Shown here: piece by piece, positions 1 to 64,000 of the stretch
Layout: each line of letters begins with the position of its first letter
Position numbering within the stretch: the first letter of the stretch is position 1
Source: Marivita sp. S6314
Lineage (GTDB): Bacteria > Pseudomonadota > Alphaproteobacteria > Rhodobacterales > Rhodobacteraceae
Reading direction: 5' to 3'
Assembly: GCF_023015985.1 (NCBI RefSeq)
Contig: NZ_JALKAO010000003.1
Coordinates: 434,001 to 498,000, forward strand
DNA: 64,000 bases
Notes under the pieces: generated by a model
The model's database searches: none
What the model saw: the letters and a program-made list of their open reading frames with translations, nothing else
What the model was told of the DNA's origin: nothing
Translations under genes and position numbers: made by a program

Positions 1-904
1 GGGCAGCCTGATCTGTCGCGGTTCGCTGTGGCGGAGAGCACATCCACTTCGCACCTTCGATCCCCGGCTTGTCCAGAACCTCCTCCGTCATGAACAGGTA
101 ATGCGGACAGGTTTCCGCCCAAACCGGTGCCCCGCGCTCCTGCGCGGTGCGAATGGCGGCGGCCCCTTCCGCTGTCGAGATATGAAACAGCATGACAGGC
201 TGATCGAGGTATTCGGCAAACCGGCATATCCGCTCAACCGCCTCGATCTCGGCCATGGGAGGCCGGGACCGGGCGTGATCGCGGGGCGTCGTCTGACCGG
301 CGGCGATCAACGCCTCTTTTGCCTGCGAAATGATCGCGTCGTTCTCGGCATGAACGCACACCAGCGCGCCATACGCCCGCGCCTGTTTGAATATGCGCAA
401 GAGGTCGGCATCCGCCAGTTGGATATTGTAGGTCGTGAACACCTTGAGCGACCGATGCCCCGCGCCAATCAACGCCGCGAGGTCGGCTTCAAACGCATCG
501 ACGGTCGGATCGGTCAGCGTCATGTGAAACGCGTAGTCGATCATCGCCCCGCGCGTGGCGCGGGCTGCGTAATCTGCCACAGTTTTGGCCAAAGACTGTC
601 CACTGGCCTGCGCGGCGAAAGAGATCACGCTTGTGGTGCCGCCCATGGCTGCCGACCGCGTCGCGGATTCAAACGTATCGGCGTTCCACTGTCCCATACC
701 GGACATTTGTTCGATATGTGCATGGGGGTCGACACCGCCGGGCATGACCCATTTGCCTTTTGCCGACACCTCGTTGTCCGCCGCCTCGATGCGTCCGCCA
801 ACCGCCGTGATGGTGCCATCCGTGATTGCGACATCACCGGTGACGATCCCCTCCGGCGTCACAACTTGTCCGTCGCGTATGACCAGATCCGCTTTTCGAG
901 ACAT
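1..904 (-). CDS. Dihydropyrimidinase / hydantoinase-like cyclic amidohydrolase (partial, C-terminus off the left edge)
   Basis: A cytoplasmic metal-dependent amidohydrolase that would open a cyclic amide ring, such as dihydropyrimidine or hydantoin. The visible 301 residues show the family landmarks in order: GGVDPHAHI with metal-binding His61 and His63, the SLKVF segment with the lysine (Lys154) that is carboxylated in this family, VHAEN (His185) and FHIST (His241). The sequence leaves the window within the GAKWMCSPP segment typical of dihydropyrimidinases. The start is the ATG of MSRKADLVIRDG, which leads directly into the amidohydrolase N-terminal strand. It is divergent from iolB. Substrate (pyrimidine, hydantoin or other) cannot be told from this fragment. 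The family is certain; the exact activity is inferred. Confidence 0.88.
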   Translation of the reverse strand, partial: MSRKADLVIRDGQVVTPEGIVTGDVAITDGTITAVGGRIEAADNEVSAKGKWVMPGGVDPHAHIEQMSGMGQWNADTFESATRSAAMGGTTSVISFAAQASGQSLAKTVADYAARATRGAMIDYAFHMTLTDPTVDAFEADLAALIGAGHRSLKVFTTYNIQLADADLLRIFKQARAYGALVCVHAENDAIISQAKEALIAAGQTTPRDHARSRPPMAEIEAVERICRFAEYLDQPVMLFHISTAEGAAAIRTAQERGAPVWAETCPHYLFMTEEVLDKPGIEGAKWMCSPPQRTATDQAA

Positions 905-1097
905 CCCCATCCGCCTTCCTGTAACCCTGATCGCAACATGCCCGCTAATTCCGGACCTGCAAAGGGAAAGCGCATCTCGCGGTGCCGGACGGGTGGCGAC
1001 GGAACTGGACGCATGACGCACAGCTTCGCAGCGACCTTGCGACGGTACTAATCTGCAAAAGATCGGATATGATCCCCAAAAGCGTTTGGAGGCGTTG
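905..1097. promoter_or_regulatory. Divergent intergenic region, hydantoinase-like gene / iolB
   Basis: This 193-bp spacer must hold the promoters of two divergent genes. No clear sigma-70 hexamer pair or operator stood out. The only site I can support is a Shine-Dalgarno-like GGAG about seven bases before the iolB ATG. Confidence 0.4.
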
Positions 1098-1904
1098 ATG
1101 GTGCAGTTGCTTAGAAAACCCTTTGGCACACGGGGAAAGGTTCATCAGATCACACCCGAAAGCGCGGGATGGCGCTATGTCGGGTTCTCGCTGTACCACC
1201 TGAAGCCCGGCGACACGGCCTCGGAAGCCACCGGCGACCGGGAAGTCATTCTGGTGATGATCGAAGGCAAGGCCCGGATCACCGGGGCGGGTCAGGATTG
1301 GGGCGTTCTGGGCGACCGTCTGAACGTGTTTGAAAAAACACCACCGCATTGCCTTTACCTGCCCAATGGGACGGACTGGACGGCGGTCGCCGACACCGAT
1401 TGCATCATCGCGGTGTGCTCCGCGCCCGGACGGGGCGGTCATGACGCGCGCCGCATCGGGCCGGACGGCATTGTTCTGACAAACCGGGGCACCGGGACAA
1501 ACACCCGCTACATCAACAATATCGCGATGGAGAACGAAGACTACGCCGACAGCCTGCTGGTGACCGAAGTGTTCACGCCAGCCGGGCATTGGTCATCCTT
1601 CCCAAGCCATCGGCATGACGAGGATGACTTCCCCCGGATCACCTATCTTGAGGAAACCTACTACCACCGGCTCAACCCGGCATCGGGGTTCGGGATCCAA
1701 CGGGTCTATACCGATGACCGACAGTTGGATGAGACGATGGCCGTGTCAGATGGTGACGTGGTGCTTGTTCCGCGCGGTCATCACCCGTGCGGTGCGCCCT
1801 ACGGATTCGAGATGTATTACCTCAACGTCATGGCGGGACCGCTGCGGAAATGGCGGTTCGTGCCAGCGCCCGAGGTGGAATGGATCATGGAGCGCGACGG
1901 GTAA
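1098..1904 (+). CDS. iolB: 5-deoxy-glucuronate isomerase
   Basis: Isomerizes 5-deoxy-D-glucuronate to 2-deoxy-5-keto-D-gluconate in myo-inositol breakdown (cytoplasm). The 268 residues match IolB throughout as a double-cupin protein: an N-terminal cupin with DREVILVMIEGKA, and a C-terminal cupin with the metal-binding SHRHDED and ETYYHRLNP segments and VPRGHHPCGAPYG, ending in the typical MAGPLRKW. The ATG preceded by GGAG was chosen over a TTG four codons upstream. No other iol gene is in the window, so it is separated from at least part of its pathway. A GC-rich hairpin follows the stop. Identification is firm. Confidence 0.93.
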   Translation: MVQLLRKPFGTRGKVHQITPESAGWRYVGFSLYHLKPGDTASEATGDREVILVMIEGKARITGAGQDWGVLGDRLNVFEKTPPHCLYLPNGTDWTAVADTDCIIAVCSAPGRGGHDARRIGPDGIVLTNRGTGTNTRYINNIAMENEDYADSLLVTEVFTPAGHWSSFPSHRHDEDDFPRITYLEETYYHRLNPASGFGIQRVYTDDRQLDETMAVSDGDVVLVPRGHHPCGAPYGFEMYYLNVMAGPLRKWRFVPAPEVEWIMERDG

Positions 1905-1958
1905 CGTCTCAGCTACTGCCAAGGGTAAGTTGGACAGGCACGCCGGGAAGGTGGAAAG

Positions 1959-1986
1959 GTCCGGGCCACCAAAAGCGGCCCGGACT
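1959..1986. terminator. Hairpin between convergent iolB and katG
   Basis: A perfect 9-bp GC-rich stem, GTCCGGGCC paired with GGCCCGGAC, encloses a 9-base loop and is followed on the plus strand by TGTTTGG. It lies in the 89-bp space between converging genes, so it can serve as an intrinsic terminator for iolB and perhaps for katG in the other direction. Confidence 0.7.
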
Positions 1987-1993
1987 GTTTGGT

Positions 1994-4275
<2,282 letters not shown>

Positions 4276-5181
4276 ATGAGAAGTCTGACCCTGAAACACC
4301 TGCGATATTTCGATGCGCTGGCCCGTCACCAGCATTTTGGCCGCGCCGCCGACGCCTGTGCCATCTCGCAACCGGCCCTGTCGTTGCAGATCAAGGAACT
4401 GGAAACGATGTTCGACACGCTTCTCGTTGAAAGGGGCGCGCGCAAGGTTGTGCTGACGGCGGCGGGAGAGGATTTTCTGCTCAAGGCACGCGACGTTCTG
4501 TTGTCTGTCGAAGAGCTTGAAGACCGGATGCGCGCCGCGCGGGGGCCTTTTGCGGGTCGCTTCCGGCTTGGCGTGATCCCAACCGTCGCGCCGTATCTTT
4601 TGCCAAACACCATCGCCGCCTTGTCGCACCGCTTCCCTGAAATCGACCTTGAACTGCGCGAATCCGTGACGCAATCGCTGGTGCGTGACCTGCTGGAGTC
4701 CCGGTTGGATGCGGCCATCGTTGCCTTGCCGATCTCGGAACCCGGCCTGCAGGAATTCGCGGTGTTCCGGGAAGACTTCGTGCTTGTGCGCCCGACGCAA
4801 GATGCGGACAAACCTGTGCCGGGGCCGGAAACGCTCAAGACGATGCGCCTGCTGCTTTTGGAAGAAGGCCATTGTTTTCGCGATCAGGCGCTGTCGTTTT
4901 GCGACATGACCAAAACCCAGCCGCGCCAGTTGATGGAAGGCAGTTCCTTGTCGACCCTTGTGCAGATGGTCGGTGCGGGCATGGGGGTGACGTTGATCCC
5001 CGAGATGGCGCTGAACCTCGAACTGCGTGCGGCCAACGTATCGGTGGCGCGCTTTCCCAAGCCAAGCCCGTCGCGGACGATTGGCATGGTGTGGCGCAAA
5101 TCGAACCCGTTGGCCGACCAGTTGATGCAGATTGCTGCCGTCGTGCGCGGGGTCGGTCGCCCGGAGAAGGCCGTGTCCTAG
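4276..5181 (+). CDS. oxyR: Hydrogen-peroxide-sensing LysR-type regulator
   Basis: Transcription factor activated by disulfide formation on exposure to H2O2. It has an N-terminal winged helix-turn-helix of the LysR type (residues 1-60, with FGRAADACAISQPALSLQIK) and a substrate-binding-like sensor domain. The redox pair is visible in LLLEEGHCFRDQALSFC: Cys200 and Cys209, with the GHCFRDQA context of OxyR. Its 301 residues match family length. It is divergent from katG, its expected main target, and likely autoregulated from the shared spacer. The paired cysteines make it a true OxyR rather than a generic LysR protein. Confidence 0.94.
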   Translation: MRSLTLKHLRYFDALARHQHFGRAADACAISQPALSLQIKELETMFDTLLVERGARKVVLTAAGEDFLLKARDVLLSVEELEDRMRAARGPFAGRFRLGVIPTVAPYLLPNTIAALSHRFPEIDLELRESVTQSLVRDLLESRLDAAIVALPISEPGLQEFAVFREDFVLVRPTQDADKPVPGPETLKTMRLLLLEEGHCFRDQALSFCDMTKTQPRQLMEGSSLSTLVQMVGAGMGVTLIPEMALNLELRAANVSVARFPKPSPSRTIGMVWRKSNPLADQLMQIAAVVRGVGRPEKAVS

Positions 5182-5251
5182 GGGTACGTTGACCGCACCG
5201 ATTTGTACGGAGTGCTGGACGTGCACGCGGCACGGACAAAACGGTCAGCGA

Positions 5252-5265
5252 TTGATCTGCATCAG
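5252..5265. promoter_or_regulatory. FNR/FixK-like half-symmetric box
   Basis: TTGATctgcATCAG matches the FNR/FixK consensus TTGAT-N4-ATCAA at nine of ten defined positions. It lies about 130 bp before the start of the small conserved gene downstream. Rhodobacterales commonly use FnrL-type regulators. A chance match is possible. Confidence 0.35.
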
Positions 5266-5394
5266 CTTGCGCAGGGCAAAACCGGCGTAAACAATTGTCG
5301 GGAGGCTTGTCATCCTGACAATAACTTATAAATATGGTCAGGAATTTGCAGCGGCGGCATCCCGTCCGTTCACGCTATCGGAGACATCCGTAAT

Positions 5395-5817
5395 ATGAGG
5401 CCATTGCGATTAGAAAACCGCATTGCACCACCGTCGGTCCCGACGGTGCCGCCGCCTGCTATGGCGTACCTGAACCACCTGCGGTTCACGGCGATGCAGT
5501 GCCGTGCGATGCCGCGCACCGGATTGTTCGAAGCCTGTGCGCTATTGAAGACCACCCAGGCTGAAACCAAACAGGCCTATGCCACCGCCTTGATGCGCTG
5601 TCTGAACGAAGCGTTGGGTCAACGCGCCCGATTGCACGCGCCGGGGGTGGCAGAACTGACATTCGACGAACTTTGGCTGCTGCAACTTGGCAGCGCCAGC
5701 GCGACCGGCGATACCCTCAGCCTGCAATTTCTGCTGAAATCCCGCGTGGCGCATGAACATCGACGCTTGGTGTCCTTCCTGATCCACCAGATTGTGCGCT
5801 GCTTCCCCTTGGATTAG
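5395..5817 (+). CDS. Conserved hypothetical protein upstream of an iron ABC permease
   Basis: A 140-residue soluble protein with no signal peptide or membrane segment. The first 22 residues are proline-rich and low in complexity; the rest looks helical, with a Cys-containing stretch (MQCRAMPRTGLFEACALLK), a middle FDELWLLQL segment and a C-terminal SRVAHEHRRLVSFLIHQIV helix. I recognise no named domain. A GGAG lies about ten bases before the ATG; initiation at the internal MAYLNHLRF methionine (codon 23) is also possible. It shares its strand with the iron permease 150 bp downstream, which hints at but does not prove a link to iron uptake. Confidence 0.65.
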   Translation: MRPLRLENRIAPPSVPTVPPPAMAYLNHLRFTAMQCRAMPRTGLFEACALLKTTQAETKQAYATALMRCLNEALGQRARLHAPGVAELTFDELWLLQLGSASATGDTLSLQFLLKSRVAHEHRRLVSFLIHQIVRCFPLD

Positions 5818-5967
5818 GCGCGCGGGTTTGGCGCGACACGGGCGCAGGACTTGCGCGCCAACCTCTCCGATACCGACAATCCCGATAAAAACGATCAGGC
5901 CTACACTCTGCTTTCGTTCCGCGATAGACACGCCTCACTGACGACGCTTCGCATACAGGCAGGTTGA

Positions 5968-7596
5968 ATGGACAAGAAAATCATTTCGGGCCTCGCACTG
6001 TGCGTTGTCGCCATCTGTGTTTTGCCCATTCTTGGCGTGATCTTTGCCGCGGTGTTCGGCAGTCTCGACACGCTTGGCCAACTCGCCGAAACCGTCTTGT
6101 GGCGCTATACGTGGACCACGTTGGTTCTGGTCGTCCTCGTGGCGACGGGCAGTATCGTGATCGGAGCGTCAACAGCATGGCTGGTTGTGGCGTGTGATTT
6201 TCCCGGGCGACGCTGGCTCGAAGTGGCGCTTGTCGTGCCGCTGGCCTTTCCGGCCTATGTTCTGGCCTATGCCTACACGGATGTTCTGGATCATCCCGGC
6301 ATCGTGCAATCGACGCTGCGCGACCTGATGGGATGGGGGCCGCGCGACTATTGGTTCCCCGAGATCCGATCGCTGGGAGGGGCCGCCTTGATGCTGACCC
6401 TGGTGCTCTATCCGTATGTCTATCTTCTGGCGCGCGCGGCGTTCCGGATGCAGGCGGCGGCGCCGTTTTACGCCGCGCGGTCCCTTGGCGCGTCGCCATT
6501 CAGCGCGTTCATGCGGGTGTCGTTGCCCATGGCGCGCCCGGCGATTGCGGCGGGATCGTTGCTGGTTGTGATGGAAACCATCGCCGATTTCGGCACTGTC
6601 GCGCATTTCAGCGTACAGACCTTTGCGACCGGCATCTACACAAGCTGGTTCGGGCTTGCCGATCGCGGCGCTGCGGCGCAACTGGCGCTGGGGCTTTTGG
6701 CGTTTGCCTTGCTGGTTGCCGCGCTGGAACACATCAACCGGGGGGCGGCGGCGTTTGGGCAGAAGGGCCGGCGCGAAACATTCGTGCGCTTCGATCTGAA
6801 TGGCGGACGGGCGCTTGCCGCGCAGGCCGCGTGCCTGCTGCCGGTGGTGTTCGGGGTGCTGATCCCGACGGTGACGCTTGTGATCATGGGCCTGCGATCC
6901 GAACAGAACATCTTCAGCCCGCGCTATCTCGGGTTTTTGCAAACCTCCGTCATGCTGGCCGCGATTGCTGCCGTGGTGACCGTGTCTGCGGCGGTGTTCC
7001 TGGGCACGTTCCACCGCATGTCCCCGCGCCGCGCATCGCTTGCATCGCTGTTTGTGGCGCGCCTGGGATACGCCGTGCCGGGCGGCGTGATCGCGGTGGG
7101 CTTGCTGGTGCCGTTTGCACAGTTGGACAACTGGATTGATGCGCGCATGGAGGCATGGTTCGACATCTCGACCGGTTTGTTGATCACCGGTTCGATCTGG
7201 CTGATGATCGCGGCGTATATGATCCGCTTTCTGGCGGCGGCCATCGGGGCCTATGACAGCGGGCTTGCGACAGTCACCCCCAATATCGACGCGGCATCCC
7301 GCGTTCTGGGCCGCACCGCATGGGGCACTGTGAAGGACATTCACCTTGCGGTGCTGCGCCCAAGCATTCTGACCGCGCTGCTGATCGTGTTTGTGGACAC
7401 GGTCAAAGAACTTCCCGCAACGCTGATCCTGCGCCCGTTCAACTATGACACGCTTGCGGTGCATGCCTTCCGGCTGGCATCGGATGAACGGCTGGATGGT
7501 GCGGCGGTGCCAAGTCTGATGATCGCGGGGCTGGGGTTGATCCCGGTGATCCTGCTATGTGCGCAGATCGGTGACTGGCGCCGGACACCGACATAA
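5968..7596 (+). CDS. Ferric iron ABC transporter, double-length permease (FbpB/SfuB type)
   Basis: Inner-membrane permease of the Fe3+-type ABC importers. Its 542 residues hold two fused binding-protein-dependent permease domains (about 50-260 and 320-530), giving some 11-12 membrane helices. Each half has an EAA-like cytoplasmic loop, for example AARSLGASPFSAFMRVSLPM and AASRVLGRTAWGTVKDI, which would contact the ATPase. The AGGTTGA just before the ATG is the ribosome site. It converges on a gene for a matching substrate-binding protein. No cognate ATPase gene is in the window. Iron specificity rests on the family and the neighbour. Confidence 0.88.
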   Translation: MDKKIISGLALCVVAICVLPILGVIFAAVFGSLDTLGQLAETVLWRYTWTTLVLVVLVATGSIVIGASTAWLVVACDFPGRRWLEVALVVPLAFPAYVLAYAYTDVLDHPGIVQSTLRDLMGWGPRDYWFPEIRSLGGAALMLTLVLYPYVYLLARAAFRMQAAAPFYAARSLGASPFSAFMRVSLPMARPAIAAGSLLVVMETIADFGTVAHFSVQTFATGIYTSWFGLADRGAAAQLALGLLAFALLVAALEHINRGAAAFGQKGRRETFVRFDLNGGRALAAQAACLLPVVFGVLIPTVTLVIMGLRSEQNIFSPRYLGFLQTSVMLAAIAAVVTVSAAVFLGTFHRMSPRRASLASLFVARLGYAVPGGVIAVGLLVPFAQLDNWIDARMEAWFDISTGLLITGSIWLMIAAYMIRFLAAAIGAYDSGLATVTPNIDAASRVLGRTAWGTVKDIHLAVLRPSILTALLIVFVDTVKELPATLILRPFNYDTLAVHAFRLASDERLDGAAVPSLMIAGLGLIPVILLCAQIGDWRRTPT

Positions 7597-7597
7597 A

Positions 7598-7625
7598 AAA
7601 ACGCGCCCACGCGGGGACGCGTTTT
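7598..7625. terminator. Bidirectional terminator between permease and binding-protein genes
   Basis: AAAACGCG pairs perfectly with CGCGTTTT, and an inner CCC/GGG extends the stem around a short loop. The flanking A and T tracts make it usable as an intrinsic terminator on either strand, which fits the convergent genes on its two sides. Confidence 0.85.
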
Positions 7626-7645
7626 CTGATCCAGTTGGGACCGTG

Positions 7646-8671
7646 TTACTGCCAGCCAGCCTCGTTGAGGATCTTCTGAGCAGCGCCGATGTTTTCAGCC
7701 ACATCCGCCAGATCAATCGCATCGGGGCGGAAGATGCCCAAAGCCGCAACCGAAGGCGCAAGGCCAACGCCGGGCACGGCGGGATATTCGTCATTGCCAG
7801 CCGAGAAGTAATCCTGCGCTTGGTCAGAGGCGAGATATTCAAGGAACTTGATCGCGTTCTCCTTGTTCGGCGCATTCACCGCAACGCCACCGCCCGAGAT
7901 GTTCATATGCGCGCCGATGTCGTTCTGGTTCGGGAACACCCAGCCGATATTGGCAAGGTCTTCGTCAGACATGGACTTATCGCCTTTGCGCAGCGCGCGG
8001 GCATAGTAATAGGTGTTCGACATGGCGATATCGCATTCGCCTGACGCGATGCCGCGCAGCTGGTCGGTGTCGCCGCCCTGTGGGTCACGGGCAAAGTTGC
8101 CAACAACGGCCTTGGCCCAATCGCCAACCGCCTCTTCACCCAGATGCGCGACAAGCGCGGCTGTGATGTTCTGGGTGTACACGTTCGAGGACGACCGGAT
8201 GCAGACCATGCCTTCGTATTCCGGCTTGGCAAGGTCCTGATAGGTCAGCGGCGGGTTCTCAACATCCGTCTTGTCATAGAACAGAATGCGCGCGCGCTGC
8301 GAGAAGGCGAACCACTGGTTGTCATCATCCTGAAGGTAGCTTGGAATACGCGTTTCCAGCACGTCGCTGTCGATGGATTGCAACAAGCCAAGCTCTTTGG
8401 CGCGGGTGATCCGCACGGTGTCGACAGTCAGGAACACATCCACCGGGGAATTCGCGCCTTCGGCTTCCATCCGCGCGATCAGTTCATCGGCGTTGCCTTC
8501 GATCCGGTTGACCGTGATGCCGGTCGCTTCGGTGAAATCCGAATACAGGCGTTCGTCGGTGTCGTAATGGCGCGACGAATACAGGTTCAGTTCACCTTCG
8601 GCAAAAGCCGGAACCGATGTGGCGCATACTGCAAACGCTGCGGATGCAAGCAGTGAGGTCTTGAATGTCAT
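7646..8671 (-). CDS. Fe(III) ABC transporter periplasmic binding protein (FutA/FbpA type)
   Basis: Periplasmic ferric-iron receptor. A signal peptide (residues 1-24, cut after AFA) precedes the mature start EGELNLYSSRHYDTDE, whose His35/Tyr36 pair is typical of FutA-like ferric binding proteins. The SNTYYYARAL motif supplies the tyrosine cluster that binds iron. Length, 341 residues, is normal. A clear AGGAGA ribosome site sits eight bases before the ATG. The partner is probably the convergent permease. The upstream region carries a 12-bp palindrome that could be an iron-responsive operator. Confidence 0.92.
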   Translation of the reverse strand: MTFKTSLLASAAFAVCATSVPAFAEGELNLYSSRHYDTDERLYSDFTEATGITVNRIEGNADELIARMEAEGANSPVDVFLTVDTVRITRAKELGLLQSIDSDVLETRIPSYLQDDDNQWFAFSQRARILFYDKTDVENPPLTYQDLAKPEYEGMVCIRSSSNVYTQNITAALVAHLGEEAVGDWAKAVVGNFARDPQGGDTDQLRGIASGECDIAMSNTYYYARALRKGDKSMSDEDLANIGWVFPNQNDIGAHMNISGGGVAVNAPNKENAIKFLEYLASDQAQDYFSAGNDEYPAVPGVGLAPSVAALGIFRPDAIDLADVAENIGAAQKILNEAGWQ

Positions 8672-8831
8672 GACTGTCTCCTGAGTTTTAAACCTTATTA
8701 AAAACGTCAGGTACCACAGTCGTAGGCAATTGCAAGATATCTTGACAGAAATACTCTGAAAATTACCGAGCGATTTTTCGCACGCCGTTTTTGCTGAAAT
8801 AACAAGCGGTGGGGGAGCGGTGACACGCAGG
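8672..8831. promoter_or_regulatory. Promoter region of the iron-binding-protein gene
   Basis: An AT-rich 160-bp spacer upstream of the binding-protein gene. It contains the perfect 12-bp palindrome CAAGATATCTTG (8733-8744), overlapped by TTGACAG, at a place suited to an operator. The regulator, if any, is unknown; iron control is inferred from the downstream gene. Confidence 0.4.
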
Positions 8832-9209
8832 TCAGGCGACGAAATACCAAATCATGCCAAGATAGGTCAGGTGATGCAGAAGCTGGTCAAACCCGAAAAG
8901 GTACCAGTAGCGAGGATCCTGAAAGGACAGGTTCCACCGGGTCGCCACCTGCTCTTTGCACCAGTCGATATGGTAGTGAAGCAGCCCTTCGATCAGAAGA
9001 ATCACGAGGATCAAAGGCAGGCTGGCCGTCAGAACCAGAAGCGCGGGGACCGACCCGATCATGTGCCCCAGCGCATGCAGAATCCCGCCGGGGTGCCCAT
9101 AGGTGCCCTTGTTGCGCCAGATATAGGCTGGCTGAAGAAGAAAATCGAAAGCGAAATGTTTGATCTGAAACAGGATGAGCGCGGTGAGTAGGTCCGGAGG
9201 GTCTGTCAT
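8832..9209 (-). CDS. DUF3307-family membrane protein
   Basis: A 125-residue integral membrane protein of unknown function. The FQIKHFAFDFLLQPAYIWRN segment followed by GGILHALGH is the DUF3307 pattern, and three to four hydrophobic segments span the rest. The ATG overlaps the stop of the upstream cNMP-binding gene by four bases (ATGA), indicating translational coupling, so I start here rather than at upstream in-frame codons that would extend far into that gene. Co-transcription with a cyclic-nucleotide-binding protein suggests an accessory role. No biochemical function can be assigned. Confidence 0.82.
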   Translation of the reverse strand: MTDPPDLLTALILFQIKHFAFDFLLQPAYIWRNKGTYGHPGGILHALGHMIGSVPALLVLTASLPLILVILLIEGLLHYHIDWCKEQVATRWNLSFQDPRYWYLFGFDQLLHHLTYLGMIWYFVA

Positions 9210-9922
9210 GTCGCCAGCGCCGTTCGCGTCAGTTGCACATTGGCGGCGATCAGTTTGTCGCGCGTATCTGCGCCAAAGGAATTTTCCAGGATCATCTTCA
9301 GGTCGGCGTCCTTGTTGCACAATGCGTTCAGCGCGTCCGAACTGATCCTGAAAAGCCGGGCAGACCGCGTCACCGTTACAGTCGCGGTGGCGGGTCCCCC
9401 ATCAAAGCAGGTCAATTCCCCGTAAAACGTTCCCGGTGTGCTGGTGGCTATTTGTGTCCCGTCAATCGTCACCACGGCTTCGCCATTCAGAAGGTAGAAC
9501 AAAGCGCGCACCGGCTGGTTTTCAAAGGCAATAACCGTGCCTGCCTCGGCATCAATCCACTCCCCGGCCTTGAAGAACTTGCGCGCCTTCGGTTTCGTCA
9601 TCGTCGGGAACTTGGTGTTCACCAACGTCGCCTCTTCTGCATTGAGCCGCGTCACCGCATTCAAATATGTCAGCCGTGTCAGACCAACGAGACTGATGAT
9701 GATCCAGGTGACCTGAATGATGGCAGAGGACAGGTTGAAATCAACAACCAGCGACATCAGAACTAGCGTCGCCGCCGCAAGGTTCATAAGCGTATAGGTG
9801 TAACTACTTCCCCGTAAAATCCCGATCTGTAATCCAGCGTAGGCTCCAAGATAAAACGCAACGCCGGTCAACCCTGCAAATCCGAGAACTGTCGACAGCT
9901 CGAACCCAAAGAATGATTCCAC
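9206..9922 (-). CDS. Membrane protein: CBU_0592-like helices plus cyclic-nucleotide-binding domain
   Basis: A 238-residue protein with an N-terminal three-helix membrane module (residues about 8-85, with FNLSSAIIQVTWIIISL typical of CBU_0592-like proteins) and a cytoplasmic cNMP-binding fold (about 110-225). The phosphate-binding cassette reads FYGELTCFDGGPATATV: the Gly-Glu is present, but the arginine that usually contacts the cyclic phosphate is missing. Ligand binding may thus be altered. There is no helix-turn-helix, so it is not a CRP/FNR transcription factor. It lies 109 bp downstream of a large nucleotide-cyclase gene on the same strand. A paralogue with the same architecture lies near 26 kb. 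Confidence 0.85.
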   Translation of the reverse strand: MESFFGFELSTVLGFAGLTGVAFYLGAYAGLQIGILRGSSYTYTLMNLAAATLVLMSLVVDFNLSSAIIQVTWIIISLVGLTRLTYLNAVTRLNAEEATLVNTKFPTMTKPKARKFFKAGEWIDAEAGTVIAFENQPVRALFYLLNGEAVVTIDGTQIATSTPGTFYGELTCFDGGPATATVTVTRSARLFRISSDALNALCNKDADLKMILENSFGADTRDKLIAANVQLTRTALAT

Positions 9923-10031
9923 GATATACCCGATCTGATATTAACGAACCGTTTAATGAAACCCACCTGAGCATCCATAAGGCCGATCCGTCAACCAGAG
10001 CCTGCAGACCCAAGACCAACAGGTGCCCTGT

Positions 10032-13000
10032 TCAGCACTGATCCAGAAGCGCTTTTGATTCCACGTAATCGGCGGTTTGGTGGCCTTCCGTGATTCTGCC
10101 CAGCACGGGTGACAGCAGGTCAGCCGCTTCCTGATGCGCGCCTGCGTCCAGTAAATGACGCGCCAGATCACGGGAAATCCGCAATTCCCAACCGACGGCA
10201 TTCTGGTCCCGCGCAATGTCCAGCGCGGTGCGAAGATGGGTCCGTGTCTCGGCCAACGACGCGCCGTTTTGCGCGCGGATGGCCGCGTCGATCCTGAGGC
10301 ACTCTGCCAGGTAACACCGTTCGCCGAACTCCTCGATCCGGTCCAGCGCTTTGCGGATTACGCGTTCGGCGTCTCCGCGCCGGTTCTCGCGCAACCGGTT
10401 TTCCGCCAGCATCGCGTAGAACTTGGGAAGCGACGATCCCGTTCCGCTTGCGATATAGCGTTCAAGCGCGCCTTCGATCAGCTTCCCGCCAGCCACCGGA
10501 TCGCCCTGTTCGCTGGTCGCCCAGCCGATCCAGAAATCGCCATGATCCACCCAGACATCCTTGCCCTTGTTGCGCGCAAATTCGGTCCCGGCGCGCGCCC
10601 GGTCAAGCATCAGATCCGGTTCGCGCCGCAAGACATAGATGGACGCCCCAGATGTCAGGGCTTGCGCATAGCTGTAGGGATGGGGGTGCTTGGACACATG
10701 CGCAAACAGTTTGCGTTCCATGTCCGCCGCCGCGTCAGCCTTGCCAAGCAACCACAACAGCCAGCTTCCGTGCTGATATCCCACAACCAGCCGGTCGACC
10801 GCGTATTTATGCGCAAGCTCGGGATCGGTGGACGCGTCGTACTGCGCTTCCATGATGCGCAGATGCGCCAACGCTTCTTCAAAGCGGCCCGCGTAATACA
10901 GCGCCAGACAGCGGGATGTGTGTGCCACGACAATGTGTTCGTGCTTGGCGTCCTGCGTCGCATACTCCACCAGCCGTTCCGAGGCATGCACATTCGCAGC
11001 CACGTTGCCACGGATCATGTGATACGCGTTCAACCCCCACACGATGGGAAACACCTCGGCACTGGAATGCACCTCTTCGGTCAATTGCGCGGCGTGGTTC
11101 AACGCGGCCAGCACATTGGCCGATCCGTGCCCCTCGACCGAAATCAACGTGCGCCCCTTGGCTGAATAAAGCTTCAGTTCCGTTGCCTTGCGCTCTTGTC
11201 CCTGTTCGGTTTTGCCGATCTCGGCCAATCCGTTGGCGAAGTGTGTCAGGGCCTCGGAATGCGCCGAATTGCGCAACGCGATCTGGCCCGCGCTGTACCA
11301 GGCATCTGCGGCCTTGGCGTGATCATTGGCCTTGCTGTGATGATAGGCCAGTCGTTCGGGTTCACGCTGATGCAGATCCGGATGCAGGCGGGCGTAGAGG
11401 GCGACCACCGCCTTGTGCAATTGCACCCGTTGCCGCTTGAGAAGGCACTCATAGGCCGCTTCCTGCAGCAAGGCATGGGTGAATCGCCACGCGCCCTGAC
11501 CGGACGGCCCCGTCGGCTCAAGGATTTTTTGCGCCACCAGCCGGTCAAGCGCCGCGTGAAGCGCATGATCGGACAACCCCGTCAGCTCCGGCAGCAAATC
11601 AAACTCGAAATCCCGTCCCAAAACCGACAGAACCAGCGCCAGTTCGCGGTCCTCCTCAAGCGGATCAAAACGCGCGGTCAATGCGCCGCGAATGGTGGCG
11701 GGTATCGTGGCCGCCCCGTCCGCACCGGGTTGGTAGTCCGACGCAACCAACCGCGTGAGTTCGACAAGATACAGCGGAACACCTTCGCTGCGCCGGACAA
11801 TTGCGGAAACGGCGGCGTCGGGCAGTGTCAGATCTCCGGCTGTCTGCCGCACCAGTGCCGCAGCAGCGGCATCGTCCAGATGCTCCAGCGCGATGGGCGC
11901 ACCCAGACTGTCCGCGATCTGACCGGGTGCCTGGCGTGTGCTGCTGACGATCATGATCGGGTGATCGGCAAGTTCCTCGCGTATCCGCGCGATCAGCTCC
12001 TGCGTCGTGGGGTCAATCCAGTGCAGGTCTTCAACAAGGATCAGCAGAGGGGATCGGCGCGACCGCTCCTTGATATGAGCAACACACAAGGCCAAAAGAG
12101 TCCTGCGCCGATCTGCCGTGTCCAGATCGATCTCGGGCAGCCCGTCGATATTGCCGATCAGATGACCCAGCACATTCTGCACCACCGAGGCGTCAAACCC
12201 GTCACCGCGATAAAACTGCAAAAGCTGCGATGCGTCCGCACCAGAGGCCGCGTGAAGGCCCAGGTGGTCACTAATCCAGTTCGACACCGCGTAAAGAGAC
12301 GTGCTGGCAAACACCTCGTTGCCTTCCCAGACAATGATCTGATCAGGCGCGACATCAATCGAGTTGCGAAGCGCACGCATCAGCCGGGTCTTGCCCGCCC
12401 CCGCTTGTCCGCTCAGAACAACAGATCTGAGCGTGCCTTGCCCCGCTGCGTGCCATTCGGATTTGATATGATCCAGGATCTCGGTCGACCCGGCCAGCGG
12501 TCCGTCGATCAGGCTCAGCATGTTGGCGCTGCGCGCTGCCGGCGTCACATGCCAGGCTTGAACCGTGTCGCCGAACCCCTTCGCCGCGATCTCCTTGGCA
12601 GGCTCAAGGGCGAAGGCGTCACCAACGATGGAGTTGGTCACCGGACAGATAATAACGCCATTGATCCGGGCACTTGATTGAATGCGCGCCGCGAGGTTGA
12701 TGGCCTCACCGGTGATTCCGTCTTGTTCGGAAATGCCGTCCGAATTGATGTCACCGATGATGCAGGTGCCGGACGCGATGCCGATCCTGAGAGACAGGCT
12801 GTGATCCGTGCCCTGCAGACGAAGATCCGTCACCTGATCCGCGATGTTCAGCGCCGCGCGCACGGCTCTTTCAGCGTCGGCATCATGCGCGCGGGGATAT
12901 CCAAACACCGCAATCACGCCATCGCCCGCGAAATGGATGATCTTGCCGCCGTGCTGGTTCAATTCCTGATTGAGCACCCCGCGATACGCGCGCAAAAGTT

Positions 13001-13337
13001 CGCGATAGTCTTCGGGGTCCAGCCGCCTCAGCAGTTTCGTCGACTCGACAATGTCGAAAAACACCGCTGTCAGCTGACGACGCTGCGCATCAATGTTGAT
13101 CAACCCACCGGTGCTGTCATCGGGGGCCGACAATGCGGCCAGCGCCTGTGTCAGCCGGTGGCGGTCGCCGATTGGCAGGTTGAGTTCTTTCAGATCTGTA
13201 TCGGTCAACTGCGCGGCAATGGTCAGATCAATCCGCTGGTCCAGAAAGCTTGGAATGTGATGGTCAAGGCCCGCCTGCGTCAGCAGGTCCACAATGCCGG
13301 CATCGTACCAGCCGTCAGTGCCATCGGTCTTGCCCAC
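10032..13337 (-). CDS. SAM domain / class III nucleotide cyclase / AAA ATPase / TPR signalling protein
   Basis: A predicted multidomain signalling protein of about 1101 residues. In order: a SAM-like helical domain (about 10-75); a class III adenylate/guanylate cyclase domain (about 85-250) with metal aspartates in FFDIVEST and FAGDGVIAVFG; an ATPase with Walker A GQAGAGKT (about 311) and Walker B LLILVEDLHWID (about 436); and a long helical TPR-type C-terminal half. It would make a cyclic nucleotide under control of the ATPase/TPR part. I chose the GTG just after the stop of the upstream lodB-like gene; an ATG at 13406 would overlap that gene by 64 bases and add unconvincing sequence. The gap to lodB-like is five bases, so the two are very likely co-transcribed. 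cAMP versus cGMP is unresolved. Confidence 0.9.
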   Translation of the reverse strand: MGKTDGTDGWYDAGIVDLLTQAGLDHHIPSFLDQRIDLTIAAQLTDTDLKELNLPIGDRHRLTQALAALSAPDDSTGGLINIDAQRRQLTAVFFDIVESTKLLRRLDPEDYRELLRAYRGVLNQELNQHGGKIIHFAGDGVIAVFGYPRAHDADAERAVRAALNIADQVTDLRLQGTDHSLSLRIGIASGTCIIGDINSDGISEQDGITGEAINLAARIQSSARINGVIICPVTNSIVGDAFALEPAKEIAAKGFGDTVQAWHVTPAARSANMLSLIDGPLAGSTEILDHIKSEWHAAGQGTLRSVVLSGQAGAGKTRLMRALRNSIDVAPDQIIVWEGNEVFASTSLYAVSNWISDHLGLHAASGADASQLLQFYRGDGFDASVVQNVLGHLIGNIDGLPEIDLDTADRRRTLLALCVAHIKERSRRSPLLILVEDLHWIDPTTQELIARIREELADHPIMIVSSTRQAPGQIADSLGAPIALEHLDDAAAAALVRQTAGDLTLPDAAVSAIVRRSEGVPLYLVELTRLVASDYQPGADGAATIPATIRGALTARFDPLEEDRELALVLSVLGRDFEFDLLPELTGLSDHALHAALDRLVAQKILEPTGPSGQGAWRFTHALLQEAAYECLLKRQRVQLHKAVVALYARLHPDLHQREPERLAYHHSKANDHAKAADAWYSAGQIALRNSAHSEALTHFANGLAEIGKTEQGQERKATELKLYSAKGRTLISVEGHGSANVLAALNHAAQLTEEVHSSAEVFPIVWGLNAYHMIRGNVAANVHASERLVEYATQDAKHEHIVVAHTSRCLALYYAGRFEEALAHLRIMEAQYDASTDPELAHKYAVDRLVVGYQHGSWLLWLLGKADAAADMERKLFAHVSKHPHPYSYAQALTSGASIYVLRREPDLMLDRARAGTEFARNKGKDVWVDHGDFWIGWATSEQGDPVAGGKLIEGALERYIASGTGSSLPKFYAMLAENRLRENRRGDAERVIRKALDRIEEFGERCYLAECLRIDAAIRAQNGASLAETRTHLRTALDIARDQNAVGWELRISRDLARHLLDAGAHQEAADLLSPVLGRITEGHQTADYVESKALLDQC

Positions 13338-13342
13338 GCCCG

Positions 13343-14431
13343 TTATCTTTCCTGCGCCACGGACGCGTCGCCAGACCGCCGCGCCCAGAACGGGCTCCAG
13401 GTCCATCGCGTTTCCGTCATGTACATTGCGCGGCGTTCGCGTTCATGGGTGTCCCAAACCGATTGCATATGGGCCTCGAACGACGCGAACTCTGCATCGC
13501 CGGTGCGTTGTGCCCATTTAAGCGCTGCAGCGGCGGTTCGTCCATCCTCCAATCCCTGCGCAATCCCTCCGCCGGACAGCGGATCGCGTCCGATGGCGGC
13601 GTCTCCGATCGCCAACCAGTGCGCGCCGCGAAAGGCATCCAGCCGCCGGCTCGTCGCGGCATAGGCCTTTGGCGTCAGCGGTTCGTGCGATGCGTCGAAC
13701 CCGGCCACGATGCGGGTTTTCTCCAGCAAGGCGCGAAACCCATCTGCCTGTGCCGCGTGATGCGCGGCGGGTAGATCGCTGTCGGTCAGAAAGGCAAACA
13801 CGCGTTTGCCGCCGGGAACGGGCGTCGTGTACCACCAGCCGTTTTCGACCGCTTCGATAAACATCGGCTGCGCCGCGCGGCTTTCGCCATTTGGAACAAC
13901 GGCGTGAAAAGCGACAAGGCGATCCTGAACCTGGCCTTTGATGCCAAGCTGGCTTGCCACCACAGCCCGGCGCCCGCTTGCGTCAACAAGAAAGGTGGCC
14001 GCCCGCTCTGTGCCGTTATCCAGATCAAGCCGCCACCCATCGGTGGTTTGCCGAAGGTTTCGCAGTGCAGTGCCGGTGACAACGTCAACACCCACAGACC
14101 GGCACAGATCCTGCAATGCGGCATCAAACGCCGTGCGATCCAGATGCCACCCATGTGTCAACTGGGTCGCGTAGTCGACGCGTGCCACATCAGCCCCGCC
14201 CCAAACCCGGTCGATCCCGGTGCAGACAAGGTGCGTTTCCGAAAGGTGATCCGCAGACACGCCCAATGCCTCCAGATCGCCCTGTGCCGAGGGTGCCAGC
14301 ACCTCTCCGGGTTTTGGCCCGGTCTGACCGGCATCGATAAGGCAGACGGGCATGCCGGAACGGCCCAGTTCAATGGCGCAGGCGCAGCCCGCAGGCCCGC
14401 CTCCAATGACCGCAATCTGCATGCGAAACAT
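13343..14431 (-). CDS. LodB-like FAD-dependent oxidoreductase (probable maturase of the LodA-like oxidase)
   Basis: A 362-residue flavoprotein of the monooxygenase/halogenase-like FAD family. It begins with the dinucleotide-binding IAVIGGGPAGCACAIEL and has the second FAD motif IGDAAIGRDPLSGGGIAQGL. LodB/GoxB proteins of this type are needed to form the cysteine tryptophylquinone cofactor of LodA-type oxidases, and a LodA-like gene is immediately divergent, which is the basis for the call. The ATG preceded by AAAGGGA was chosen; a more upstream ATG lacks such a site. It is followed five bases later by the cyclase gene. Without the neighbour I would only call it an FAD-dependent oxidoreductase. 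Confidence 0.82.
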   Translation of the reverse strand: MFRMQIAVIGGGPAGCACAIELGRSGMPVCLIDAGQTGPKPGEVLAPSAQGDLEALGVSADHLSETHLVCTGIDRVWGGADVARVDYATQLTHGWHLDRTAFDAALQDLCRSVGVDVVTGTALRNLRQTTDGWRLDLDNGTERAATFLVDASGRRAVVASQLGIKGQVQDRLVAFHAVVPNGESRAAQPMFIEAVENGWWYTTPVPGGKRVFAFLTDSDLPAAHHAAQADGFRALLEKTRIVAGFDASHEPLTPKAYAATSRRLDAFRGAHWLAIGDAAIGRDPLSGGGIAQGLEDGRTAAAALKWAQRTGDAEFASFEAHMQSVWDTHERERRAMYMTETRWTWSPFWARRSGDASVAQER

Positions 14432-14540
14432 GTATCCCTTTGAAATCTTACCTTGCGTCAAGCACAGATTCGCTCAAAGCTAGGCCCATTGTGTTGATTT
14501 TTGTAGCTTCTTTCACTTTGAAAATGTTTTGGGGGATTTC
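14432..14540. promoter_or_regulatory. lodB-like / lodA-like divergent promoter region
   Basis: A 109-bp spacer, AT-rich near the lodA-like start, that must contain promoters for both directions. Each gene has a clear purine-rich ribosome site (GGGGGA before the lodA-like ATG, AAAGGG before the lodB-like ATG). No convincing operator symmetry was seen. Confidence 0.45.
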
Positions 14541-17500
14541 ATGGATCTGTCTGCGATCAAGCGATGTGTCATTGCGCCATCCATCGGAATAGCCCGTGTG
14601 GGCAACGCGCCCGCGCAATATTTCATCGGCCCGGAATACCCCGGTCAGAAGGTCAGACCCGAAGGGGGGTTCAAGGATCATTCTGGTCGGATCAAGCGAC
14701 AGGCCGCCCGGTTTCGGATCTACGCGCTCGACAAGAATGACAAGGTTCTGGGCGAGGTCGCCCCGGATGTTGCCGAGATCACGTGGCATGCGCATCTGGC
14801 CAACCGCAAGGGTGCGTTTCTGAAATTCGAAGACCGCTATGTCATGGGTGAAACATTCATCGCCGATGCGCCGCCGATCACGCCGGAAAACAAGACACAT
14901 ATCCGGAATGCGGATTATTCGGGTGACCGGTCGGACCTGATCATTGATCCCGGCCCACGCGAGATCACCGGCTGTGATGCGGGTCCGGTGCGGTTCGATG
15001 GTGGTACCTTCATCAAGCAAGAGGTCCCGCTGGGAGAGTTGCGCACCGATGCGGACGGGCGTCTTCTGGTGCTGGGCGGCTTTGGCAAATCAGCGTCGGT
15101 CAAGCCGAACAACCCGACAGAGTCCTATGCCAATTCCGACTGGTGGCATGACGATGTATCCGACGGCCCCGTGCGGGCAGAGGTTCATTTGCCCGATGGC
15201 ACGGAAATCGACGTGCGCCCGGCGCATGTCATCGTTGCACCGCCGAACTATGCGCCTGACATTGAAAACCTGCGCACGTTGTATGACGTCTGCCGCGATG
15301 TCGGGCACGAAATGGGTCTGCCACGGGACAAGGGCCCGGTATCGTTCAAGTCCGACGTCTTTCCCTTGCTGGCGCGCATGGCGCGCACACAGTGGGTCAA
15401 CGAACAAGCGCGGCGCGGGCATGGCCCCGGGGAAGGCGGGGATTTCCTGAACCCTGCGATGCTTGATACGCTGAGCCTGAACGCGAAATCGGCACGCGGG
15501 AAATCGGCCTCCAAGACAGAGCTGGATGCAGCAGCGCTGGCGCGGAAAAAGATCTTTGAACGCTTGCGGAACCCAAACCTTGATCCGGACTCGCCCGAGG
15601 CCAAGGACCAGGCCAACTATCGCTTCATGCCGATGCTCGCGGGCGACGCCGGGGATTGCGAGGAAGGCAGCCCGAAACACTGGATGTGCCTTCTGAAATC
15701 GCAATATGCGGTCCTGGAGGCCTGGGCCAAGGGTGATTTCGCCGATGATTGGGATGGGCGGCCGCCGATTTGGCCCAAGTTCGAAGAGATTGATCTGCAA
15801 GACAGACCACACGCCCTGACCCAAGGGGCGTTGCAGCCCTGCGTGGGTGGGCCGTTTTTCCCCGGGATTGAAATTACCTTCATCAGCCAGTTGAAGGAGC
15901 TGTATTCAGAACCCTTCGTCATCAATCCCAAGATCGAGGCCGGGCAACTTACGCAATACATGGCCGTGCCGTGGCAGTCTGATTTCTACCAGTGCCACAC
16001 CCATTGGTGGCCCGCGCAGCGCCCCGATGATGTGGTGTCTGAAAAGACCTACAAAGCCGTGATCCGCGATGTCCAAAGCGAGATCACAAATGACGGAACA
16101 GAATACCGCGCCGAACAGTTGCCGGGCCTTCTGCCGCCGGGAAGTGATGCGCAACGGGTGACATGGGCCCGCGAACGCTTTGCCCACCGCGAAGAATGGG
16201 CGCGCGGCGTGGAAACCAGCTTTGATGGACACCTGCCCAAGAAATGGGACAGCCCCGACGCCCGTGGGTCAAATGCGCTTGTCGAGCTTTGGGACGAATT
16301 GGGCTTTGTCGTCGGACGCCCGTCACCTGTTCCCAAGTCGCTGCGCCAGTTGCGCCAAACCGGCGGCAAGGACAGTGCGGCTGACGCTTCGGCGCTCTGG
16401 ACGCCGGAAGACCAGACCGTACAGGTCGAAACCGAACGCACGCCGTTTGCCGGGATCAATCTGCGCGAATTTTACTATTACCTGTCCAACATCGACAGCT
16501 ACCCTGAATTTTTGCCCAAGGCGCGCTGGCTCACGGATTACCTGCTTAAACGGTCATGGGATCATCAGTTCGAACAGGGATATCCCGAAAGCTGGCGGTT
16601 CTTTGAATACTCGGAAGAACTCTACGACACCCGGATGCAGCGCATCTATGACGAGATGGTGCAGTCCGGATTGAACTATGATCCGGCCGACCCCAAGGAC
16701 AATCCGAACTTCCGCACCCGCGAGGAATTCCTCGTCCGGATCACGAACTTTGCGCCCCTGAACCAGAACGACGGCGCGTGGCTGCACAAGGCCACACCCG
16801 CCGGACCGCTGGATGAAGTGCAGTCGCTGTTGTTCTCGATCTGGATGGACGAGGCCGGCGACGGCGAGGTTCATCAGAACCATTGCAACATCTACACAGG
16901 CCTTCTGAAGAGCCTCGGGATCTACCTGCACGACCCGCGCAGCCGAGCCTATGCGATGGACGACCGCTTCCTTGACAGCGCTTTTGCGGTCCCGGTTCTG
17001 GAATTGGCGATTGCCCAGTTTTCGCAGGAATACATCCCCGAACTGATCGGCTTTACGCTCCAGCTGGAATGGACGGTTCCGGGGCTCTATCCGGTGGAAA
17101 AGATGTGCGAATACTTCGGTGTTGATCCGCATTTCTACCGGCTGCACATCGGGATCGACAATGCCGCCGATGGGCATGGCGCCAAGGCCAAGGAGGCGGT
17201 GAAGCTGTATCTGGATCAGGTCCGCGCCCGTGGCGGCGAACAGGCGATGCGCGACCATTGGCGACGGATCTGGAACGGGTTCCTTGCCTTTGGCGATACC
17301 GGCACGTTGGGCCAGGATCTTGTCGACAAGATCCACCAGATGCGCTCTGAAACGCCCGAGGCCGAGGTGCTTCGGATTATCGAGGAAAAGGCCAAGTACG
17401 GGGCGCTGAACCACCGGGACAAAACCATAGGTCCCAACCTGATCAACGACTGGTTCCTGGATCCGGAAAAGTTCGCCGAAGCGCTGGTAGATGCGGGCTA

Positions 17501-18128
17501 CATCGTTCCCGGTCGTCCGGACAAGTCGCGTTTCTTTGAACTGACAAGTTTTAACGGCCCGATGTTCAAGGTGTTCAACGATGAAGAACTGGCGGCCTGG
17601 CGCCGCTGGACGCTGTGGCTGGAAGACCGGGATAGGGCAGGGACCAAGCCGATTGTCGATCCGGGCGTTGCGATGGCCGAACTGGTCGAACGCCTGCAGA
17701 TGCAGGCGCAGGGCGAAAAGGCGCATGATGCCAAGCTGCTAAAAGGCATTGATCCCGAAACCGGCAAAGCCGTCAGCGAAAACGTGTCATGGTGGCTGGC
17801 GCAGGTCCGCAACGGCACAGAGGAAAACACCTTTGCGTTCATGCGGGCCTTAGCGGACCCCGAAAACGGCATGATCACACCGGGAAGTGTCAGCGACAGC
17901 GTCATTGTGCAGGATTACCTGGGGGCCGACAGCCGCATGGGACAGGCGTTTGAACGGTCTGACCATCTGGGCCGGACGTTCCGCAATGTGATCGTTGCAT
18001 GGATCAACGCGGGATGCCCGATACCCGCAACCCCACCATCGCGGTCTGCGCCAAGTGCGCTGGAGAACATGCCACCGCCCGACGTGCATCCGCGTCCTCG
18101 GGTTCGTGGCATGGGTGGCATTCACTAG
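14541..18128 (+). CDS. LodA/GoxA-like protein, candidate CTQ-dependent amino-acid oxidase
   Basis: A very long (1195-residue) LodA-family protein. Known members are quinoproteins that oxidatively deaminate lysine or glycine, releasing NH3 and H2O2. The N-terminus IGIARVGNAPAQYFIGPEYP is the family hallmark. The segment DFYQCHTHWWPAQRPDDV supplies Asp481 and Cys485 with the same four-residue spacing as Asp512/Cys516 of LodA; Trp553 (or Trp542) is the candidate tryptophan for the crosslinked cofactor. It is much longer than the roughly 700-residue LodA, with a large C-terminal extension beyond about residue 700. No signal peptide is visible. The ATG is preceded by GGGGGA. It heads a run of three enzymes. 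The amino-acid substrate is unknown. Confidence 0.83.
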   Translation: MDLSAIKRCVIAPSIGIARVGNAPAQYFIGPEYPGQKVRPEGGFKDHSGRIKRQAARFRIYALDKNDKVLGEVAPDVAEITWHAHLANRKGAFLKFEDRYVMGETFIADAPPITPENKTHIRNADYSGDRSDLIIDPGPREITGCDAGPVRFDGGTFIKQEVPLGELRTDADGRLLVLGGFGKSASVKPNNPTESYANSDWWHDDVSDGPVRAEVHLPDGTEIDVRPAHVIVAPPNYAPDIENLRTLYDVCRDVGHEMGLPRDKGPVSFKSDVFPLLARMARTQWVNEQARRGHGPGEGGDFLNPAMLDTLSLNAKSARGKSASKTELDAAALARKKIFERLRNPNLDPDSPEAKDQANYRFMPMLAGDAGDCEEGSPKHWMCLLKSQYAVLEAWAKGDFADDWDGRPPIWPKFEEIDLQDRPHALTQGALQPCVGGPFFPGIEITFISQLKELYSEPFVINPKIEAGQLTQYMAVPWQSDFYQCHTHWWPAQRPDDVVSEKTYKAVIRDVQSEITNDGTEYRAEQLPGLLPPGSDAQRVTWARERFAHREEWARGVETSFDGHLPKKWDSPDARGSNALVELWDELGFVVGRPSPVPKSLRQLRQTGGKDSAADASALWTPEDQTVQVETERTPFAGINLREFYYYLSNIDSYPEFLPKARWLTDYLLKRSWDHQFEQGYPESWRFFEYSEELYDTRMQRIYDEMVQSGLNYDPADPKDNPNFRTREEFLVRITNFAPLNQNDGAWLHKATPAGPLDEVQSLLFSIWMDEAGDGEVHQNHCNIYTGLLKSLGIYLHDPRSRAYAMDDRFLDSAFAVPVLELAIAQFSQEYIPELIGFTLQLEWTVPGLYPVEKMCEYFGVDPHFYRLHIGIDNAADGHGAKAKEAVKLYLDQVRARGGEQAMRDHWRRIWNGFLAFGDTGTLGQDLVDKIHQMRSETPEAEVLRIIEEKAKYGALNHRDKTIGPNLINDWFLDPEKFAEALVDAGYIVPGRPDKSRFFELTSFNGPMFKVFNDEELAAWRRWTLWLEDRDRAGTKPIVDPGVAMAELVERLQMQAQGEKAHDAKLLKGIDPETGKAVSENVSWWLAQVRNGTEENTFAFMRALADPENGMITPGSVSDSVIVQDYLGADSRMGQAFERSDHLGRTFRNVIVAWINAGCPIPATPPSRSAPSALENMPPPDVHPRPRVRGMGGIH

Positions 18129-18140
18129 GAGGGCGACGTC

Positions 18141-19763
18141 ATGGACTTGAAATACGCAGTGATCGGTGGCGGCGTCGCGGGGACCTATGTGGCGTGGCGG
18201 CTGGTCACCAGCGGCGCAGGGGCGGGGAAAACACAGTTGTTCGAATACAGCGACCGTATCGGCGGGCGTCTCTATTCCAAGAAACTGCCCGGCATGCCCA
18301 ACATTCCAGCCGAACTCGGCGGCATGCGGTTTTTGCCGACCAGCCATCTTTTGGTGAAGTCCATTGTCGATAAACTGGGCCTGCCAACACAGCCCTTCCT
18401 GATGGGCAATCCCGCCCCGGTCGATCCAAACGATCCCGATGGACCCAAAATCGGCCAGAGCCGGAATATGCTATTCCTGCGCGGGACGCATCTGACCAAT
18501 GCCGATTTGAAAGACGCCGCGAAGGTGCCCTACAAACTTGCCGCGGATGAGCGAGGCCTGTCGCCGACCGACCTGCAGATAAAGGTGATGAAACAGCTTG
18601 CCGGAGACCGCTACAATTCGCTGACCACCGAAGAATGGTGCGATGTGATGGCGATGGGTGAGCCACTTTACAAGATCGGCTACTGGAACCTGCTGGCCCA
18701 GTATCTGTCCTCCGAAGCGTATCACTTCATGCAGGATGGCGGCGGGTATGATGCCAATACGGCCAACACAAATTCAGTCTATCAATTGCCCGCCACGGAA
18801 TACGGCGATGTTCCGGTGCATTACAAATGCCTGGCGGACGGGTACCAGTCTCTGCCCCTGACGCTTGAGAAACAGCTCAAGGACCACAACGGTCTGCCGA
18901 CGCAAATGCAATCGGCGTTGTCCCATATCGAACGGATCAAGGGGGGCTACCGGCTCACCTTCAAGCGCACGCAGGATATCGACGGGCACTACCAGATCCC
19001 GCCGGATTGCGAGACCTTTCAGGTCGAGGCAGAGCACGTCATTCTGGCGATGCCGCGCCGGTCGCTGGAACTGGTGGATTGGGCAGATTTTGAAGCGGAT
19101 GATTGGCTGCGAAGCAATCTCAAAAGCGTCGCGATCCAAAAGGCGTTCAAGCTGCTTCTGGGCTTCGAGGAGCCATGGTGGCGCAAGCTTGGCCTTGTTG
19201 CCGGACGGTCCACGACGGACCTGCCGCTGCGGCAGACATATTACTTCCCGTCGGAAGAAGATTTCAGCCCGGACGACGGCAACAAGAGCGCGATGCTTCT
19301 GGCCACCTATAGCGATATGGCAACCGTCCCGTTCTGGCGCGGTCTGGAACATGCGGCGCCGTTCACAGGGCACGACACGCCCTTCACCAAAGGCCAATCG
19401 CCTGTCCCGGCAACCGAGACACCGGTCACCGGTCAGATGGTGAATGCCGCTGTCAAACAATTGGGCGAATTGCACGGCCTGTCGGATGTGCCAAAGCCCT
19501 ACACCGCGCTGTACCACGACTGGAGCGCCGATCCCTATGGCGGCGGCTGGCACGAATGGAAGGCGGGCTACCGGTTCCCGGACGTGATCCCGAAGATGCT
19601 GCAACCGGTGGATGACGAACAGGTCTACATCTGCGGCGAGGCCTATTCGACCGATCAGGGCTGGGCTGAAGGGTCTCTCGCCACGGCTGAAACCATGCTG
19701 CAAAAGCACCTGAACCTCGACCGGCCTTCATGGATTGATGCCGACTGGAAGCTGGGCGGCTGA
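18141..19763 (+). CDS. FAD-dependent amine / L-amino-acid oxidase family protein
   Basis: A 540-residue flavin amine oxidase. The FAD-binding Rossmann start YAVIGGGVAGTYVAWRL is followed by the GG-doublet SDRIGGRLYS, and the C-terminal CGEAYSTDQGWAEGSLATAE closes the FAD site as in monoamine and L-amino-acid oxidases. No signal peptide is present. A strong GGAGG lies just before the ATG, 12 bases after the lodA-like stop, so it is in the same operon. It would convert an amine or amino acid to an imine/2-oxo acid with H2O2 production. It could act on the same substrate as the LodA-like protein or on its product; the sequence does not decide. Confidence 0.85.
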   Translation: MDLKYAVIGGGVAGTYVAWRLVTSGAGAGKTQLFEYSDRIGGRLYSKKLPGMPNIPAELGGMRFLPTSHLLVKSIVDKLGLPTQPFLMGNPAPVDPNDPDGPKIGQSRNMLFLRGTHLTNADLKDAAKVPYKLAADERGLSPTDLQIKVMKQLAGDRYNSLTTEEWCDVMAMGEPLYKIGYWNLLAQYLSSEAYHFMQDGGGYDANTANTNSVYQLPATEYGDVPVHYKCLADGYQSLPLTLEKQLKDHNGLPTQMQSALSHIERIKGGYRLTFKRTQDIDGHYQIPPDCETFQVEAEHVILAMPRRSLELVDWADFEADDWLRSNLKSVAIQKAFKLLLGFEEPWWRKLGLVAGRSTTDLPLRQTYYFPSEEDFSPDDGNKSAMLLATYSDMATVPFWRGLEHAAPFTGHDTPFTKGQSPVPATETPVTGQMVNAAVKQLGELHGLSDVPKPYTALYHDWSADPYGGGWHEWKAGYRFPDVIPKMLQPVDDEQVYICGEAYSTDQGWAEGSLATAETMLQKHLNLDRPSWIDADWKLGG

Positions 19764-19788
19764 CCGACACCCCGCAGGAGAACACCCC

Positions 19789-21528
19789 ATGACCACGCAA
19801 CAGATCACCGTGTCTGATTACCTCATCAGACGTCTGCGCGAACACGACGTTCGTCACATCTTTGCGGTGCCGGGGGATTACATCGGCGACTTTCTGGATG
19901 TGGTCGACGAAGCGGATGGCGTGGAACGGATCGCCACGGTCAATGAATTGGAGGCCGGGTTTGCGGCGGATGGCTATGCCCGGTCCTGCGGTCTGTCCTG
20001 TGTCGCGCTGCAATACGGTGTCGGCACCTATAGCGCGCTGAATGCCATTGCGGGTGCGATGCGCGAACGGGTGCCGATCGTGCTGGTCACCGGGGCACCC
20101 AGTGCGACCGCGCGCGAGCACCTGGAATCCTACGGCATCGTGTTTCACCATTCGACCTCCGAAGACATGGATGTCGATGCCAGGGTCTTTGCCAATGTCA
20201 CCGTCGCCACCGAGGTGATAAAATCCGCCGAAGGCGCGGCAGAGGCCATCGACCGCGCCTTGGCTGAAGCACTGGCGCAACAGGCCCCGGTCTATATCCA
20301 GATCTGGAAAGACGTGCAGCGCGCCAAGATCGACCCACCCACAGGGCCAATGCCGGTCAAGAAACCCCCGGCATCATGGCCCGATGCGATCAATGCCGCG
20401 CTCGATGCCACGGTTGCGCGACTGAAGGCGGCCAAACACCCGGTGTTCTGGGTCGGGCTAGAGATGCAGCGCCTTGGCATGAACGAAGAGCTGTCCAGAC
20501 TGATCCACGTGTCCGGCATCCCGTTTACCACGACCATTCAGGCCAAGGGCATCGTCAAGGAAACCGATCCCATGCATTTCGGCACCTTCGCCGGGGCCGC
20601 GTCGAGCAAGGATGTCATCGACATCATGCACAACGCCGATCTGATCCTTGAACTGGGGGCGATCCCCATCGACTACTACAAGAACTTCGTGATCGAAAAA
20701 TTCGACCAGACGGTGTCGGTCCAACGCGATCTGGTGCGTATCGGGTCCGCAAAATATGACGGTGTCCATTTCCGCGATTTCGTGACGGCCCTGATCCAGC
20801 GCTTCGAAGACGACCCCAGCCTGCGCGGCGGTACGACGGGCATGATGCGGCCGCTGACGCGCCCCGACCCCGATACGGCACCTTTGACCTATGAAAACAC
20901 CTTCCACGAACTCAACAGACGGTTGCAGGACGAAACCGGTGTGTTCTGCGACCTCGGCATCAGCATGTTCATGGGAGCAAGGCTTGAAATCAAACGCGCC
21001 AACGGGTTCACCTGCCAGTCGGACTGGATGTCGCTGGGATACGCAGTTCCGGGCGCGTTGGGTTTTGCCTTGCACGACGGGCGACCGCTGTTTGCAATCG
21101 CAGGCGACGGCAGTTTCCAGATGACCGCGCAGGCGCTGTCCACCTATGCGCGGCTGACCAGGGAATGGAAACGCGATCCGTCGTTCCACATCACCATCCT
21201 TGTCATCGACAATGGCACCTATGGTTTGGAACAGTGCTTCACTGGGTTGGGGGCCTTCATCGAGAAGAAAGACGGGACCGGCTACGAAGAGAACTTTGAC
21301 GATTACAACCTTCTGGCGCGTTGGGACTACGCCAATATGGCAGAGTCCCTTGGCCTTGTGGGCGTTCGGGCCGACACTGTTGGGGATTTGAAAACCGCCC
21401 TAGACGACGCGCGCAAGAACACGGTACCGACCCTGATCCAGACCAAGGTGGACAAGCACGATCTGCCCCCCGAGCTGTTTGCGCTGGTGGCCAGTTTCAA
21501 GCCGAAACAGCCACCACCCGAGGCGTGA
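19789..21528 (+). CDS. Thiamine-diphosphate 2-oxo acid decarboxylase (pyruvate/indolepyruvate decarboxylase family)
   Basis: A 579-residue ThDP enzyme that removes CO2 from a 2-oxo acid to give an aldehyde. It has the catalytic glutamate in NELEAGFAADGYAR (Glu53), the paired histidines GIVFHHSTS (His120-His121) that distinguish pyruvate/indolepyruvate-type decarboxylases from acetolactate synthases, and the cofactor motif GDGSFQMT ... IDNGTYG. A CAGGAGAA ribosome site precedes the ATG, 25 bases after the amine-oxidase stop. As third gene of the run it could consume the 2-oxo acid made by the two upstream oxidases. The substrate (pyruvate, phenylpyruvate, indolepyruvate or branched) is not determined. 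Confidence 0.88.
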   Translation: MTTQQITVSDYLIRRLREHDVRHIFAVPGDYIGDFLDVVDEADGVERIATVNELEAGFAADGYARSCGLSCVALQYGVGTYSALNAIAGAMRERVPIVLVTGAPSATAREHLESYGIVFHHSTSEDMDVDARVFANVTVATEVIKSAEGAAEAIDRALAEALAQQAPVYIQIWKDVQRAKIDPPTGPMPVKKPPASWPDAINAALDATVARLKAAKHPVFWVGLEMQRLGMNEELSRLIHVSGIPFTTTIQAKGIVKETDPMHFGTFAGAASSKDVIDIMHNADLILELGAIPIDYYKNFVIEKFDQTVSVQRDLVRIGSAKYDGVHFRDFVTALIQRFEDDPSLRGGTTGMMRPLTRPDPDTAPLTYENTFHELNRRLQDETGVFCDLGISMFMGARLEIKRANGFTCQSDWMSLGYAVPGALGFALHDGRPLFAIAGDGSFQMTAQALSTYARLTREWKRDPSFHITILVIDNGTYGLEQCFTGLGAFIEKKDGTGYEENFDDYNLLARWDYANMAESLGLVGVRADTVGDLKTALDDARKNTVPTLIQTKVDKHDLPPELFALVASFKPKQPPPEA

Positions 21529-21981
21529 TCATTCGGGAAGTTCGTACCAGCCCTCAAAGTCGGAAAAGCCAATGATGCCGTCTTCGTTGCGTTTCGGGTT
21601 GGGCATGACCTGGTAGACCATCTTCCATTTGAATTCGCCCTGCACCCCTTTGAACTTGCCGGTGCTGTCGCCGGTAAAGAACGACTTGCCCTGCAACTGT
21701 CCCGGCTCGTCTGCCGGATCGGCGATCCAGCGCAGGTAGCAATAATCGCCGTCTTCATCGGTGATGATGCAATACCCCTTGGCCTCGACGGTTTTCCCGT
21801 CGACCATTTCGTTCATGCCGGGGCAGCGCCACGCGGTGCCATCAAGGAACGACCCTTTGCCTTTGTGGTTCACAAACGGACCGTTGAATTCGCCCAGCCA
21901 CAGCATGTGGTTTGGACCGTCGATTTCGTGGACCTTACCGCTTGTCAAATAGCAATGATGCCCCGTGATGGACTCGCGCAT
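21529..21981 (-). CDS. Hypothetical protein, small beta-rich
   Basis: A 150-residue soluble protein rich in Gly, Asp, Trp and Tyr. Alternating hydrophobic patterns (HCYLTSGKVHEID, YCYLRWIADP, KWKMVYQVMP) suggest a beta-barrel or sandwich. Its FTGDSTGKFKGVQGEFKWK segment resembles lipocalin- or allene-oxide-cyclase-like barrels, but I cannot name a family. The ATG has an AAGGGGG ribosome site. Its stop codon abuts the stop of the convergent decarboxylase with no spacer. It may have nothing to do with the oxidase run because it is transcribed the other way. Confidence 0.72.
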   Translation of the reverse strand: MRESITGHHCYLTSGKVHEIDGPNHMLWLGEFNGPFVNHKGKGSFLDGTAWRCPGMNEMVDGKTVEAKGYCIITDEDGDYCYLRWIADPADEPGQLQGKSFFTGDSTGKFKGVQGEFKWKMVYQVMPNPKRNEDGIIGFSDFEGWYELPE

Positions 21982-22143
21982 GAATTCCCCCTTCGTGAAT
22001 TGTCTGAAGCTATGTGACGACAGGGAAAGGACTTTTCCCAACCGAGTCAAACGAAAACCGCCGCACGCCAGTGGTTGGCGCGGGGGGGCGAAGGGCGCGA
22101 AAGGTCTCGTGGCGATGTCGCACGGGTCCCAAACAAGTTATCG

Positions 22144-22172
22144 TTGACACACCCGCCCTTGCCGTCAAAATC
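22144..22172 (+). promoter_or_regulatory. Candidate sigma-70 promoter of the SulP gene
   Basis: A consensus -35 TTGACA is followed after 17 bases by AAAATC, a weak -10. It lies shortly before the annotated TTG start of the transporter gene. The -35 is exact; the -10 is poor, so this is a candidate only. The rest of the 208-bp spacer from 21982 holds no other clear signal. Confidence 0.35.
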
Positions 22173-22189
22173 CGCGCACCGGTCGACGT

Positions 22190-24379
22190 TTGCGTCTGAT
22201 CAACACTCTTGCAGGAGCGCAGACTATTCGACTTTTGGTAACACTGTTTGGCGGATTGTTGGTTGCCGCCATGTCCTGTGTGCTGGCGATTTCATTTACG
22301 GCGATTGTGTATTCCGGTCCGCTGGAGGTGTTTCTTGATCGTGGGATCGGGATGACACTGATTGCCTGCGGAGTGATGGCGGGTATCGGGTCTTTCCTGT
22401 TTTCCTATCGCGCGACCGTCATGCATCCGCAGGACATCACCGCGGTTCTTTTGGCCGCCGGAGCATCAGCCATCGCTGTACAGGGAAGCGGTTTGTCCCC
22501 GGATGCCCTGTTTGCCAGTATCGTGGTGATGATGATCACGGCGTCTGTCACGACGGGTGTCGTCTTGATCCTGATCGGGAAACTCAAGCTCAGCTACGTG
22601 GTCAAGTTCATCCCCTATCCCGTGTTGGGCGGCTTTCTCGCTTCAACGGGATATCTGCTTTTGATCGGGAGCATCGGGTTGGTGCTGCGTGCGAATGTCT
22701 CGGTGGGGGATATCCCGTCGTTGTTTCGTCCCGACACGGTCATGGTCTGGCTTCCGTGGTTTCTCGTGTCCATCGGGATCTGTGCCGTAACGAGATACGT
22801 CAAAAACGGCCTGGTGCTGCCGGGATGTATCGCGCTGGTGTGCTTTGGGTATTACGCTTGGTTGCTGATCTCGGGCACCAGCATTGCCGCTGCGCGCGCT
22901 TCAGGCGAATTGCTTGGACCTTTCAGCAGCGGGGGATTCCTGACTGACATCCGCCCCCAAGACATCTTTCTGGCCGATGTGTCGCTGGTGGCTGGGCAGG
23001 CTTTGACAATTCTTGCGGTCACGTCAATGGCGATCCTTGGCGGCGCGTTGAACCTGACCGGCGTGGAACTGATCACGAAACGACGGCTGAACCTCAATCA
23101 GGACACCACCGCGATGGGGGTGTCGACGCTTGTGGCCGCACCTGCCGGTGGCTTGCTGGGGTTTCCCGCGCTGTCGAACAATATCCTGGCCTATAAACTG
23201 GGCCTGCGCGGGGCGACGACGGGCCTCATGGTTGCGGTGGTGTCCTTTGGCGTTGCCTTTTTCGGGGCGTCGGCGCTGGAATATCTTCCCCGTGGCCTGT
23301 TTGCTGCGGTGATCGGGTTTCTGGGGATCGACCTGCTCTACACATGGCTCTGGTCGGAACGCCGCCGTCTCAATCTGCGCGATTACCTGATCATTCTGCT
23401 GACCGTTATCGTGTCGGCCACGCTTGGCTTCCTGTCCGCTCTGGCGCTGGGCCTCATTGCGTCGGTGGTGCTGTTTATCGTGTCCTACGCCAAGCAGGGC
23501 ATCGTCCGGATCCAATCCAACCTGTCGCTGCGCCGGTCCGTTGTCGAACGCGGGTTGGCGGCGCTTGATCATCTGACGGTCGAGGGCACATCGACGGAAA
23601 TCATCGAATTGACCGGCTACATCTTCTTCGGAACGGCCAGCAAACTTCTGGGTGCCGTGCAGTCCGCCGTCGAAGGCTCACAGGGCGCGATGGCAAACCT
23701 GCTGCTCGACTTTTCGAAGGTCCAGGGCATCGACCCGTCTGCGGTTCACAGCCTGCAGCAGATTGACGAATACTGCACGCGTCAGGGGGTTGACCTGTAC
23801 GTCTCGGGCCTGTCGGCGCAAGACCGTGTTCAGGTGGACCGGTTTCTGAACGGCGCCACCTTGGGCAAGGCGGTGTTTGCAACACTGGATGATGCGTTGC
23901 TGTTTCTGGAGGAACGCGTTCTTGCCGAAGCCGAAGGCGGCGCAACCGGGGCGGAAAGCTTTGAAGAAGCGCTGCTGCGTGACAACCCGCACATCAACCT
24001 TGAGGACTGGTTTCCGGTCGTACATGTCAAACAGGGCGACACCTTCCTGTTTTCCGGTGCACCGTCGAACGAACTGCTGATCCTGCAATCGGGCAGCGCG
24101 AAAGTGTTTGTCGAAATGGATGACGGCACCCGGACCTGCGTCGCGCAGTTGCTGTCCGGGGCGCTTGTCGGAGAGATCGGATTTTTCACCAACACACGCC
24201 GCACGGCCGATGTGGAAGCGGCAGCGGAATCGGTGGTTGTCAGGATCAGCCGTGATGCGCTTCAGGCGTTGCTTGACAGCGATCCGGCCTTCGTGGCGAG
24301 CTTTCACGCCCTCGCGGCCGAATTCCTGTCGCGGCGTCTGGACCGCACCACCAAACTGCTCAGCGCTGCGATGCGGTGA
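22190..24379 (+). CDS. SulP-family anion transporter with STAS and cyclic-nucleotide-binding domains
   Basis: A 729-residue inner-membrane transporter. Residues about 10-425 form the multi-helix SulP core, 440-550 a STAS domain (GAMANLLLDFSKVQGIDPSAVHS segment, broken here only by naming), and 600-720 a cNMP-binding fold whose cassette GEIGFFTNTRRTADV retains the phosphate-contacting arginine. Known SulP proteins carry sulfate, bicarbonate or other anions; the substrate here is unknown. The start is uncertain: the open frame begins with a TTG and its first ATG lies inside the first membrane helix; an AGGAG at about 22211 precedes rare possible starts. Fusion of a nucleotide sensor suggests ligand-gated transport. 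Confidence 0.87.
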   Translation: MRLINTLAGAQTIRLLVTLFGGLLVAAMSCVLAISFTAIVYSGPLEVFLDRGIGMTLIACGVMAGIGSFLFSYRATVMHPQDITAVLLAAGASAIAVQGSGLSPDALFASIVVMMITASVTTGVVLILIGKLKLSYVVKFIPYPVLGGFLASTGYLLLIGSIGLVLRANVSVGDIPSLFRPDTVMVWLPWFLVSIGICAVTRYVKNGLVLPGCIALVCFGYYAWLLISGTSIAAARASGELLGPFSSGGFLTDIRPQDIFLADVSLVAGQALTILAVTSMAILGGALNLTGVELITKRRLNLNQDTTAMGVSTLVAAPAGGLLGFPALSNNILAYKLGLRGATTGLMVAVVSFGVAFFGASALEYLPRGLFAAVIGFLGIDLLYTWLWSERRRLNLRDYLIILLTVIVSATLGFLSALALGLIASVVLFIVSYAKQGIVRIQSNLSLRRSVVERGLAALDHLTVEGTSTEIIELTGYIFFGTASKLLGAVQSAVEGSQGAMANLLLDFSKVQGIDPSAVHSLQQIDEYCTRQGVDLYVSGLSAQDRVQVDRFLNGATLGKAVFATLDDALLFLEERVLAEAEGGATGAESFEEALLRDNPHINLEDWFPVVHVKQGDTFLFSGAPSNELLILQSGSAKVFVEMDDGTRTCVAQLLSGALVGEIGFFTNTRRTADVEAAAESVVVRISRDALQALLDSDPAFVASFHALAAEFLSRRLDRTTKLLSAAMR

Positions 24380-24428
24380 CCGACACGGGGCCGTCAGAGC
24401 CTAAGCGGTTCACCGCGATCAGCACGCG

Positions 24429-25670
24429 TTACCCTTGTGCCCCTGTCGCCCGTTCCGCGATCCGCAGGCACAGGGCGGTGGCCTGGGCCATGTCCTGAAC
24501 CGACACCCACTCCAGCGGCCCGTGCACATTCTGCATGCCGGTGAAAAGGTTCGGGCAGGGCACACCCAGTTCGGTAAGGCGCGATCCGTCTGTCCCGCCC
24601 CGGATCGGCACCGAGAGTTCCTCGATACCCAGATCCGCAAGCGCGGTTCGGGCCAGCTCTACCGGCGTCATGTCCTTTTCCAGCCAGTATCGCATGTTGC
24701 GATATTGCGGCGTGATCGTGCAGGAAATCTCGGCGCGGGGTTCGGTTGCGGCGATCGTTTCGCAGACCTGCTTCAGCAAAGCGTCCTTTGCGGCCAATCC
24801 GTCCAGTTCGAAATCGCGGAGGATAAAGCGCACCACGGTCTCTGCCGCGCTGCCCTGAATGTCGACCACGTGAATAAACCCCTCGTGGTTGTCGGTCGTT
24901 TCGGGGGTCATCGTCACATGCGGCAGGGTATCGACAATCTTGGACGCCAGGTGGATTGCATTCACCAGTTTGTCCTTGGCGGTGCCGGGGTGAATGGACA
25001 CGCCCTTGACGGTCACAACGGCAAAATCCGCCGAAAAGGTCTCGTACACAATCTCGCCCACCTCGCCGCCATCAAAGGTATAGGCGAAATCCACACCCAG
25101 ATCGGCAGGCAGCCGTGCATCCACACCGCGACCGATCTCTTCGTCCGGCGTAAAGGCCAGACGGATCGTTGGGCGTTTGAATTCGGGGTTTTCGATCAGG
25201 TGCCGCGCGGCTGTCATGATGATCGCCATCCCGGCCTTGTCGTCGGCTCCAAGCAGCGTCAGGCCAGAGGCGGTGACGATGTCATGGCCCACCTTTTCCG
25301 ACAGATAAGGAAATGCTGCGGGGCTCAAAACAAGCTCCGGATCGTCCGGGAAGGTGATGTCCCCCCCGTTATAGCCCTCAACGACGCGGGGCTTCACACC
25401 GGTCGCGTTGAACTGCGGGGCGGTGTCGACATGGGCCAGAAAGCCAATCGTTGGCCCGTCACTATTGCCCGGCACGGTGGCGATGACCGTGCCGTAATCG
25501 GTCTTGGTCACGTCCGTCGCGCCGATCTTGGTCAGTTCGTCAAACACCAGATCAAGAACGGCATGTTGACACGCGGTCGACGGTGTCGCGGCGCTGTCCA
25601 TGTCTGACTGACTGTCCATCTCGCAATACCGGACAAGCCGCGTTTTCAATTCGGTGTCAAACTGGTCCAT
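24429..25670 (-). CDS. pepT: Peptidase T (tripeptide aminopeptidase)
   Basis: A cytoplasmic di-zinc aminopeptidase of family M20B that removes N-terminal residues from tripeptides. All expected elements are visible: HVDTA (His80, with Asp82), GADDKAG (Asp143 bridging metal), PDEEIG (catalytic Glu177 and Glu178), TFDGGEVGE (Asp200) and the C-terminal GMQNVHGPLEWV histidine. Length, 413 residues, fits PepT. It converges on the SulP gene with a 49-bp spacer that shows no good hairpin. A GGGAGG precedes the ATG. Confidence 0.95.
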   Translation of the reverse strand: MDQFDTELKTRLVRYCEMDSQSDMDSAATPSTACQHAVLDLVFDELTKIGATDVTKTDYGTVIATVPGNSDGPTIGFLAHVDTAPQFNATGVKPRVVEGYNGGDITFPDDPELVLSPAAFPYLSEKVGHDIVTASGLTLLGADDKAGMAIIMTAARHLIENPEFKRPTIRLAFTPDEEIGRGVDARLPADLGVDFAYTFDGGEVGEIVYETFSADFAVVTVKGVSIHPGTAKDKLVNAIHLASKIVDTLPHVTMTPETTDNHEGFIHVVDIQGSAAETVVRFILRDFELDGLAAKDALLKQVCETIAATEPRAEISCTITPQYRNMRYWLEKDMTPVELARTALADLGIEELSVPIRGGTDGSRLTELGVPCPNLFTGMQNVHGPLEWVSVQDMAQATALCLRIAERATGAQG

Positions 25671-25913
25671 GATGCCTCCCTGTGTCGTTTGGGGGCAGGG
25701 GGCACGACAGCCCGTATGGTGTCAAGCAATGGTCGCCCGCCGGGTGCCGGTTTCGTCCTTCTCTGAGACCTCCTGCAGTACGCCCCACATGCGCGCCACG
25801 CCGGGGAGCAAACCGAAAGATGTCTTTTCTCATGTCCGGAACATAGTCATAGATATCGTAGGGATAGACCAAGACGGCATTTGGTGTCGCGCCCGCGCTC
25901 GGGGAGGAGCCAC
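25671..25913. promoter_or_regulatory. Divergent intergenic region, pepT / cNMP-binding membrane protein
   Basis: A 243-bp spacer between divergent genes. A GGGGAGGAG ribosome site precedes the plus-strand gene. A short open frame on the minus strand here has no support as a gene. No clear operator or promoter hexamers were recognised. Confidence 0.35.
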
Positions 25914-26561
25914 ATGGACCTGTTGACCAATCTTCATTGGATCGAAGTTGTGGGCTGGCTGGCCTCTGCGCTGACGGTTGCCTCCTACTCGGTCAGTACA
26001 ATGCTGCCCCTGCGCTTTCTGGCGATTACCTCGTCGCTGTGTTTTGCAACCTACGCCTTCACGCTCCAGCTCTGGCCGCTTCTGGCGATGGAACTGATCT
26101 TGCTCCCCATCAATCTCTATCGCTTCTGGCAGGTGCTGTCTTTGCGCGGCAAGCTGACCAAGGACAGCAGCCGGACAGAGACCGATTTCTCGGTGATCCG
26201 GCGCTATGGCAAACAACAGCGCTACGCCGCCGGGGCCACGGTCTTTGGGCAGGGCGATACGGTGGATCAGCTGTATTACGTGGCCGAAGGGCGCGTTCAG
26301 ATCGAAGAACCGAATATTGAATTGAACCAAGGCGACATCTTTGGCGAAATCGGTTTTTTCACCGATGCAGCCATACGAACCGCCACCGTCCGCTGTCTTG
26401 ATGATACCGTGGTTTACGGCATTGATGAAAAGACGTTCATGCGACTGCAGTTCGAAGACCCGAGCTTTGGTCTTGCCATCATGCGGACGATCACACGCCG
26501 CCTGATCGAGAACGTGAACCGGGATGCCGGGTCCGCAGCGGGCACCCCCGCGCCTGCGTAA
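25914..26561 (+). CDS. Membrane protein: CBU_0592-like helices plus cyclic-nucleotide-binding domain
   Basis: A 215-residue paralogue of the cNMP-binding membrane protein near 9.5 kb. Three hydrophobic segments (residues about 10-75) form the membrane module, and residues about 95-205 form a cNMP-binding fold. The phosphate-binding cassette is canonical, FGEIGFFTDAAIRTATV, including the Arg missing from the other copy, so it may truly bind cAMP or cGMP. No DNA-binding domain is present. The start has a strong GGGGAGGAG ribosome site. It stands alone between pepT and the manganese transporter. Output function is unknown; a receptor for the nearby cyclase is possible. Confidence 0.85.
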   Translation: MDLLTNLHWIEVVGWLASALTVASYSVSTMLPLRFLAITSSLCFATYAFTLQLWPLLAMELILLPINLYRFWQVLSLRGKLTKDSSRTETDFSVIRRYGKQQRYAAGATVFGQGDTVDQLYYVAEGRVQIEEPNIELNQGDIFGEIGFFTDAAIRTATVRCLDDTVVYGIDEKTFMRLQFEDPSFGLAIMRTITRRLIENVNRDAGSAAGTPAPA

Positions 26562-26659
26562 CGCCACCTGCGTCACGTTCGTCACACAAAACGCGGATCA
26601 CACGCTGCATGAAGGGCTGTGATACCGACTTTTTGCACCGGGAAACCGGACAAACCACT

Positions 26660-26674
26660 TGAGACTCATTCTCA
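26660..26674. promoter_or_regulatory. Fur/Mur-type operator upstream of sitA
   Basis: TGAGACTCATTCTCA fits the 7-1-7 Fur box TGAnAATnATTnTCA at all defined positions but one. It lies 74 bp before the sitA start. In alphaproteobacteria the Fur homologue acting on sitABCD is the manganese regulator Mur, so Mn-responsive repression is the likely role. The sequence match is direct; the regulator is inferred. Confidence 0.75.
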
Positions 26675-26747
26675 TCTACCTACCTTCTTGCGAGTGATTT
26701 GCATTTACAGGCGGCTTGCCTGTATATCTCATTTGGAGGGTCCAACG

Positions 26748-27647
26748 ATGAAAACGCTATTCCTTGCCATTTCGGCGACTGCGCTGACGGTTGCGCTGAC
26801 CGGTCAGGCGATGGCAGGTGACAAGATGAAGGTTGTCACCACCTTCACGGTGCTTGCCGACATGGCGTCCAACGTCGCCGGAGACGCGGCAGAGGTGGTG
26901 TCGGTGACCAAACCGGGGGCCGAAATCCACGGATACGAACCGACCCCCCAGGACATTGTGCGTGCCTACGATGCGGATTTGATCCTGTGGAACGGAATGA
27001 ACCTGGAATTGTGGTTCGAACAGTTCCTGACTAATCTGGGGGACATTCCGTCGGTGACCTTGTCGGACGGCATTGACCCGATCTCGATCTCGTCGGGCAG
27101 CTACGAAGGCAAACCCAACCCGCACGCGTGGATGGGCTTGGACAATGCCCTGATCTATATCGACAATATCGCACGTGCCTTTTCCGAACATGATCCTGAA
27201 AACGCAGATCTCTACCAAGCCAATGCGGAAGCCTACAAAGCCAATCTGCGCGAAACGCTCGAACCGCTGCGCGCCGACGTTGCCGCCATCCCCGAAGACC
27301 AGCGGTGGCTGGTCACCTGTGAAGGGGCATTCAGCTATCTGGCGCGCGATTTCGGGATGAAGGAACTGTATCTCTGGCCCATGAACGCCGATCAGAACGG
27401 CACGCCGCAACAGGTGCGCGCGGTGATTGACGGTGTGCGGGACAACAACATCCCGGTGGTGTTTTGCGAAAGCACCGTGAACACCGCACCGGCCAAACAG
27501 GTCGCGCGGGAAACCGGAGCCACCTATGGCGGTGAACTCTATGTCGACTCGCTCAGCGAAGCGGACGGCGCTGTGCCCACCTATCTTGATCTTCTGACCG
27601 TCACGTCGCGCACCGTGGCAAACGGGCTGACCGCCGCCACCAACTGA
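26748..27647 (+). CDS. sitA: Manganese (zinc/iron) ABC transporter periplasmic binding protein
   Basis: Periplasmic metal receptor of the cluster A-I family. A signal peptide (1-23, ending AMA) is followed by the mature domain. The four metal ligands of Mn-binding SitA/MntC-type proteins can be placed: His61 ([10 protein letters not shown]), His126 (NPHAWM), Glu192 (CEGAFSYLA) and Asp267 (YVDSLSE). No His-rich zinc loop is present, which favours Mn over Zn. The ATG is preceded by TTTGGAGGG. It is the first gene of sitABCD and lies behind a Fur/Mur-type box. Confidence 0.93.
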
Positions 27648-27671
27648 CCGGTGGTCACATACGTATTGCGA

Positions 27672-27722
27672 CCCTGCGGGGCTTGATCCGCAGGGCCGCA
27701 CAGTCCGGGGCCAATCGGCCCC
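27672..27722 (+). repeat. Two stem-loops in the sitA-sitB spacer
   Basis: CCCTGCGG/CCGCAGGG around an eight-base loop is followed by GGGGCC/GGCCCC around AATC. Neither has a T tract. Such stems after a binding-protein gene often protect its mRNA and lower read-through, giving more SitA than membrane components; that role is inferred. Confidence 0.6.
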
Positions 27723-27741
27723 CAACACCAAGGAACACGCC

Positions 27742-28641
27742 ATGCTCGATGAGCAGAGCCAACCCCATCCGATCCCGGCAGAGGTCATCTCTGATCCCGG
27801 TCTGTCGGCCCAGAACGTAACGGTCAGCTACCGCAACGGACACACCGCGCTGTGGAACGCGAGCTTCGAAATCCCACGCGGCACCGTGACCGGCCTCGTC
27901 GGGATCAACGGCGCGGGCAAGTCGACGCTGTTCAAGGCGATCATGGGGTTTGTTCCGGCGGCGCAAGGGGACATCCGCATCCTTGGCATGGGCGTCAAAG
28001 AAGCGCTTGCAAAGAACCTCGTGGCCTATGTCCCGCAATCCGAGGACGTGGACTGGGCCTTTCCCGTGCTGGTCGAAGACGTGGTGATGATGGGCCGCTA
28101 CGGCCATATGGGGTTCCTGCGTCGGCCCAAACCGGCAGACCACGATGCGGTCGATCAGGCGCTGCGCCGTGTGAACATGCAGGACTACCGCCATCGCCAG
28201 ATCGGAGAACTGTCCGGCGGCCAGCGCAAACGCGTCTTCCTTGCGCGTGCACTGGCGCAGGATGGGCAGGTGATCCTGCTGGATGAACCGTTCACCGGGG
28301 TCGATGTCAAAACCGAGGATCAGATTGTCGCCCTGCTGCGCGAATTGCGCGACGAAGGCCGGGTGATGCTGGTCTCGACCCACAACCTCGGATCGGTTCC
28401 CGAATTCTGTGATCGCACCGTGCTCGTGAAAGGCACGGTGCTCAGCTACGGGCCGACCGAAACGACATTCACCCGCGAAAACCTTGAAGCCGCCTTTGGC
28501 GGTGTGCTCCGCCACTTCACACTGGGCGGGGACACGCTGCACGACGATGAAGACGCGCGTGAAGTCACGATCTTTACCGACGATGAACGTCCCTTCGTGC
28601 AATACGGCGAAAAAACCCAGGTGACGGATCCAAAGCCATGA
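27742..28641 (+). CDS. sitB: Manganese ABC transporter ATPase
   Basis: Cytoplasmic ATPase of the SitABCD importer. It has Walker [10 protein letters not shown], the signature [15 protein letters not shown], Walker [13 protein letters not shown] and the switch histidine in VSTHNLG. Its 299 residues include a C-terminal extension of about 50 residues, Asp/Glu-rich, beyond the ATPase core. The stop overlaps the start of the first permease gene by four bases, showing translational coupling. Confidence 0.95.
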
Positions 28642-29540
28642 TCGCCTATCTTTGGGAGCCGTTTACCTACAACTACATGACCAACGCGATGTGGGTGTCG
28701 GCCCTTGTCGGCGCTGTCTGTGCGTTTCTGTCCTCTTATCTCATGCTCAAGGGCTGGTCACTGATCGGCGACGCGCTGTCCCACTCGGTCGTGCCCGGAG
28801 TGGCGGGGGCGTATATCCTTGGATTGCCCTTCGCGCTGGGCGCGTTTATCGCGGGGGGGCTGGCCGCAGGGGCCATGCTGTTCCTGTCCGAACGGTCGGG
28901 GTTAAAGGCGGATGTGATCATCGGGTTGATCTTCACGTCCTTCTTCGGTCTGGGTCTGTTCATCGTGTCGATCAATCCAATGTCGGTGTCGATCCAGACC
29001 ATCACCATGGGTAATATTCTGGCCATCACCCCCGAAGACACCCTTCAACTGGCGATCATCGGCTTCGTGTCGCTGGCGGTCCTGCTGGCCAAGTGGAAAG
29101 ACCTGATGGTCACCTTTTTCGACGAAAGCCATGCCCGCACCATCGGGCTGCGGCCGGAGCTGTTGAAAGCGGTCTTCTTCATCCTGTTGTCAGCCTCGGT
29201 TGTGGCCGCGATGCAAACGGTTGGCGCGTTTCTGGTCATCGCGATGGTCGTCACACCGGGGGCGACGGCGTATCTCTTGTGTGACAGGTTCCCCCGGCTG
29301 ATTGCGACCTCGGTGGCAATCGGTGCATCCACCAGTTTCTTCGGGGCCTATATCAGTTACTTTCTCGACGGGGCGACCGGCGGGATCATTGTGACCCTGC
29401 AAACGCTGATCTTCCTCATCGCCTTTGTCTTTGCCCCCCGGCACGGCATACTGGCCGCGCGTCGCAAAGCTCGCCAGGTTCTCAAAACCGGGCCGCAGGA
29501 CAGCCTTGTGTCACCCCACCCTGCGCAGAAGGGCACATGA
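28638..29540 (+). CDS. sitC: Manganese ABC transporter permease
   Basis: Inner-membrane permease of the ABC-3 family, 300 residues with about eight helices. The opening [30 protein letters not shown] (written here as the family's N-terminal signature, residues about 24-52) and the later [19 protein letters not shown] are typical. Its ATG lies within the sitB stop overlap and its own stop overlaps sitD by four bases. It pairs with SitD to form the heterodimeric channel. Confidence 0.93.
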
Positions 29541-30388
29541 TGGACCTTGAAACGCTGCTTCTGCCGTTCCGGTTTGCGTTCATGCAAAACGCCTTTCTCA
29601 TCTCGATCATGGTCGCTGTGCCCACCGCGCTCCTGTCGTGTTTTCTGGTGCTCAAGGGCTGGGCGCTGATGGGCGACGCGGTCAGCCACGCTGTGCTGCC
29701 CGGCATCGTGCTGGCCTACATCCTTGGCATCCCGCTGATCATCGGGGCGTTTGCCGCGGGGATGACCTGCGCGGTCGCCACCGGGTATCTGGCGTCCAAC
29801 AGCCGGGTCAAGCAGGACACCGTCATGGGGGTGGTGTTCTCGGGCATGTTTGGCGTGGGGATCGTGCTCTATGTTTCGGTCGAGACCAACGCGCACCTCG
29901 ATCATATCCTGTTCGGCAATATGCTGGGTGTGGAAACCCACGAGCTTTGGACCGCCGGATTGATTTCCGCCGGGGTGGGGGCGCTTCTGGTGCTGAAATG
30001 GAAAGACTGGCTGTTGCACAGCTTTGATCCCGCTCAGGCCAAGGCGTCGGGTCTTTGGGTCAATGCGTTGCACTATGGCATGCTGGCCGCGCTGTCGCTG
30101 ACGATTGTGGCCACCTTGTCGGCGGCAGGCCTGATCCTTGCCATCGGGTTGCTGATCGCGCCGGGGGCGATTGCCTTCCTGTTGGTGCGTCAGTTTTCGA
30201 CCATGTTGTGGGTGTCGGTGCTGATCAACATGGCGGCGATGCTGGCAGGCGTTTACCTAAGCTTCTTTCTGGACAGCGCGCCGGCTCCGACGATTGTGCT
30301 GATCCTGACAGCGGTGTTCATCGTGGCGTTCGTGCGCAGACAGGTGCTGACCCGCCGGGCCTCGCGGCTGCGGGTCGGCGCGGCGTAA
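29537..30388 (+). CDS. sitD: Manganese ABC transporter permease
   Basis: Second ABC-3 permease of the importer, 283 residues. It repeats the family signature LVLKGWALMGDAVSHAVLPG near the N-terminus and LILAIGLLIAPGAIAFLL in the later helices. It is similar to SitC, as expected for the two halves of the channel. It is the last gene of the operon; a pair of palindromes overlaps and follows its stop codon. Confidence 0.93.
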   Translation: MMDLETLLLPFRFAFMQNAFLISIMVAVPTALLSCFLVLKGWALMGDAVSHAVLPGIVLAYILGIPLIIGAFAAGMTCAVATGYLASNSRVKQDTVMGVVFSGMFGVGIVLYVSVETNAHLDHILFGNMLGVETHELWTAGLISAGVGALLVLKWKDWLLHSFDPAQAKASGLWVNALHYGMLAALSLTIVATLSAAGLILAIGLLIAPGAIAFLLVRQFSTMLWVSVLINMAAMLAGVYLSFFLDSAPAPTIVLILTAVFIVAFVRRQVLTRRASRLRVGAA

Positions 30389-30426
30389 CGGCGTTGCAAA
30401 GCCGTTACGCGGTTTACAAACCGCGT
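30385..30426. repeat. Tandem palindromes between convergent sitD and pgm
   Basis: Two perfect dyads share a two-base edge: GTAACGGC/GCCGTTAC (30385-30408) and ACGCGGTT/AACCGCGT (30407-30426). They occupy nearly all of the space between two convergent operons and may end transcription from both sides, although no strong T tract follows. The second dyad recurs with identical arms at 50545-50564. Confidence 0.75.
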
Positions 30427-30427
30427 G

Positions 30428-32059
30428 TCACGTCATGACATCCGGCGCGGTCCGTCCGGTGCGTGCCGCCAGATCGGTGATCTGGGCCACCGCGCCTGCG
30501 ATCTCGGCCAGCGCGGCCTGCGTTTCGATGGTCAGGTCCCCGTCCGGTGCCTCGTACCGTTCCAGATACACCCGCAATGTCGCCCCCTCGGTGCCGGTCC
30601 CGGACAACCGCAACACGGCACGTCCGCCGCCTTTGAACGAAAGGCACAGTCCCTGATTGTGGCTCACCGATCCATCAACCGGATCGTGATAGGAAAACTG
30701 GTCCGCCGATGTCACCTCGCACCCGCGAAAGCTCTGTCCGGGCAAGGACTCCAGCCGTGCCGTCACATCGGCCATCAAGCCATGTGCCGCGTCACTGTCG
30801 ACGGCCTCGTAGTCGTGCCGGGAATAGTAATTCCGGCCATAAGTCTGCCAATGGTCCATCAGGATGTCCCGCACCGACATCTTGCGCACCGCCAGAATGT
30901 TCAGCCACAGCAGTACTGCCCAAAGGCCGTCTTTTTCCCGGACGTGATCACTTCCCGTGCCGGCACTTTCCTCACCACACAGGGTGACCCGACCGGCATC
31001 CAGCAGGTTGCCAAAAAACTTCCACCCCGTGGGAGTTTCAAAACACTCTACACCCATCGCCTTGGCGACCCGGTCACAGGCCCCGCTTGTCGGCATGGAC
31101 CGCGCCACACCCGCGATCCCGCGCGCATAGCCGGGGGCCAGATGGGCGTTGGCGGCCAAAACGGCAAGGCTGTCGGACGGGGTCACATACACGCCTTTGC
31201 CAAGGATCATGTTGCGGTCCCCATCCCCGTCTGACGCGGCTGCGAAATCAGGACCATCCTCGGACATGACCATATCGACCAGCGGTTTTGCCCAGATCGG
31301 ATTCGGATCGGGATGCCCCTTGCCAAAATCAACCGACGGCACCCCGTTCAAGACCGTGCCTTTCGGCGCACCCAACTGGTCTTCAAGAATGGCCGTCGCA
31401 TACGGTCCCGTGACCGCGTGCATGGCATCAAACCGCAGCGTCAGACCATCGGCAAACATCGCCCGGATGGCATCGAAATCAAACAGGCTCTGCATCAGCG
31501 CGGCATAGTCGGTCACGGGATCGACAATCTCGACCGCCATGTCCCCAAGCGCCACCGTTCCAAGCGTGTCCAGATCAAGATCCGGCGTCTCCAGCGTGGC
31601 ATAGCTGGACAAAGAGGTGGTCTCGGCAAAGATGCGGTCGGTGATGGCTTCGGGCGCGGGGCCGCCATTGGCGATATTGTATTTCAGCCCGAAATCCGCA
31701 TCGATCCCGCCGGGATTGTGGCTGGCCGACAGGATCAGCCCCCCATCGGCCTTGCGTTGCCGGATCAGGTTCGACGCGGCTGGTGTCGACAGCAACCCGC
31801 CTTGCCCGACAATGACCCGCGCCGCGCCATTGGCCGACGCCATGCGCAGGATGGTCTGGATCGCCTCGGCGTTAAAAAACCGCCCATCACCCCCGACCAC
31901 AAGCGTTTTGCCCGACACGCCCTCAATCGCATTGAAAACCGATTGCACGAAGCATTCGAGGTAATCCGGCTGCATGAAGGCGCGGGTCTTTTTGCGAAGC
32001 CCGGATGTCCCGGGTTTCTGGCCCTCAAACGGAGTGCAGGTCTTGGTCAGGATGGTCAT
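30428..32059 (-). CDS. pgm: Phosphoglucomutase (alpha-D-glucose phosphate-specific)
   Basis: Interconverts glucose 1-phosphate and glucose 6-phosphate, linking glycogen to central metabolism. It has the phosphoserine loop LSASHNPGG (Ser113), the metal-binding loop SDGDGDRNM, the sugar-binding CGEESAGTGSDH and the C-terminal phosphate-binding RLSGTGTEG. Its 543 residues match family length. The start overlaps the malQ stop by four bases. It is the last gene of the glycogen operon. Confidence 0.96.
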   Translation of the reverse strand: MTILTKTCTPFEGQKPGTSGLRKKTRAFMQPDYLECFVQSVFNAIEGVSGKTLVVGGDGRFFNAEAIQTILRMASANGAARVIVGQGGLLSTPAASNLIRQRKADGGLILSASHNPGGIDADFGLKYNIANGGPAPEAITDRIFAETTSLSSYATLETPDLDLDTLGTVALGDMAVEIVDPVTDYAALMQSLFDFDAIRAMFADGLTLRFDAMHAVTGPYATAILEDQLGAPKGTVLNGVPSVDFGKGHPDPNPIWAKPLVDMVMSEDGPDFAAASDGDGDRNMILGKGVYVTPSDSLAVLAANAHLAPGYARGIAGVARSMPTSGACDRVAKAMGVECFETPTGWKFFGNLLDAGRVTLCGEESAGTGSDHVREKDGLWAVLLWLNILAVRKMSVRDILMDHWQTYGRNYYSRHDYEAVDSDAAHGLMADVTARLESLPGQSFRGCEVTSADQFSYHDPVDGSVSHNQGLCLSFKGGGRAVLRLSGTGTEGATLRVYLERYEAPDGDLTIETQAALAEIAGAVAQITDLAARTGRTAPDVMT

Positions 32060-34041
32060 GCGGAAATCTCCTCGGGGCAGTCGGTGGGGTCCGTGATCTG
32101 GGGTGCCGGGCGGTGCGCGGACATGGTATTCGCAATCTGCCGCAACCGCGCGTCATGCGCCATGTCTTCGACCGGGATTGGAAGGCGTCGTCGCCAATTG
32201 GGATGCGCGTCGATGGTGCCCGGCAGGTTCTGGGCGTCGACCTGTTCAAAAACGTCGTCCAGTTGTACCGACACCAGCGCGGCAGGGGAGTGCGCCAGCG
32301 ATCCGTGGATGTGATCCGCGATTGCCCCGGGGGCCGTGTTGGGGTGCAGCCCGCAAACGCGGCGCAAACTGGCACGTTGCCGGGCCCGATGCGCATGGCG
32401 GTTCAGACGGTCGGTGCTGTTCAGCCAGCCCACCTGATGCCACCAGTCGATATCGGTGCCGTGCCAGAACCCCTGCACGGTTGGCGTGTCATGGGTGCCA
32501 AAACACGCCAGCGCATGCCGCGGCAACGCCGATGCTGGCAGGATGTTGTCCTGGTCATCGGCTTCGAATTGCCAAACGGCATAGCTGTAAAGCCCCGCAT
32601 CGCGCATCGCGGCCCGGAACCCATTGGGCACCAGCCCCAGATCTTCGCCAACGACAACACACCCGGTTTGATGCGCCTCGATCAGGATGACCGCCAGCAG
32701 TGAGTCAAGCGGTTGTGTGACATAGCCTCCCGGACTGCCATCATCGGGCAGCCAGTAGCTGCGCAGCAGGCCCAACGCATGATCAATCCGCAACAACCCA
32801 CAGGTCTGCATCAATCGACGCAACATGGACCGCAACGGCGCGTAACCGGATCGCGCCAGTGGCCCCGGCGCATGGGCGGCTAAGGTCCAGCTTTGCCCTT
32901 CCGGGCTTAGATGGTCAGGCGGCGCGCCGATGGTGACACCTTTGGCGATGGTGGCGTCATTCATCCAGACTTCGGCCCCGTCCGGACGCGGCCCCACGGC
33001 AAGGTCAAGATAAAGCCCAAGCGCCATGCCAGCGCCCTGCGCACGGTCCTGCGCTGCCCCTATCTGTTGCGTCGCGCGCCATTGCAGCCAAAGGTGAAAT
33101 TCGGTGCGCTCAGCGGCCTTTTCTTCGACCATTGGTCCGGGCGTCTGCAATGCGGCGGGCCATGTCCGGAAATCAAACCCGTATCGTTCGCTCAGCGCTT
33201 CGAATTGCGCGAACTGCACAACGTCGGTTGCGACCGAGGCCTTCCAGCGGTCAAACACCGCGCGCGCGCCGCTTTTTCGGAATTGCGCGAAGTCTTTTTC
33301 AAGCTGTGGACGATGGATCGCCCGGAACGATGCATAGTCGATCAGGTCGTCACCCGGGGTCGGCCCCAGCGATGTCACTGGCGCGACGTGGTCGATGTTG
33401 AACATCCCGCGATGCGACGGCGAATAGGGGCTGATGATGTCTTCCATCGCCCACCCCAGCGCATGAACCGGATTGATCCCGAAAAACTGCGCGCCCTGCT
33501 GACCAAAGGTCTGTGCCGCAGCCGCAAGATCGTCGTAGGACCCCAACCCCCCATTGCGCGATGAGCGCAAACCGTAAAGCGCCCCTGTCGTGCCCCAGCA
33601 GGCCCGCCCCTGCAAATCGGGTGCGCGAGCCGGGCGTGACAGGACAAAGGTCTGGGCCACGTTCCCCGCCGAAGTGGTGTTCAGACGAAAATACCCAACC
33701 TGTAACGGTGGCAGCGCGATAGCCCGCTCCGCATGCCCCTCGCTCAACACCTGATCTGCCTCGTCCAGCAGGACCCATGTGCAAGGCGTCGGGGTGTGGA
33801 GCTCCGAAGGATGCCCCGCAAGAACGATATGCTCTGACGCGATCCGCGCCGTCGCCGCGTCCACCTCTGCAAGCGCGTCCCGCATGTCGGCATCCGTGTC
33901 GACGCGAACCCCAAGCGCACGCAACAAGGCGCGCAGCGTGTCGGGGGATGCGGCATGCTGGTGCCCGTGCAGATCATGGAAATCAAGATAGACACCATGC
34001 GCCTGTGCCAGACACCGAAGCATGTCGTCCGACCCGGTCAT
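32056..34041 (-). CDS. malQ: 4-alpha-glucanotransferase (amylomaltase)
   Basis: GH77 enzyme that transfers alpha-1,4-glucan segments, processing short malto-oligosaccharides freed during glycogen debranching. Catalytic elements are visible: the nucleophile Asp in GLLRIDHALG, the acid/base Glu in VVVGEDLG and the transition-state Asp in FGTHDTPTVQGFW. At 661 residues it carries an N-terminal extension before the barrel, as in many proteobacterial MalQ proteins. It overlaps glgX upstream and pgm downstream by four bases each. Confidence 0.93.
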   Translation of the reverse strand: MTGSDDMLRCLAQAHGVYLDFHDLHGHQHAASPDTLRALLRALGVRVDTDADMRDALAEVDAATARIASEHIVLAGHPSELHTPTPCTWVLLDEADQVLSEGHAERAIALPPLQVGYFRLNTTSAGNVAQTFVLSRPARAPDLQGRACWGTTGALYGLRSSRNGGLGSYDDLAAAAQTFGQQGAQFFGINPVHALGWAMEDIISPYSPSHRGMFNIDHVAPVTSLGPTPGDDLIDYASFRAIHRPQLEKDFAQFRKSGARAVFDRWKASVATDVVQFAQFEALSERYGFDFRTWPAALQTPGPMVEEKAAERTEFHLWLQWRATQQIGAAQDRAQGAGMALGLYLDLAVGPRPDGAEVWMNDATIAKGVTIGAPPDHLSPEGQSWTLAAHAPGPLARSGYAPLRSMLRRLMQTCGLLRIDHALGLLRSYWLPDDGSPGGYVTQPLDSLLAVILIEAHQTGCVVVGEDLGLVPNGFRAAMRDAGLYSYAVWQFEADDQDNILPASALPRHALACFGTHDTPTVQGFWHGTDIDWWHQVGWLNSTDRLNRHAHRARQRASLRRVCGLHPNTAPGAIADHIHGSLAHSPAALVSVQLDDVFEQVDAQNLPGTIDAHPNWRRRLPIPVEDMAHDARLRQIANTMSAHRPAPQITDPTDCPEEISA

Positions 34042-36146
34042 GAGGCGGGTCCATCGGTCAGGACAAACGCACTCACCGACGCCGCCGGAACAACGATCCG
34101 TCCGTCTGCCACCTCAACTGGCGTCTGAGCCGGTGTTGCGCTGTCGATCATCCGGCGCCACTGGTGCGGGTGCCGGTCCGGCAGGGCAAGCGGGCAATCC
34201 GCGTCCGAGCGGTTGAAAGCCAACAGCACTTCGTCGGTCAGCGTCTTGCCGATCACATCCTCTGAATTGCCGCGCACCAGCAGGCAGAGTTTTGACAGAT
34301 CAGGATCGCTCCAATCCAGATCGGCAGCCTTGAAATCCAGCCACTCAACGTCGGTCTGCCCGTCACAGTCGCGCTGCGCGCCATGCAGGAAGGTCCGCTG
34401 GCGAAGAACCGGATGCGCGTGGCGAAAGGCCGAGACCGCCGCCGTATAGGCGATCATGTCATCGTCCAGCGCGTCCCAGTTGATCCAGCTGGTGTCGTTG
34501 TCCTGACAGTAATTGTTGTTGTTGCCGTTCTGCGAATTGCCGCCTTCGTCGCCTGCCAGCAGCATCGGGGTGCCTTGGGACAAGAACACCGTCGCCAGCA
34601 TGGCGCGCTGCCGCCGGGTGCGGGCCGCGAGGATCTCTGGATCGTCGGAAGGGCCTTCGACGCCAAAATTATCGCTGAAATTGGCGTGATGGCCGTCGCG
34701 GTTGTCTTCGCCGTTGGCCAGGTTGTGACGTTCGACGAACTGCGTAGTGTCCGCCAGCGTGAACCCGTCATGCGACGCGGCATAGTTGACCGAAGACCAT
34801 GCACGCCGCCCGCCCGCATCAAACACGCGGGCCGTCCCCAAAAGCGCCGACCCAAGGCCCTGCGCGCCGTGATCATCGCCACGCCAGAACTGCCGCACGG
34901 TGTCCCGAAACGTGTCGTTCCATTCCGCGAACGTCGCCGGGAAATTTCCAAGCTGATACCCGTCCGGCCCAATGTCCCACGGCTCTGCGATCAGCTTGGT
35001 CTCGGCAAGGATCGGGTCCTGCCGAAGCGCATTGAGGAATCCGCCATGTTGGTCGAACCCGTCTTCGGTTCGGCCCAGCGTGGTGGCCAGATCAAACCGG
35101 AACCCGTCAACACCCATCGCCTGAACCCAGAACCGCAAACTATCAAGGATCATGCGGGTCACAAACGGATGGCTGACATTCAGCGTGTTTCCACAGCCCG
35201 TGTCGTTCACATAGTAGCGCGCATTGTCGGCCTGAAGCCGGTAGTAGGCGGCATTGTCCAGCCCCCGGAACGACAGCGTCGGCCCAAGGTGATCGCCTTC
35301 GGCCGAATGGTTGTAGACCACGTCCAGAATGACCTCGATGCCCGCCGCGTGGAACCGGTCCACCATCTGCCGAAACCCGCGTATCCCGGCCGGGCCGAAA
35401 TACCGCGGTTCGGGCGCGAAAAACCCGATGGTGTTGTAGCCCCAGTAATTGACCAGTCCCCGCGCGTCCAATACGCCTTCGGACTTGATGGCCTGCACAG
35501 GCAACAGCTCGATCGCGGTGATGCCCAGCTTGGTCAGATGCTCCAGCACCGCGTCCGATGCCAGCCCGTCGAAGGTGCCTTGCAGCTGCTCGGCGACACC
35601 GGGGTGCAAACGGGTCAGGCCTTTGGCATGGGCCTCATAGATAACGGTCTCGTCCCAGGCCCGGCGCAACGGCGCGCCGTCCAGCGCAAACAGGTCCGGG
35701 TCCGACACGACCGACTTGGCCACAAACGGCGCGCTGTCAGACCTGTCAAACGACAGGTCCTGAGCGGTGTCGCCGCTCTGATAGCCAAAGGTTGCGGCAT
35801 GATCGGTGAAAGCGCCGTGAAACGCGTGGGTGTAGGGGTCGATCAACAGCTTGTGGATGTTGAACCTGTGCCCGTCCTCCGGCGCATAAGGCCCCGCCAC
35901 GCGGTAGCCATAGATCGCACCGGGCGTCAGGCCGGGCAGGTAGCCATGCCAGATCGATCCGGTCCGGTCCGGCAGCGGCAACCGAAGGGTCTCCTGTGAC
36001 CCGTCCGACGAAAACAAACACAGATAGACCTGTTCGGCATTCTCCGAAAACACCGCAAAATTGGTGCCCGCTCCGTCAAAATGCGGGCCAAGCCGGTGCG
36101 CATGGCCGGATTCAAGTTTCGCCGAAACAGAGGATTGGTACGTCAT
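34038..36146 (-). CDS. glgX: Glycogen debranching enzyme
   Basis: GH13 isoamylase-type enzyme that cleaves alpha-1,6 branches of phosphorylase-limited glycogen. It has an N-terminal CBM48-like beta domain (about 15-110) and a barrel with the nucleophile Asp in VDGFRFDLATTLGR, the acid Glu in AEPWDIGPDGYQ and the third carboxylate in NYAASHDGFT. I start at the ATG that overlaps the glgA stop (MTYQSSVSAKLE) rather than at an ATG nine codons upstream inside glgA; this gives 702 residues. Confidence 0.94.
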   Translation of the reverse strand: MTYQSSVSAKLESGHAHRLGPHFDGAGTNFAVFSENAEQVYLCLFSSDGSQETLRLPLPDRTGSIWHGYLPGLTPGAIYGYRVAGPYAPEDGHRFNIHKLLIDPYTHAFHGAFTDHAATFGYQSGDTAQDLSFDRSDSAPFVAKSVVSDPDLFALDGAPLRRAWDETVIYEAHAKGLTRLHPGVAEQLQGTFDGLASDAVLEHLTKLGITAIELLPVQAIKSEGVLDARGLVNYWGYNTIGFFAPEPRYFGPAGIRGFRQMVDRFHAAGIEVILDVVYNHSAEGDHLGPTLSFRGLDNAAYYRLQADNARYYVNDTGCGNTLNVSHPFVTRMILDSLRFWVQAMGVDGFRFDLATTLGRTEDGFDQHGGFLNALRQDPILAETKLIAEPWDIGPDGYQLGNFPATFAEWNDTFRDTVRQFWRGDDHGAQGLGSALLGTARVFDAGGRRAWSSVNYAASHDGFTLADTTQFVERHNLANGEDNRDGHHANFSDNFGVEGPSDDPEILAARTRRQRAMLATVFLSQGTPMLLAGDEGGNSQNGNNNNYCQDNDTSWINWDALDDDMIAYTAAVSAFRHAHPVLRQRTFLHGAQRDCDGQTDVEWLDFKAADLDWSDPDLSKLCLLVRGNSEDVIGKTLTDEVLLAFNRSDADCPLALPDRHPHQWRRMIDSATPAQTPVEVADGRIVVPAASVSAFVLTDGPAS

Positions 36147-37579
36147 TCCACGAGGTCTGCGTAAAGGTCGCAATACCCCTGCGCAGAGCGCGCCCAGCTT
36201 ACGGGATGGCGCATCGCGGCGCGTTGCATGGACTGCCAGAGTTTCGGATCCGCATAGGCGGCGGCAGCCCGGTCGATGACCTGCGCAATCCCGGTGCCGG
36301 ACACATCGTCAAACACAAATCCGGTGGCCGCCTTGGCCAGAACCGCCGCCATGTTGGCGTCGATAACCGTATCGGCCAGCCCACCTGTGCGCGCAACAAC
36401 CGGCAGGGTGCCATAGCGCAACCCGTAAAGCTGGGTCAGACCGCAGGGTTCGAAGCGCGACGGGATCAGGATCGCGTCACTGCCGCCCTGCAACAGATGC
36501 GACAGCGGTTCGTCATACCCGACATAGGTGGCCACACGCCCCGGATTCCCCTCGGCCGCGCGGCGGAACCCCTCTTCCAGGTCCGGCTCACCGCTTCCCA
36601 GAACGGCAAGCTGTGCCCCACGCGCGACCAGATGCGGAACGGCCTCCAGCAACGCGTCGAGCCCCTTTTGGCTGGTCAACCGGCTGATCACGCAAAACAG
36701 CGGCCCGGTCTGATCCGCGTCCAAACCCAGTCGGGCGCAAATCTCGGCCCGGTTCTGCGCTTTGCGTTTCAGGCTCTTGGCGTCATAGGTCTGCACCAGT
36801 GCGGTATCGTCCGCAGGGTTCCAGACCTCCGTGTCGATCCCGTTCAGCAATCCGCTCAGCACATCCGCCCGCGCGCGCAGCACACCGTCCAGCCCCATCC
36901 CGAACGCGGGCGTCAGAATTTCGCGCGCGTAGGTCGGGCTGACGGTTGTGATCCGATCCGCATACATCAGCGCGCCTTTCAGCATGCTCAGATCGCCGTG
37001 AAACTCCAGTCCCTCGGGGTGGAACCAGTCGGTCTTGAGATGCAACTGATCCAGCAGGTGTGATCCGTAGCGTCCCTGAAACGCGATGTTGTGGATCGTG
37101 AGGACCGACCGGGGCGATGAATGCCCCGCCATCTTCAGGTACACCGGCGCAAGGGCCGCCTGCCAGTCATGCGCGTGCAGCACATCCGGCGCATACCCGT
37201 CAATTGCGCCTTGGCACACCCGCGCCACCGCCATCGACAAGGCGGCAAAACGAAGATGGTTGTCGCTCCAATCCGCGCCGGTCTCGTCCAGATAGGGGCC
37301 TCCGGGCCGGTCGAACAATTGCGGTGCATCCAGCAGCAACAATGTCACGCCCTGCGCCGTCACCCGGACCAGCCGCCCCCCGCCGCCGGGCAGATCGTCA
37401 AACCGGGCCACCTCCTGCCCCTTGGGCAGCAACGGAAACAGCGCGGGATAGGCCGGAAGCATCACCTGCGCATCAACGCCCAGTGGCGCAAGCGCCGACG
37501 GCAAGGCCCCAACCACATCGGCCAACCCCCCCGTTTTTACGAAAGGCGCGCATTCCGAAGCCACCATCAAGACTTGCAT
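36143..37579 (-). CDS. glgA: Glycogen synthase (ADP-glucose)
   Basis: GT5 glucosyltransferase that extends alpha-1,4-glucan from ADP-glucose. The N-terminal MQVLMVASECAPFVKTGGLA holds the ADP-glucose-binding lysine (Lys15, KTGGLADVV), and the C-terminal SRFEPCGLTQLYGLRYG is the donor-site motif. With the ATG one base after the glgC stop it is 478 residues, normal for GlgA; a more upstream start would overlap glgC and add atypical sequence. Confidence 0.96.
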   Translation of the reverse strand: MQVLMVASECAPFVKTGGLADVVGALPSALAPLGVDAQVMLPAYPALFPLLPKGQEVARFDDLPGGGGRLVRVTAQGVTLLLLDAPQLFDRPGGPYLDETGADWSDNHLRFAALSMAVARVCQGAIDGYAPDVLHAHDWQAALAPVYLKMAGHSSPRSVLTIHNIAFQGRYGSHLLDQLHLKTDWFHPEGLEFHGDLSMLKGALMYADRITTVSPTYAREILTPAFGMGLDGVLRARADVLSGLLNGIDTEVWNPADDTALVQTYDAKSLKRKAQNRAEICARLGLDADQTGPLFCVISRLTSQKGLDALLEAVPHLVARGAQLAVLGSGEPDLEEGFRRAAEGNPGRVATYVGYDEPLSHLLQGGSDAILIPSRFEPCGLTQLYGLRYGTLPVVARTGGLADTVIDANMAAVLAKAATGFVFDDVSGTGIAQVIDRAAAAYADPKLWQSMQRAAMRHPVSWARSAQGYCDLYADLVE

Positions 37580-37580
37580 A

Positions 37581-38840
37581 TCAGCCGTCCAGTTTATCAA
37601 TCATATCTTGCGTGATCAGACAGACCCCGTTTTCAGACCGCCGAAAGCGCTTGGCATCCGATTTCGGATCTTCGCCCACGACCAACCCGTCCGGGATCTT
37701 GACCCCCCGGTCCAGCACCACGTTCTTGAGATACGCACGGCGTCCCACCTCGGCATAGGGCAGGGCGACAACGCCCTCAAGCTGGGAATAGGAATGGGTT
37801 TTCACGCCGGTAAACAGCAAACACCGATAGAGCGAGGAACCCGAGATGATACATCCTCCCGACACCATCGACGACACCGCCTGCCCGCGACGGCCTTCTT
37901 CATTGTGGATAAACTTGGCGGGCGGCACCAGTTCCGAATAGGTCCAGATCGGCCAGTCGGTTGCATAGATATCCAGATCGGGTTTGAAATCCGTCAGGTC
38001 GATATTCGCCTGCCAATAGGCGTCAATCGTCCCCACATCGCGCCAATAGGGCTCGGTCTCCAGACCCGACATGACACAGGACCGGCTGAACGGATGCGCC
38101 CGCGCGCCACCGGTCGCAACGATGTCGGGGATGATGTCCTTGCCAAAGTCATTGTCAGAGTTGGGGTTCCCCGCGTCTTTTTGCAGAACCTCGTAAAGGT
38201 ACTCTGCCTCGAACACGTAAATCCCCATGCTGGCCAGTGATTTCGTATCGTCACCGGGCATGGTGGGCGGCTCGGCTGGCTTTTCCACGAACTCAAGGAT
38301 CTTGTCATTATCATCCACATGCATGACGCCAAAGCCCTTGGCCTCTTCGCGCGGCACGGCGATGCAGCCCACGGTGACCTTGGCACCCGACCGGACATGT
38401 TCCTCGATCATGAAGGAATAGTCCTGCTTGTAGATGTGATCACCCGCCAGGATCAGCACGTATTTCGGGCCGTAGCCGCGAATGATCTCGATATTCTGGG
38501 TCACCGCATCGGCGGTGCCCTTGTACCAGTTGTCTTCATTAAGCTGCTGCGACGCAGGCAGGATATCCAGCGACTCGTTGCGTTCGGCCCGGAAAAAGCT
38601 CCAGCCGCGCTGGATGTGCCGGATCAGGCTATGCGCCTTGTATTGCGTCGCCACGCCAATGCGCCGGATGCCGGAATTCACGGCGTTGGACAAAGCAAAG
38701 TCGATGATCCGCGTCTTGCCGCCGAAATACACCGCCGGTTTCGCGCGAATGTCCGTCATCTCTTTCAGACGACTGCCGCGCCCCCCGGCCAGAATGAAGG
38801 CCATGGATTGCTGCGCGAGGCTAAATCTGTCTTCTTTCAT
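37581..38840 (-). CDS. glgC: Glucose-1-phosphate adenylyltransferase
   Basis: Makes ADP-glucose from glucose 1-phosphate and ATP, the regulated step of glycogen synthesis. The pyrophosphorylase signature [13 protein letters not shown] lies near the N-terminus, with [17 protein letters not shown] and the C-terminal left-handed beta-helix following. Its 419 residues fit bacterial GlgC, which is allosteric; which metabolite activates this one cannot be read from the sequence. A GAGGAC ribosome site precedes the ATG. Confidence 0.97.
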
Positions 38841-38867
38841 GTCGTCCTCCCCCTAAGTCTTTGTGTC

Positions 38868-41072
38868 TCAGTCGCGGCGCAACTGAAAGAACACGGTCGC
38901 CAGCGGTGGCACCGTGATTTCGATGGATTGTGAACAGCCGTGCATCGCGACGGGTTTCGCCTCGGCTCCACCCGGCGTTCCGGTATCCGTGCCACCATAG
39001 ATCGCGGCATCGCTGTTGAGTTTTTCGTCCCAATGCCCGACCTCCGGCACGCCGATGCAGTAATTCGTGCGCGGCACGGGTGTGAAATTCGACACCACCA
39101 GAACCGGCGCGCTGCCGTCTTTGCCATAGCGCACCCAAGAAAACACCGAATCCGCCGCATTGCCGCCATCGATCCAGCGGAACCCGTCTTCCTTGCAGTC
39201 TTTTTCATAAAGCGCAGGCGTGGCGCGGTAGAGCGTGTTCAGATCGCGCACGAGGTTCTGCATCCCCTGATGCGGCGCATGATCCAGCAGGTGCCAGTCC
39301 AGGCTGGTCTCGTTATTCCATTCCTGCCCTTGGGCAAATTCGCAGCCCATGAACAGCAGCTTCTTGCCCGGATGCCCCCACATGAACCCGTAATAGGCCC
39401 GCAGGTTGGCAAAACGCTGCCAGTCATCCCCCGGCATCTTGCCCAGCATCGACCCTTTGCCATGCACCACTTCGTCATGGGAAATCGGCAGGATGAAGTT
39501 TTCGGAAAACGCGTAGTGCAACCCGAATGTCATCTTGTCGTGATGGTATTTCCGGTTGATCGGGTCTTCGGCCATGTAACGCAGGGTGTCGTTCATCCAC
39601 CCCATGTTCCACTTGAACCCAAAGCCCAGACCACCCGCGTCGGTGGGTGCACTGACGCCCGGAAAGGCTGTGCTTTCTTCAGCGGCGGTCAGGATGCTGT
39701 CGTCGGCTCCGTAAACCGCCTCGTTCATGCGCTGCATAAACGCGATGGCCTCAAGGTTCTCGCGCCCGCCGTCCTTGTTGGGCACCCATTCCCCCTCTTT
39801 CCGCGAATAATCGCGGTAGAGCATGGAGGCCACGGCATCCACGCGCAGCCCGTCGATGTGGTATTCCTCGAACCAGAACAGCGCGTTGGCGATCAGGAAG
39901 TTCTGCACCTCTGTCCGCCCATAGTTGTAGACCAGCGTGTTCCAGTCGGGATGAAACCCCTCCTTCGGGTCGGCATGTTCATAAAGCGGCGAGCCATCAA
40001 AACGGCCAAGCCCGTGCTGGTCGGTCGGGAAGTGTCCGGGCACCCAGTCGATGATCAGGCCCAGACCGGCGGCATGGCAGGCATCGACAAACGCACGGAA
40101 ATCCTCCGGCGTGCCAAAGCGCGACGTGGGCGCAAACAGACCCACGGGCTGATACCCCCACGACCCGCCGAACGGGTATTCGGACACAGGCGTGAGTTCG
40201 ATATGGGTGAAGCCCATGTCCTTGGCATAGCTGACAAGCTGGTCGGCATGCTCGCGGTAGGTCAGGGACCGGTTGCCGTCCTCTGGCACGCGTCGCCAGC
40301 TTTCCAAATGCACCTCGTAGATCGAGATCGGCTGGTCGATTTTGTGCTTTGCGTCGCGCTTGGACAACCAGCCTGTGTCGGACCACTCGTAACCGTTCAG
40401 ATCCCGCACCACAGATGCCGTTTTGGGTGGAAGCTCTGCGCCAAAGCCAACGGGGTCAGCTTTCAACGGTAGCAAATTACCCGCGCCATCCAGAATTTCG
40501 TACTTGTAGACGGTGCCGTCCTGCAGCCCCGGCATGAAGATCTCGTGCACACCGGTCGCACCACGGCGGCGCATGATATGGCGGCGGCCATCCCAGTCGT
40601 TGAAATCCCCAACCACAGACACCCGCGACGCATTCGGTGCCCAAACGGCGAAATGCGTGCCCTCCACACCTTCATGGGTGCAGACATGCGCGCCCAAGGC
40701 GTTCCACAGCTGCGAATGGGTGCCTTCGCCCAGCAGGTATTCGTCCAACTCGCCCATCTTGGGGCCAAAGGCATAGGCGTCCTGCTCTTCCCAGTTCTCT
40801 GCCCCGCGTGTCATGCGCAGACGATAGGCAAAGCGCTTCTTGCGGCGCGGGATAAATCCGGCAAAGACCCCGTCAGCCACCGGATCAAGACCCGCGACCT
40901 TGCGACCTGTCTTGGCATCCAGAACCTCAACACCGTCCACACCGGGGCGCATCACACGGACCACGAGTTTGCCCTCCACCTCGTGCAAGCCAAGCACCGA
41001 AAACGGATCACCGTGCTGGCCTGTCGCAATGGCCTGCGCGGCTGCGGGGTCGATGAGGACAGGTCCAGCCAT
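38868..41072 (-). CDS. glgB: 1,4-alpha-glucan branching enzyme
   Basis: GH13 enzyme that forms alpha-1,6 branches in glycogen. Its 734 residues comprise an N-terminal region with a CBM48 domain ([18 protein letters not shown]), the catalytic barrel with nucleophile Asp in [17 protein letters not shown], acid Glu in [12 protein letters not shown] and third Asp in [12 protein letters not shown], and a C-terminal beta domain. Its start overlaps the glgP stop by one base (TAATG). Confidence 0.96.
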
Positions 41073-43450
41073 TACGCGGACTTCTCAAGTTTGGGGTTCA
41101 TCACGCTGTGTGCGTTCCAGATGTCGCGCGCATAACCCTGAATGGTGCGGTCGGACGAGAACCAGCCCATGCTGGCGGTGTTGGCAATCGCCATCGCCGA
41201 CCAGTTCCGGGCGTTTTGATACGCGGTATCCGCGCGGCGCTGCGTGTCGAAATAGCTGTCGAAATCGCAGGTCACGAGGAAATAGTCATGGTCATAGAGC
41301 ATCCCCACAAGCCCATGATAGCGGCTTGGGTCATGTGGCGCAAAACGGCCCTCGGCAATCTGGCCCAAGACGCGCTGCAACCGCGGGCAGGCCTCAATCG
41401 CGGCGCGGGCAAACCCATGATGCGTGCGGCGCTCCATCACCTCGGCGGCGGTCAAACCAAACAGGAAGAAGTTCTCTGACCCGACATGTTCGCGGATCTC
41501 CACATTGGCACCGTCCAGCGTGCCGATGGTCAGCGCGCCGTTCAAAGCGAACTTCATGTTCCCGGTACCGGACGCTTCCTTGCCAGCGGTCGAGATCTGT
41601 TCCGACAAGTCCGCAGCAGGGATCAGGCGTTCGGCCATCGTGACATTGTAGTTCGGCGGGTAGACGATCTTGAGCTTGTCGCCCGTCACCGGGTCAGTGT
41701 TGATCACACCGGCTACGTCATTGATCAGGCGGATGATGTCCTTGGCCACGAAATATCCAGGGGCAGCCTTGCCGCCAAAGATTTTGACCCGAGGGGTCCA
41801 GTCTGCGTTCGGATTGTCGCGCATGTCATTCCACAACGCGACAGTTTCCAAAAGGTTCATCAACTGGCGTTTGTATTCGTGAATACGCTTGATCTGCACA
41901 TCGAACATCGCGTCGGGGTCAAGGCTGACGCCCATCGTCTCGCTGATCCAGTTAGACAGCGTCACCTTGTTCGCACGTTTGGCGGCGCTGAACGCATCGA
42001 CAAACCCGGCATCGCCGCGTTTCGTTTTGAGCGCGGACAGCTGTTCAAGGTCTGTCACCCACCCGTCGCCGATCTGGTCATTGATCACATTGCGCAAGGC
42101 GGGGTTGCAGCCATGCAACCACCGACGCGGGGTGATGCCGTTGGTCTGGTTGATTATGCGTGTGGGGTGGATGCGGTGCAGGTCGGCAAACACCGTTTCC
42201 TTGACCAACTCAGTGTGCAGCGCGGACACGCCGTTGACCTTGTGCGCCATCACAAACGCCAATTCACCCATGCGCACATCGCCATGTTCAAGAATGCGCG
42301 GGCTGCCGGGGAATTCTGTCTGATGCGCATGTTCAATCGCGCGGATGATCTCCATGTGACGCGGCAGGATGCTCCCCATCAGATGTTCGCTCCACCGTTC
42401 CAGCGCTTCGGGCAGAAGCGTGTGGTTGGTGTAGGACAGGCAGCGGCGGGCCAGGTCGATTGCCTCGTCCATCGCCAGACCGTGGTCATCGACCAACAAC
42501 CGCACCAACTCGGGCCCCGCAATGGCCGGGTGCGTGTCGTTCAACTGGATCGCAACAAAGTCGGGCAAGGCACGGATGTCGTCATGGTCGCGAAGGTAAC
42601 GACGGACCAAATCCATCAGCGATGCGGCGGTAAAGAAATATTCCTGCTTCAGCCGCAATTCCTTGCCGCTTTCGGTGGTGTCATCGGGGTACAAAACCCG
42701 GCTGATTGTGCGCGCCAAGGCCTCGGACCGACCGGCGGCAAGGTAATCGCCCCGGTTAAAGCTTTCGAGGTCAAACTCATTCGACGGCTCTGCCGCCCAC
42801 AGGCGCAACGTGTTGCCCCACATGCCCTTCCAGCCAACAACCGGCGTGTCATACGCGGTGGCCATCACAACGTCGCTTGGGTGCCAGAACGCCTTGCCGT
42901 CATGATGCTCCACATGCCCGCCAAACCCGATCTTGTACTGCGCTTCGGGGCGTTCAAATTCCCACGCATGGCGCTGGGTCAGCCATGTTTCGGGTTTTTC
43001 GACCTGCTGGCCCTGCGCGAAGCTTTGTTCAAAAAGTCCGTGCTCGTACCGGATGCCATAGCCAAAGGCCGGAATACCAAGCGTTGCGAGCGAATCCATG
43101 AAGCACGCGGCGAGGCGGCCCAACCCGCCATTGCCCAAAGCGGCATCGGGTTCGTCATGTACGATTGCATCGTAATCCTGCCCCAGCTCTTCCATCGCCG
43201 TCCGCGCGGCGTCTTCCAGACCCAGGTTGGAAATCATGTCCTCGATCAAACGCCCGATCAGGAATTCCATCGACAGGTAATACACCCGCTTGGGCGAGGC
43301 CGCGTAGGTTTCCTTGGTTGAGCGAAACCACGTTTCGACCATCTCGTCCCGCAGCACCAAAGACAGCGCGATGCGCCAGTCATAGACAGACGCGTTCTCG
43401 GCGTCCTTGCCTTGCGAGTATTTCAGGCGGTTCAGAATGTCGGTTTTCAT
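41072..43450 (-). CDS. glgP: Glycogen phosphorylase
   Basis: PLP-dependent GT35 enzyme that releases glucose 1-phosphate from glycogen ends. The PLP lysine lies in [19 protein letters not shown] and the N-terminal EFLIGR and [15 protein letters not shown] motifs are typical. Length, 792 residues, is normal and the N-terminal regulatory extension of animal enzymes is absent. It is the first gene of the glycogen operon, so both breakdown and synthesis genes follow one promoter. The region upstream holds a 28-bp palindrome and TAGCGCTA. Confidence 0.97.
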
Positions 43451-43469
43451 GGGGTTCCACAGATTTCGA

Positions 43470-43477
43470 TAGCGCTA
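43470..43477. promoter_or_regulatory. LacI-type palindrome close to the glgP start
   Basis: TAGCGCTA, in the context GATAGCGCTAAC, is a short palindrome centred on CG, as is common for LacI-family operators of sugar genes. It sits about 20 bases upstream of the glgP ATG where a bound repressor would block transcription. Short length makes chance occurrence possible. Confidence 0.4.
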
Positions 43478-43522
43478 ACATGAGTGCATATACGCGAAGG
43501 AGTTCGATTTGCCACTCTTAGC

Positions 43523-43550
43523 GAAAAACTTTACGCGCGTAAAGTTTTTC
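43523..43550. promoter_or_regulatory. Perfect 28-bp palindrome upstream of the glycogen operon
   Basis: Fourteen bases, GAAAAACTTTACGC, are followed immediately by their exact reverse complement, with no spacer. The centre is CGCGCG-like, as in LacI-family operators, and the outer arms are A/T tracts. It lies 73 bp upstream of glgP and could be an operator. Because the outer arms are A5 and T5 it might also act as a weak bidirectional terminator for the acetyltransferase gene upstream. Confidence 0.65.
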
Positions 43551-43570
43551 CGCAGCAGGGCGGTTTTGGC

Positions 43571-43595
43571 GTGTCCAGGACGCTTTCCTGAACAC
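43571..43595 (-). terminator. Imperfect hairpin after the aminotransferase-acetyltransferase pair
   Basis: GTGT-c-CAGGA pairs with TCCTG-a-ACAC around a five-base loop just past the acetyltransferase stop. There is no T tract immediately after it on the minus strand. It may work together with the 28-bp palindrome downstream. Confidence 0.35.
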
Positions 43596-43617
43596 ACTCA
43601 AGACATTGCGTCTTTGC

Positions 43618-44328
43618 TCAGGCGGATTGCAAGGACCGGATTTGTGTTCCGCGTGCATCAAAATTGTCCGGCGACAGCCAGTTTTCAAAGCGTGTTTTCA
43701 ACTTTGGCCACTCCGTATCAAGAATCGAGTACCACGCAGTGTCCCGATTGCGACCCTTGTAATGCGTCGCCTGCCGGAACGTGCCTTCATAGGTAAAGCC
43801 CAAACGCGCTGCTGCACGCCGGGACGGCGCATTCAACGCATCGCATTTCCATTCATACCGGCGATACCCCAGTTCATCGAACGCGCGCGCCATCATAAGG
43901 TACTGAAATTCGGTTGCGGCAACGGTCCGCTGCAAACGCGGCGACAGGTTGATGAACCCAATTTCGATTGTCGCACTGGCAGGGGTGATCCGCAGGTAAC
44001 TTGCGTGACCCACGGCCTGGCCATCCACCACAATAGCATGCATCAGCGGATCATTCCTCGTCCGGGCCTCGGACACCCAGTCGCGGAACGCCGCGCGGTC
44101 GTGGTAGGGGCCGTTCGGCAGGTAGGTCCAGATCCGGTCTTCGGTGTCGTCCCGAAAGGCGTCATACAGCGCATCGGCATGCGTGTCCGCCAAAGGCTCA
44201 ACTGTACAACTGCGCCCCGTCATCGGCGTGCGCGGCGGCACGGGACGCGGGGTGCAATCGGCAAGTTCCAGACCGATGGGTTGGCCCAGCGCATTGCTGC
44301 GCTGGCCCGTGATCAAGGGGTCATTCAC
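43618..44328 (-). CDS. GNAT-family N-acetyltransferase
   Basis: A 236-residue acetyl-CoA-dependent acetyltransferase of the RimJ/RimL-like type (Acetyltransf_3). The region EPLADTHADALYDAF starts the fold; IEIGFINLSPRLQRTVAATEFQYLMMARAFDELG (named here by its position, about residues 125-160) covers the acetyl-CoA site, followed by CDALNAPSRRAAARLGFTYEG. The GTG start overlaps the aminotransferase stop (GTGA), so translation is coupled; a longer frame upstream lies inside the aminotransferase. The substrate is unknown; partnership with taurine metabolism is only positional. Confidence 0.85.
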   Translation of the reverse strand: MNDPLITGQRSNALGQPIGLELADCTPRPVPPRTPMTGRSCTVEPLADTHADALYDAFRDDTEDRIWTYLPNGPYHDRAAFRDWVSEARTRNDPLMHAIVVDGQAVGHASYLRITPASATIEIGFINLSPRLQRTVAATEFQYLMMARAFDELGYRRYEWKCDALNAPSRRAAARLGFTYEGTFRQATHYKGRNRDTAWYSILDTEWPKLKTRFENWLSPDNFDARGTQIRSLQSA

Positions 44329-45713
44329 CCAAATTCGCGCCCAAGCGCCTCGTCCACAGACGAGATGATCTGGTTGATGTCGTCTTTGGTCGCGATCAGC
44401 GCCGGGCTGAAGCACAGCGTGTTGTTAAAGCCGGGCACCGACCGGTTGGTCGCCCCGATCACAACGCCTTGCTGCATGCAGTCGCCAACAACCTTCTGCA
44501 CCCGCGCTTCCGCCATCGGCGCCCGTGTTTCACGGTCCGCCACCAGTTCGGCCCCAAGGAAAAGCCCCTTGCCGCGCACATCGCCAATCACCGCGTGTTT
44601 GTCGGCCAAGGCGTGCAACTGGTCGAGCATATAGGCGCCCATGTTGGTGGTGTTTTCCAGCAGGTCCTCATCTTCGATGATGCGCATGTTCTCAAGCGCC
44701 GCGGCTGGACCGGCGGTGCAGCCGCCAAAGGTCGAGATATCGCGGAAATAGTTCATTGGATCGCTGGCGTCGTCCTTGAACATCGAGAACACGTCTTCGG
44801 TGGTCACAAGGCAGGCAATCGCGGCATAGCCAGAAGCAACACCCTTGGCCATCGTCACCATATCCGGCTGCACGCCGTATTGCTGGTAGCCAAACCACGT
44901 GCCGGTGCGGCCCACGCCACAGACCACTTCGTCGATATGCAGCAAGATGTCGTACTTGCGGCAAATCTCTTGCACGCGGTCCCAGTAGCCTTTTGGCGGG
45001 GTGATGACACCACCACCGGCGGTCACCGGCTCAAGGCACAGCGCGCCGATCGTATCCGCGCCTTCGCGCAGGATGACCTGTTCAATCTGGTCCGCCGCCC
45101 ATTCACCGTAGTTTTCGGTCGGCGCACCCTGATCGCCTGCGCGGTACTCAAGGCAGTGCGGCACTTTCACGAAGCCCGGCGTGTAGGGGCCGTACTGTGC
45201 GTTGCGCTCTTCCTGGCCACCGGCAGACAGGCAGGAAATCGTGGTGCCGTGGTAATCGCGGTCACGGTACAGGATCTTGTGCTTCTTGCCGCCATAGCGC
45301 TTATGAGCGATCTGGCGGACCATCTTGAACGCCTTCTCATTCGCCTCGGACCCGGAATTGGTGTAATACACCCGCGTCATGCCCGGCATTTTCGAGATCA
45401 GCTTTTCCGAAAACAGCGCCCCCGGAATCGACCCGGCAGAACCCGCGAAATAGTTCAATTTCAAAAGCTGGTCATACACCGCCTTGGCAATGCTTTCGCG
45501 GCCATAGCCCACATTCACCGTCCAGACACCACCGGACACGGCATCAAGATGCTCTTTGCCCTTCTGGTCCCAGACGCGCATGCCTTTGCCTTCGACGATG
45601 ATCCGGGGATCGTTCGTTTCAAACGGCTTGTGCTGGGTCAGGTGGTGCCACACGTGTGCGCGGTCGGCTTCGACCACGTGGCTGAGATCGTTTTGGGACA
45701 GAGTGCCGTCCAT
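44325..45713 (-). CDS. tpa: Taurine--pyruvate aminotransferase
   Basis: PLP class III aminotransferase moving the amino group of taurine to pyruvate, giving sulfoacetaldehyde and alanine. The N-terminus MDGTLSQNDLSHVVEADRAH and the GGVWTVNVGYGRE, LNYFAGSAGSIPGALF segments match Roseobacter Tpa closely. The PLP lysine is in MVTMAKGVASGYAA. The ATG with GGAGG eight bases upstream was chosen; an ATG five codons earlier overlaps that ribosome site. Length is 462 residues. The usual pathway partners (tauR, ald, xsc, taurine transporter) are not in the window. Confidence 0.9.
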   Translation of the reverse strand: MDGTLSQNDLSHVVEADRAHVWHHLTQHKPFETNDPRIIVEGKGMRVWDQKGKEHLDAVSGGVWTVNVGYGRESIAKAVYDQLLKLNYFAGSAGSIPGALFSEKLISKMPGMTRVYYTNSGSEANEKAFKMVRQIAHKRYGGKKHKILYRDRDYHGTTISCLSAGGQEERNAQYGPYTPGFVKVPHCLEYRAGDQGAPTENYGEWAADQIEQVILREGADTIGALCLEPVTAGGGVITPPKGYWDRVQEICRKYDILLHIDEVVCGVGRTGTWFGYQQYGVQPDMVTMAKGVASGYAAIACLVTTEDVFSMFKDDASDPMNYFRDISTFGGCTAGPAAALENMRIIEDEDLLENTTNMGAYMLDQLHALADKHAVIGDVRGKGLFLGAELVADRETRAPMAEARVQKVVGDCMQQGVVIGATNRSVPGFNNTLCFSPALIATKDDINQIISSVDEALGREFG

Positions 45714-45913
45714 GGCTATCGCCTCCATATGAGAATCACTGCAGACCTGGTGCGGACCCCGCCCCGGTTGGACTCATCTTGATGAGATCACGAAGTACAC
45801 GTTAGGGCCAGACGCGCCTTACGCGTATAGCCAAAATTTCGGGAAATTGCACGTGGAACGCAGTCGTCCGCAATCCGGGGATCGCGACGCCAGCACAGAC
45901 GTCAGTAGAAGCG
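45714..45913. promoter_or_regulatory. Upstream region of tpa with two short palindromes
   Basis: The 200-bp spacer contains CTCATC-tt-GATGAG (45773-45786) and AATTTC-gg-GAAATT (45835-45848). Either could be a regulator site for the aminotransferase. No TauR-type repeat was recognised with confidence. Confidence 0.35.
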
Positions 45914-46774
45914 TCAGGATTGATCCGCTACCGGCGCGTCCGTCGCGCCGCCATTGATCATCTCAAGAACCGACGCAACCTGTGTATCAAGCCACAGCCG
46001 GGCCTGATCGACAAAGGCCACATAGCCGTCCATGGCCCCCTTCAATTGCGGAACCGACTCTCCGACCTGCGGCGCAAAGACATAGAGCGATGTCGCCACC
46101 GCAAAGAGCAGGATCACAAGGATAAAGCCCCGGCCAAACCCGCCGCTGTCGTCGTCCTCGTCCTCAAGGTCGGCCTGCACAGACTGCAACTCGCGACGCT
46201 CGGTCGAGGCGCGCAGCGTCTGATTGATCTCGTCAATATCGGGAAGCATCTCGCCGCGCGATTGCGGGCGGTCTGCCACCGCGCTTGCTGCGGCCACAGC
46301 CGCAGCCGCCTCCGGGTCTTCGCCCCGCAGCTTGCGCATGCGGTCCTGCGCCTGTCGCGCGCGCTTCGCGGCCTCGTCTTCGGGTTCCTGCAGGCCCAGG
46401 TCGGGCTGGTCTTCCAGCACATCCGCCTCGGCTTCACGCGCCCGCGCCTCAAGCTCGGCCTCCTGACGCAGGATGTCGGCAACCGCCGGGTCCAGTTCCC
46501 GGCGCTTCGGTGGGGCAGGCGGCGGGGTTGCGCCGGGCGCGGCCCCGGCATTGACCGATGGGCCATCCGTGGCGGCGCTGTCCACCTCGGGATGCCAGAC
46601 CGCGTCTTTCGGCGCGGCGGCGGCGGCGGCGATGGCTTCGGGTGTGTCGTCGGGATCCTTGGCCTGAAACCACGTGTTCCCGCAGTTCGAACATTGCACA
46701 TCCCGACCATCATCAGGAATGACATCATCGGGAACCTCGTATTGTGCCCCGCAGCTTGGACATGTCAGCCGCAT
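45914..46774 (-). CDS. Zinc-ribbon, single-membrane-span protein
   Basis: A 286-residue protein. Residues 1-36 are a zinc ribbon of the MJ0042 type (CPSCGAQYEVPDD and CSNCGNTWF, two CxxC pairs). A long charged, Ala/Pro/Glu-rich linker, probably partly coiled (about 90-180), leads to one membrane helix (GRGFILVILLFAVATSLYVF, about 225-245) and a short C-terminal tail. The ATG of MRLTCPSC was chosen because the ribbon starts there; a longer frame adds 17 unlikely residues. It is divergent from ftsE, a neighbour often seen in this group. Function unknown. Confidence 0.82.
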   Translation of the reverse strand: MRLTCPSCGAQYEVPDDVIPDDGRDVQCSNCGNTWFQAKDPDDTPEAIAAAAAAPKDAVWHPEVDSAATDGPSVNAGAAPGATPPPAPPKRRELDPAVADILRQEAELEARAREAEADVLEDQPDLGLQEPEDEAAKRARQAQDRMRKLRGEDPEAAAAVAAASAVADRPQSRGEMLPDIDEINQTLRASTERRELQSVQADLEDEDDDSGGFGRGFILVILLFAVATSLYVFAPQVGESVPQLKGAMDGYVAFVDQARLWLDTQVASVLEMINGGATDAPVADQS

Positions 46775-46956
46775 ATTGCCTGTAGCCCCCGTTCGGCTGT
46801 CTTTGATCGTGCAGACAGCGCGCATTCCTCACCAATGTGATCAGCATAGGCGCGCCAATCGGCATGTAAAACCCCATTGTATGACGTTGCCTGCATTGAA
46901 ACCGGCACGATGCTCAGGCACAACAGCGCCGAACCAGAGGCAGAGGCACCACCGCC

Positions 46957-47634
46957 GTGATCGAGCTTGAGAACGTGGCCTATTCATATGGCGGGGGCGA
47001 ATTGCTCACCGACATCAACCTGACCGTGCCGCCGGGGTCGTTTCATTTCCTCACCGGACCGTCCGGATCCGGCAAGACGACCTTTCTGAAACTGTGCTAC
47101 GGCGCGCTTCAGGCCACGGCAGGGCACGTGCGCCTGTTCGACCGCGATGTCCGTAGCTTGGAACGCGATGACGTGGCCATCCTGCGCCGGAAAATGGGCG
47201 TGGTGCATCAGGATTGCCAGTTCCTTGACCACCTGCCGGTGACGGAAAACGTGGCGCTGCCGCTTGCGGTATCCGGGCAGGATGCTGGCGGCACGGATGC
47301 CAACCTCAAGGAATTGCTGGCATGGGTTGGCCTGACCGCGCGCGCCGATGCCTACCCGCCGGAACTGTCCGGCGGCGAACGCCAACGCGCCGCACTCGCC
47401 CGCGCTGTGATCATGTCGCCGGACGTGGTGCTGGCGGATGAACCGACGGGCAACATCGACTGGGAGATGTCGAAAAAGCTGCTGACCCTGTTGGTCGAGC
47501 TGAACCGCATGGGCAAGACGATCCTTGTGGCCACCCACGATCTGGGGCTGATCCGCGCCGCCAAGGCACAGGTCCAGACCCGCGTGCTGCGGATTTCCAA
47601 TCGACGCTTGCAAACAGCGGGGGTGGATCTGTGA
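46957..47634 (+). CDS. ftsE: Cell-division ATP-binding protein
   Basis: ATPase of the FtsEX complex, which links the division ring to peptidoglycan hydrolases at the inner membrane. It has Walker A GPSGSGKTTF, signature LSGGERQRAALARAV, Walker B VVLADEPTGNID and switch VATHDLG; its 225 residues are normal. Translation begins at GTG (IELENVAYSYGGGE). The stop overlaps ftsX by four bases. The 182-bp spacer to the divergent zinc-ribbon gene shows no clear operator. Confidence 0.93.
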   Translation: MIELENVAYSYGGGELLTDINLTVPPGSFHFLTGPSGSGKTTFLKLCYGALQATAGHVRLFDRDVRSLERDDVAILRRKMGVVHQDCQFLDHLPVTENVALPLAVSGQDAGGTDANLKELLAWVGLTARADAYPPELSGGERQRAALARAVIMSPDVVLADEPTGNIDWEMSKKLLTLLVELNRMGKTILVATHDLGLIRAAKAQVQTRVLRISNRRLQTAGVDL

Positions 47635-48536
47635 AGTTCGATCCCCGCGCGACGGCGCAGATGCTGCGGTTCGACGAAAAAGCCGACCGCGTTGTCCCGC
47701 CCACCGGGTTTACCGCGCGCCTGACCCTGTTCAGCGCCTTTGCAATGGCGTTTCTTGCGGTCTTTGCGCTTGCCTTGTCGATGGCAGCGGGGCGCATTGC
47801 GGATCGCTGGGGCGACGAACTGGCCCAATCCTCCACCGTGCGTATCTCGGCCCCGGCGGGCGAAGTCGCCACCCAGACCGAAGCCGCGCTGCGGGTGCTT
47901 CGCACCACACCCGGCATCATCGATGCCCGCGCGCTGACGCTTGAGGAACAACGGGCGTTGCTGCTTCCGTGGTTCGGCCCGGACCTGCCCATCGAAGACC
48001 TGCCACTGCCGCAACTGATCGACATTCAGGAAACCGATGACGGCTACGATCCGTCCGGCCTGCGCCTGCGACTGGCGGCAGAAGCCCCGGCGGCGGTGCT
48101 GGATGATCACGCCCGCTGGCGGCGTCCCCTGATCGAAGCGGCAACGCGGCTGAGGCTTCTGGGCTGGGCGTCGATCCTGCTGATCGCCACCGCCACCGCC
48201 GCAATGGTGACGCTGGCTGCCAACGCAGCCTTGGCCGCCAACGCACAGGTGATCGCGGTGCTGCGTCTTGTCGGGGCCAAGGACACCTATATCGCCAGCG
48301 CCTTTGTCCGGCGCTTTGCCCTGCGCGCCCTGACAGGGGCGGCCTGTGGCACATTGGTCGGCATCATTGCGCTGTTTCTCATTCCCAGCGGCGGTGAAGC
48401 CTCGGGCTTTCTGACCGGGCTGACGATTCAGGGTGTGGGATGGCTCTGGGTGATGTTGATCCCGCCGCTGTCCGGGCTGGTGGCGCTTCTGGCCACCCGG
48501 TTCGCCGCGATACGCGTGTTAGAGGAGTTGGCCTGA
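47631..48536 (+). CDS. ftsX: Cell-division protein, membrane component of FtsEX
   Basis: Inner-membrane partner of FtsE, 301 residues. A cytoplasmic N-terminus is followed by the first membrane helix (about 25-50), a periplasmic domain (about 55-160) that would contact hydrolases or their activators, then three further helices (about 175-200, 225-250, 270-292). It starts inside the ftsE stop and its TGA shares one base with the plsC ATG, so the three genes are translated in series. Confidence 0.9.
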   Translation: MKFDPRATAQMLRFDEKADRVVPPTGFTARLTLFSAFAMAFLAVFALALSMAAGRIADRWGDELAQSSTVRISAPAGEVATQTEAALRVLRTTPGIIDARALTLEEQRALLLPWFGPDLPIEDLPLPQLIDIQETDDGYDPSGLRLRLAAEAPAAVLDDHARWRRPLIEAATRLRLLGWASILLIATATAAMVTLAANAALAANAQVIAVLRLVGAKDTYIASAFVRRFALRALTGAACGTLVGIIALFLIPSGGEASGFLTGLTIQGVGWLWVMLIPPLSGLVALLATRFAAIRVLEELA

Positions 48537-49270
48537 TGGCATATGCAATCCAATGGGTCCGGTCGCTGATCTATGTGATCTCGGTCTATGTGGCGATTGC
48601 CGTCGTTGGCCTCGTTTTGTTCCCCTGGGCGCTGTTTTCCCGCAAAGGCGCGCGCACCGGATGTATGGCAGTCTGCCGCTACGTGCGCTGGGCTGCGCCG
48701 TGGATGATCGGGCTGAAAACCGAAATCCGGGGCACACCACCGAAGTATGAATGCGTGGTTGCGTCCAAGCACCAGAGCTTTCTCGACGTGTTTCTCGTGT
48801 TCTCGGCCCTGCCAGCGGGCAAATTCATTATGAAACGCATCCTGATGTACGCGCCCATCGTCGGCCAATACGGGCTGCGCATCGGTTGCATCCCGGTTGA
48901 TCGCGGCAAGCGTGGTGCCGCGATCAAGCAGATGGTGGAGTCTGTTGAGAAAGGCACAAGCACACCCGGTCAACTGATTATCTACCCGCAAGGCACCCGC
49001 ATCGCGCCGGGGGTCAAGGCACCCTACAAGGTCGGCACCGCGGTGCTCTATGAACAGCTGAACCAACCCTGCGTGCCGGTTGCCGCCAATGTCGGGCTGT
49101 TCTGGCCCAAACGGGGGATCTACCGCAAACAGGGCACGGCGGTTGTCGAATTTCTCGATCCGATCCCCCCCGGCCTGCCGCGGCATGACTTTCTGCCCCT
49201 GCTGGAAAAAACCATCGAAGACGCCTCTGATCGTCTCAACGCCGAGGCCGGGTTCCATGCGCCGCATTAG
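48536..49270 (+). CDS. plsC: 1-acyl-sn-glycerol-3-phosphate acyltransferase
   Basis: Membrane acyltransferase that converts lysophosphatidate to phosphatidate in phospholipid synthesis. An N-terminal hydrophobic segment (about 10-40) anchors it. The catalytic HxxxxD motif is in SKHQSFLDVF, and the substrate motif reads YPQGTR (usual form EGTR, here with Gln). Its 244 residues fit PlsC. The ATG overlaps the ftsX stop (TGATG). Confidence 0.92.
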   Translation: MAYAIQWVRSLIYVISVYVAIAVVGLVLFPWALFSRKGARTGCMAVCRYVRWAAPWMIGLKTEIRGTPPKYECVVASKHQSFLDVFLVFSALPAGKFIMKRILMYAPIVGQYGLRIGCIPVDRGKRGAAIKQMVESVEKGTSTPGQLIIYPQGTRIAPGVKAPYKVGTAVLYEQLNQPCVPVAANVGLFWPKRGIYRKQGTAVVEFLDPIPPGLPRHDFLPLLEKTIEDASDRLNAEAGFHAPH

Positions 49271-49862
49271 CAGCAGCACGGAGCTTGATGCGCTCTATGG
49301 TCCGCCGGTGGCGTCGTCGCTGAGCAAGGTCGCAGATCACATGACGCCGCTATACCGCCGTTGGGTGGAGGCCGCGCGTTTCTGCGTCGTCTGCACAGCC
49401 GGGCCCAACGGCACGCATGGCACACCGCGCGGGGACATAGACCCTGTGGTCCGCGTGGCGGATCCCAAGACGTTGCACCTGCCGGACTGGAAGGGCAACA
49501 ACCGCCTCGATGCGCTGCGCGACCTGATCGAAGACCCGCGCATCGCGTTCATCTTTATGATCCCCGGCACCAAGACCACCGTGCGGGTGAACGGCACAGC
49601 CTTCATCACCGACGACGCAGACCTGCGCGCGTCGTTTGAAAAGAAAGGCAAACAGCCCGCAACCGTGATCGTGACCGAGATCTGCGAGGTCTACACCCAA
49701 TGCGCCAAGGCCCTGATGCGGTCGGGACTGTGGGACGGCGCGCCTGTGCCGGACGGCCTGCCCACGGTTGGCGACATCCTCGCGGACATGACCAATGGAG
49801 AGGTCGGCGGCTCTGACTACGACACACATTACGAAGAGCGCGCGCAGCCCCGCATGTGGTGA
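49257..49862 (+). CDS. Pyridoxamine 5'-phosphate oxidase-like FMN-binding protein (MSMEG_1061 type)
   Basis: A 201-residue protein of the split-barrel FMN/F420-binding group. The core ARFCVVCTAGPNGTHGTPRGD followed by LHLPDWKGNNRLDALRDL and FMIPGTKTTVRVNG is typical of the MSMEG_1061-type subfamily. It probably uses FMN; the substrate is unknown. The ATG lies inside plsC in another frame, 14 bases before its stop, indicating operon membership. Confidence 0.85.
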   Translation: MRRISSSTELDALYGPPVASSLSKVADHMTPLYRRWVEAARFCVVCTAGPNGTHGTPRGDIDPVVRVADPKTLHLPDWKGNNRLDALRDLIEDPRIAFIFMIPGTKTTVRVNGTAFITDDADLRASFEKKGKQPATVIVTEICEVYTQCAKALMRSGLWDGAPVPDGLPTVGDILADMTNGEVGGSDYDTHYEERAQPRMW

Positions 49863-50234
49863 TCAGCGGTGCTGGTCGATCAGCACCGGGTTCCCGTCCG
49901 GGTCCGTCAGCACAATCTGCGCCGGGCCGTCGCTTTCCGGGTCTGCCTCCACATCCAGCGACAGTCCCGCCGCCTTTAACCGGGCCTGAATGCGGCGCAC
50001 ATCCTCGAACGGGTCGGTGTCCTGCGCGTTCTGATCCCAGCCAGGATTGAAGGTGAGCATGTTCTTCTCGAACATCCCTTGAAAGAGCCCGATGATCGTG
50101 TCGCCGCTTTTGAGGATCAGCCAGCCCTGGTCCGCCTGTCCTCCGAATTTGGAAAATCCAAGCGCTTCGTAAAACGCGCGGGACGCGGCAAGGTCTTTGA
50201 CCGCAAGGCTGATGGAAAACGCACCAAGTTGCAT
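49863..50234 (-). CDS. VOC (glyoxalase/bleomycin-resistance) superfamily protein
   Basis: A 123-residue protein with the paired beta-alpha-beta-beta-beta modules of the VOC fold: [22 protein letters not shown] opens the first (positions about 6-27) and [14 protein letters not shown] closes the second. It may bind a metal and act as dioxygenase, isomerase or resistance protein; no specific activity can be assigned. It has an AAAGGAC ribosome site. Its stop directly abuts that of the convergent FMN-binding protein. Confidence 0.88.
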
Positions 50235-50369
50235 GGGATGTCCTTTCCGTTGCGCAGGCCCAGCCTAGGCCCGAACGGTGCATTTCCAAAGTGCTAAGAT
50301 CTGATGCGCATAACCGCGCCCACGTTGCGCAACGAGCGGACAGGGTCACTCCCACACCGCGATCCCTTT

Positions 50370-50483
50370 GACACTTCTCTCGGACGCCGGAAGGTCGGCC
50401 ATGAGAGACCGGTCTCCGAACAGGCCTGGGTTTCCCCCAGGTACAGGCCCCGCGTTGAATCGTGGATCGCCGAGAGAAACGTC
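50370..50483 (-). ncRNA. Candidate structured RNA, possibly 6S-like
   Basis: TTCTCTCGG and CCGAGAGAA form a perfect 9-bp closing stem about 104 bases across, extended by GAC/GTC after a two-base internal loop. Inside lie a CCTGGG/CCCAGG apical hairpin and a GAGAC/GTCTC dyad separated by unpaired regions. A closing stem, large bubble and apical stem recall 6S RNA. The minus strand was chosen because a GTCCGAGAGAAG-like 3' end resembles known 6S segments, but strand and identity are both uncertain. Confidence 0.4.
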
Positions 50484-50516
50484 ACGCCAACGAGGCGGCG
50501 CCGCTTCTACATAACG

Positions 50517-50542
50517 ACAAAAGGGCTCTATCAAGAGTCCTT
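50517..50542 (-). terminator. Probable lpdA terminator
   Basis: On the minus strand AAGGACTCT pairs with AGAGCCCTT (one G-T pair) around a four-base loop and is followed by TTGT. It lies past two longer palindromes after the lpdA stop and has the best terminator form in this stretch. Confidence 0.55.
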
Positions 50543-50544
50543 CC

Positions 50545-50590
50545 ACGCGGTTTCGAAACCGCGTCAGGAAGCCTGTTCGAACAGGCTTCC
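50545..50590. repeat. Tandem palindromes downstream of lpdA
   Basis: Two perfect dyads lie in a row: ACGCGGTTTC with its complement (50545-50564) and GGAAGCCTGTTC with its complement (50567-50590, 24 bp). Both are centred on TTCGAA. The first has the same arms as the second dyad of the 30.4-kb element. Confidence 0.75.
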
Positions 50591-50607
50591 CCCTTGGCAT
50601 ATGTCAC

Positions 50608-52002
50608 TCACATATGAATCGGCCCATCGCCACAGGCGAGCGCTGCTTCGCGCACCGCTTCGGAATAGGTCGGGTGCGCGTGGCATGTGAGTGCAAGGTC
50701 TTCGGCCGACGCGCCGAACTCCATCGCGACGCAGATCTCGTGGATCAAATCGCCTGCCATCGGCCCGATGATATGCGCGCCCAGGATGCGGTCGGTGGTT
50801 TTATCGGCAAGGATTTTCACAAACCCATCGGCGGCAAAATTCGCCTTCGCGCGGCCATTGCCCATAAAGCTGAATTTGCCCGCTTTGTAGGCTGTGCCCT
50901 CTTCCTTGAGCTGTTCTTCGGTCTTGCCGACATTGGCGACCTCGGGATGCGTGTAGATCACCCCCGGAATGACGCCATAGTTTACATGCCCATGTTTGCC
51001 CGCGATGACCTCGGCGCAGGCCATGCCTTCGTCTTCGGCCTTGTGCGCCAGCATCGGGCCGTCGATGCAGTCGCCGATGGCAAAGATGCCGGGCACGTTG
51101 GTTTTCCACTGGCTGTCGGTCTTGATCTGCCCGCGCTCGGACATCTCGACCCCAAGCGCGTCAAGGCCAAGCCCGTCGGTGTAGGGGCGGCGGCCCGTTG
51201 CGACCAGAACCACATCCGCATCCGCGGTATGTTCGCTGTCATCCTTGCGCAGTTTGTAGGTGACCTTGGCCTTGCTCTTGGTCGCCTCGACCTTTTGCAC
51301 GGCGGCCCCCATCGTAAAGCTGAGGCCTTGTTTCTTGAGAATGCGCTGGAAGGTCTTTTGCACCTCGGCGTCCATGCCCGGCGTGATCGCGTCGAGGAAT
51401 TCGATCACCTGCACCTTGGTGCCCAGCCGGGAGTACACAGACCCCAGTTCCAGCCCGATCACCCCTGCGCCGATCACGATCATCGTCTTGGGGATCTTCG
51501 GCAGTTCCAGCGCGCCGGTCGAGCTGACCACGACTTTCTCGTCCACCGTCACATCCGCCCCCGGAACGGGCGACACTTCGGAGCCGGACGCGATGATGAT
51601 GTTCTTCGCCTCGTGGACCTCGTCACCCACCTTGACCTTGCCTGCCTCGGGGATCGACCCCCAGCCCTTGAGCCAGTCGATCTTGTTCTTCTTGAACAGG
51701 AACTCGATTCCCTTGGTGTTGGCCTCGATCGTCTCGTTTTTGTATGTCAGCATCTGCTTCCAATCGACCGACGGCGATTTGCCCTTGAGCCCCATCTTGG
51801 CAAAGTTGTGCTCGGCCTCGTGCAACATGTGACTGGAATGCAAAAGCGCCTTTGACGGGATGCAACCGACGTTCAGGCAGGTGCCGCCCAGCGTCTCGCG
51901 CCCTTCGACGCAGGCGGTTTTCAGACCCAGCTGCGCGCAGCGGATCGCGGCCACGTAGCCGCCGGGGCCGGAGCCGATGACGATGACGTCGTATTGTGCC
52001 AT
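50608..52002 (-). CDS. lpdA: Dihydrolipoyl dehydrogenase (E3)
   Basis: FAD enzyme that reoxidizes the lipoyl arms of 2-oxo acid dehydrogenases with NAD+. It has FAD-binding [18 protein letters not shown], the redox disulfide [13 protein letters not shown] (Cys42 and Cys47), an NAD-binding [14 protein letters not shown], and the C-terminal His-Glu of [10 protein letters not shown]. Its 464 residues are standard. It follows sucA and sucB on the same strand, so it most likely serves the 2-oxoglutarate dehydrogenase complex. Confidence 0.97.
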
Positions 52003-52032
52003 TTCGAGTGTCCTTTGTGTTTGGCGGGGATT

Positions 52033-52087
52033 GGGGGCGCTGCCCCCGCGCCTGACGGCGCTCCCCCGAGATATTTTTGAACCAGAG
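52033..52087. repeat. GC-rich double-hairpin intergenic element
   Basis: GGGGGC-gct-GCCCCC is followed at once by GCGCC-tgac-GGCGC and then CTCCCCCGAGATATTTTTGAACC. From memory, similar double hairpins ending in a T-rich GATATTTTTG are frequent between Rhodobacterales genes. On the plus strand it has the form of a terminator; here it sits between MAPEG and lpdA genes that both run on the minus strand. Confidence 0.6.
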
Positions 52088-52090
52088 AAG

Positions 52091-52480
52091 TTACATGAGC
52101 GCGGCGATCAGCAGCGTGAGGGTCGCAAGAAAGCCGACGAACCAGATCACCGACCGCCACGGCGCAAGACCGAAGACATAGGCGGGCACGTAGAGCACAC
52201 GCGCGATCAGGTAGATGGCGCAGGCCAGCGCGGTGATGTCGGTGTTTTGGCCGGAATAGGTGATGACCATCACGCCGATGCCAAAGAGGATCAGCCCTTC
52301 GAAATGGTTGTTCATCGCGCGCTGCAGGCGGCCTGCGGTGCCGGTGAGGTGGACGGGTTTGTCCCGTGGAGACATCGCCGTTTTCGGGCCGACCTGCAGG
52401 TTTGCCGCAACCGAGTAGGCCACGAATTGCAGCACTTGCAGCAGCGCGGCGAGAGTGAGGGCGGTGAGTTCGGGGGTCAT
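52091..52480 (-). CDS. MAPEG-family membrane protein
   Basis: A 129-residue four-helix membrane protein of the MAPEG group (membrane-associated eicosanoid/glutathione metabolism). The [20 protein letters not shown] segment with the preceding RLQRA is typical of bacterial members; helices lie at about 5-25, 55-80, 85-105 and 108-128. Function in bacteria is undefined; a link to glutathione is only by family. I start at MTPELTALT; a frame starting nine codons upstream is possible. Confidence 0.85.
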
Positions 52481-52506
52481 TTGTTGTTCATCGTCACGGA
52501 CCTGCA

Positions 52507-53013
52507 TTACTCGGATTTGAGAATCGTACCGTCTTCGAAAACAACTGCGGTAACTTCGGTTGTGATCGAGCCTGTGGAAGAACCCTCAAATATTTTCAGT
52601 TTGTCGTAAGGCTGGTTGGGAATGAATTGGTTGTCGTCAAAAAAGTAGAAGGTGTTCGCTGTCGAAAGCGCGCCAGAAGGAACGCGTTCACTGGATTCAC
52701 CTGCGAACTCGAACACCACATCCCCAAATGCCGATTTGAATACAGTATTAAAGCGGAAGCCTACGATTGTATTGCCCGTATTGTTTTTGAAGATTGGCAT
52801 GAAACGCATGCTATTCTGATTATATTCTCCAGCATGATGCTCAAAAAACGGCTCAGCTTCCTCCATTTCGATTTTTGAGGCGGTAGCTTCCCCCAGCACT
52901 ACATACGTGCCGTCAGCTCGCAGTTCGATGCGCCGACCATCAGTTGTCTCTACGATTTCCGCAGCCAACGAAGAAGCCAAGGTTGCGAACGCTAGAATCA
53001 GACTGGTTTTCAT
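52507..53013 (-). CDS. Hypothetical secreted or periplasmic protein
   Basis: A 168-residue protein with an N-terminal signal peptide (about residues 1-18, MKTSLILAFATLASSLAAE). The mature part starts with EIVETTDGRRIELRADGTYVVL, a pattern seen in small beta-rich periplasmic proteins, followed by Phe-rich strands. A perfect GGAGG precedes the ATG. Its base composition is clearly more AT-rich than the sucB and lpdA genes around it, suggesting later insertion into this locus. I recognise no family with confidence. Confidence 0.75.
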   Translation of the reverse strand: MKTSLILAFATLASSLAAEIVETTDGRRIELRADGTYVVLGEATASKIEMEEAEPFFEHHAGEYNQNSMRFMPIFKNNTGNTIVGFRFNTVFKSAFGDVVFEFAGESSERVPSGALSTANTFYFFDDNQFIPNQPYDKLKIFEGSSTGSITTEVTAVVFEDGTILKSE

Positions 53014-53088
53014 TTTGCCTCCGAATAACGTAGTCCGGCAAGCAGGCACCCTAGGGTTTGCTAGGTTCCCTGCTTGCACGCAACGTCT

Positions 53089-54600
53089 TTACAAATCCAT
53101 CAACAACCGGCGTGGGTCTTCCAGCGCCTCTTTGACACGGACCAAGAACGTCACCGCGCCTTTGCCGTCGACGATGCGGTGGTCGTAGCTGAGGGCGAGG
53201 TACATCATCGGGCGGATCTTGATCTCGCCGCCGATCACCATCGGGCGGTCCTGGATCTTGTGCATGCCGAGGATGCCCGACTGCGGTGGGTTGAGGATCG
53301 GCGAGGACATGAGCGAGCCGTAGACGCCACCGTTCGAGATGGTGAACGTGCCGCCCTGCATTTCGGCCATCGACAGCTTGCCGTCCCGCGCGCGGCGGCC
53401 TTTTTCGGCGATGGCCTTCTCAATCTCGGCGAAGGACATGGCGTCGGCATCGCGGATCACCGGAACCACAAGACCCTGCGGCGTGCCAGCCGCGACGCCC
53501 ATGTGGACGAAGTTCTTGTAGACGATGTCGGTGCCGTCGATCTCGGCATTCACTTCCGGCACTTCTTTCAGCGCATGGCAGCAGGCCTTGGTGAAGAAGG
53601 ACATGAAGCCCAAGCGGACGCCGTGCTTCTTCTCGAACTGGTCCTTGTACTGGCTGCGCAGCGCCATCACCTCGGTCATGTCGACCTCGTTATAGGTGGT
53701 CAGGATCGCGGCGGTGTTCTGCGCGTCCTTGAGGCGGCGGGCGATGGTCTGGCGCAGGCGGGTCATCTTCACCCGTTCCTCGCGCGCGGCATCGTCGGCG
53801 CTGACCGGGCCGCGTGGTGCTGCAGGCGCGGCGGCCGGGGCCGGGGCGCTTGAGGCGGCGGCGACGGCATTGGCGACATCGTCTTTCATGATGCGCCCGT
53901 CGCGGCCAGAGCCCTGGACCTGATCCGGTGACAGGCCCGCTTCGGCCATGGCTTTTTGAGCGGACGGTGCGTTTTCGATATCTTTACCACTTGTCGGAGC
54001 GCTGGCTGCCGGGGCAGGGGCTGCGGCGGCCGGAGCGGAGGCGGCTGCACCGACGCTGCCGCCGATCACACCCAGCTTGCCGCCAGCTTCGACGGTCGAC
54101 CCTTCGGCGGCGGTGATTTCCGACAGGACACCGGCGGCAGGGGCCGGGACCTCGACGGACACTTTGTCGGTTTCCAACTCGCAGAGCATTTCGTCCTGCG
54201 CGACCGTGTCGCCCACGGCTTTGAACCAGGTCGAGACGGTGGCTTCGGATACGGATTCACCCAGCGTCGGGACCATCACGTCCACGCTTTCGCCGCCGCT
54301 TTCCTCGGCAGGGGCGGCCGCAGGGGCGGCCTCGGCCTTGGCGGGCGCGGCTGTGGCTTCGCCACCTTCGGAAAGGGTGGCCAGCAAGGCATCGACCCCG
54401 ACGGTTTCGCCTTCGCCTGCGACGATCTCGGCCAAGGTGCCGGCGGCGGGCGAGGGCACTTCGACCGTCACCTTGTCGGTTTCAAGCTCGCACAGCATTT
54501 CATCGACAGCGACGCTGTCGCCCGGTTTCTTGAACCACGTGGCGACCGTGGCTTCGGTCACGGATTCGCCCAAGGTGGGGACTCGTACTTCGGTGGTCAT
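53089..54600 (-). CDS. sucB: 2-oxoglutarate dehydrogenase E2 (dihydrolipoyl succinyltransferase), two lipoyl domains
   Basis: Core enzyme of the 2-oxoglutarate dehydrogenase complex. It has two lipoyl domains (Lys43 in [13 protein letters not shown] and Lys146 in [13 protein letters not shown]), Ala/Pro-rich linkers, an E1/E3-binding domain ([20 protein letters not shown], about 212-245) and the acyltransferase domain with the catalytic SYDHRIVDG near the C-terminus. Its 503 residues exceed the usual 400 because of the extra lipoyl domain. The start abuts the sucA stop. Confidence 0.95.
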
Positions 54601-57570
54601 TTATGCGTTCCCTTCGATCGTCAGCGCGTCGTTCACGAGCGCCTCTTGCTGTGCTTTGTGTTGGCTTGCGAGACCCGTTGCGGGCGACGCGGATGTGGCG
54701 CGGCCCACGTAGCGCGGGCGCGGGTGCTTGGCCTTGATGCGGCCCAGAACCCATTCGAGGTTCGGTTCCATGAAGGTCCAGCCCCCCTGGTTCTTGGGTT
54801 CTTCCTGACACCAGATCATTTCGGCATTCGGGAAGCGTTCGAGCTCCTTCACGGCAGAGATCGCCGGGAACGGGTAGAACTGCTCAAAACGCAGGATGTA
54901 GACATCGTCGATGCCGCGCGCGTCGCGTTCCTCAAGCAGGTCGTAGTAGACCTTGCCCGAACACATGACGACACGTTTGATCTTGTCGTCCGCCTTCAGC
55001 GTGGTGTCCGAATTGCCGTGCTGTGCGTCGTCCCAGAGGACGCGGTGGAAGCTCGATCCGGTGGTGAACTCTTCGGTTTTCGACACCGCCAGCTTGTGCC
55101 GCAGCAGCGACTTGGGCGTCATCAGGATCAGCGGCTTGCGGAACGACCGGTGCAGCTGGCGGCGCAGGATGTGGAAGTAGTTGGCCGGTGTCGTGCAATT
55201 GGCAACGATCCAGTTGTCCTGACCACACATCTGCAGGAACCGTTCGAGCCGGGCAGACGAGTGCTCTGGCCCTTGGCCTTCGAAGCCGTGGGGCAGAAGG
55301 CAGACAAGGCCCGACATGCGCAGCCACTTGGACTCGCCGGACGACACGAACTGGTCGAACATGATCTGCGCGCCGTTGGCGAAATCGCCGAACTGGGCTT
55401 CCCACAGCGTCAGGGCGTTGGGTTCGGCCAAAGAGTAGCCATATTCAAACCCAAGCACCGCGTATTCCGACAGGGCGGAGTCGATCACTTCGTAGCGCGC
55501 TTGCCCTTCGCGGATGTTGTTGAGCGGGTAATACCGTTCTTCGGTTTCCTGGTTCACAAGGCCGGAATGCCGCTGGCTGAACGTGCCGCGCGTGCTGTCC
55601 TGACCGGCCAGACGCACCGGGTAGCCTTCGGTCAGAAGCGACCCGAACGCCAGCGCTTCGGCTGTGGCCCAGTCAAAGCCTTCGCCCTTGTCGAACATGG
55701 CTTTGCGGGTTTCCAACAGGCGCGCCACGGTCTTGTGCAGCGGGAACGCGTCTGGCGCACGGGTGAGCGCGGTGCCGACCTGTTCCAGCGTTTCGGGTTT
55801 GATCGCCGTCTGGCCGCGCTGGTAGTCTTCCTGATCCTTGCGATCCAGATGGCTCCACCGTCCGTCCAGCCAGTCGGCCTTGTTGGGTTTATAGGTTTTG
55901 CCGCTCTCGAACTCTTCGTTCAGATGCGCCTGGAACGCGGCCTTCATATCTTCGATCTCGCCTTCGGGGATCAGACCGTCTTTGACAAGGCGTTCGGTAT
56001 ACAGCGACAGGGTTGTTTTGTGGCCTTTGATCTTCTTGTACATGACGGGGTTGGTGAACATCGGTTCATCCCCCTCGTTATGGCCAAAGCGGCGATAGCA
56101 GAAGATGTCGATCACAACGTCCTTGCCAAATTTCTGGCGGTACTCGGTTGCGACCTTGGCCGCGTGCACCACCGCTTCGGGGTCGTCGCCGTTGACGTGG
56201 AAAATCGGTGCTTCGACCACCAGCGCGTTGTCGGTGGGGTAGGGTGACGAACGCGAGAAGTGCGGCGCGGTGGTAAAGCCGATCTGGTTGTTGACCACGA
56301 TATGCATCGTGCCGCCCGCCTTGTGGCCGCGTAGGCCGGACAGGGCGAAACATTCGGCAACCACACCCTGACCCGCAAACGCGGCATCGCCGTGCAGTAG
56401 GATCGGCATCACCTGTTTGCGCTCGGTGTCGCCGATCTGGTCCTGTTTGGCGCGCACCTTGCCAAGGACCACAGGATTCACCGCTTCAAGGTGGCTTGGG
56501 TTGGCGGTCAGCGACAGGTGGACAGAGTTGCCGTCAAATTCGCGGTCAGAGGACGCGCCAAGGTGGTATTTGACGTCACCAGAGCCATCCACATCTTCGG
56601 GTTTGAAGCTGCCGCCCTGGAATTCGTTGAAGATCGCGCGGTAGGGCTTTTGCATTACGTTGGCCAGCACCGACAAACGGCCCCGGTGGGGCATGCCGAT
56701 GACAATCTCTTTCAGGCCAAGGTTGCCGCCGCGCTTGATGATCTGCTCCATCGCGGGGATCAGGCTTTCGCCGCCGTCCAGACCAAAGCGTTTGGTGCCC
56801 ATGTATTTGACGTGGAGGAACTTTTCAAAGCCCTCGGCCTCGACCATCTTGTTCAGAATGGCTTTGCGGCCTTCGCGGGTGAAGGCGATTTCCTTGCCGT
56901 AGCCTTCGATCCGTTCCTTGAGCCAGGCGGATTGTTCAGGATCGGAGATGTGCATGTATTGCAGCGCAAACGTGCCGCAATAGGTGCGTTTGACGATCTC
57001 CACGATCTCGCGCATGGAGGCGATCTGCAGGCCCAGAACGTTGTCGATAAAGATCGGGCGGTCCATGTCGGCCTCGGTGAAGCCATAGGATTTCGGGTCA
57101 AGCTCCGGGTGGGCCGTCTGTTCACGCATGCCCAGCGGATCGAGGTCTGCGGCAAGGTGGCCCCTGATCCGGTAGGCGCGGATCAGCATCAGCGCGCGGA
57201 TGCTGTCGAGCACGGCGCGCTGGATGGCGTCGTCTGTGATCTCGACACCTTTTTCCTGCGCCTTGGCCTTGATCTTGTCTCCGGCGGCTTTCGCCTCGAC
57301 CGGTGCGACAGGCCACTGGCCGTCCAGTGCGGCGGTCAGATCATCGTTCGGCACAGGCGGCCAGTCGGCGCGCGCCCAGCTTGGGCCCTGCGCCTCTTGT
57401 TTGACGCTGATCTCATCATCGCCCAACTGCCGGAAGAACGCCTGCCACGCCTGATCGACCGCGTTGGGGTCATTGGCATAGCGCGCGTACATCTGTTCGA
57501 GGTACTCCGCATTGTGCCCCTGCATGAAGCTGGAGGCGTGGAATTGATCGTTGGGGGATTGGTCGGTCAT
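54601..57570 (-). CDS. sucA: 2-oxoglutarate dehydrogenase E1
   Basis: ThDP-dependent decarboxylase of the TCA cycle that converts 2-oxoglutarate to succinyl-dihydrolipoamide. Its 989 residues match SucA throughout, with the N-terminal FMQGHNAEYLEQMYARY, HRGRLSVLANVM, the cofactor segment LHGDAAFAGQGVVAE and the C-terminal EEPKNQGGWTFMEPNLE. The start overlaps the stop of the upstream DUF805 gene by four bases; the stop abuts sucB. Confidence 0.97.
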   Translation of the reverse strand: MTDQSPNDQFHASSFMQGHNAEYLEQMYARYANDPNAVDQAWQAFFRQLGDDEISVKQEAQGPSWARADWPPVPNDDLTAALDGQWPVAPVEAKAAGDKIKAKAQEKGVEITDDAIQRAVLDSIRALMLIRAYRIRGHLAADLDPLGMREQTAHPELDPKSYGFTEADMDRPIFIDNVLGLQIASMREIVEIVKRTYCGTFALQYMHISDPEQSAWLKERIEGYGKEIAFTREGRKAILNKMVEAEGFEKFLHVKYMGTKRFGLDGGESLIPAMEQIIKRGGNLGLKEIVIGMPHRGRLSVLANVMQKPYRAIFNEFQGGSFKPEDVDGSGDVKYHLGASSDREFDGNSVHLSLTANPSHLEAVNPVVLGKVRAKQDQIGDTERKQVMPILLHGDAAFAGQGVVAECFALSGLRGHKAGGTMHIVVNNQIGFTTAPHFSRSSPYPTDNALVVEAPIFHVNGDDPEAVVHAAKVATEYRQKFGKDVVIDIFCYRRFGHNEGDEPMFTNPVMYKKIKGHKTTLSLYTERLVKDGLIPEGEIEDMKAAFQAHLNEEFESGKTYKPNKADWLDGRWSHLDRKDQEDYQRGQTAIKPETLEQVGTALTRAPDAFPLHKTVARLLETRKAMFDKGEGFDWATAEALAFGSLLTEGYPVRLAGQDSTRGTFSQRHSGLVNQETEERYYPLNNIREGQARYEVIDSALSEYAVLGFEYGYSLAEPNALTLWEAQFGDFANGAQIMFDQFVSSGESKWLRMSGLVCLLPHGFEGQGPEHSSARLERFLQMCGQDNWIVANCTTPANYFHILRRQLHRSFRKPLILMTPKSLLRHKLAVSKTEEFTTGSSFHRVLWDDAQHGNSDTTLKADDKIKRVVMCSGKVYYDLLEERDARGIDDVYILRFEQFYPFPAISAVKELERFPNAEMIWCQEEPKNQGGWTFMEPNLEWVLGRIKAKHPRPRYVGRATSASPATGLASQHKAQQEALVNDALTIEGNA

Positions 57571-58136
57571 TGGGGCACCTCATTAGGGTTGGGACCGTAT
57601 TCGTTGGGACCGGGTTGGGAGGGGAGCAAAAGCTGACCGGTTGTCACGGAAAACTGCATCAGAAACCGGATGAAAAGAACGAGTGCTAAGGCGACAAGGC
57701 AAAGTGACGCCAGACCAAACAGTAGATCACCCACCAAGTTCCCATATGGCAGTGGCGAGCGTTCCAAACCAAATACGCTGTAGGCGTTGTAAAAAAGCTG
57801 GTAGGCGCAGAAAAACGTGCATGCGCTCATGGCGAAGTATCCCCATGGCATGAGCGCTTCGTTGCCATTTTCTCCTGTGTCTTGGAGCCGTCTGAAATTG
57901 GCCGATAACAATGGTATCGCGAAAAGAACCGCCGCAAGAACACGAGCCAAGTATGTTGCATCGACAACAAAAGCGACAAAAAATGCAGCTATTGGAAGGG
58001 CAATGCCGAAAGGAAAAAAACGCCAATAGGCTTTGCGCGACATACGACCACGAAATGCAATTGAGTTTAGATTTATAAGCATGCTGTCAATTGCCCGAAA
58101 CACCGCGTTGCTTTCGGCCATGCCAGAAGTGTTCAT
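57567..58136 (-). CDS. DUF805-family membrane protein
   Basis: A 189-residue inner-membrane protein. The opening of the DUF805 module is clear in FRGRMSRKAYWRFFPFGIAL, followed by three to four helices and a short Pro/Asn-rich tail. It overlaps sucA by four bases, so it is translated with the TCA genes, but it has no known TCA role. The sequence is more AT-rich than sucA. Two Met codons (MNTSGMAES) are possible starts; I chose the first with moderate confidence. Confidence 0.78.
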   Translation of the reverse strand: MNTSGMAESNAVFRAIDSMLINLNSIAFRGRMSRKAYWRFFPFGIALPIAAFFVAFVVDATYLARVLAAVLFAIPLLSANFRRLQDTGENGNEALMPWGYFAMSACTFFCAYQLFYNAYSVFGLERSPLPYGNLVGDLLFGLASLCLVALALVLFIRFLMQFSVTTGQLLLPSQPGPNEYGPNPNEVPQ

Positions 58137-58182
58137 GCATATTCCACTCACCATCTCGTGCTTCCCGCGCGGCGGTAACGCC

Positions 58183-58247
58183 GGGCAGCGCCCGACCCTC
58201 CCCATGGGAGGGCGCTTTCAGCACCCACCCAGGGTCGGGCGCTGCCC
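58183..58247. repeat. 17-bp perfect inverted repeat between sucD and the DUF805 gene
   Basis: GGGCAGCGCCCGACCCT and its exact complement lie 31 bases apart, and the loop begins with a second dyad, CTCCC-cat-GGGAG. It would form a long stable hairpin inside the sucCD-sucAB transcription path, possibly as a processing or attenuation point, or as a dispersed repeat. Confidence 0.75.
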
Positions 58248-58276
58248 TCACTCCTGAAGAACGCCCTTCTGGTCAT

Positions 58277-59158
58277 TTACCCAATCGCCTCAAGCACGGC
58301 CTCACCCAGTGACGCGGGGCTTTCCGCCACAACGATGCCAGCGGATTTCATCGCTTCGATCTTGTCCTCGGCACCGCCTTTGCCACCGGCGACGATCGCG
58401 CCAGCGTGGCCCATGCGGCGGCCCGGAGGGGCGGTGCGGCCCGCGATAAAGCCTGCGATGGGCTTCCAGCGGCCTTTCTTTTTCTCAGAAGCGAGGAATT
58501 CGGCGGCTTCTTCTTCCGCAGAACCACCAATCTCACCGATCATGATGATGCTCTCGGTCTCGTCATCGGCCAGGAACCATTCCAGCACGTCGATATGCTC
58601 GGTCCCCTTGATCGGGTCACCGCCGATGCCGACGCAGGTGGACTGGCCGAGGCCCACATCCGTGGTCTGCTTCACCGCTTCGTAGGTCAGCGTGCCGGAG
58701 CGCGAGACAACGCCAACGGTGCCGCGCTTGTGGATGTGGCCGGGCATGATGCCGATCTTGCAGGCGTCCGGCGTGATCACACCGGGGCAGTTGGGGCCGA
58801 TCAGGCGGCTTTTGCTGTCCTGCAGCGCGCGCTTGACCTTCATCATGTCCATCACCGGGATGCCTTCGGTGATGCAGCAGATCACTTCCATTTCGGCGTC
58901 AATCGCTTCAAGGATCGAGTCCGCAGCGAAGGGCGGCGGCACGTAGATGACGGACGCGTTCGCGCCCGTGACGTGCTTGGCCTCGTGAACCGAGTTGAAG
59001 ACCGGCAGGTCCAGATGCGTCTGCCCGCCTTTGCCCGGTGTCACACCGCCGACCATCTTGGTGCCATAGGCGATGGCCTGTTCGGTGTGGAATGTGCCCT
59101 GCGACCCGGTGAGGCCCTGGCAGATGACTTTGGTGTTTTCGTCGATGAGGACGGCCAT
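58277..59158 (-). CDS. sucD: Succinyl-CoA synthetase alpha subunit
   Basis: Forms ATP or GTP from succinyl-CoA together with SucC. The CoA-binding N-terminus ([19 protein letters not shown]) and the phosphorylated histidine in [20 protein letters not shown] are visible; 293 residues is standard. An AAGGAG lies about eight bases before the ATG. It is separated from sucC by a small unrelated gene, unlike the usual direct sucCD junction. Confidence 0.97.
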
Positions 59159-59170
59159 GTTGGTGGCTCC

Positions 59171-59656
59171 TTACAATTCGTGTTCTTTGATAAGCTGTGC
59201 ATGACTGCCCCGCATCTTTTGCAAGGCGTGCGCTAACTCTTTGTTTGCTTCATTTCGAAGCGAGTTGATTTTCTCGGTTGGTACATTGAGACTGACACTC
59301 CGGTTCTCGTCGACGGATTTCGCAGCAATGCCGACCCATTCTTCGACCTCTGACCTGATCTGTTGCAGCTTCTCCGACGCTTCGCGATCTATCCAGGGTT
59401 CAACCTTATTGGATGACCAAACCGTAAGCTCGATAATCGACTTCAACATTTCGGACGGTTCGGTTGAGAACCGAGGACAAGTGTTCAAGGCTTCGTAAAC
59501 CGCGTCCCATCTTTGTCTGCGAAGCTGCCATGCAAACTCCATTCGCATCTTCGCTCTATCTCGACGCAAACCGAAGAAGTCTGCGGCAATAACTGTCACT
59601 ATTGAGGCCGCAATTGATGCCCCGACAGTTAACAAATGAGTGCCGCCAACTTCCAT
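59171..59656 (-). CDS. Hypothetical single-span protein between sucC and sucD
   Basis: A 161-residue protein with one N-terminal membrane helix (about 8-28, [20 protein letters not shown]) and a cytoplasmic, largely helical and charged domain rich in Trp and Glu ([17 protein letters not shown]). It resembles no family I can name. It sits between sucC (six bases upstream) and sucD (12 bases downstream) on the same strand, so it must be co-transcribed. Its AT-richer composition than the suc genes suggests it was inserted later. Confidence 0.75.
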
Positions 59657-59662
59657 TTTAGA

Positions 59663-60856
59663 TCACCCCTTAACCGCTTTCACGATCTTCTCGGCACCGT
59701 CCTTGAGGTCATCCGCTGCAATCACGTCAACGTCGGAGTTGTTGATGATCGCTTTGCCCTCTTCGACGTTTGTGCCTTCGAGGCGCACAACCAGTGGCAC
59801 CTTGAGGCCAACCTCTTTCACAGCAGCGACCACGCCCTCCGCGATCACATCGCAGCGCATGATGCCGCCGAAGATGTTGACGAGGATGCCTTTTACGTTG
59901 GGGTCAGAGGTGATGATCTTGAACGCTTCGGTCACCTTTTCCTTGGTCGCGCCGCCGCCCACGTCGAGGAAGTTGGCGGGCTCAGCCCCGTAGAGTTTGA
60001 TGATGTCCATCGTCGCCATGGCAAGGCCCGCGCCGTTGACCATGCAGCCGATCTCGCCGTCGAGCGCGATGTAGTTGAGGTCATACTTGGAGGCTTCGAG
60101 TTCCTTGGGGTCTTCCTCGGTCTCGTCGCGCAGTTCGGCGATGTCGGGGTGGCGGTAGATGGCGTTGCCGTCAAAACCCATCTTGGCGTCGAGGCATTTG
60201 AGATCGCCGCTGTCGGTGACGATGAGCGGGTTGATTTCGAGCATCTCCATGTCTTTTTCGATGAACATTTTGTAGAGCGTGCCCATGAGTGCGACGCATT
60301 GCTTCACCTGCTTGCCGGTCAGGCCAAGGTTGAACGCGATGCGGCGGCCGTGGAAGGCCTGGTAGCCGGTGGCGGGATCGACCGAGAAGCTGAGGATTTT
60401 CTCTGGCGTGCTTTCCGCGACTTCCTCGATGTCCATGCCGCCTTCGGTGGAGGCCACAAAGGACACGCGGGAGGTTTGGCGATCCACCAGAAGGGCGAGG
60501 TACATCTCGGTCTCGATGCCGGAGCCGTCTTCGATATAGATGCGGTTGACCTGCTTGCCCGCGTCGCCGGTTTGCTTGGTGACAAGCGTGCGGCCCAGCA
60601 TCTTCTTGGCCTCTTCAGCGGCTTCAGATGCGGATTTCGCAAGACGCACACCACCGGCATCGCCAGCGGACTCTTCCTTGAACGATCCCTTGCCGCGACC
60701 ACCTGCGTGGATCTGCGCCTTGACCACCCAGAGCGGGCCGTCCATTTCGCCTGCTTTGGTCTTGGCCTCTTCGGCCTTGAGAACCACGCGGCCATCCGAC
60801 ACCGGGGCGCCGTAGCTGCGTAGCAGGGCTTTCGCCTGATACTCGTGGATGTTCAT
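59663..60856 (-). CDS. sucC: Succinyl-CoA synthetase beta subunit
   Basis: ATP-grasp subunit that binds nucleotide and succinate. It opens with the typical [19 protein letters not shown] and has [17 protein letters not shown] for nucleotide binding and [16 protein letters not shown]; 397 residues is normal. It is the first suc gene downstream of the 60.97-kb operator-like repeat, so the suc gene run probably starts here. Confidence 0.97.
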
Positions 60857-60968
60857 CGGTCAACTGTCCCGTCTATTGCTGCGATTTTTCCCGATATAAG
60901 TGCGGGGGGATGTCGGATTTAAAGGCTTTTTTGCCGCACCGGGGCCTGAGACGGGAAAAAGCGACATT

Positions 60969-60999
60969 TGTGATCACACGTGAAAATCGTGTGATCACA
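60969..60999. promoter_or_regulatory. Paired TGTGATCACA palindromes upstream of sucC
   Basis: TGTGATCACA occurs at 60969-60978 and 60990-60999. The two are arranged so that the whole is a larger inverted repeat (TGTGATCACACG and its complement, seven bases apart). This tandem site 113-143 bp upstream of sucC is a good candidate for a dimer-of-dimers regulator, for example GntR or CRP/FNR type. The regulator is unknown. Confidence 0.65.
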
Positions 61000-61030
61000 T
61001 AATTGTTTGCAACGTGCTGGCGTAGCCTTC

Positions 61031-61061
61031 AGCGTCGAAGACAAGTGATTCCTTCGACGCT
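61031..61061. terminator. Hairpin downstream of the ATP-grasp gene
   Basis: AGCGTCGAA and TTCGACGCT form a perfect 9-bp stem with a 13-base loop, 70-100 bp past the stop of the ATP-grasp gene on the minus strand. There is no T tract, so its role as terminator is tentative. A 15-bp palindrome (CGACGTC-a-GACGTCG, 61103-61117) lies between it and that stop. Confidence 0.5.
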
Positions 61062-61129
61062 CCGGTGCAGGCCGTCAACGCGTGGATATTTTGATGTTCC
61101 ATCGACGTCAGACGTCGCAGATGTGTGGG

Positions 61130-63253
61130 CTAAATCGCCAATTCGTTGATCAACCGTCGCATCTGACGGGCAAACGTACTTTTCGGGTCAATGAATTTCG
61201 AACCAAATTTTGCGAGGTCCGGGTCTGCGTCAATAGCATCGACGGCCCATTCTTGGTCGTCGGGGGGCATTTGAGGGTCTTCCATCTCGATGTCGATCGA
61301 CAAGAGCCTCGCGCTTGGAAGGGCGCGCATGCAGGTTGATGCGATCGTTTGCCAAGCAGGATGGAGGCGAAGCGGGCCTTCTTCGGTGTTTTGATATGCG
61401 GCCAAAAGGCGATTGTCGAACACCAGCAACGCGACCTGACTGCAGGTTTTCGTCGGAGAGACGATGACCGTTTTCGTGTTTTTGTTGGCGTGCGTCTTCA
61501 GGACGGCTTCTGCTTCAGCTGCCGTGGACACGGTTTGCTCTACTTGGGGGCGCGTGCGCGCCATCAGGGTGATTATGCAATTCTGGCCGAAGCGGGCCAC
61601 TGCGCGTTTGATACCACGACCATCGCCGGGATCGAACATCAACTTCCGAGTTACCGGTAGGCCCGCCATGGCAAGCGTATGCCGAAGCCTCTGGTGTCCG
61701 GAATGGTTTGCATGAACGCACGAAAACCATCCATTCACTTGCGGGGACGTAAAGGTCAGCCGAGATGTGCTGTTCAGTTGAACCACATCATCGAGTTCCG
61801 TGACGAGCGGAGCCTTTGCCTCTTTGGCGCAGAGCGTTTTGATGACGTCGCTTGCGCGCAGTGGTTTGGTTTGTCCCTTAGACATATTGAACGCTGTTTT
61901 GCGCGTTCCAGCAGCGTCTTTCGGCAGGATCACATATGCGCTGTCAACGTATTTTGGTTTGTGTCGCGTATCGAGAAGTTTGCTGACCAGCGTCGATATT
62001 TCTTCTTTCGTCGCGGTGCCCGAGATGGTGCACTCGTCATCGCATTGAATGCCCATGATATTCGCGTTGTTTGCTGCGACGGCTTCGGCAAATGCCTGTA
62101 ATTCGTTTATCCGGGCACCTTGGCAAGATATGCGAAACGGCTCAGCTTTAGGTTTTTGGGTCGCTTTTCCGAAGTAGTGTTGGACGATCAGTTTTGGACA
62201 ATCGACGGATCGACCCACGGGCGGATACAAAGCCCCGAAGAGCGCAGGTTGAGGATTGGTTTCGCAGATCAATGCGGTGCCGTTCGGTTCTTCGAAATCC
62301 CGGCAAAGGACATCCATTCCAAGCGGGCCGGTATAATCAAGCGCCTCGGCGACCGAACGGGCGACCTTGTCAACCGGGGCAGACAACCGCCCGTTGATCG
62401 GCAACAGGTCGCCGCCAGAGCTTACGCTTTGCGTGAGACCCAGAAGAACAGCTTCGCCCTTGTTCAGGACGGTGGACATATCCACGCCCTGAAGGCGCAC
62501 CAATTCCTGCGCTCGTTTATCGGTGGGGATCATCGCGACACGCAACGCCGGGCTGACCGCGCGCCGTGTATTTTTGGCATCTACCAGCTCCTGTACTGTC
62601 GAGCGCCCGTCACCGATCACATTCGGCGGGATTTTGAGGTATGCACACACAACCTTTTTGTCCAAAATGACGGCGCGCAAGTCGCAACCGACAAACGTCT
62701 CTTCCATCATGATTGGCGATTGACGGCGGCTGCTTCGTGCGTAGGACCAGGCTTCTTTCAGGGCCACATCGTCGTAAATCCCGACTGTCACGCCCAAGCC
62801 CTGGCGACCGCGCGACGGTTTCAGGACAACAGATGGCCCAATGGACGGGCGAATCTCGCGGGCATGTTCGAGGCTTGTGACCTGCTGTCCTCGCGCATGC
62901 GGAATGTGGTTCTTGGCGTAAAACACCTTCTGCACGAGCTTGTCGGCGCAGAATGTGTCGATGATGGGTTTCATCGCACTCGGTTGAGCGGCGGCAAAGC
63001 CGACTTTTTGTGTTCCGTTGTCGATAGTTAAACGGCGGGCTGGCAGGCTTGGAAACGCCGATACTGTCAATCCCTGTTCATGTGCGGCCCGTACGATTTC
63101 GGTCGCGTCTGTTGAGGCCGTGATATCATACGCATTGTCAGTTAAAGCAGCGTATTCTTCGAAATAGGGACGAAAGATCCTGTGATAAAATTCGAGGGTA
63201 GCTTCCGTGCCATGTGGTTCGGTAAATGGTTTAATGGCCGTGATTTTCATCAT
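61130..63253 (-). CDS. Cyanophycin-synthetase-like ATP-grasp protein with a degenerate second half
   Basis: A 707-residue protein. Residues about 80-380 form an ATP-grasp domain: nucleotide lysine and glycine loop in VVLKPSRGRQGLGVTVG, the VIGDGRSTVQELV motif shared with cyanophycin synthetase, and the metal-binding ICETNPQP. The rest differs from cyanophycin synthetase: no Mur-ligase domain (no GTNGKTT) follows. Residues about 540-690 resemble a second ATP-grasp fold (LAMAGLPVTRK, LLVFDNRLLAAYQ) without its glycine loop. It probably ligates an amino acid or acid to an amine with ATP; the substrate is unknown. The start is ATGATG with AAGG before it. It stands alone between the suc and mdh genes. 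Confidence 0.8.
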   Translation of the reverse strand: MMKITAIKPFTEPHGTEATLEFYHRIFRPYFEEYAALTDNAYDITASTDATEIVRAAHEQGLTVSAFPSLPARRLTIDNGTQKVGFAAAQPSAMKPIIDTFCADKLVQKVFYAKNHIPHARGQQVTSLEHAREIRPSIGPSVVLKPSRGRQGLGVTVGIYDDVALKEAWSYARSSRRQSPIMMEETFVGCDLRAVILDKKVVCAYLKIPPNVIGDGRSTVQELVDAKNTRRAVSPALRVAMIPTDKRAQELVRLQGVDMSTVLNKGEAVLLGLTQSVSSGGDLLPINGRLSAPVDKVARSVAEALDYTGPLGMDVLCRDFEEPNGTALICETNPQPALFGALYPPVGRSVDCPKLIVQHYFGKATQKPKAEPFRISCQGARINELQAFAEAVAANNANIMGIQCDDECTISGTATKEEISTLVSKLLDTRHKPKYVDSAYVILPKDAAGTRKTAFNMSKGQTKPLRASDVIKTLCAKEAKAPLVTELDDVVQLNSTSRLTFTSPQVNGWFSCVHANHSGHQRLRHTLAMAGLPVTRKLMFDPGDGRGIKRAVARFGQNCIITLMARTRPQVEQTVSTAAEAEAVLKTHANKNTKTVIVSPTKTCSQVALLVFDNRLLAAYQNTEEGPLRLHPAWQTIASTCMRALPSARLLSIDIEMEDPQMPPDDQEWAVDAIDADPDLAKFGSKFIDPKSTFARQMRRLINELAI

Positions 63254-63536
63254 GCACGCCTTATGGTTCCTGCTCCAATCGGGCGGATCAAAACGTAATG
63301 TCATCGGCTAGAACGACTGTTTATTACTGCTCGCCCATTTTTTTAATCAGCGTAGCGGTTTGGGGCGAAAAACCTCAGCATTGTTGAGGCTCAAACATGA
63401 ATGCTGTGCCGGTTGTGGCTTCTCGCGCACAGTTGATCACGGGTTATTGATGCGTGTTTTTTTGCATATGCCCACGAAAAAAGGCCCGGCGATTGTGCGC
63501 TGGGCCTTTCGTCAAAGCTAAAAAGCGGCCGCCTTT
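63254..63536. other. 283-bp spacer between mdh and the ATP-grasp gene
   Basis: Apart from the mdh terminator, this AT-rich spacer holds only a short dyad (CCTCAGCATTGTTGAGG, about 63372-63388) and no convincing coding frame. It must contain the promoter of the ATP-grasp gene, but I could not place it. Confidence 0.5.
63477..63509 (-). terminator. mdh rho-independent terminator
   Basis: On the minus strand AAAGGCCCAGCG and CGCCGGGCCTTTTTT form a strong GC stem with a run of six T residues, 28 bases after the mdh stop. This is the clearest intrinsic terminator in the window and separates mdh from the ATP-grasp gene and the suc genes. Confidence 0.9.

Positions 63537-64000
<464 letters not shown>

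Follow-up and report, generated by a model that had tools for sequence, protein, structure and literature searches.

A conserved six-gene block in Marivita sp. S6314 combines a predicted LodA-like quinoprotein fused to a haem-oxygenase-like diiron domain with a putative L-arginine oxidase and decarboxylase

The window is a stretch of 64,000 nucleotides from Marivita sp. S6314, a marine-type bacterium. It contains a block of six genes (10032-21981) that encode a cyclase/AAA protein, a LodB/GoxB-like maturase, a LodA-like oxidase, an L-amino acid oxidase, a ThDP decarboxylase and a small orphan protein. The plus-strand core of the block is formed by the LodA-like gene (14541-18128), the flavin oxidase gene (18141-19763) and the ThDP enzyme gene (19789-21528), and the single-strand run with gaps of 12 and 25 bases described in a first-pass annotation was confirmed at these coordinates. 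That earlier reading did not include the fused haem-oxygenase-like diiron (HDO) domain, the divergent maturase, the arginine-type lid and selectivity residues, or the conserved flanking cyclase and orphan genes. The second ATG of the run is preceded by the ribosome-site-like sequence AGGAGG and the third by AGGAG. The 109-base divergent spacer between the maturase and oxidase genes (14432..14540) is, judging by its sequence, the probable promoter region; across 14000-22300, promoter-like sites (3 against 2.8 expected) and terminator-like sites (9 against 7.6 expected) occur at close to chance frequency. A peroxidase-family (catalase-peroxidase-like) gene is located at 1994-4171, outside of the conserved block.

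The neighbourhood is conserved beyond its own genome, as the first-pass annotation had proposed to check. An uncultured Roseobacter (L009) retains all six genes with the same order and strands at 57-85% amino-acid identity, including 81, 82 and 74% for the LodA-like protein, flavin oxidase and ThDP enzyme, respectively. All six genes are under purifying selection between the window and L009 (pN 0.09-0.29, pS 0.65-0.80). Since the run is kept in L009 with synonymous sites close to saturation and little non-synonymous change, its conservation is above chance. Genome searches found the complete run in these two related genomes only, with its parts separated elsewhere, as might be expected of an accident of one lineage lacking any functional linkage. 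Such an accident is highly improbable, however, given that the block order has survived near-saturated synonymous divergence and that the genes directly flanking the block in L009 have no match in the window.

The first gene of the block (10032..13406, minus strand) encodes a SAM-domain/guanylate-cyclase-type/AAA_16 protein of 1124 aa with 67% identity in L009. The Pfam scores were 61 bits for Guanylate_cyc and 58 bits for AAA_16, and the SAM_1 score of 22.6 bits falls slightly under the cut-off of 23. Encoded next to the maturase gene, this protein is the likely signalling or regulatory partner. The last gene (21529..21981, minus strand) encodes the orphan protein of 150 aa, which is 85% identical in L009. 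A Pfam search with the orphan returned no match at E<=10, and among 196 genomes of the order it matched four, the strong match being confined to its own genome. A structure prediction made from two alignment rows had a mean pLDDT of 35.3, too low for fold matches to be meaningful.

The LodA-like protein (14541..18128, plus strand, ATG start) is 1195 aa in length and exceeds the Pfam cut-offs for LodA_N (243 bits, cut-off 26.3), LodA_C (102 bits, cut-off 25) and Haem_oxygenas_2. It scores under the NCBIfam equivalog cut-offs for GoxA (380 of 750 bits) and LodA (217 of 600 bits), and also under the cut-off of PF08992, the gamma-subunit family of quinohemoprotein amine dehydrogenase (QHNDH; 17.8 of 25 bits). 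By alignment, the motif D481-F-Y-Q-C485-H-T-H-W489-W490 (15981..16010, plus strand) places C485, W490 and the conserved D481 at C516/W581 of LodA and at D33/C37/W42-W43 of the QHNDH gamma subunit. The Cys/Trp and Asp residues of a CTQ site are thus complete in the fusion and the cofactor itself is a candidate, in agreement with the earlier assignment as a LodA-like candidate CTQ oxidase. The LodA/GoxA oxidases of Marinomonas and Pseudoalteromonas, which act with LodB/GoxB, share the LodA_N and LodA_C domains, the CTQ residues and an adjacent LodB/GoxB-like gene with the window system. They differ in that the window protein has an HDO domain on its C-terminal side and its maturase gene is divergent rather than downstream.

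A further difference is the spacing of the CTQ residues. The Cys-Trp distance is five residues in all four LodA-HDO fusions, which form a clade of their own, in contrast to 13-37 residues in 23 of 23 relatives without the HDO domain and 65 in LodA. Several of the 23 relatives are near copies of one another, one (L024) was matched by a loose pattern, and a long N-terminal extension is present in five; the count did not include L021 or L129. Two split LodA proteins from genomes of the same genus (L007, L008) were held separate. They also have the five-residue loop and lack the HDO domain, but carry a ferritin-like domain in their polypeptide, with QhpD- and QhpG-like genes as neighbours. The compact segment D-x3-C-x3/4-W-W-P-A-Q-x-P-D is likewise common to the window fusion and the QHNDH gamma subunit (QhpC), although in the window it lies within a 1195-aa protein of the LodA fold family. 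While the parts are of known kinds, the compact CTQ loop and the gene combination look to be new. Prediction of the full fusion from three alignment rows gave a mean pLDDT of 33.9, too poor a model for judging the geometry of the candidate diiron site.

The HDO domain (PF14518, 66.5 bits, cut-off 28.9) spans residues 735-910 (16743..17270, plus strand). Seven candidate ligands, E771, H781, E834, E843, H869, D873 and H879, are invariant in seven of seven aligned proteins; their assignment as HDO ligands follows from motif spacing. The best PDB match of this part of the protein was the iron-containing redox enzyme 9pfw at a non-significant E of 0.06, followed by its companion entry 9pfx (PbrRohS) at E 1.1, and both are kept as a lead only. 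RohS is a member of the azomycin pathway. With three His and four carboxylates, the predicted set is consistent with the HDO diiron arrangement of three His and three or four carboxylates described for these enzymes (PMC13108848). Fusions of LodA to PF14518 were listed in 2015 by Campillo-Brocal et al. for Actinoplanes, Burkholderia, Calothrix, Paenibacillus and Rhizobium (PMC4417212, section 7). They present the same two domain types on one chain; by the published description, PF14518 is on the N-terminal side in those proteins and on the C-terminal side here, and flavin oxidase or decarboxylase neighbours go unmentioned in that section (PMC4417212).

The maturase gene (13343..14431, minus strand, ATG at 14431 or 14422) is divergent from the oxidase gene and its product is 57% identical in L009. 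NCBIfam scores for GoxB (217 of 400 bits), LodB (186 of 400 bits) and QhpG (168 of 240 bits) are each under the equivalog cut-off, and the best PDB match was QhpG (7ctq, 73 bits), the relative of this flavoprotein in the QHNDH system. A LodB-like gene therefore stands beside the LodA-like gene. Unlike the QHNDH system, no QhpD-like radical SAM enzyme was found in the Marivita genome, where three matches of 22-26.5 bits compare with a cut-off of 453 and with the same level in control genomes. The fusions may link both CTQ families through a loop homologous to that of QHNDH gamma, with the HDO domain hydroxylating the Trp of the same protein in cis during cofactor formation, the flavoprotein finishing the cofactor, and the split LodA proteins as a second case; this idea is decidedly speculative and we consider it unlikely to be correct. 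In the scheme preferred here, module A consists of the CTQ quinoprotein-HDO fusion, matured by the divergent GoxB/LodB-like flavoprotein. The CTQ quinone would most likely deaminate an amino acid or primary amine via a Schiff base to yield H2O2 and NH3. A second reaction, dependent on O2 and directed at the same nitrogen compound or a related one, would most likely be carried out by the HDO domain.

The flavin oxidase (18141..19763, plus strand, 540 aa, PF01593 94 bits) has L-arginine oxidase (8jt7/8t8a) as its best PDB match, at 495 bits over nearly the whole length, compared to 297 bits for the lysine oxidase AncLLysO. L-arginine oxidase has the selectivity residues Gln350 and Glu493 and an ATEY lid (PMC11694665). 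Q333 and E472 of the window oxidase align with Gln350 and Glu493 of AROD (EC 1.4.3.25) from Pseudomonas sp. TPU 7192, and the ATEY lid is kept, which suggests an oxidase of the AROD type; it differs from AROD in being paired with a decarboxylase. In an alignment of the window oxidase with 19 homologs, the full set was present in three of 20 sequences (the window, L009 and Pseudoalteromonas L067), each with an adjoining full-length keto-acid decarboxylase. The other 17 homologs lack the full set, four of them retaining the Gln alone.

The decarboxylase (19789..21528, plus strand, 579 aa) is of the pyruvate/indolepyruvate type, with the Pfam TPP_enzyme N, M and C domains each over cut-off. The His-His motif noted in the first-pass annotation is present as H120-H121 and, by alignment, D30, E53 and E481 occupy the other catalytic positions; we take all five to be catalytic. 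The indolepyruvate decarboxylase model scored 247 bits (equivalog cut-off 946), the phenylpyruvate decarboxylase model 227 bits, and the 5-guanidino-2-oxopentanoate decarboxylase model (PRK07524) 130 of 500 bits. The last shortfall weakens membership in that family and leaves the proposed reaction unaffected. The window and Pseudoalteromonas decarboxylases group weakly (support 0.80, 34% identity). A decarboxylase subfamily linked to arginine oxidases was considered and is unsupported at this tree support, since enzymes of Rhizobium L121, Nonomuraea L119 and L080 carry the shared Glu-Gln motif too.

Of 14 genomes, 10 (four of eight genera) encode a ThDP enzyme next to the flavin oxidase and in the same orientation, against a background of 1-10 ThDP genes per genome; the pairs occur in either gene order and the ThDP partner comes from more than one subfamily. 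The oxidase search matched 36 of 390 genomes, 13 of them at more than 100 bits (its own and 12 others), and 23 short or partial matches below 40 bits were excluded from the adjacency count. A further search matched 41 of 398 genomes; besides its own, only G1149 and G370 (already counted) exceeded 100 bits. This adjacency supports conversion of an amino acid to a 2-oxo acid and then an aldehyde for the flavin enzyme and its partner. The earlier suggestion that the locus makes an aldehyde from an amino acid is therefore supported for these two proteins, but not for all three acting as one chain.

The identity of that amino acid bears on a second reading, in which the pair serves other or a broad range of amino acids (aromatic, branched-chain) and forms aldehydes in an Ehrlich-type route. 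The decarboxylase is indeed nearest to indolepyruvate and phenylpyruvate decarboxylases, and the L-amino acid oxidase of Pseudoalteromonas luteoviolacea (Pl-LAAO), whose gene shares a putative operon with that of an indolepyruvate decarboxylase, has a wide substrate range according to the account of that operon (PMC6316408). The same account describes Spondin_N and a two-component system, without LodA, as operon members, unlike the window (PMC6316408). In L080, such a decarboxylase adjoins a flavin oxidase without the arginine residues, so a decarboxylase neighbour alone is no pointer to arginine. Against broad specificity are the retained selectivity residues and lid and the lead of about 200 bits for arginine oxidase over the next solved relative, and this reading is a less likely, if appreciable, alternative. 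Within module B as preferred here, L-arginine is the most likely substrate of the flavin oxidase, which would release 2-ketoarginine, NH3 and H2O2; the 2-ketoarginine would then most likely be decarboxylated by the ThDP enzyme to 4-guanidinobutanal, giving an intracellular arginine-oxidase route. Genes for an aldehyde dehydrogenase or a ureohydrolase are absent from the six-gene block; among the five ureohydrolases (PF00491) encoded in the Marivita genome, one could act on 4-guanidinobutyrate.

The short gaps within the run and its co-conservation in L009 could also place the LodA-HDO protein on the metabolite line of the oxidase and decarboxylase, for example as the producer of an arginine- or guanidine-derived compound. 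SznF, an HDO enzyme, oxidises N-methyl-arginine (PMC13108848), and the 9pfw/9pfx matches would fit, were they significant. However, LodA-HDO proteins of Xanthobacter and Paraburkholderia (L010, L011) have neither a flavin oxidase nor a decarboxylase within 10-12 kb on each side, and the nearest Pseudoalteromonas pair in this analysis, that of P. piscicida L067, has no LodA within 20 kb, with a LodA-like gene about 190 kb away on the plasmid. Modules that are separate elsewhere do not require a shared pathway, and a single chain is unlikely. A literature search found no published report of LodA, flavin oxidase and decarboxylase together. The earlier remark that no such pathway had been described thus stands for the three-gene set, and is qualified by the published Pl-LAAO operon and LodA-PF14518 fusions, as far as those accounts go (PMC6316408, PMC4417212).

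With two oxidases predicted to form H2O2 in one run and the peroxidase-family gene elsewhere in the window, the island might instead generate peroxide for competition or biofilm dispersal, a role proposed for LodA and AlpP (PMC4417212), the keto-acid step being incidental. At a threshold of E<=0.01 the window fusion gave no Tat-signal match, nor did the other three fusions at the looser E<=1, so the peroxide would probably be intracellular; weak signals (E 0.06-0.1) occurred in three of seven relatives without HDO. A peroxide generator would also leave the decarboxylase pointless, and the peroxidase gene is not part of what is conserved. We regard this role as improbable.

Modules A and B occur separately in other genomes, and this block brings them together. 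It is moderately probable that the island comprises two oxidation modules, an arginine oxidase/decarboxylase route and a CTQ-HDO quinoprotein with its maturase. If this is right, a conserved oxidase/decarboxylase island gains a defined substrate hypothesis in L-arginine, and a LodA-type enzyme would combine quinone and diiron chemistry on one polypeptide. The shared compact CTQ segment, together with the kinship of the flavoprotein maturases, would then make the evolutionary relation between LodA and QHNDH testable.

The run of three genes is real and larger than first reported, and represents a new arrangement of known kinds of protein. As described in the first-pass annotation, the three open reading frames share a common strand with intergenic gaps of 12 and 25 bases. 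The first begins with an ATG at 14541 and encodes a LodA-like protein of 1195 aa with LodA_N (residues 13–232) and LodA_C (371–497) matches, both above cut-off. A haem-oxygenase-like diiron domain (HDO; Haem_oxygenas_2, PF14518, residues 735–910), also above the Pfam cut-off, had been missed. The second gene encodes a flavin amine oxidase and the third a ThDP enzyme in which the three TPP domains are all present. The His-His motif noted earlier is present as H120-H121 and, together with D30, E53 and E481, occupies the catalytic positions. From 14000 to 22300, sigma-70-like and terminator-like matches were about as many as expected by chance.

Three further genes flank the run. On the strand opposite the LodA-like gene, a flavoprotein gene (13343–14431) is classed as maturase-like from its scores against the GoxB (217 bits), LodB (186 bits) and QhpG (168 bits) models, each below the model cut-off. 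Since the adjacent flavoprotein matches these models, the LodA-like protein has its usual maturase partner, though in divergent orientation. The flavoprotein gene is overlapped by a gene (10032–13406) that Pfam identifies as a SAM/guanylate-cyclase/AAA protein. Directly past the decarboxylase, an orphan gene on the minus strand (21529–21981, 150 aa) has no Pfam match at E ≤ 10. The orphan protein was matched in 4 of 196 genomes of the order, strongly in its own and at 21–28 bits in three more.

The three-gene neighbourhood is kept in the uncultured Roseobacter sp. locus L009, inside a block of all six genes with the same order and strands. Identities to the window are 67% for the cyclase, 57% for the maturase, 81% for the LodA-HDO protein, 82% for the flavin oxidase, 74% for the decarboxylase and 85% for the orphan. 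Ten other L009 ORFs were compared with the 64-kb window: nine, including the direct neighbours on both sides, have no match there, and the tenth, 4 kb upstream of the block in L009, matches at 35% to window 8–883, 9 kb upstream. Past the orphan, L009 has a gene for an E1-type dehydrogenase and the window one for a SulP-STAS-cNMP protein. Across the six genes pS is 0.65–0.80 (near saturation) and pN 0.09–0.29. Therefore, the island extends beyond the three genes first described, and purifying selection acts on it.

The LodA-HDO fusion has a compact CTQ loop. Cys485 and Trp490 are five residues apart, a spacing found in 4/4 fusions, while 23/23 LodA-like proteins without HDO have 13–37 and LodA itself has 65 (C516, W581; PMC4417212). 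Two split LodA proteins (L007, L008), kept outside this count, also have a spacing of five. The four fusions group together as a single clade (support 0.885, or 0.979 without the Xanthobacter sequence). In the HDO domain, seven residues are candidate metal ligands, and none of them varies across the four fusions and three HDO proteins that stand alone. Of the HDO ligand sets described, 3His/3-carboxylate is the commonest and 3His/4-carboxylate smaller (PMC13108848); the window sequence fits either. Separately, five LodA relatives (L003, L006, L018, L019 and L131) have open frames of ~1000 aa and are probably N-terminally extended like published catalase-domain fusions.

Full-length fusions are rare among the sequences searched. 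Five LodA-PF14518 fusions were listed in 2015 (PMC4417212). A peptide-pattern scan of genome contigs, which finds close relatives, gave 2 relatives among the 8 stretches it matched, and 80% query coverage was reached in 1 of 64 matching plasmid records. Beyond the own genome, no further full-length fusion was found in partly overlapping sets of 195, 385 and 388 genomes, with scoring limited to the best candidates per genome.

The CTQ segment of the window aligns with the quinohemoprotein amine dehydrogenase gamma subunit 1jmx (E 0.005; 0.0008 with a four-fusion profile, 0.003 after adding two split-LodA segments). A second gamma subunit, 1jju, is weaker (E 0.05 and 0.21 for window and four fusions, unlisted with the split segments). 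PF08992 matches 4/4 fusions weakly, below cut-off (E 0.003–0.046). At E ≤ 5 it matches 0/7 proteins that lack HDO, with HMMER filters removing most matches above 0.1. Homology of this short segment is suggested by these alignments, not proven. An Asp near the cofactor is described as conserved across all tryptophylquinone enzymes (PMC7876137).

A split LodA locus occurs in two genomes of the window's genus (L122:4902–13236 and L123; gene scans made on L122). One gene there is weakly LodA_N-like (E 0.014), and another is LodA_C-like, with the five-residue CTQ loop and a fused ferritin-like domain. They are accompanied by a berberine-type FAD oxidase, a radical SAM protein resembling QhpD (316 bits against a cut-off of 453) and a flavoprotein resembling QhpG (215 bits against a cut-off of 240). 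The locus resembles a LodA/quinohemoprotein hybrid.

The first-pass annotation proposed that the three enzymes turn one amino acid into an aldehyde. A single chain is not established, as the modules occur separately elsewhere. The fusions of Xanthobacter autotrophicus (L010) and a Paraburkholderia caribensis plasmid (L011) lack the other two enzymes in the 10–12 kb fetched per side, and each has a flavoprotein gene immediately downstream. On a Pseudoalteromonas piscicida plasmid (L067), the flavin oxidase and decarboxylase are in tandem with no LodA in the 20 kb covered, and a LodA-like gene lies ~190 kb away. Past the Paraburkholderia fusion (L011:16903–24524) are methyltransferase, octopine/nopaline dehydrogenase family, phytanoyl-CoA dioxygenase and tyrosinase genes, possibly a biosynthetic cluster.

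The oxidase-decarboxylase step fared better. When PF02776 was searched in the 14 genomes whose oxidase scored >100 bits, 10 had a ThDP enzyme on the oxidase strand within ~3 kb, with chance adjacency estimated at ~2% per genome (1 to 10 PF02776 genes each). By genus the count is 4/8 (g1, g56, g181 and g479, not g44, g472, g394 or g631). Gene order varies: in the window, L067 and L080 the oxidase precedes the ThDP enzyme, and in g56 and g181 it follows. The ThDP enzymes of g56 and g181 (L072, L078) lack the His-His motif; thus, different ThDP subfamilies were recruited. This adjacency supports a general link through a 2-oxo acid without singling out arginine. Because the oxidase paired with the L080 decarboxylase lacks the arginine residues, pairing is no pointer to arginine.

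The case for arginine comes from the oxidase. Its closest solved structure is the L-arginine oxidase (AROD) of Pseudomonas sp. TPU 7192 (495 bits; the lysine oxidase AncLLysO, 297). By alignment, Q333, E472 and ATEYG correspond to the AROD pocket residues Gln350 and Glu493 and lid ATEYS (PMC11694665). The lid is numbered 222–226 in that paper and 229–233 by the chain numbering, which Gln350, Glu493 and G213–E215 fit. The complete set is found in 3 of 20 aligned sequences (window, L009 and L067) and missing in 17, four of which retain the Gln alone. Given this best relative and the retained residues, L-arginine is the best-supported, though unproven, substrate. One study accepted arginine oxidases at >70% identity to known ones (PMC8405998). 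Arginine oxidation via 2-ketoarginine and 4-guanidinobutyrate has been described (PMC2242806), and the own genome encodes five PF00491 ureohydrolases, among which one might use 4-guanidinobutyrate.

Cyclase/AAA and cNMP-binding proteins recur near CTQ or flavin amino acid oxidases. The window has three such entries (10032–13406, 22190–24379 and 25881–26561), a PF00211 cyclase lies within ~6 kb of the oxidase in 3/14 genomes, and cNMP-binding proteins are near oxidases in L122, L123, L072 and L073. A cyclic-nucleotide link is possible; the SulP-cNMP gene is absent from the corresponding place in L009. A catalase-peroxidase-like gene (1994–4171, minus strand, 725 aa; PF00141, 231 bits in two stretches) lies ~10 kb away from the oxidases and does not belong to the block shared with L009.

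That no described pathway has this gene combination is correct only in part: a putative operon of L-amino acid oxidase and indolepyruvate decarboxylase, with a suggested keto-acid role, is in print (PMC6316408). In the portion of the open-licence literature covered, no report was found of the three genes together, the island of six, the five-residue CTQ loop or a LodA/QhpD hybrid. Two gains lend themselves to testing: arginine as the substrate of the flavin oxidase, and the compact CTQ loop.
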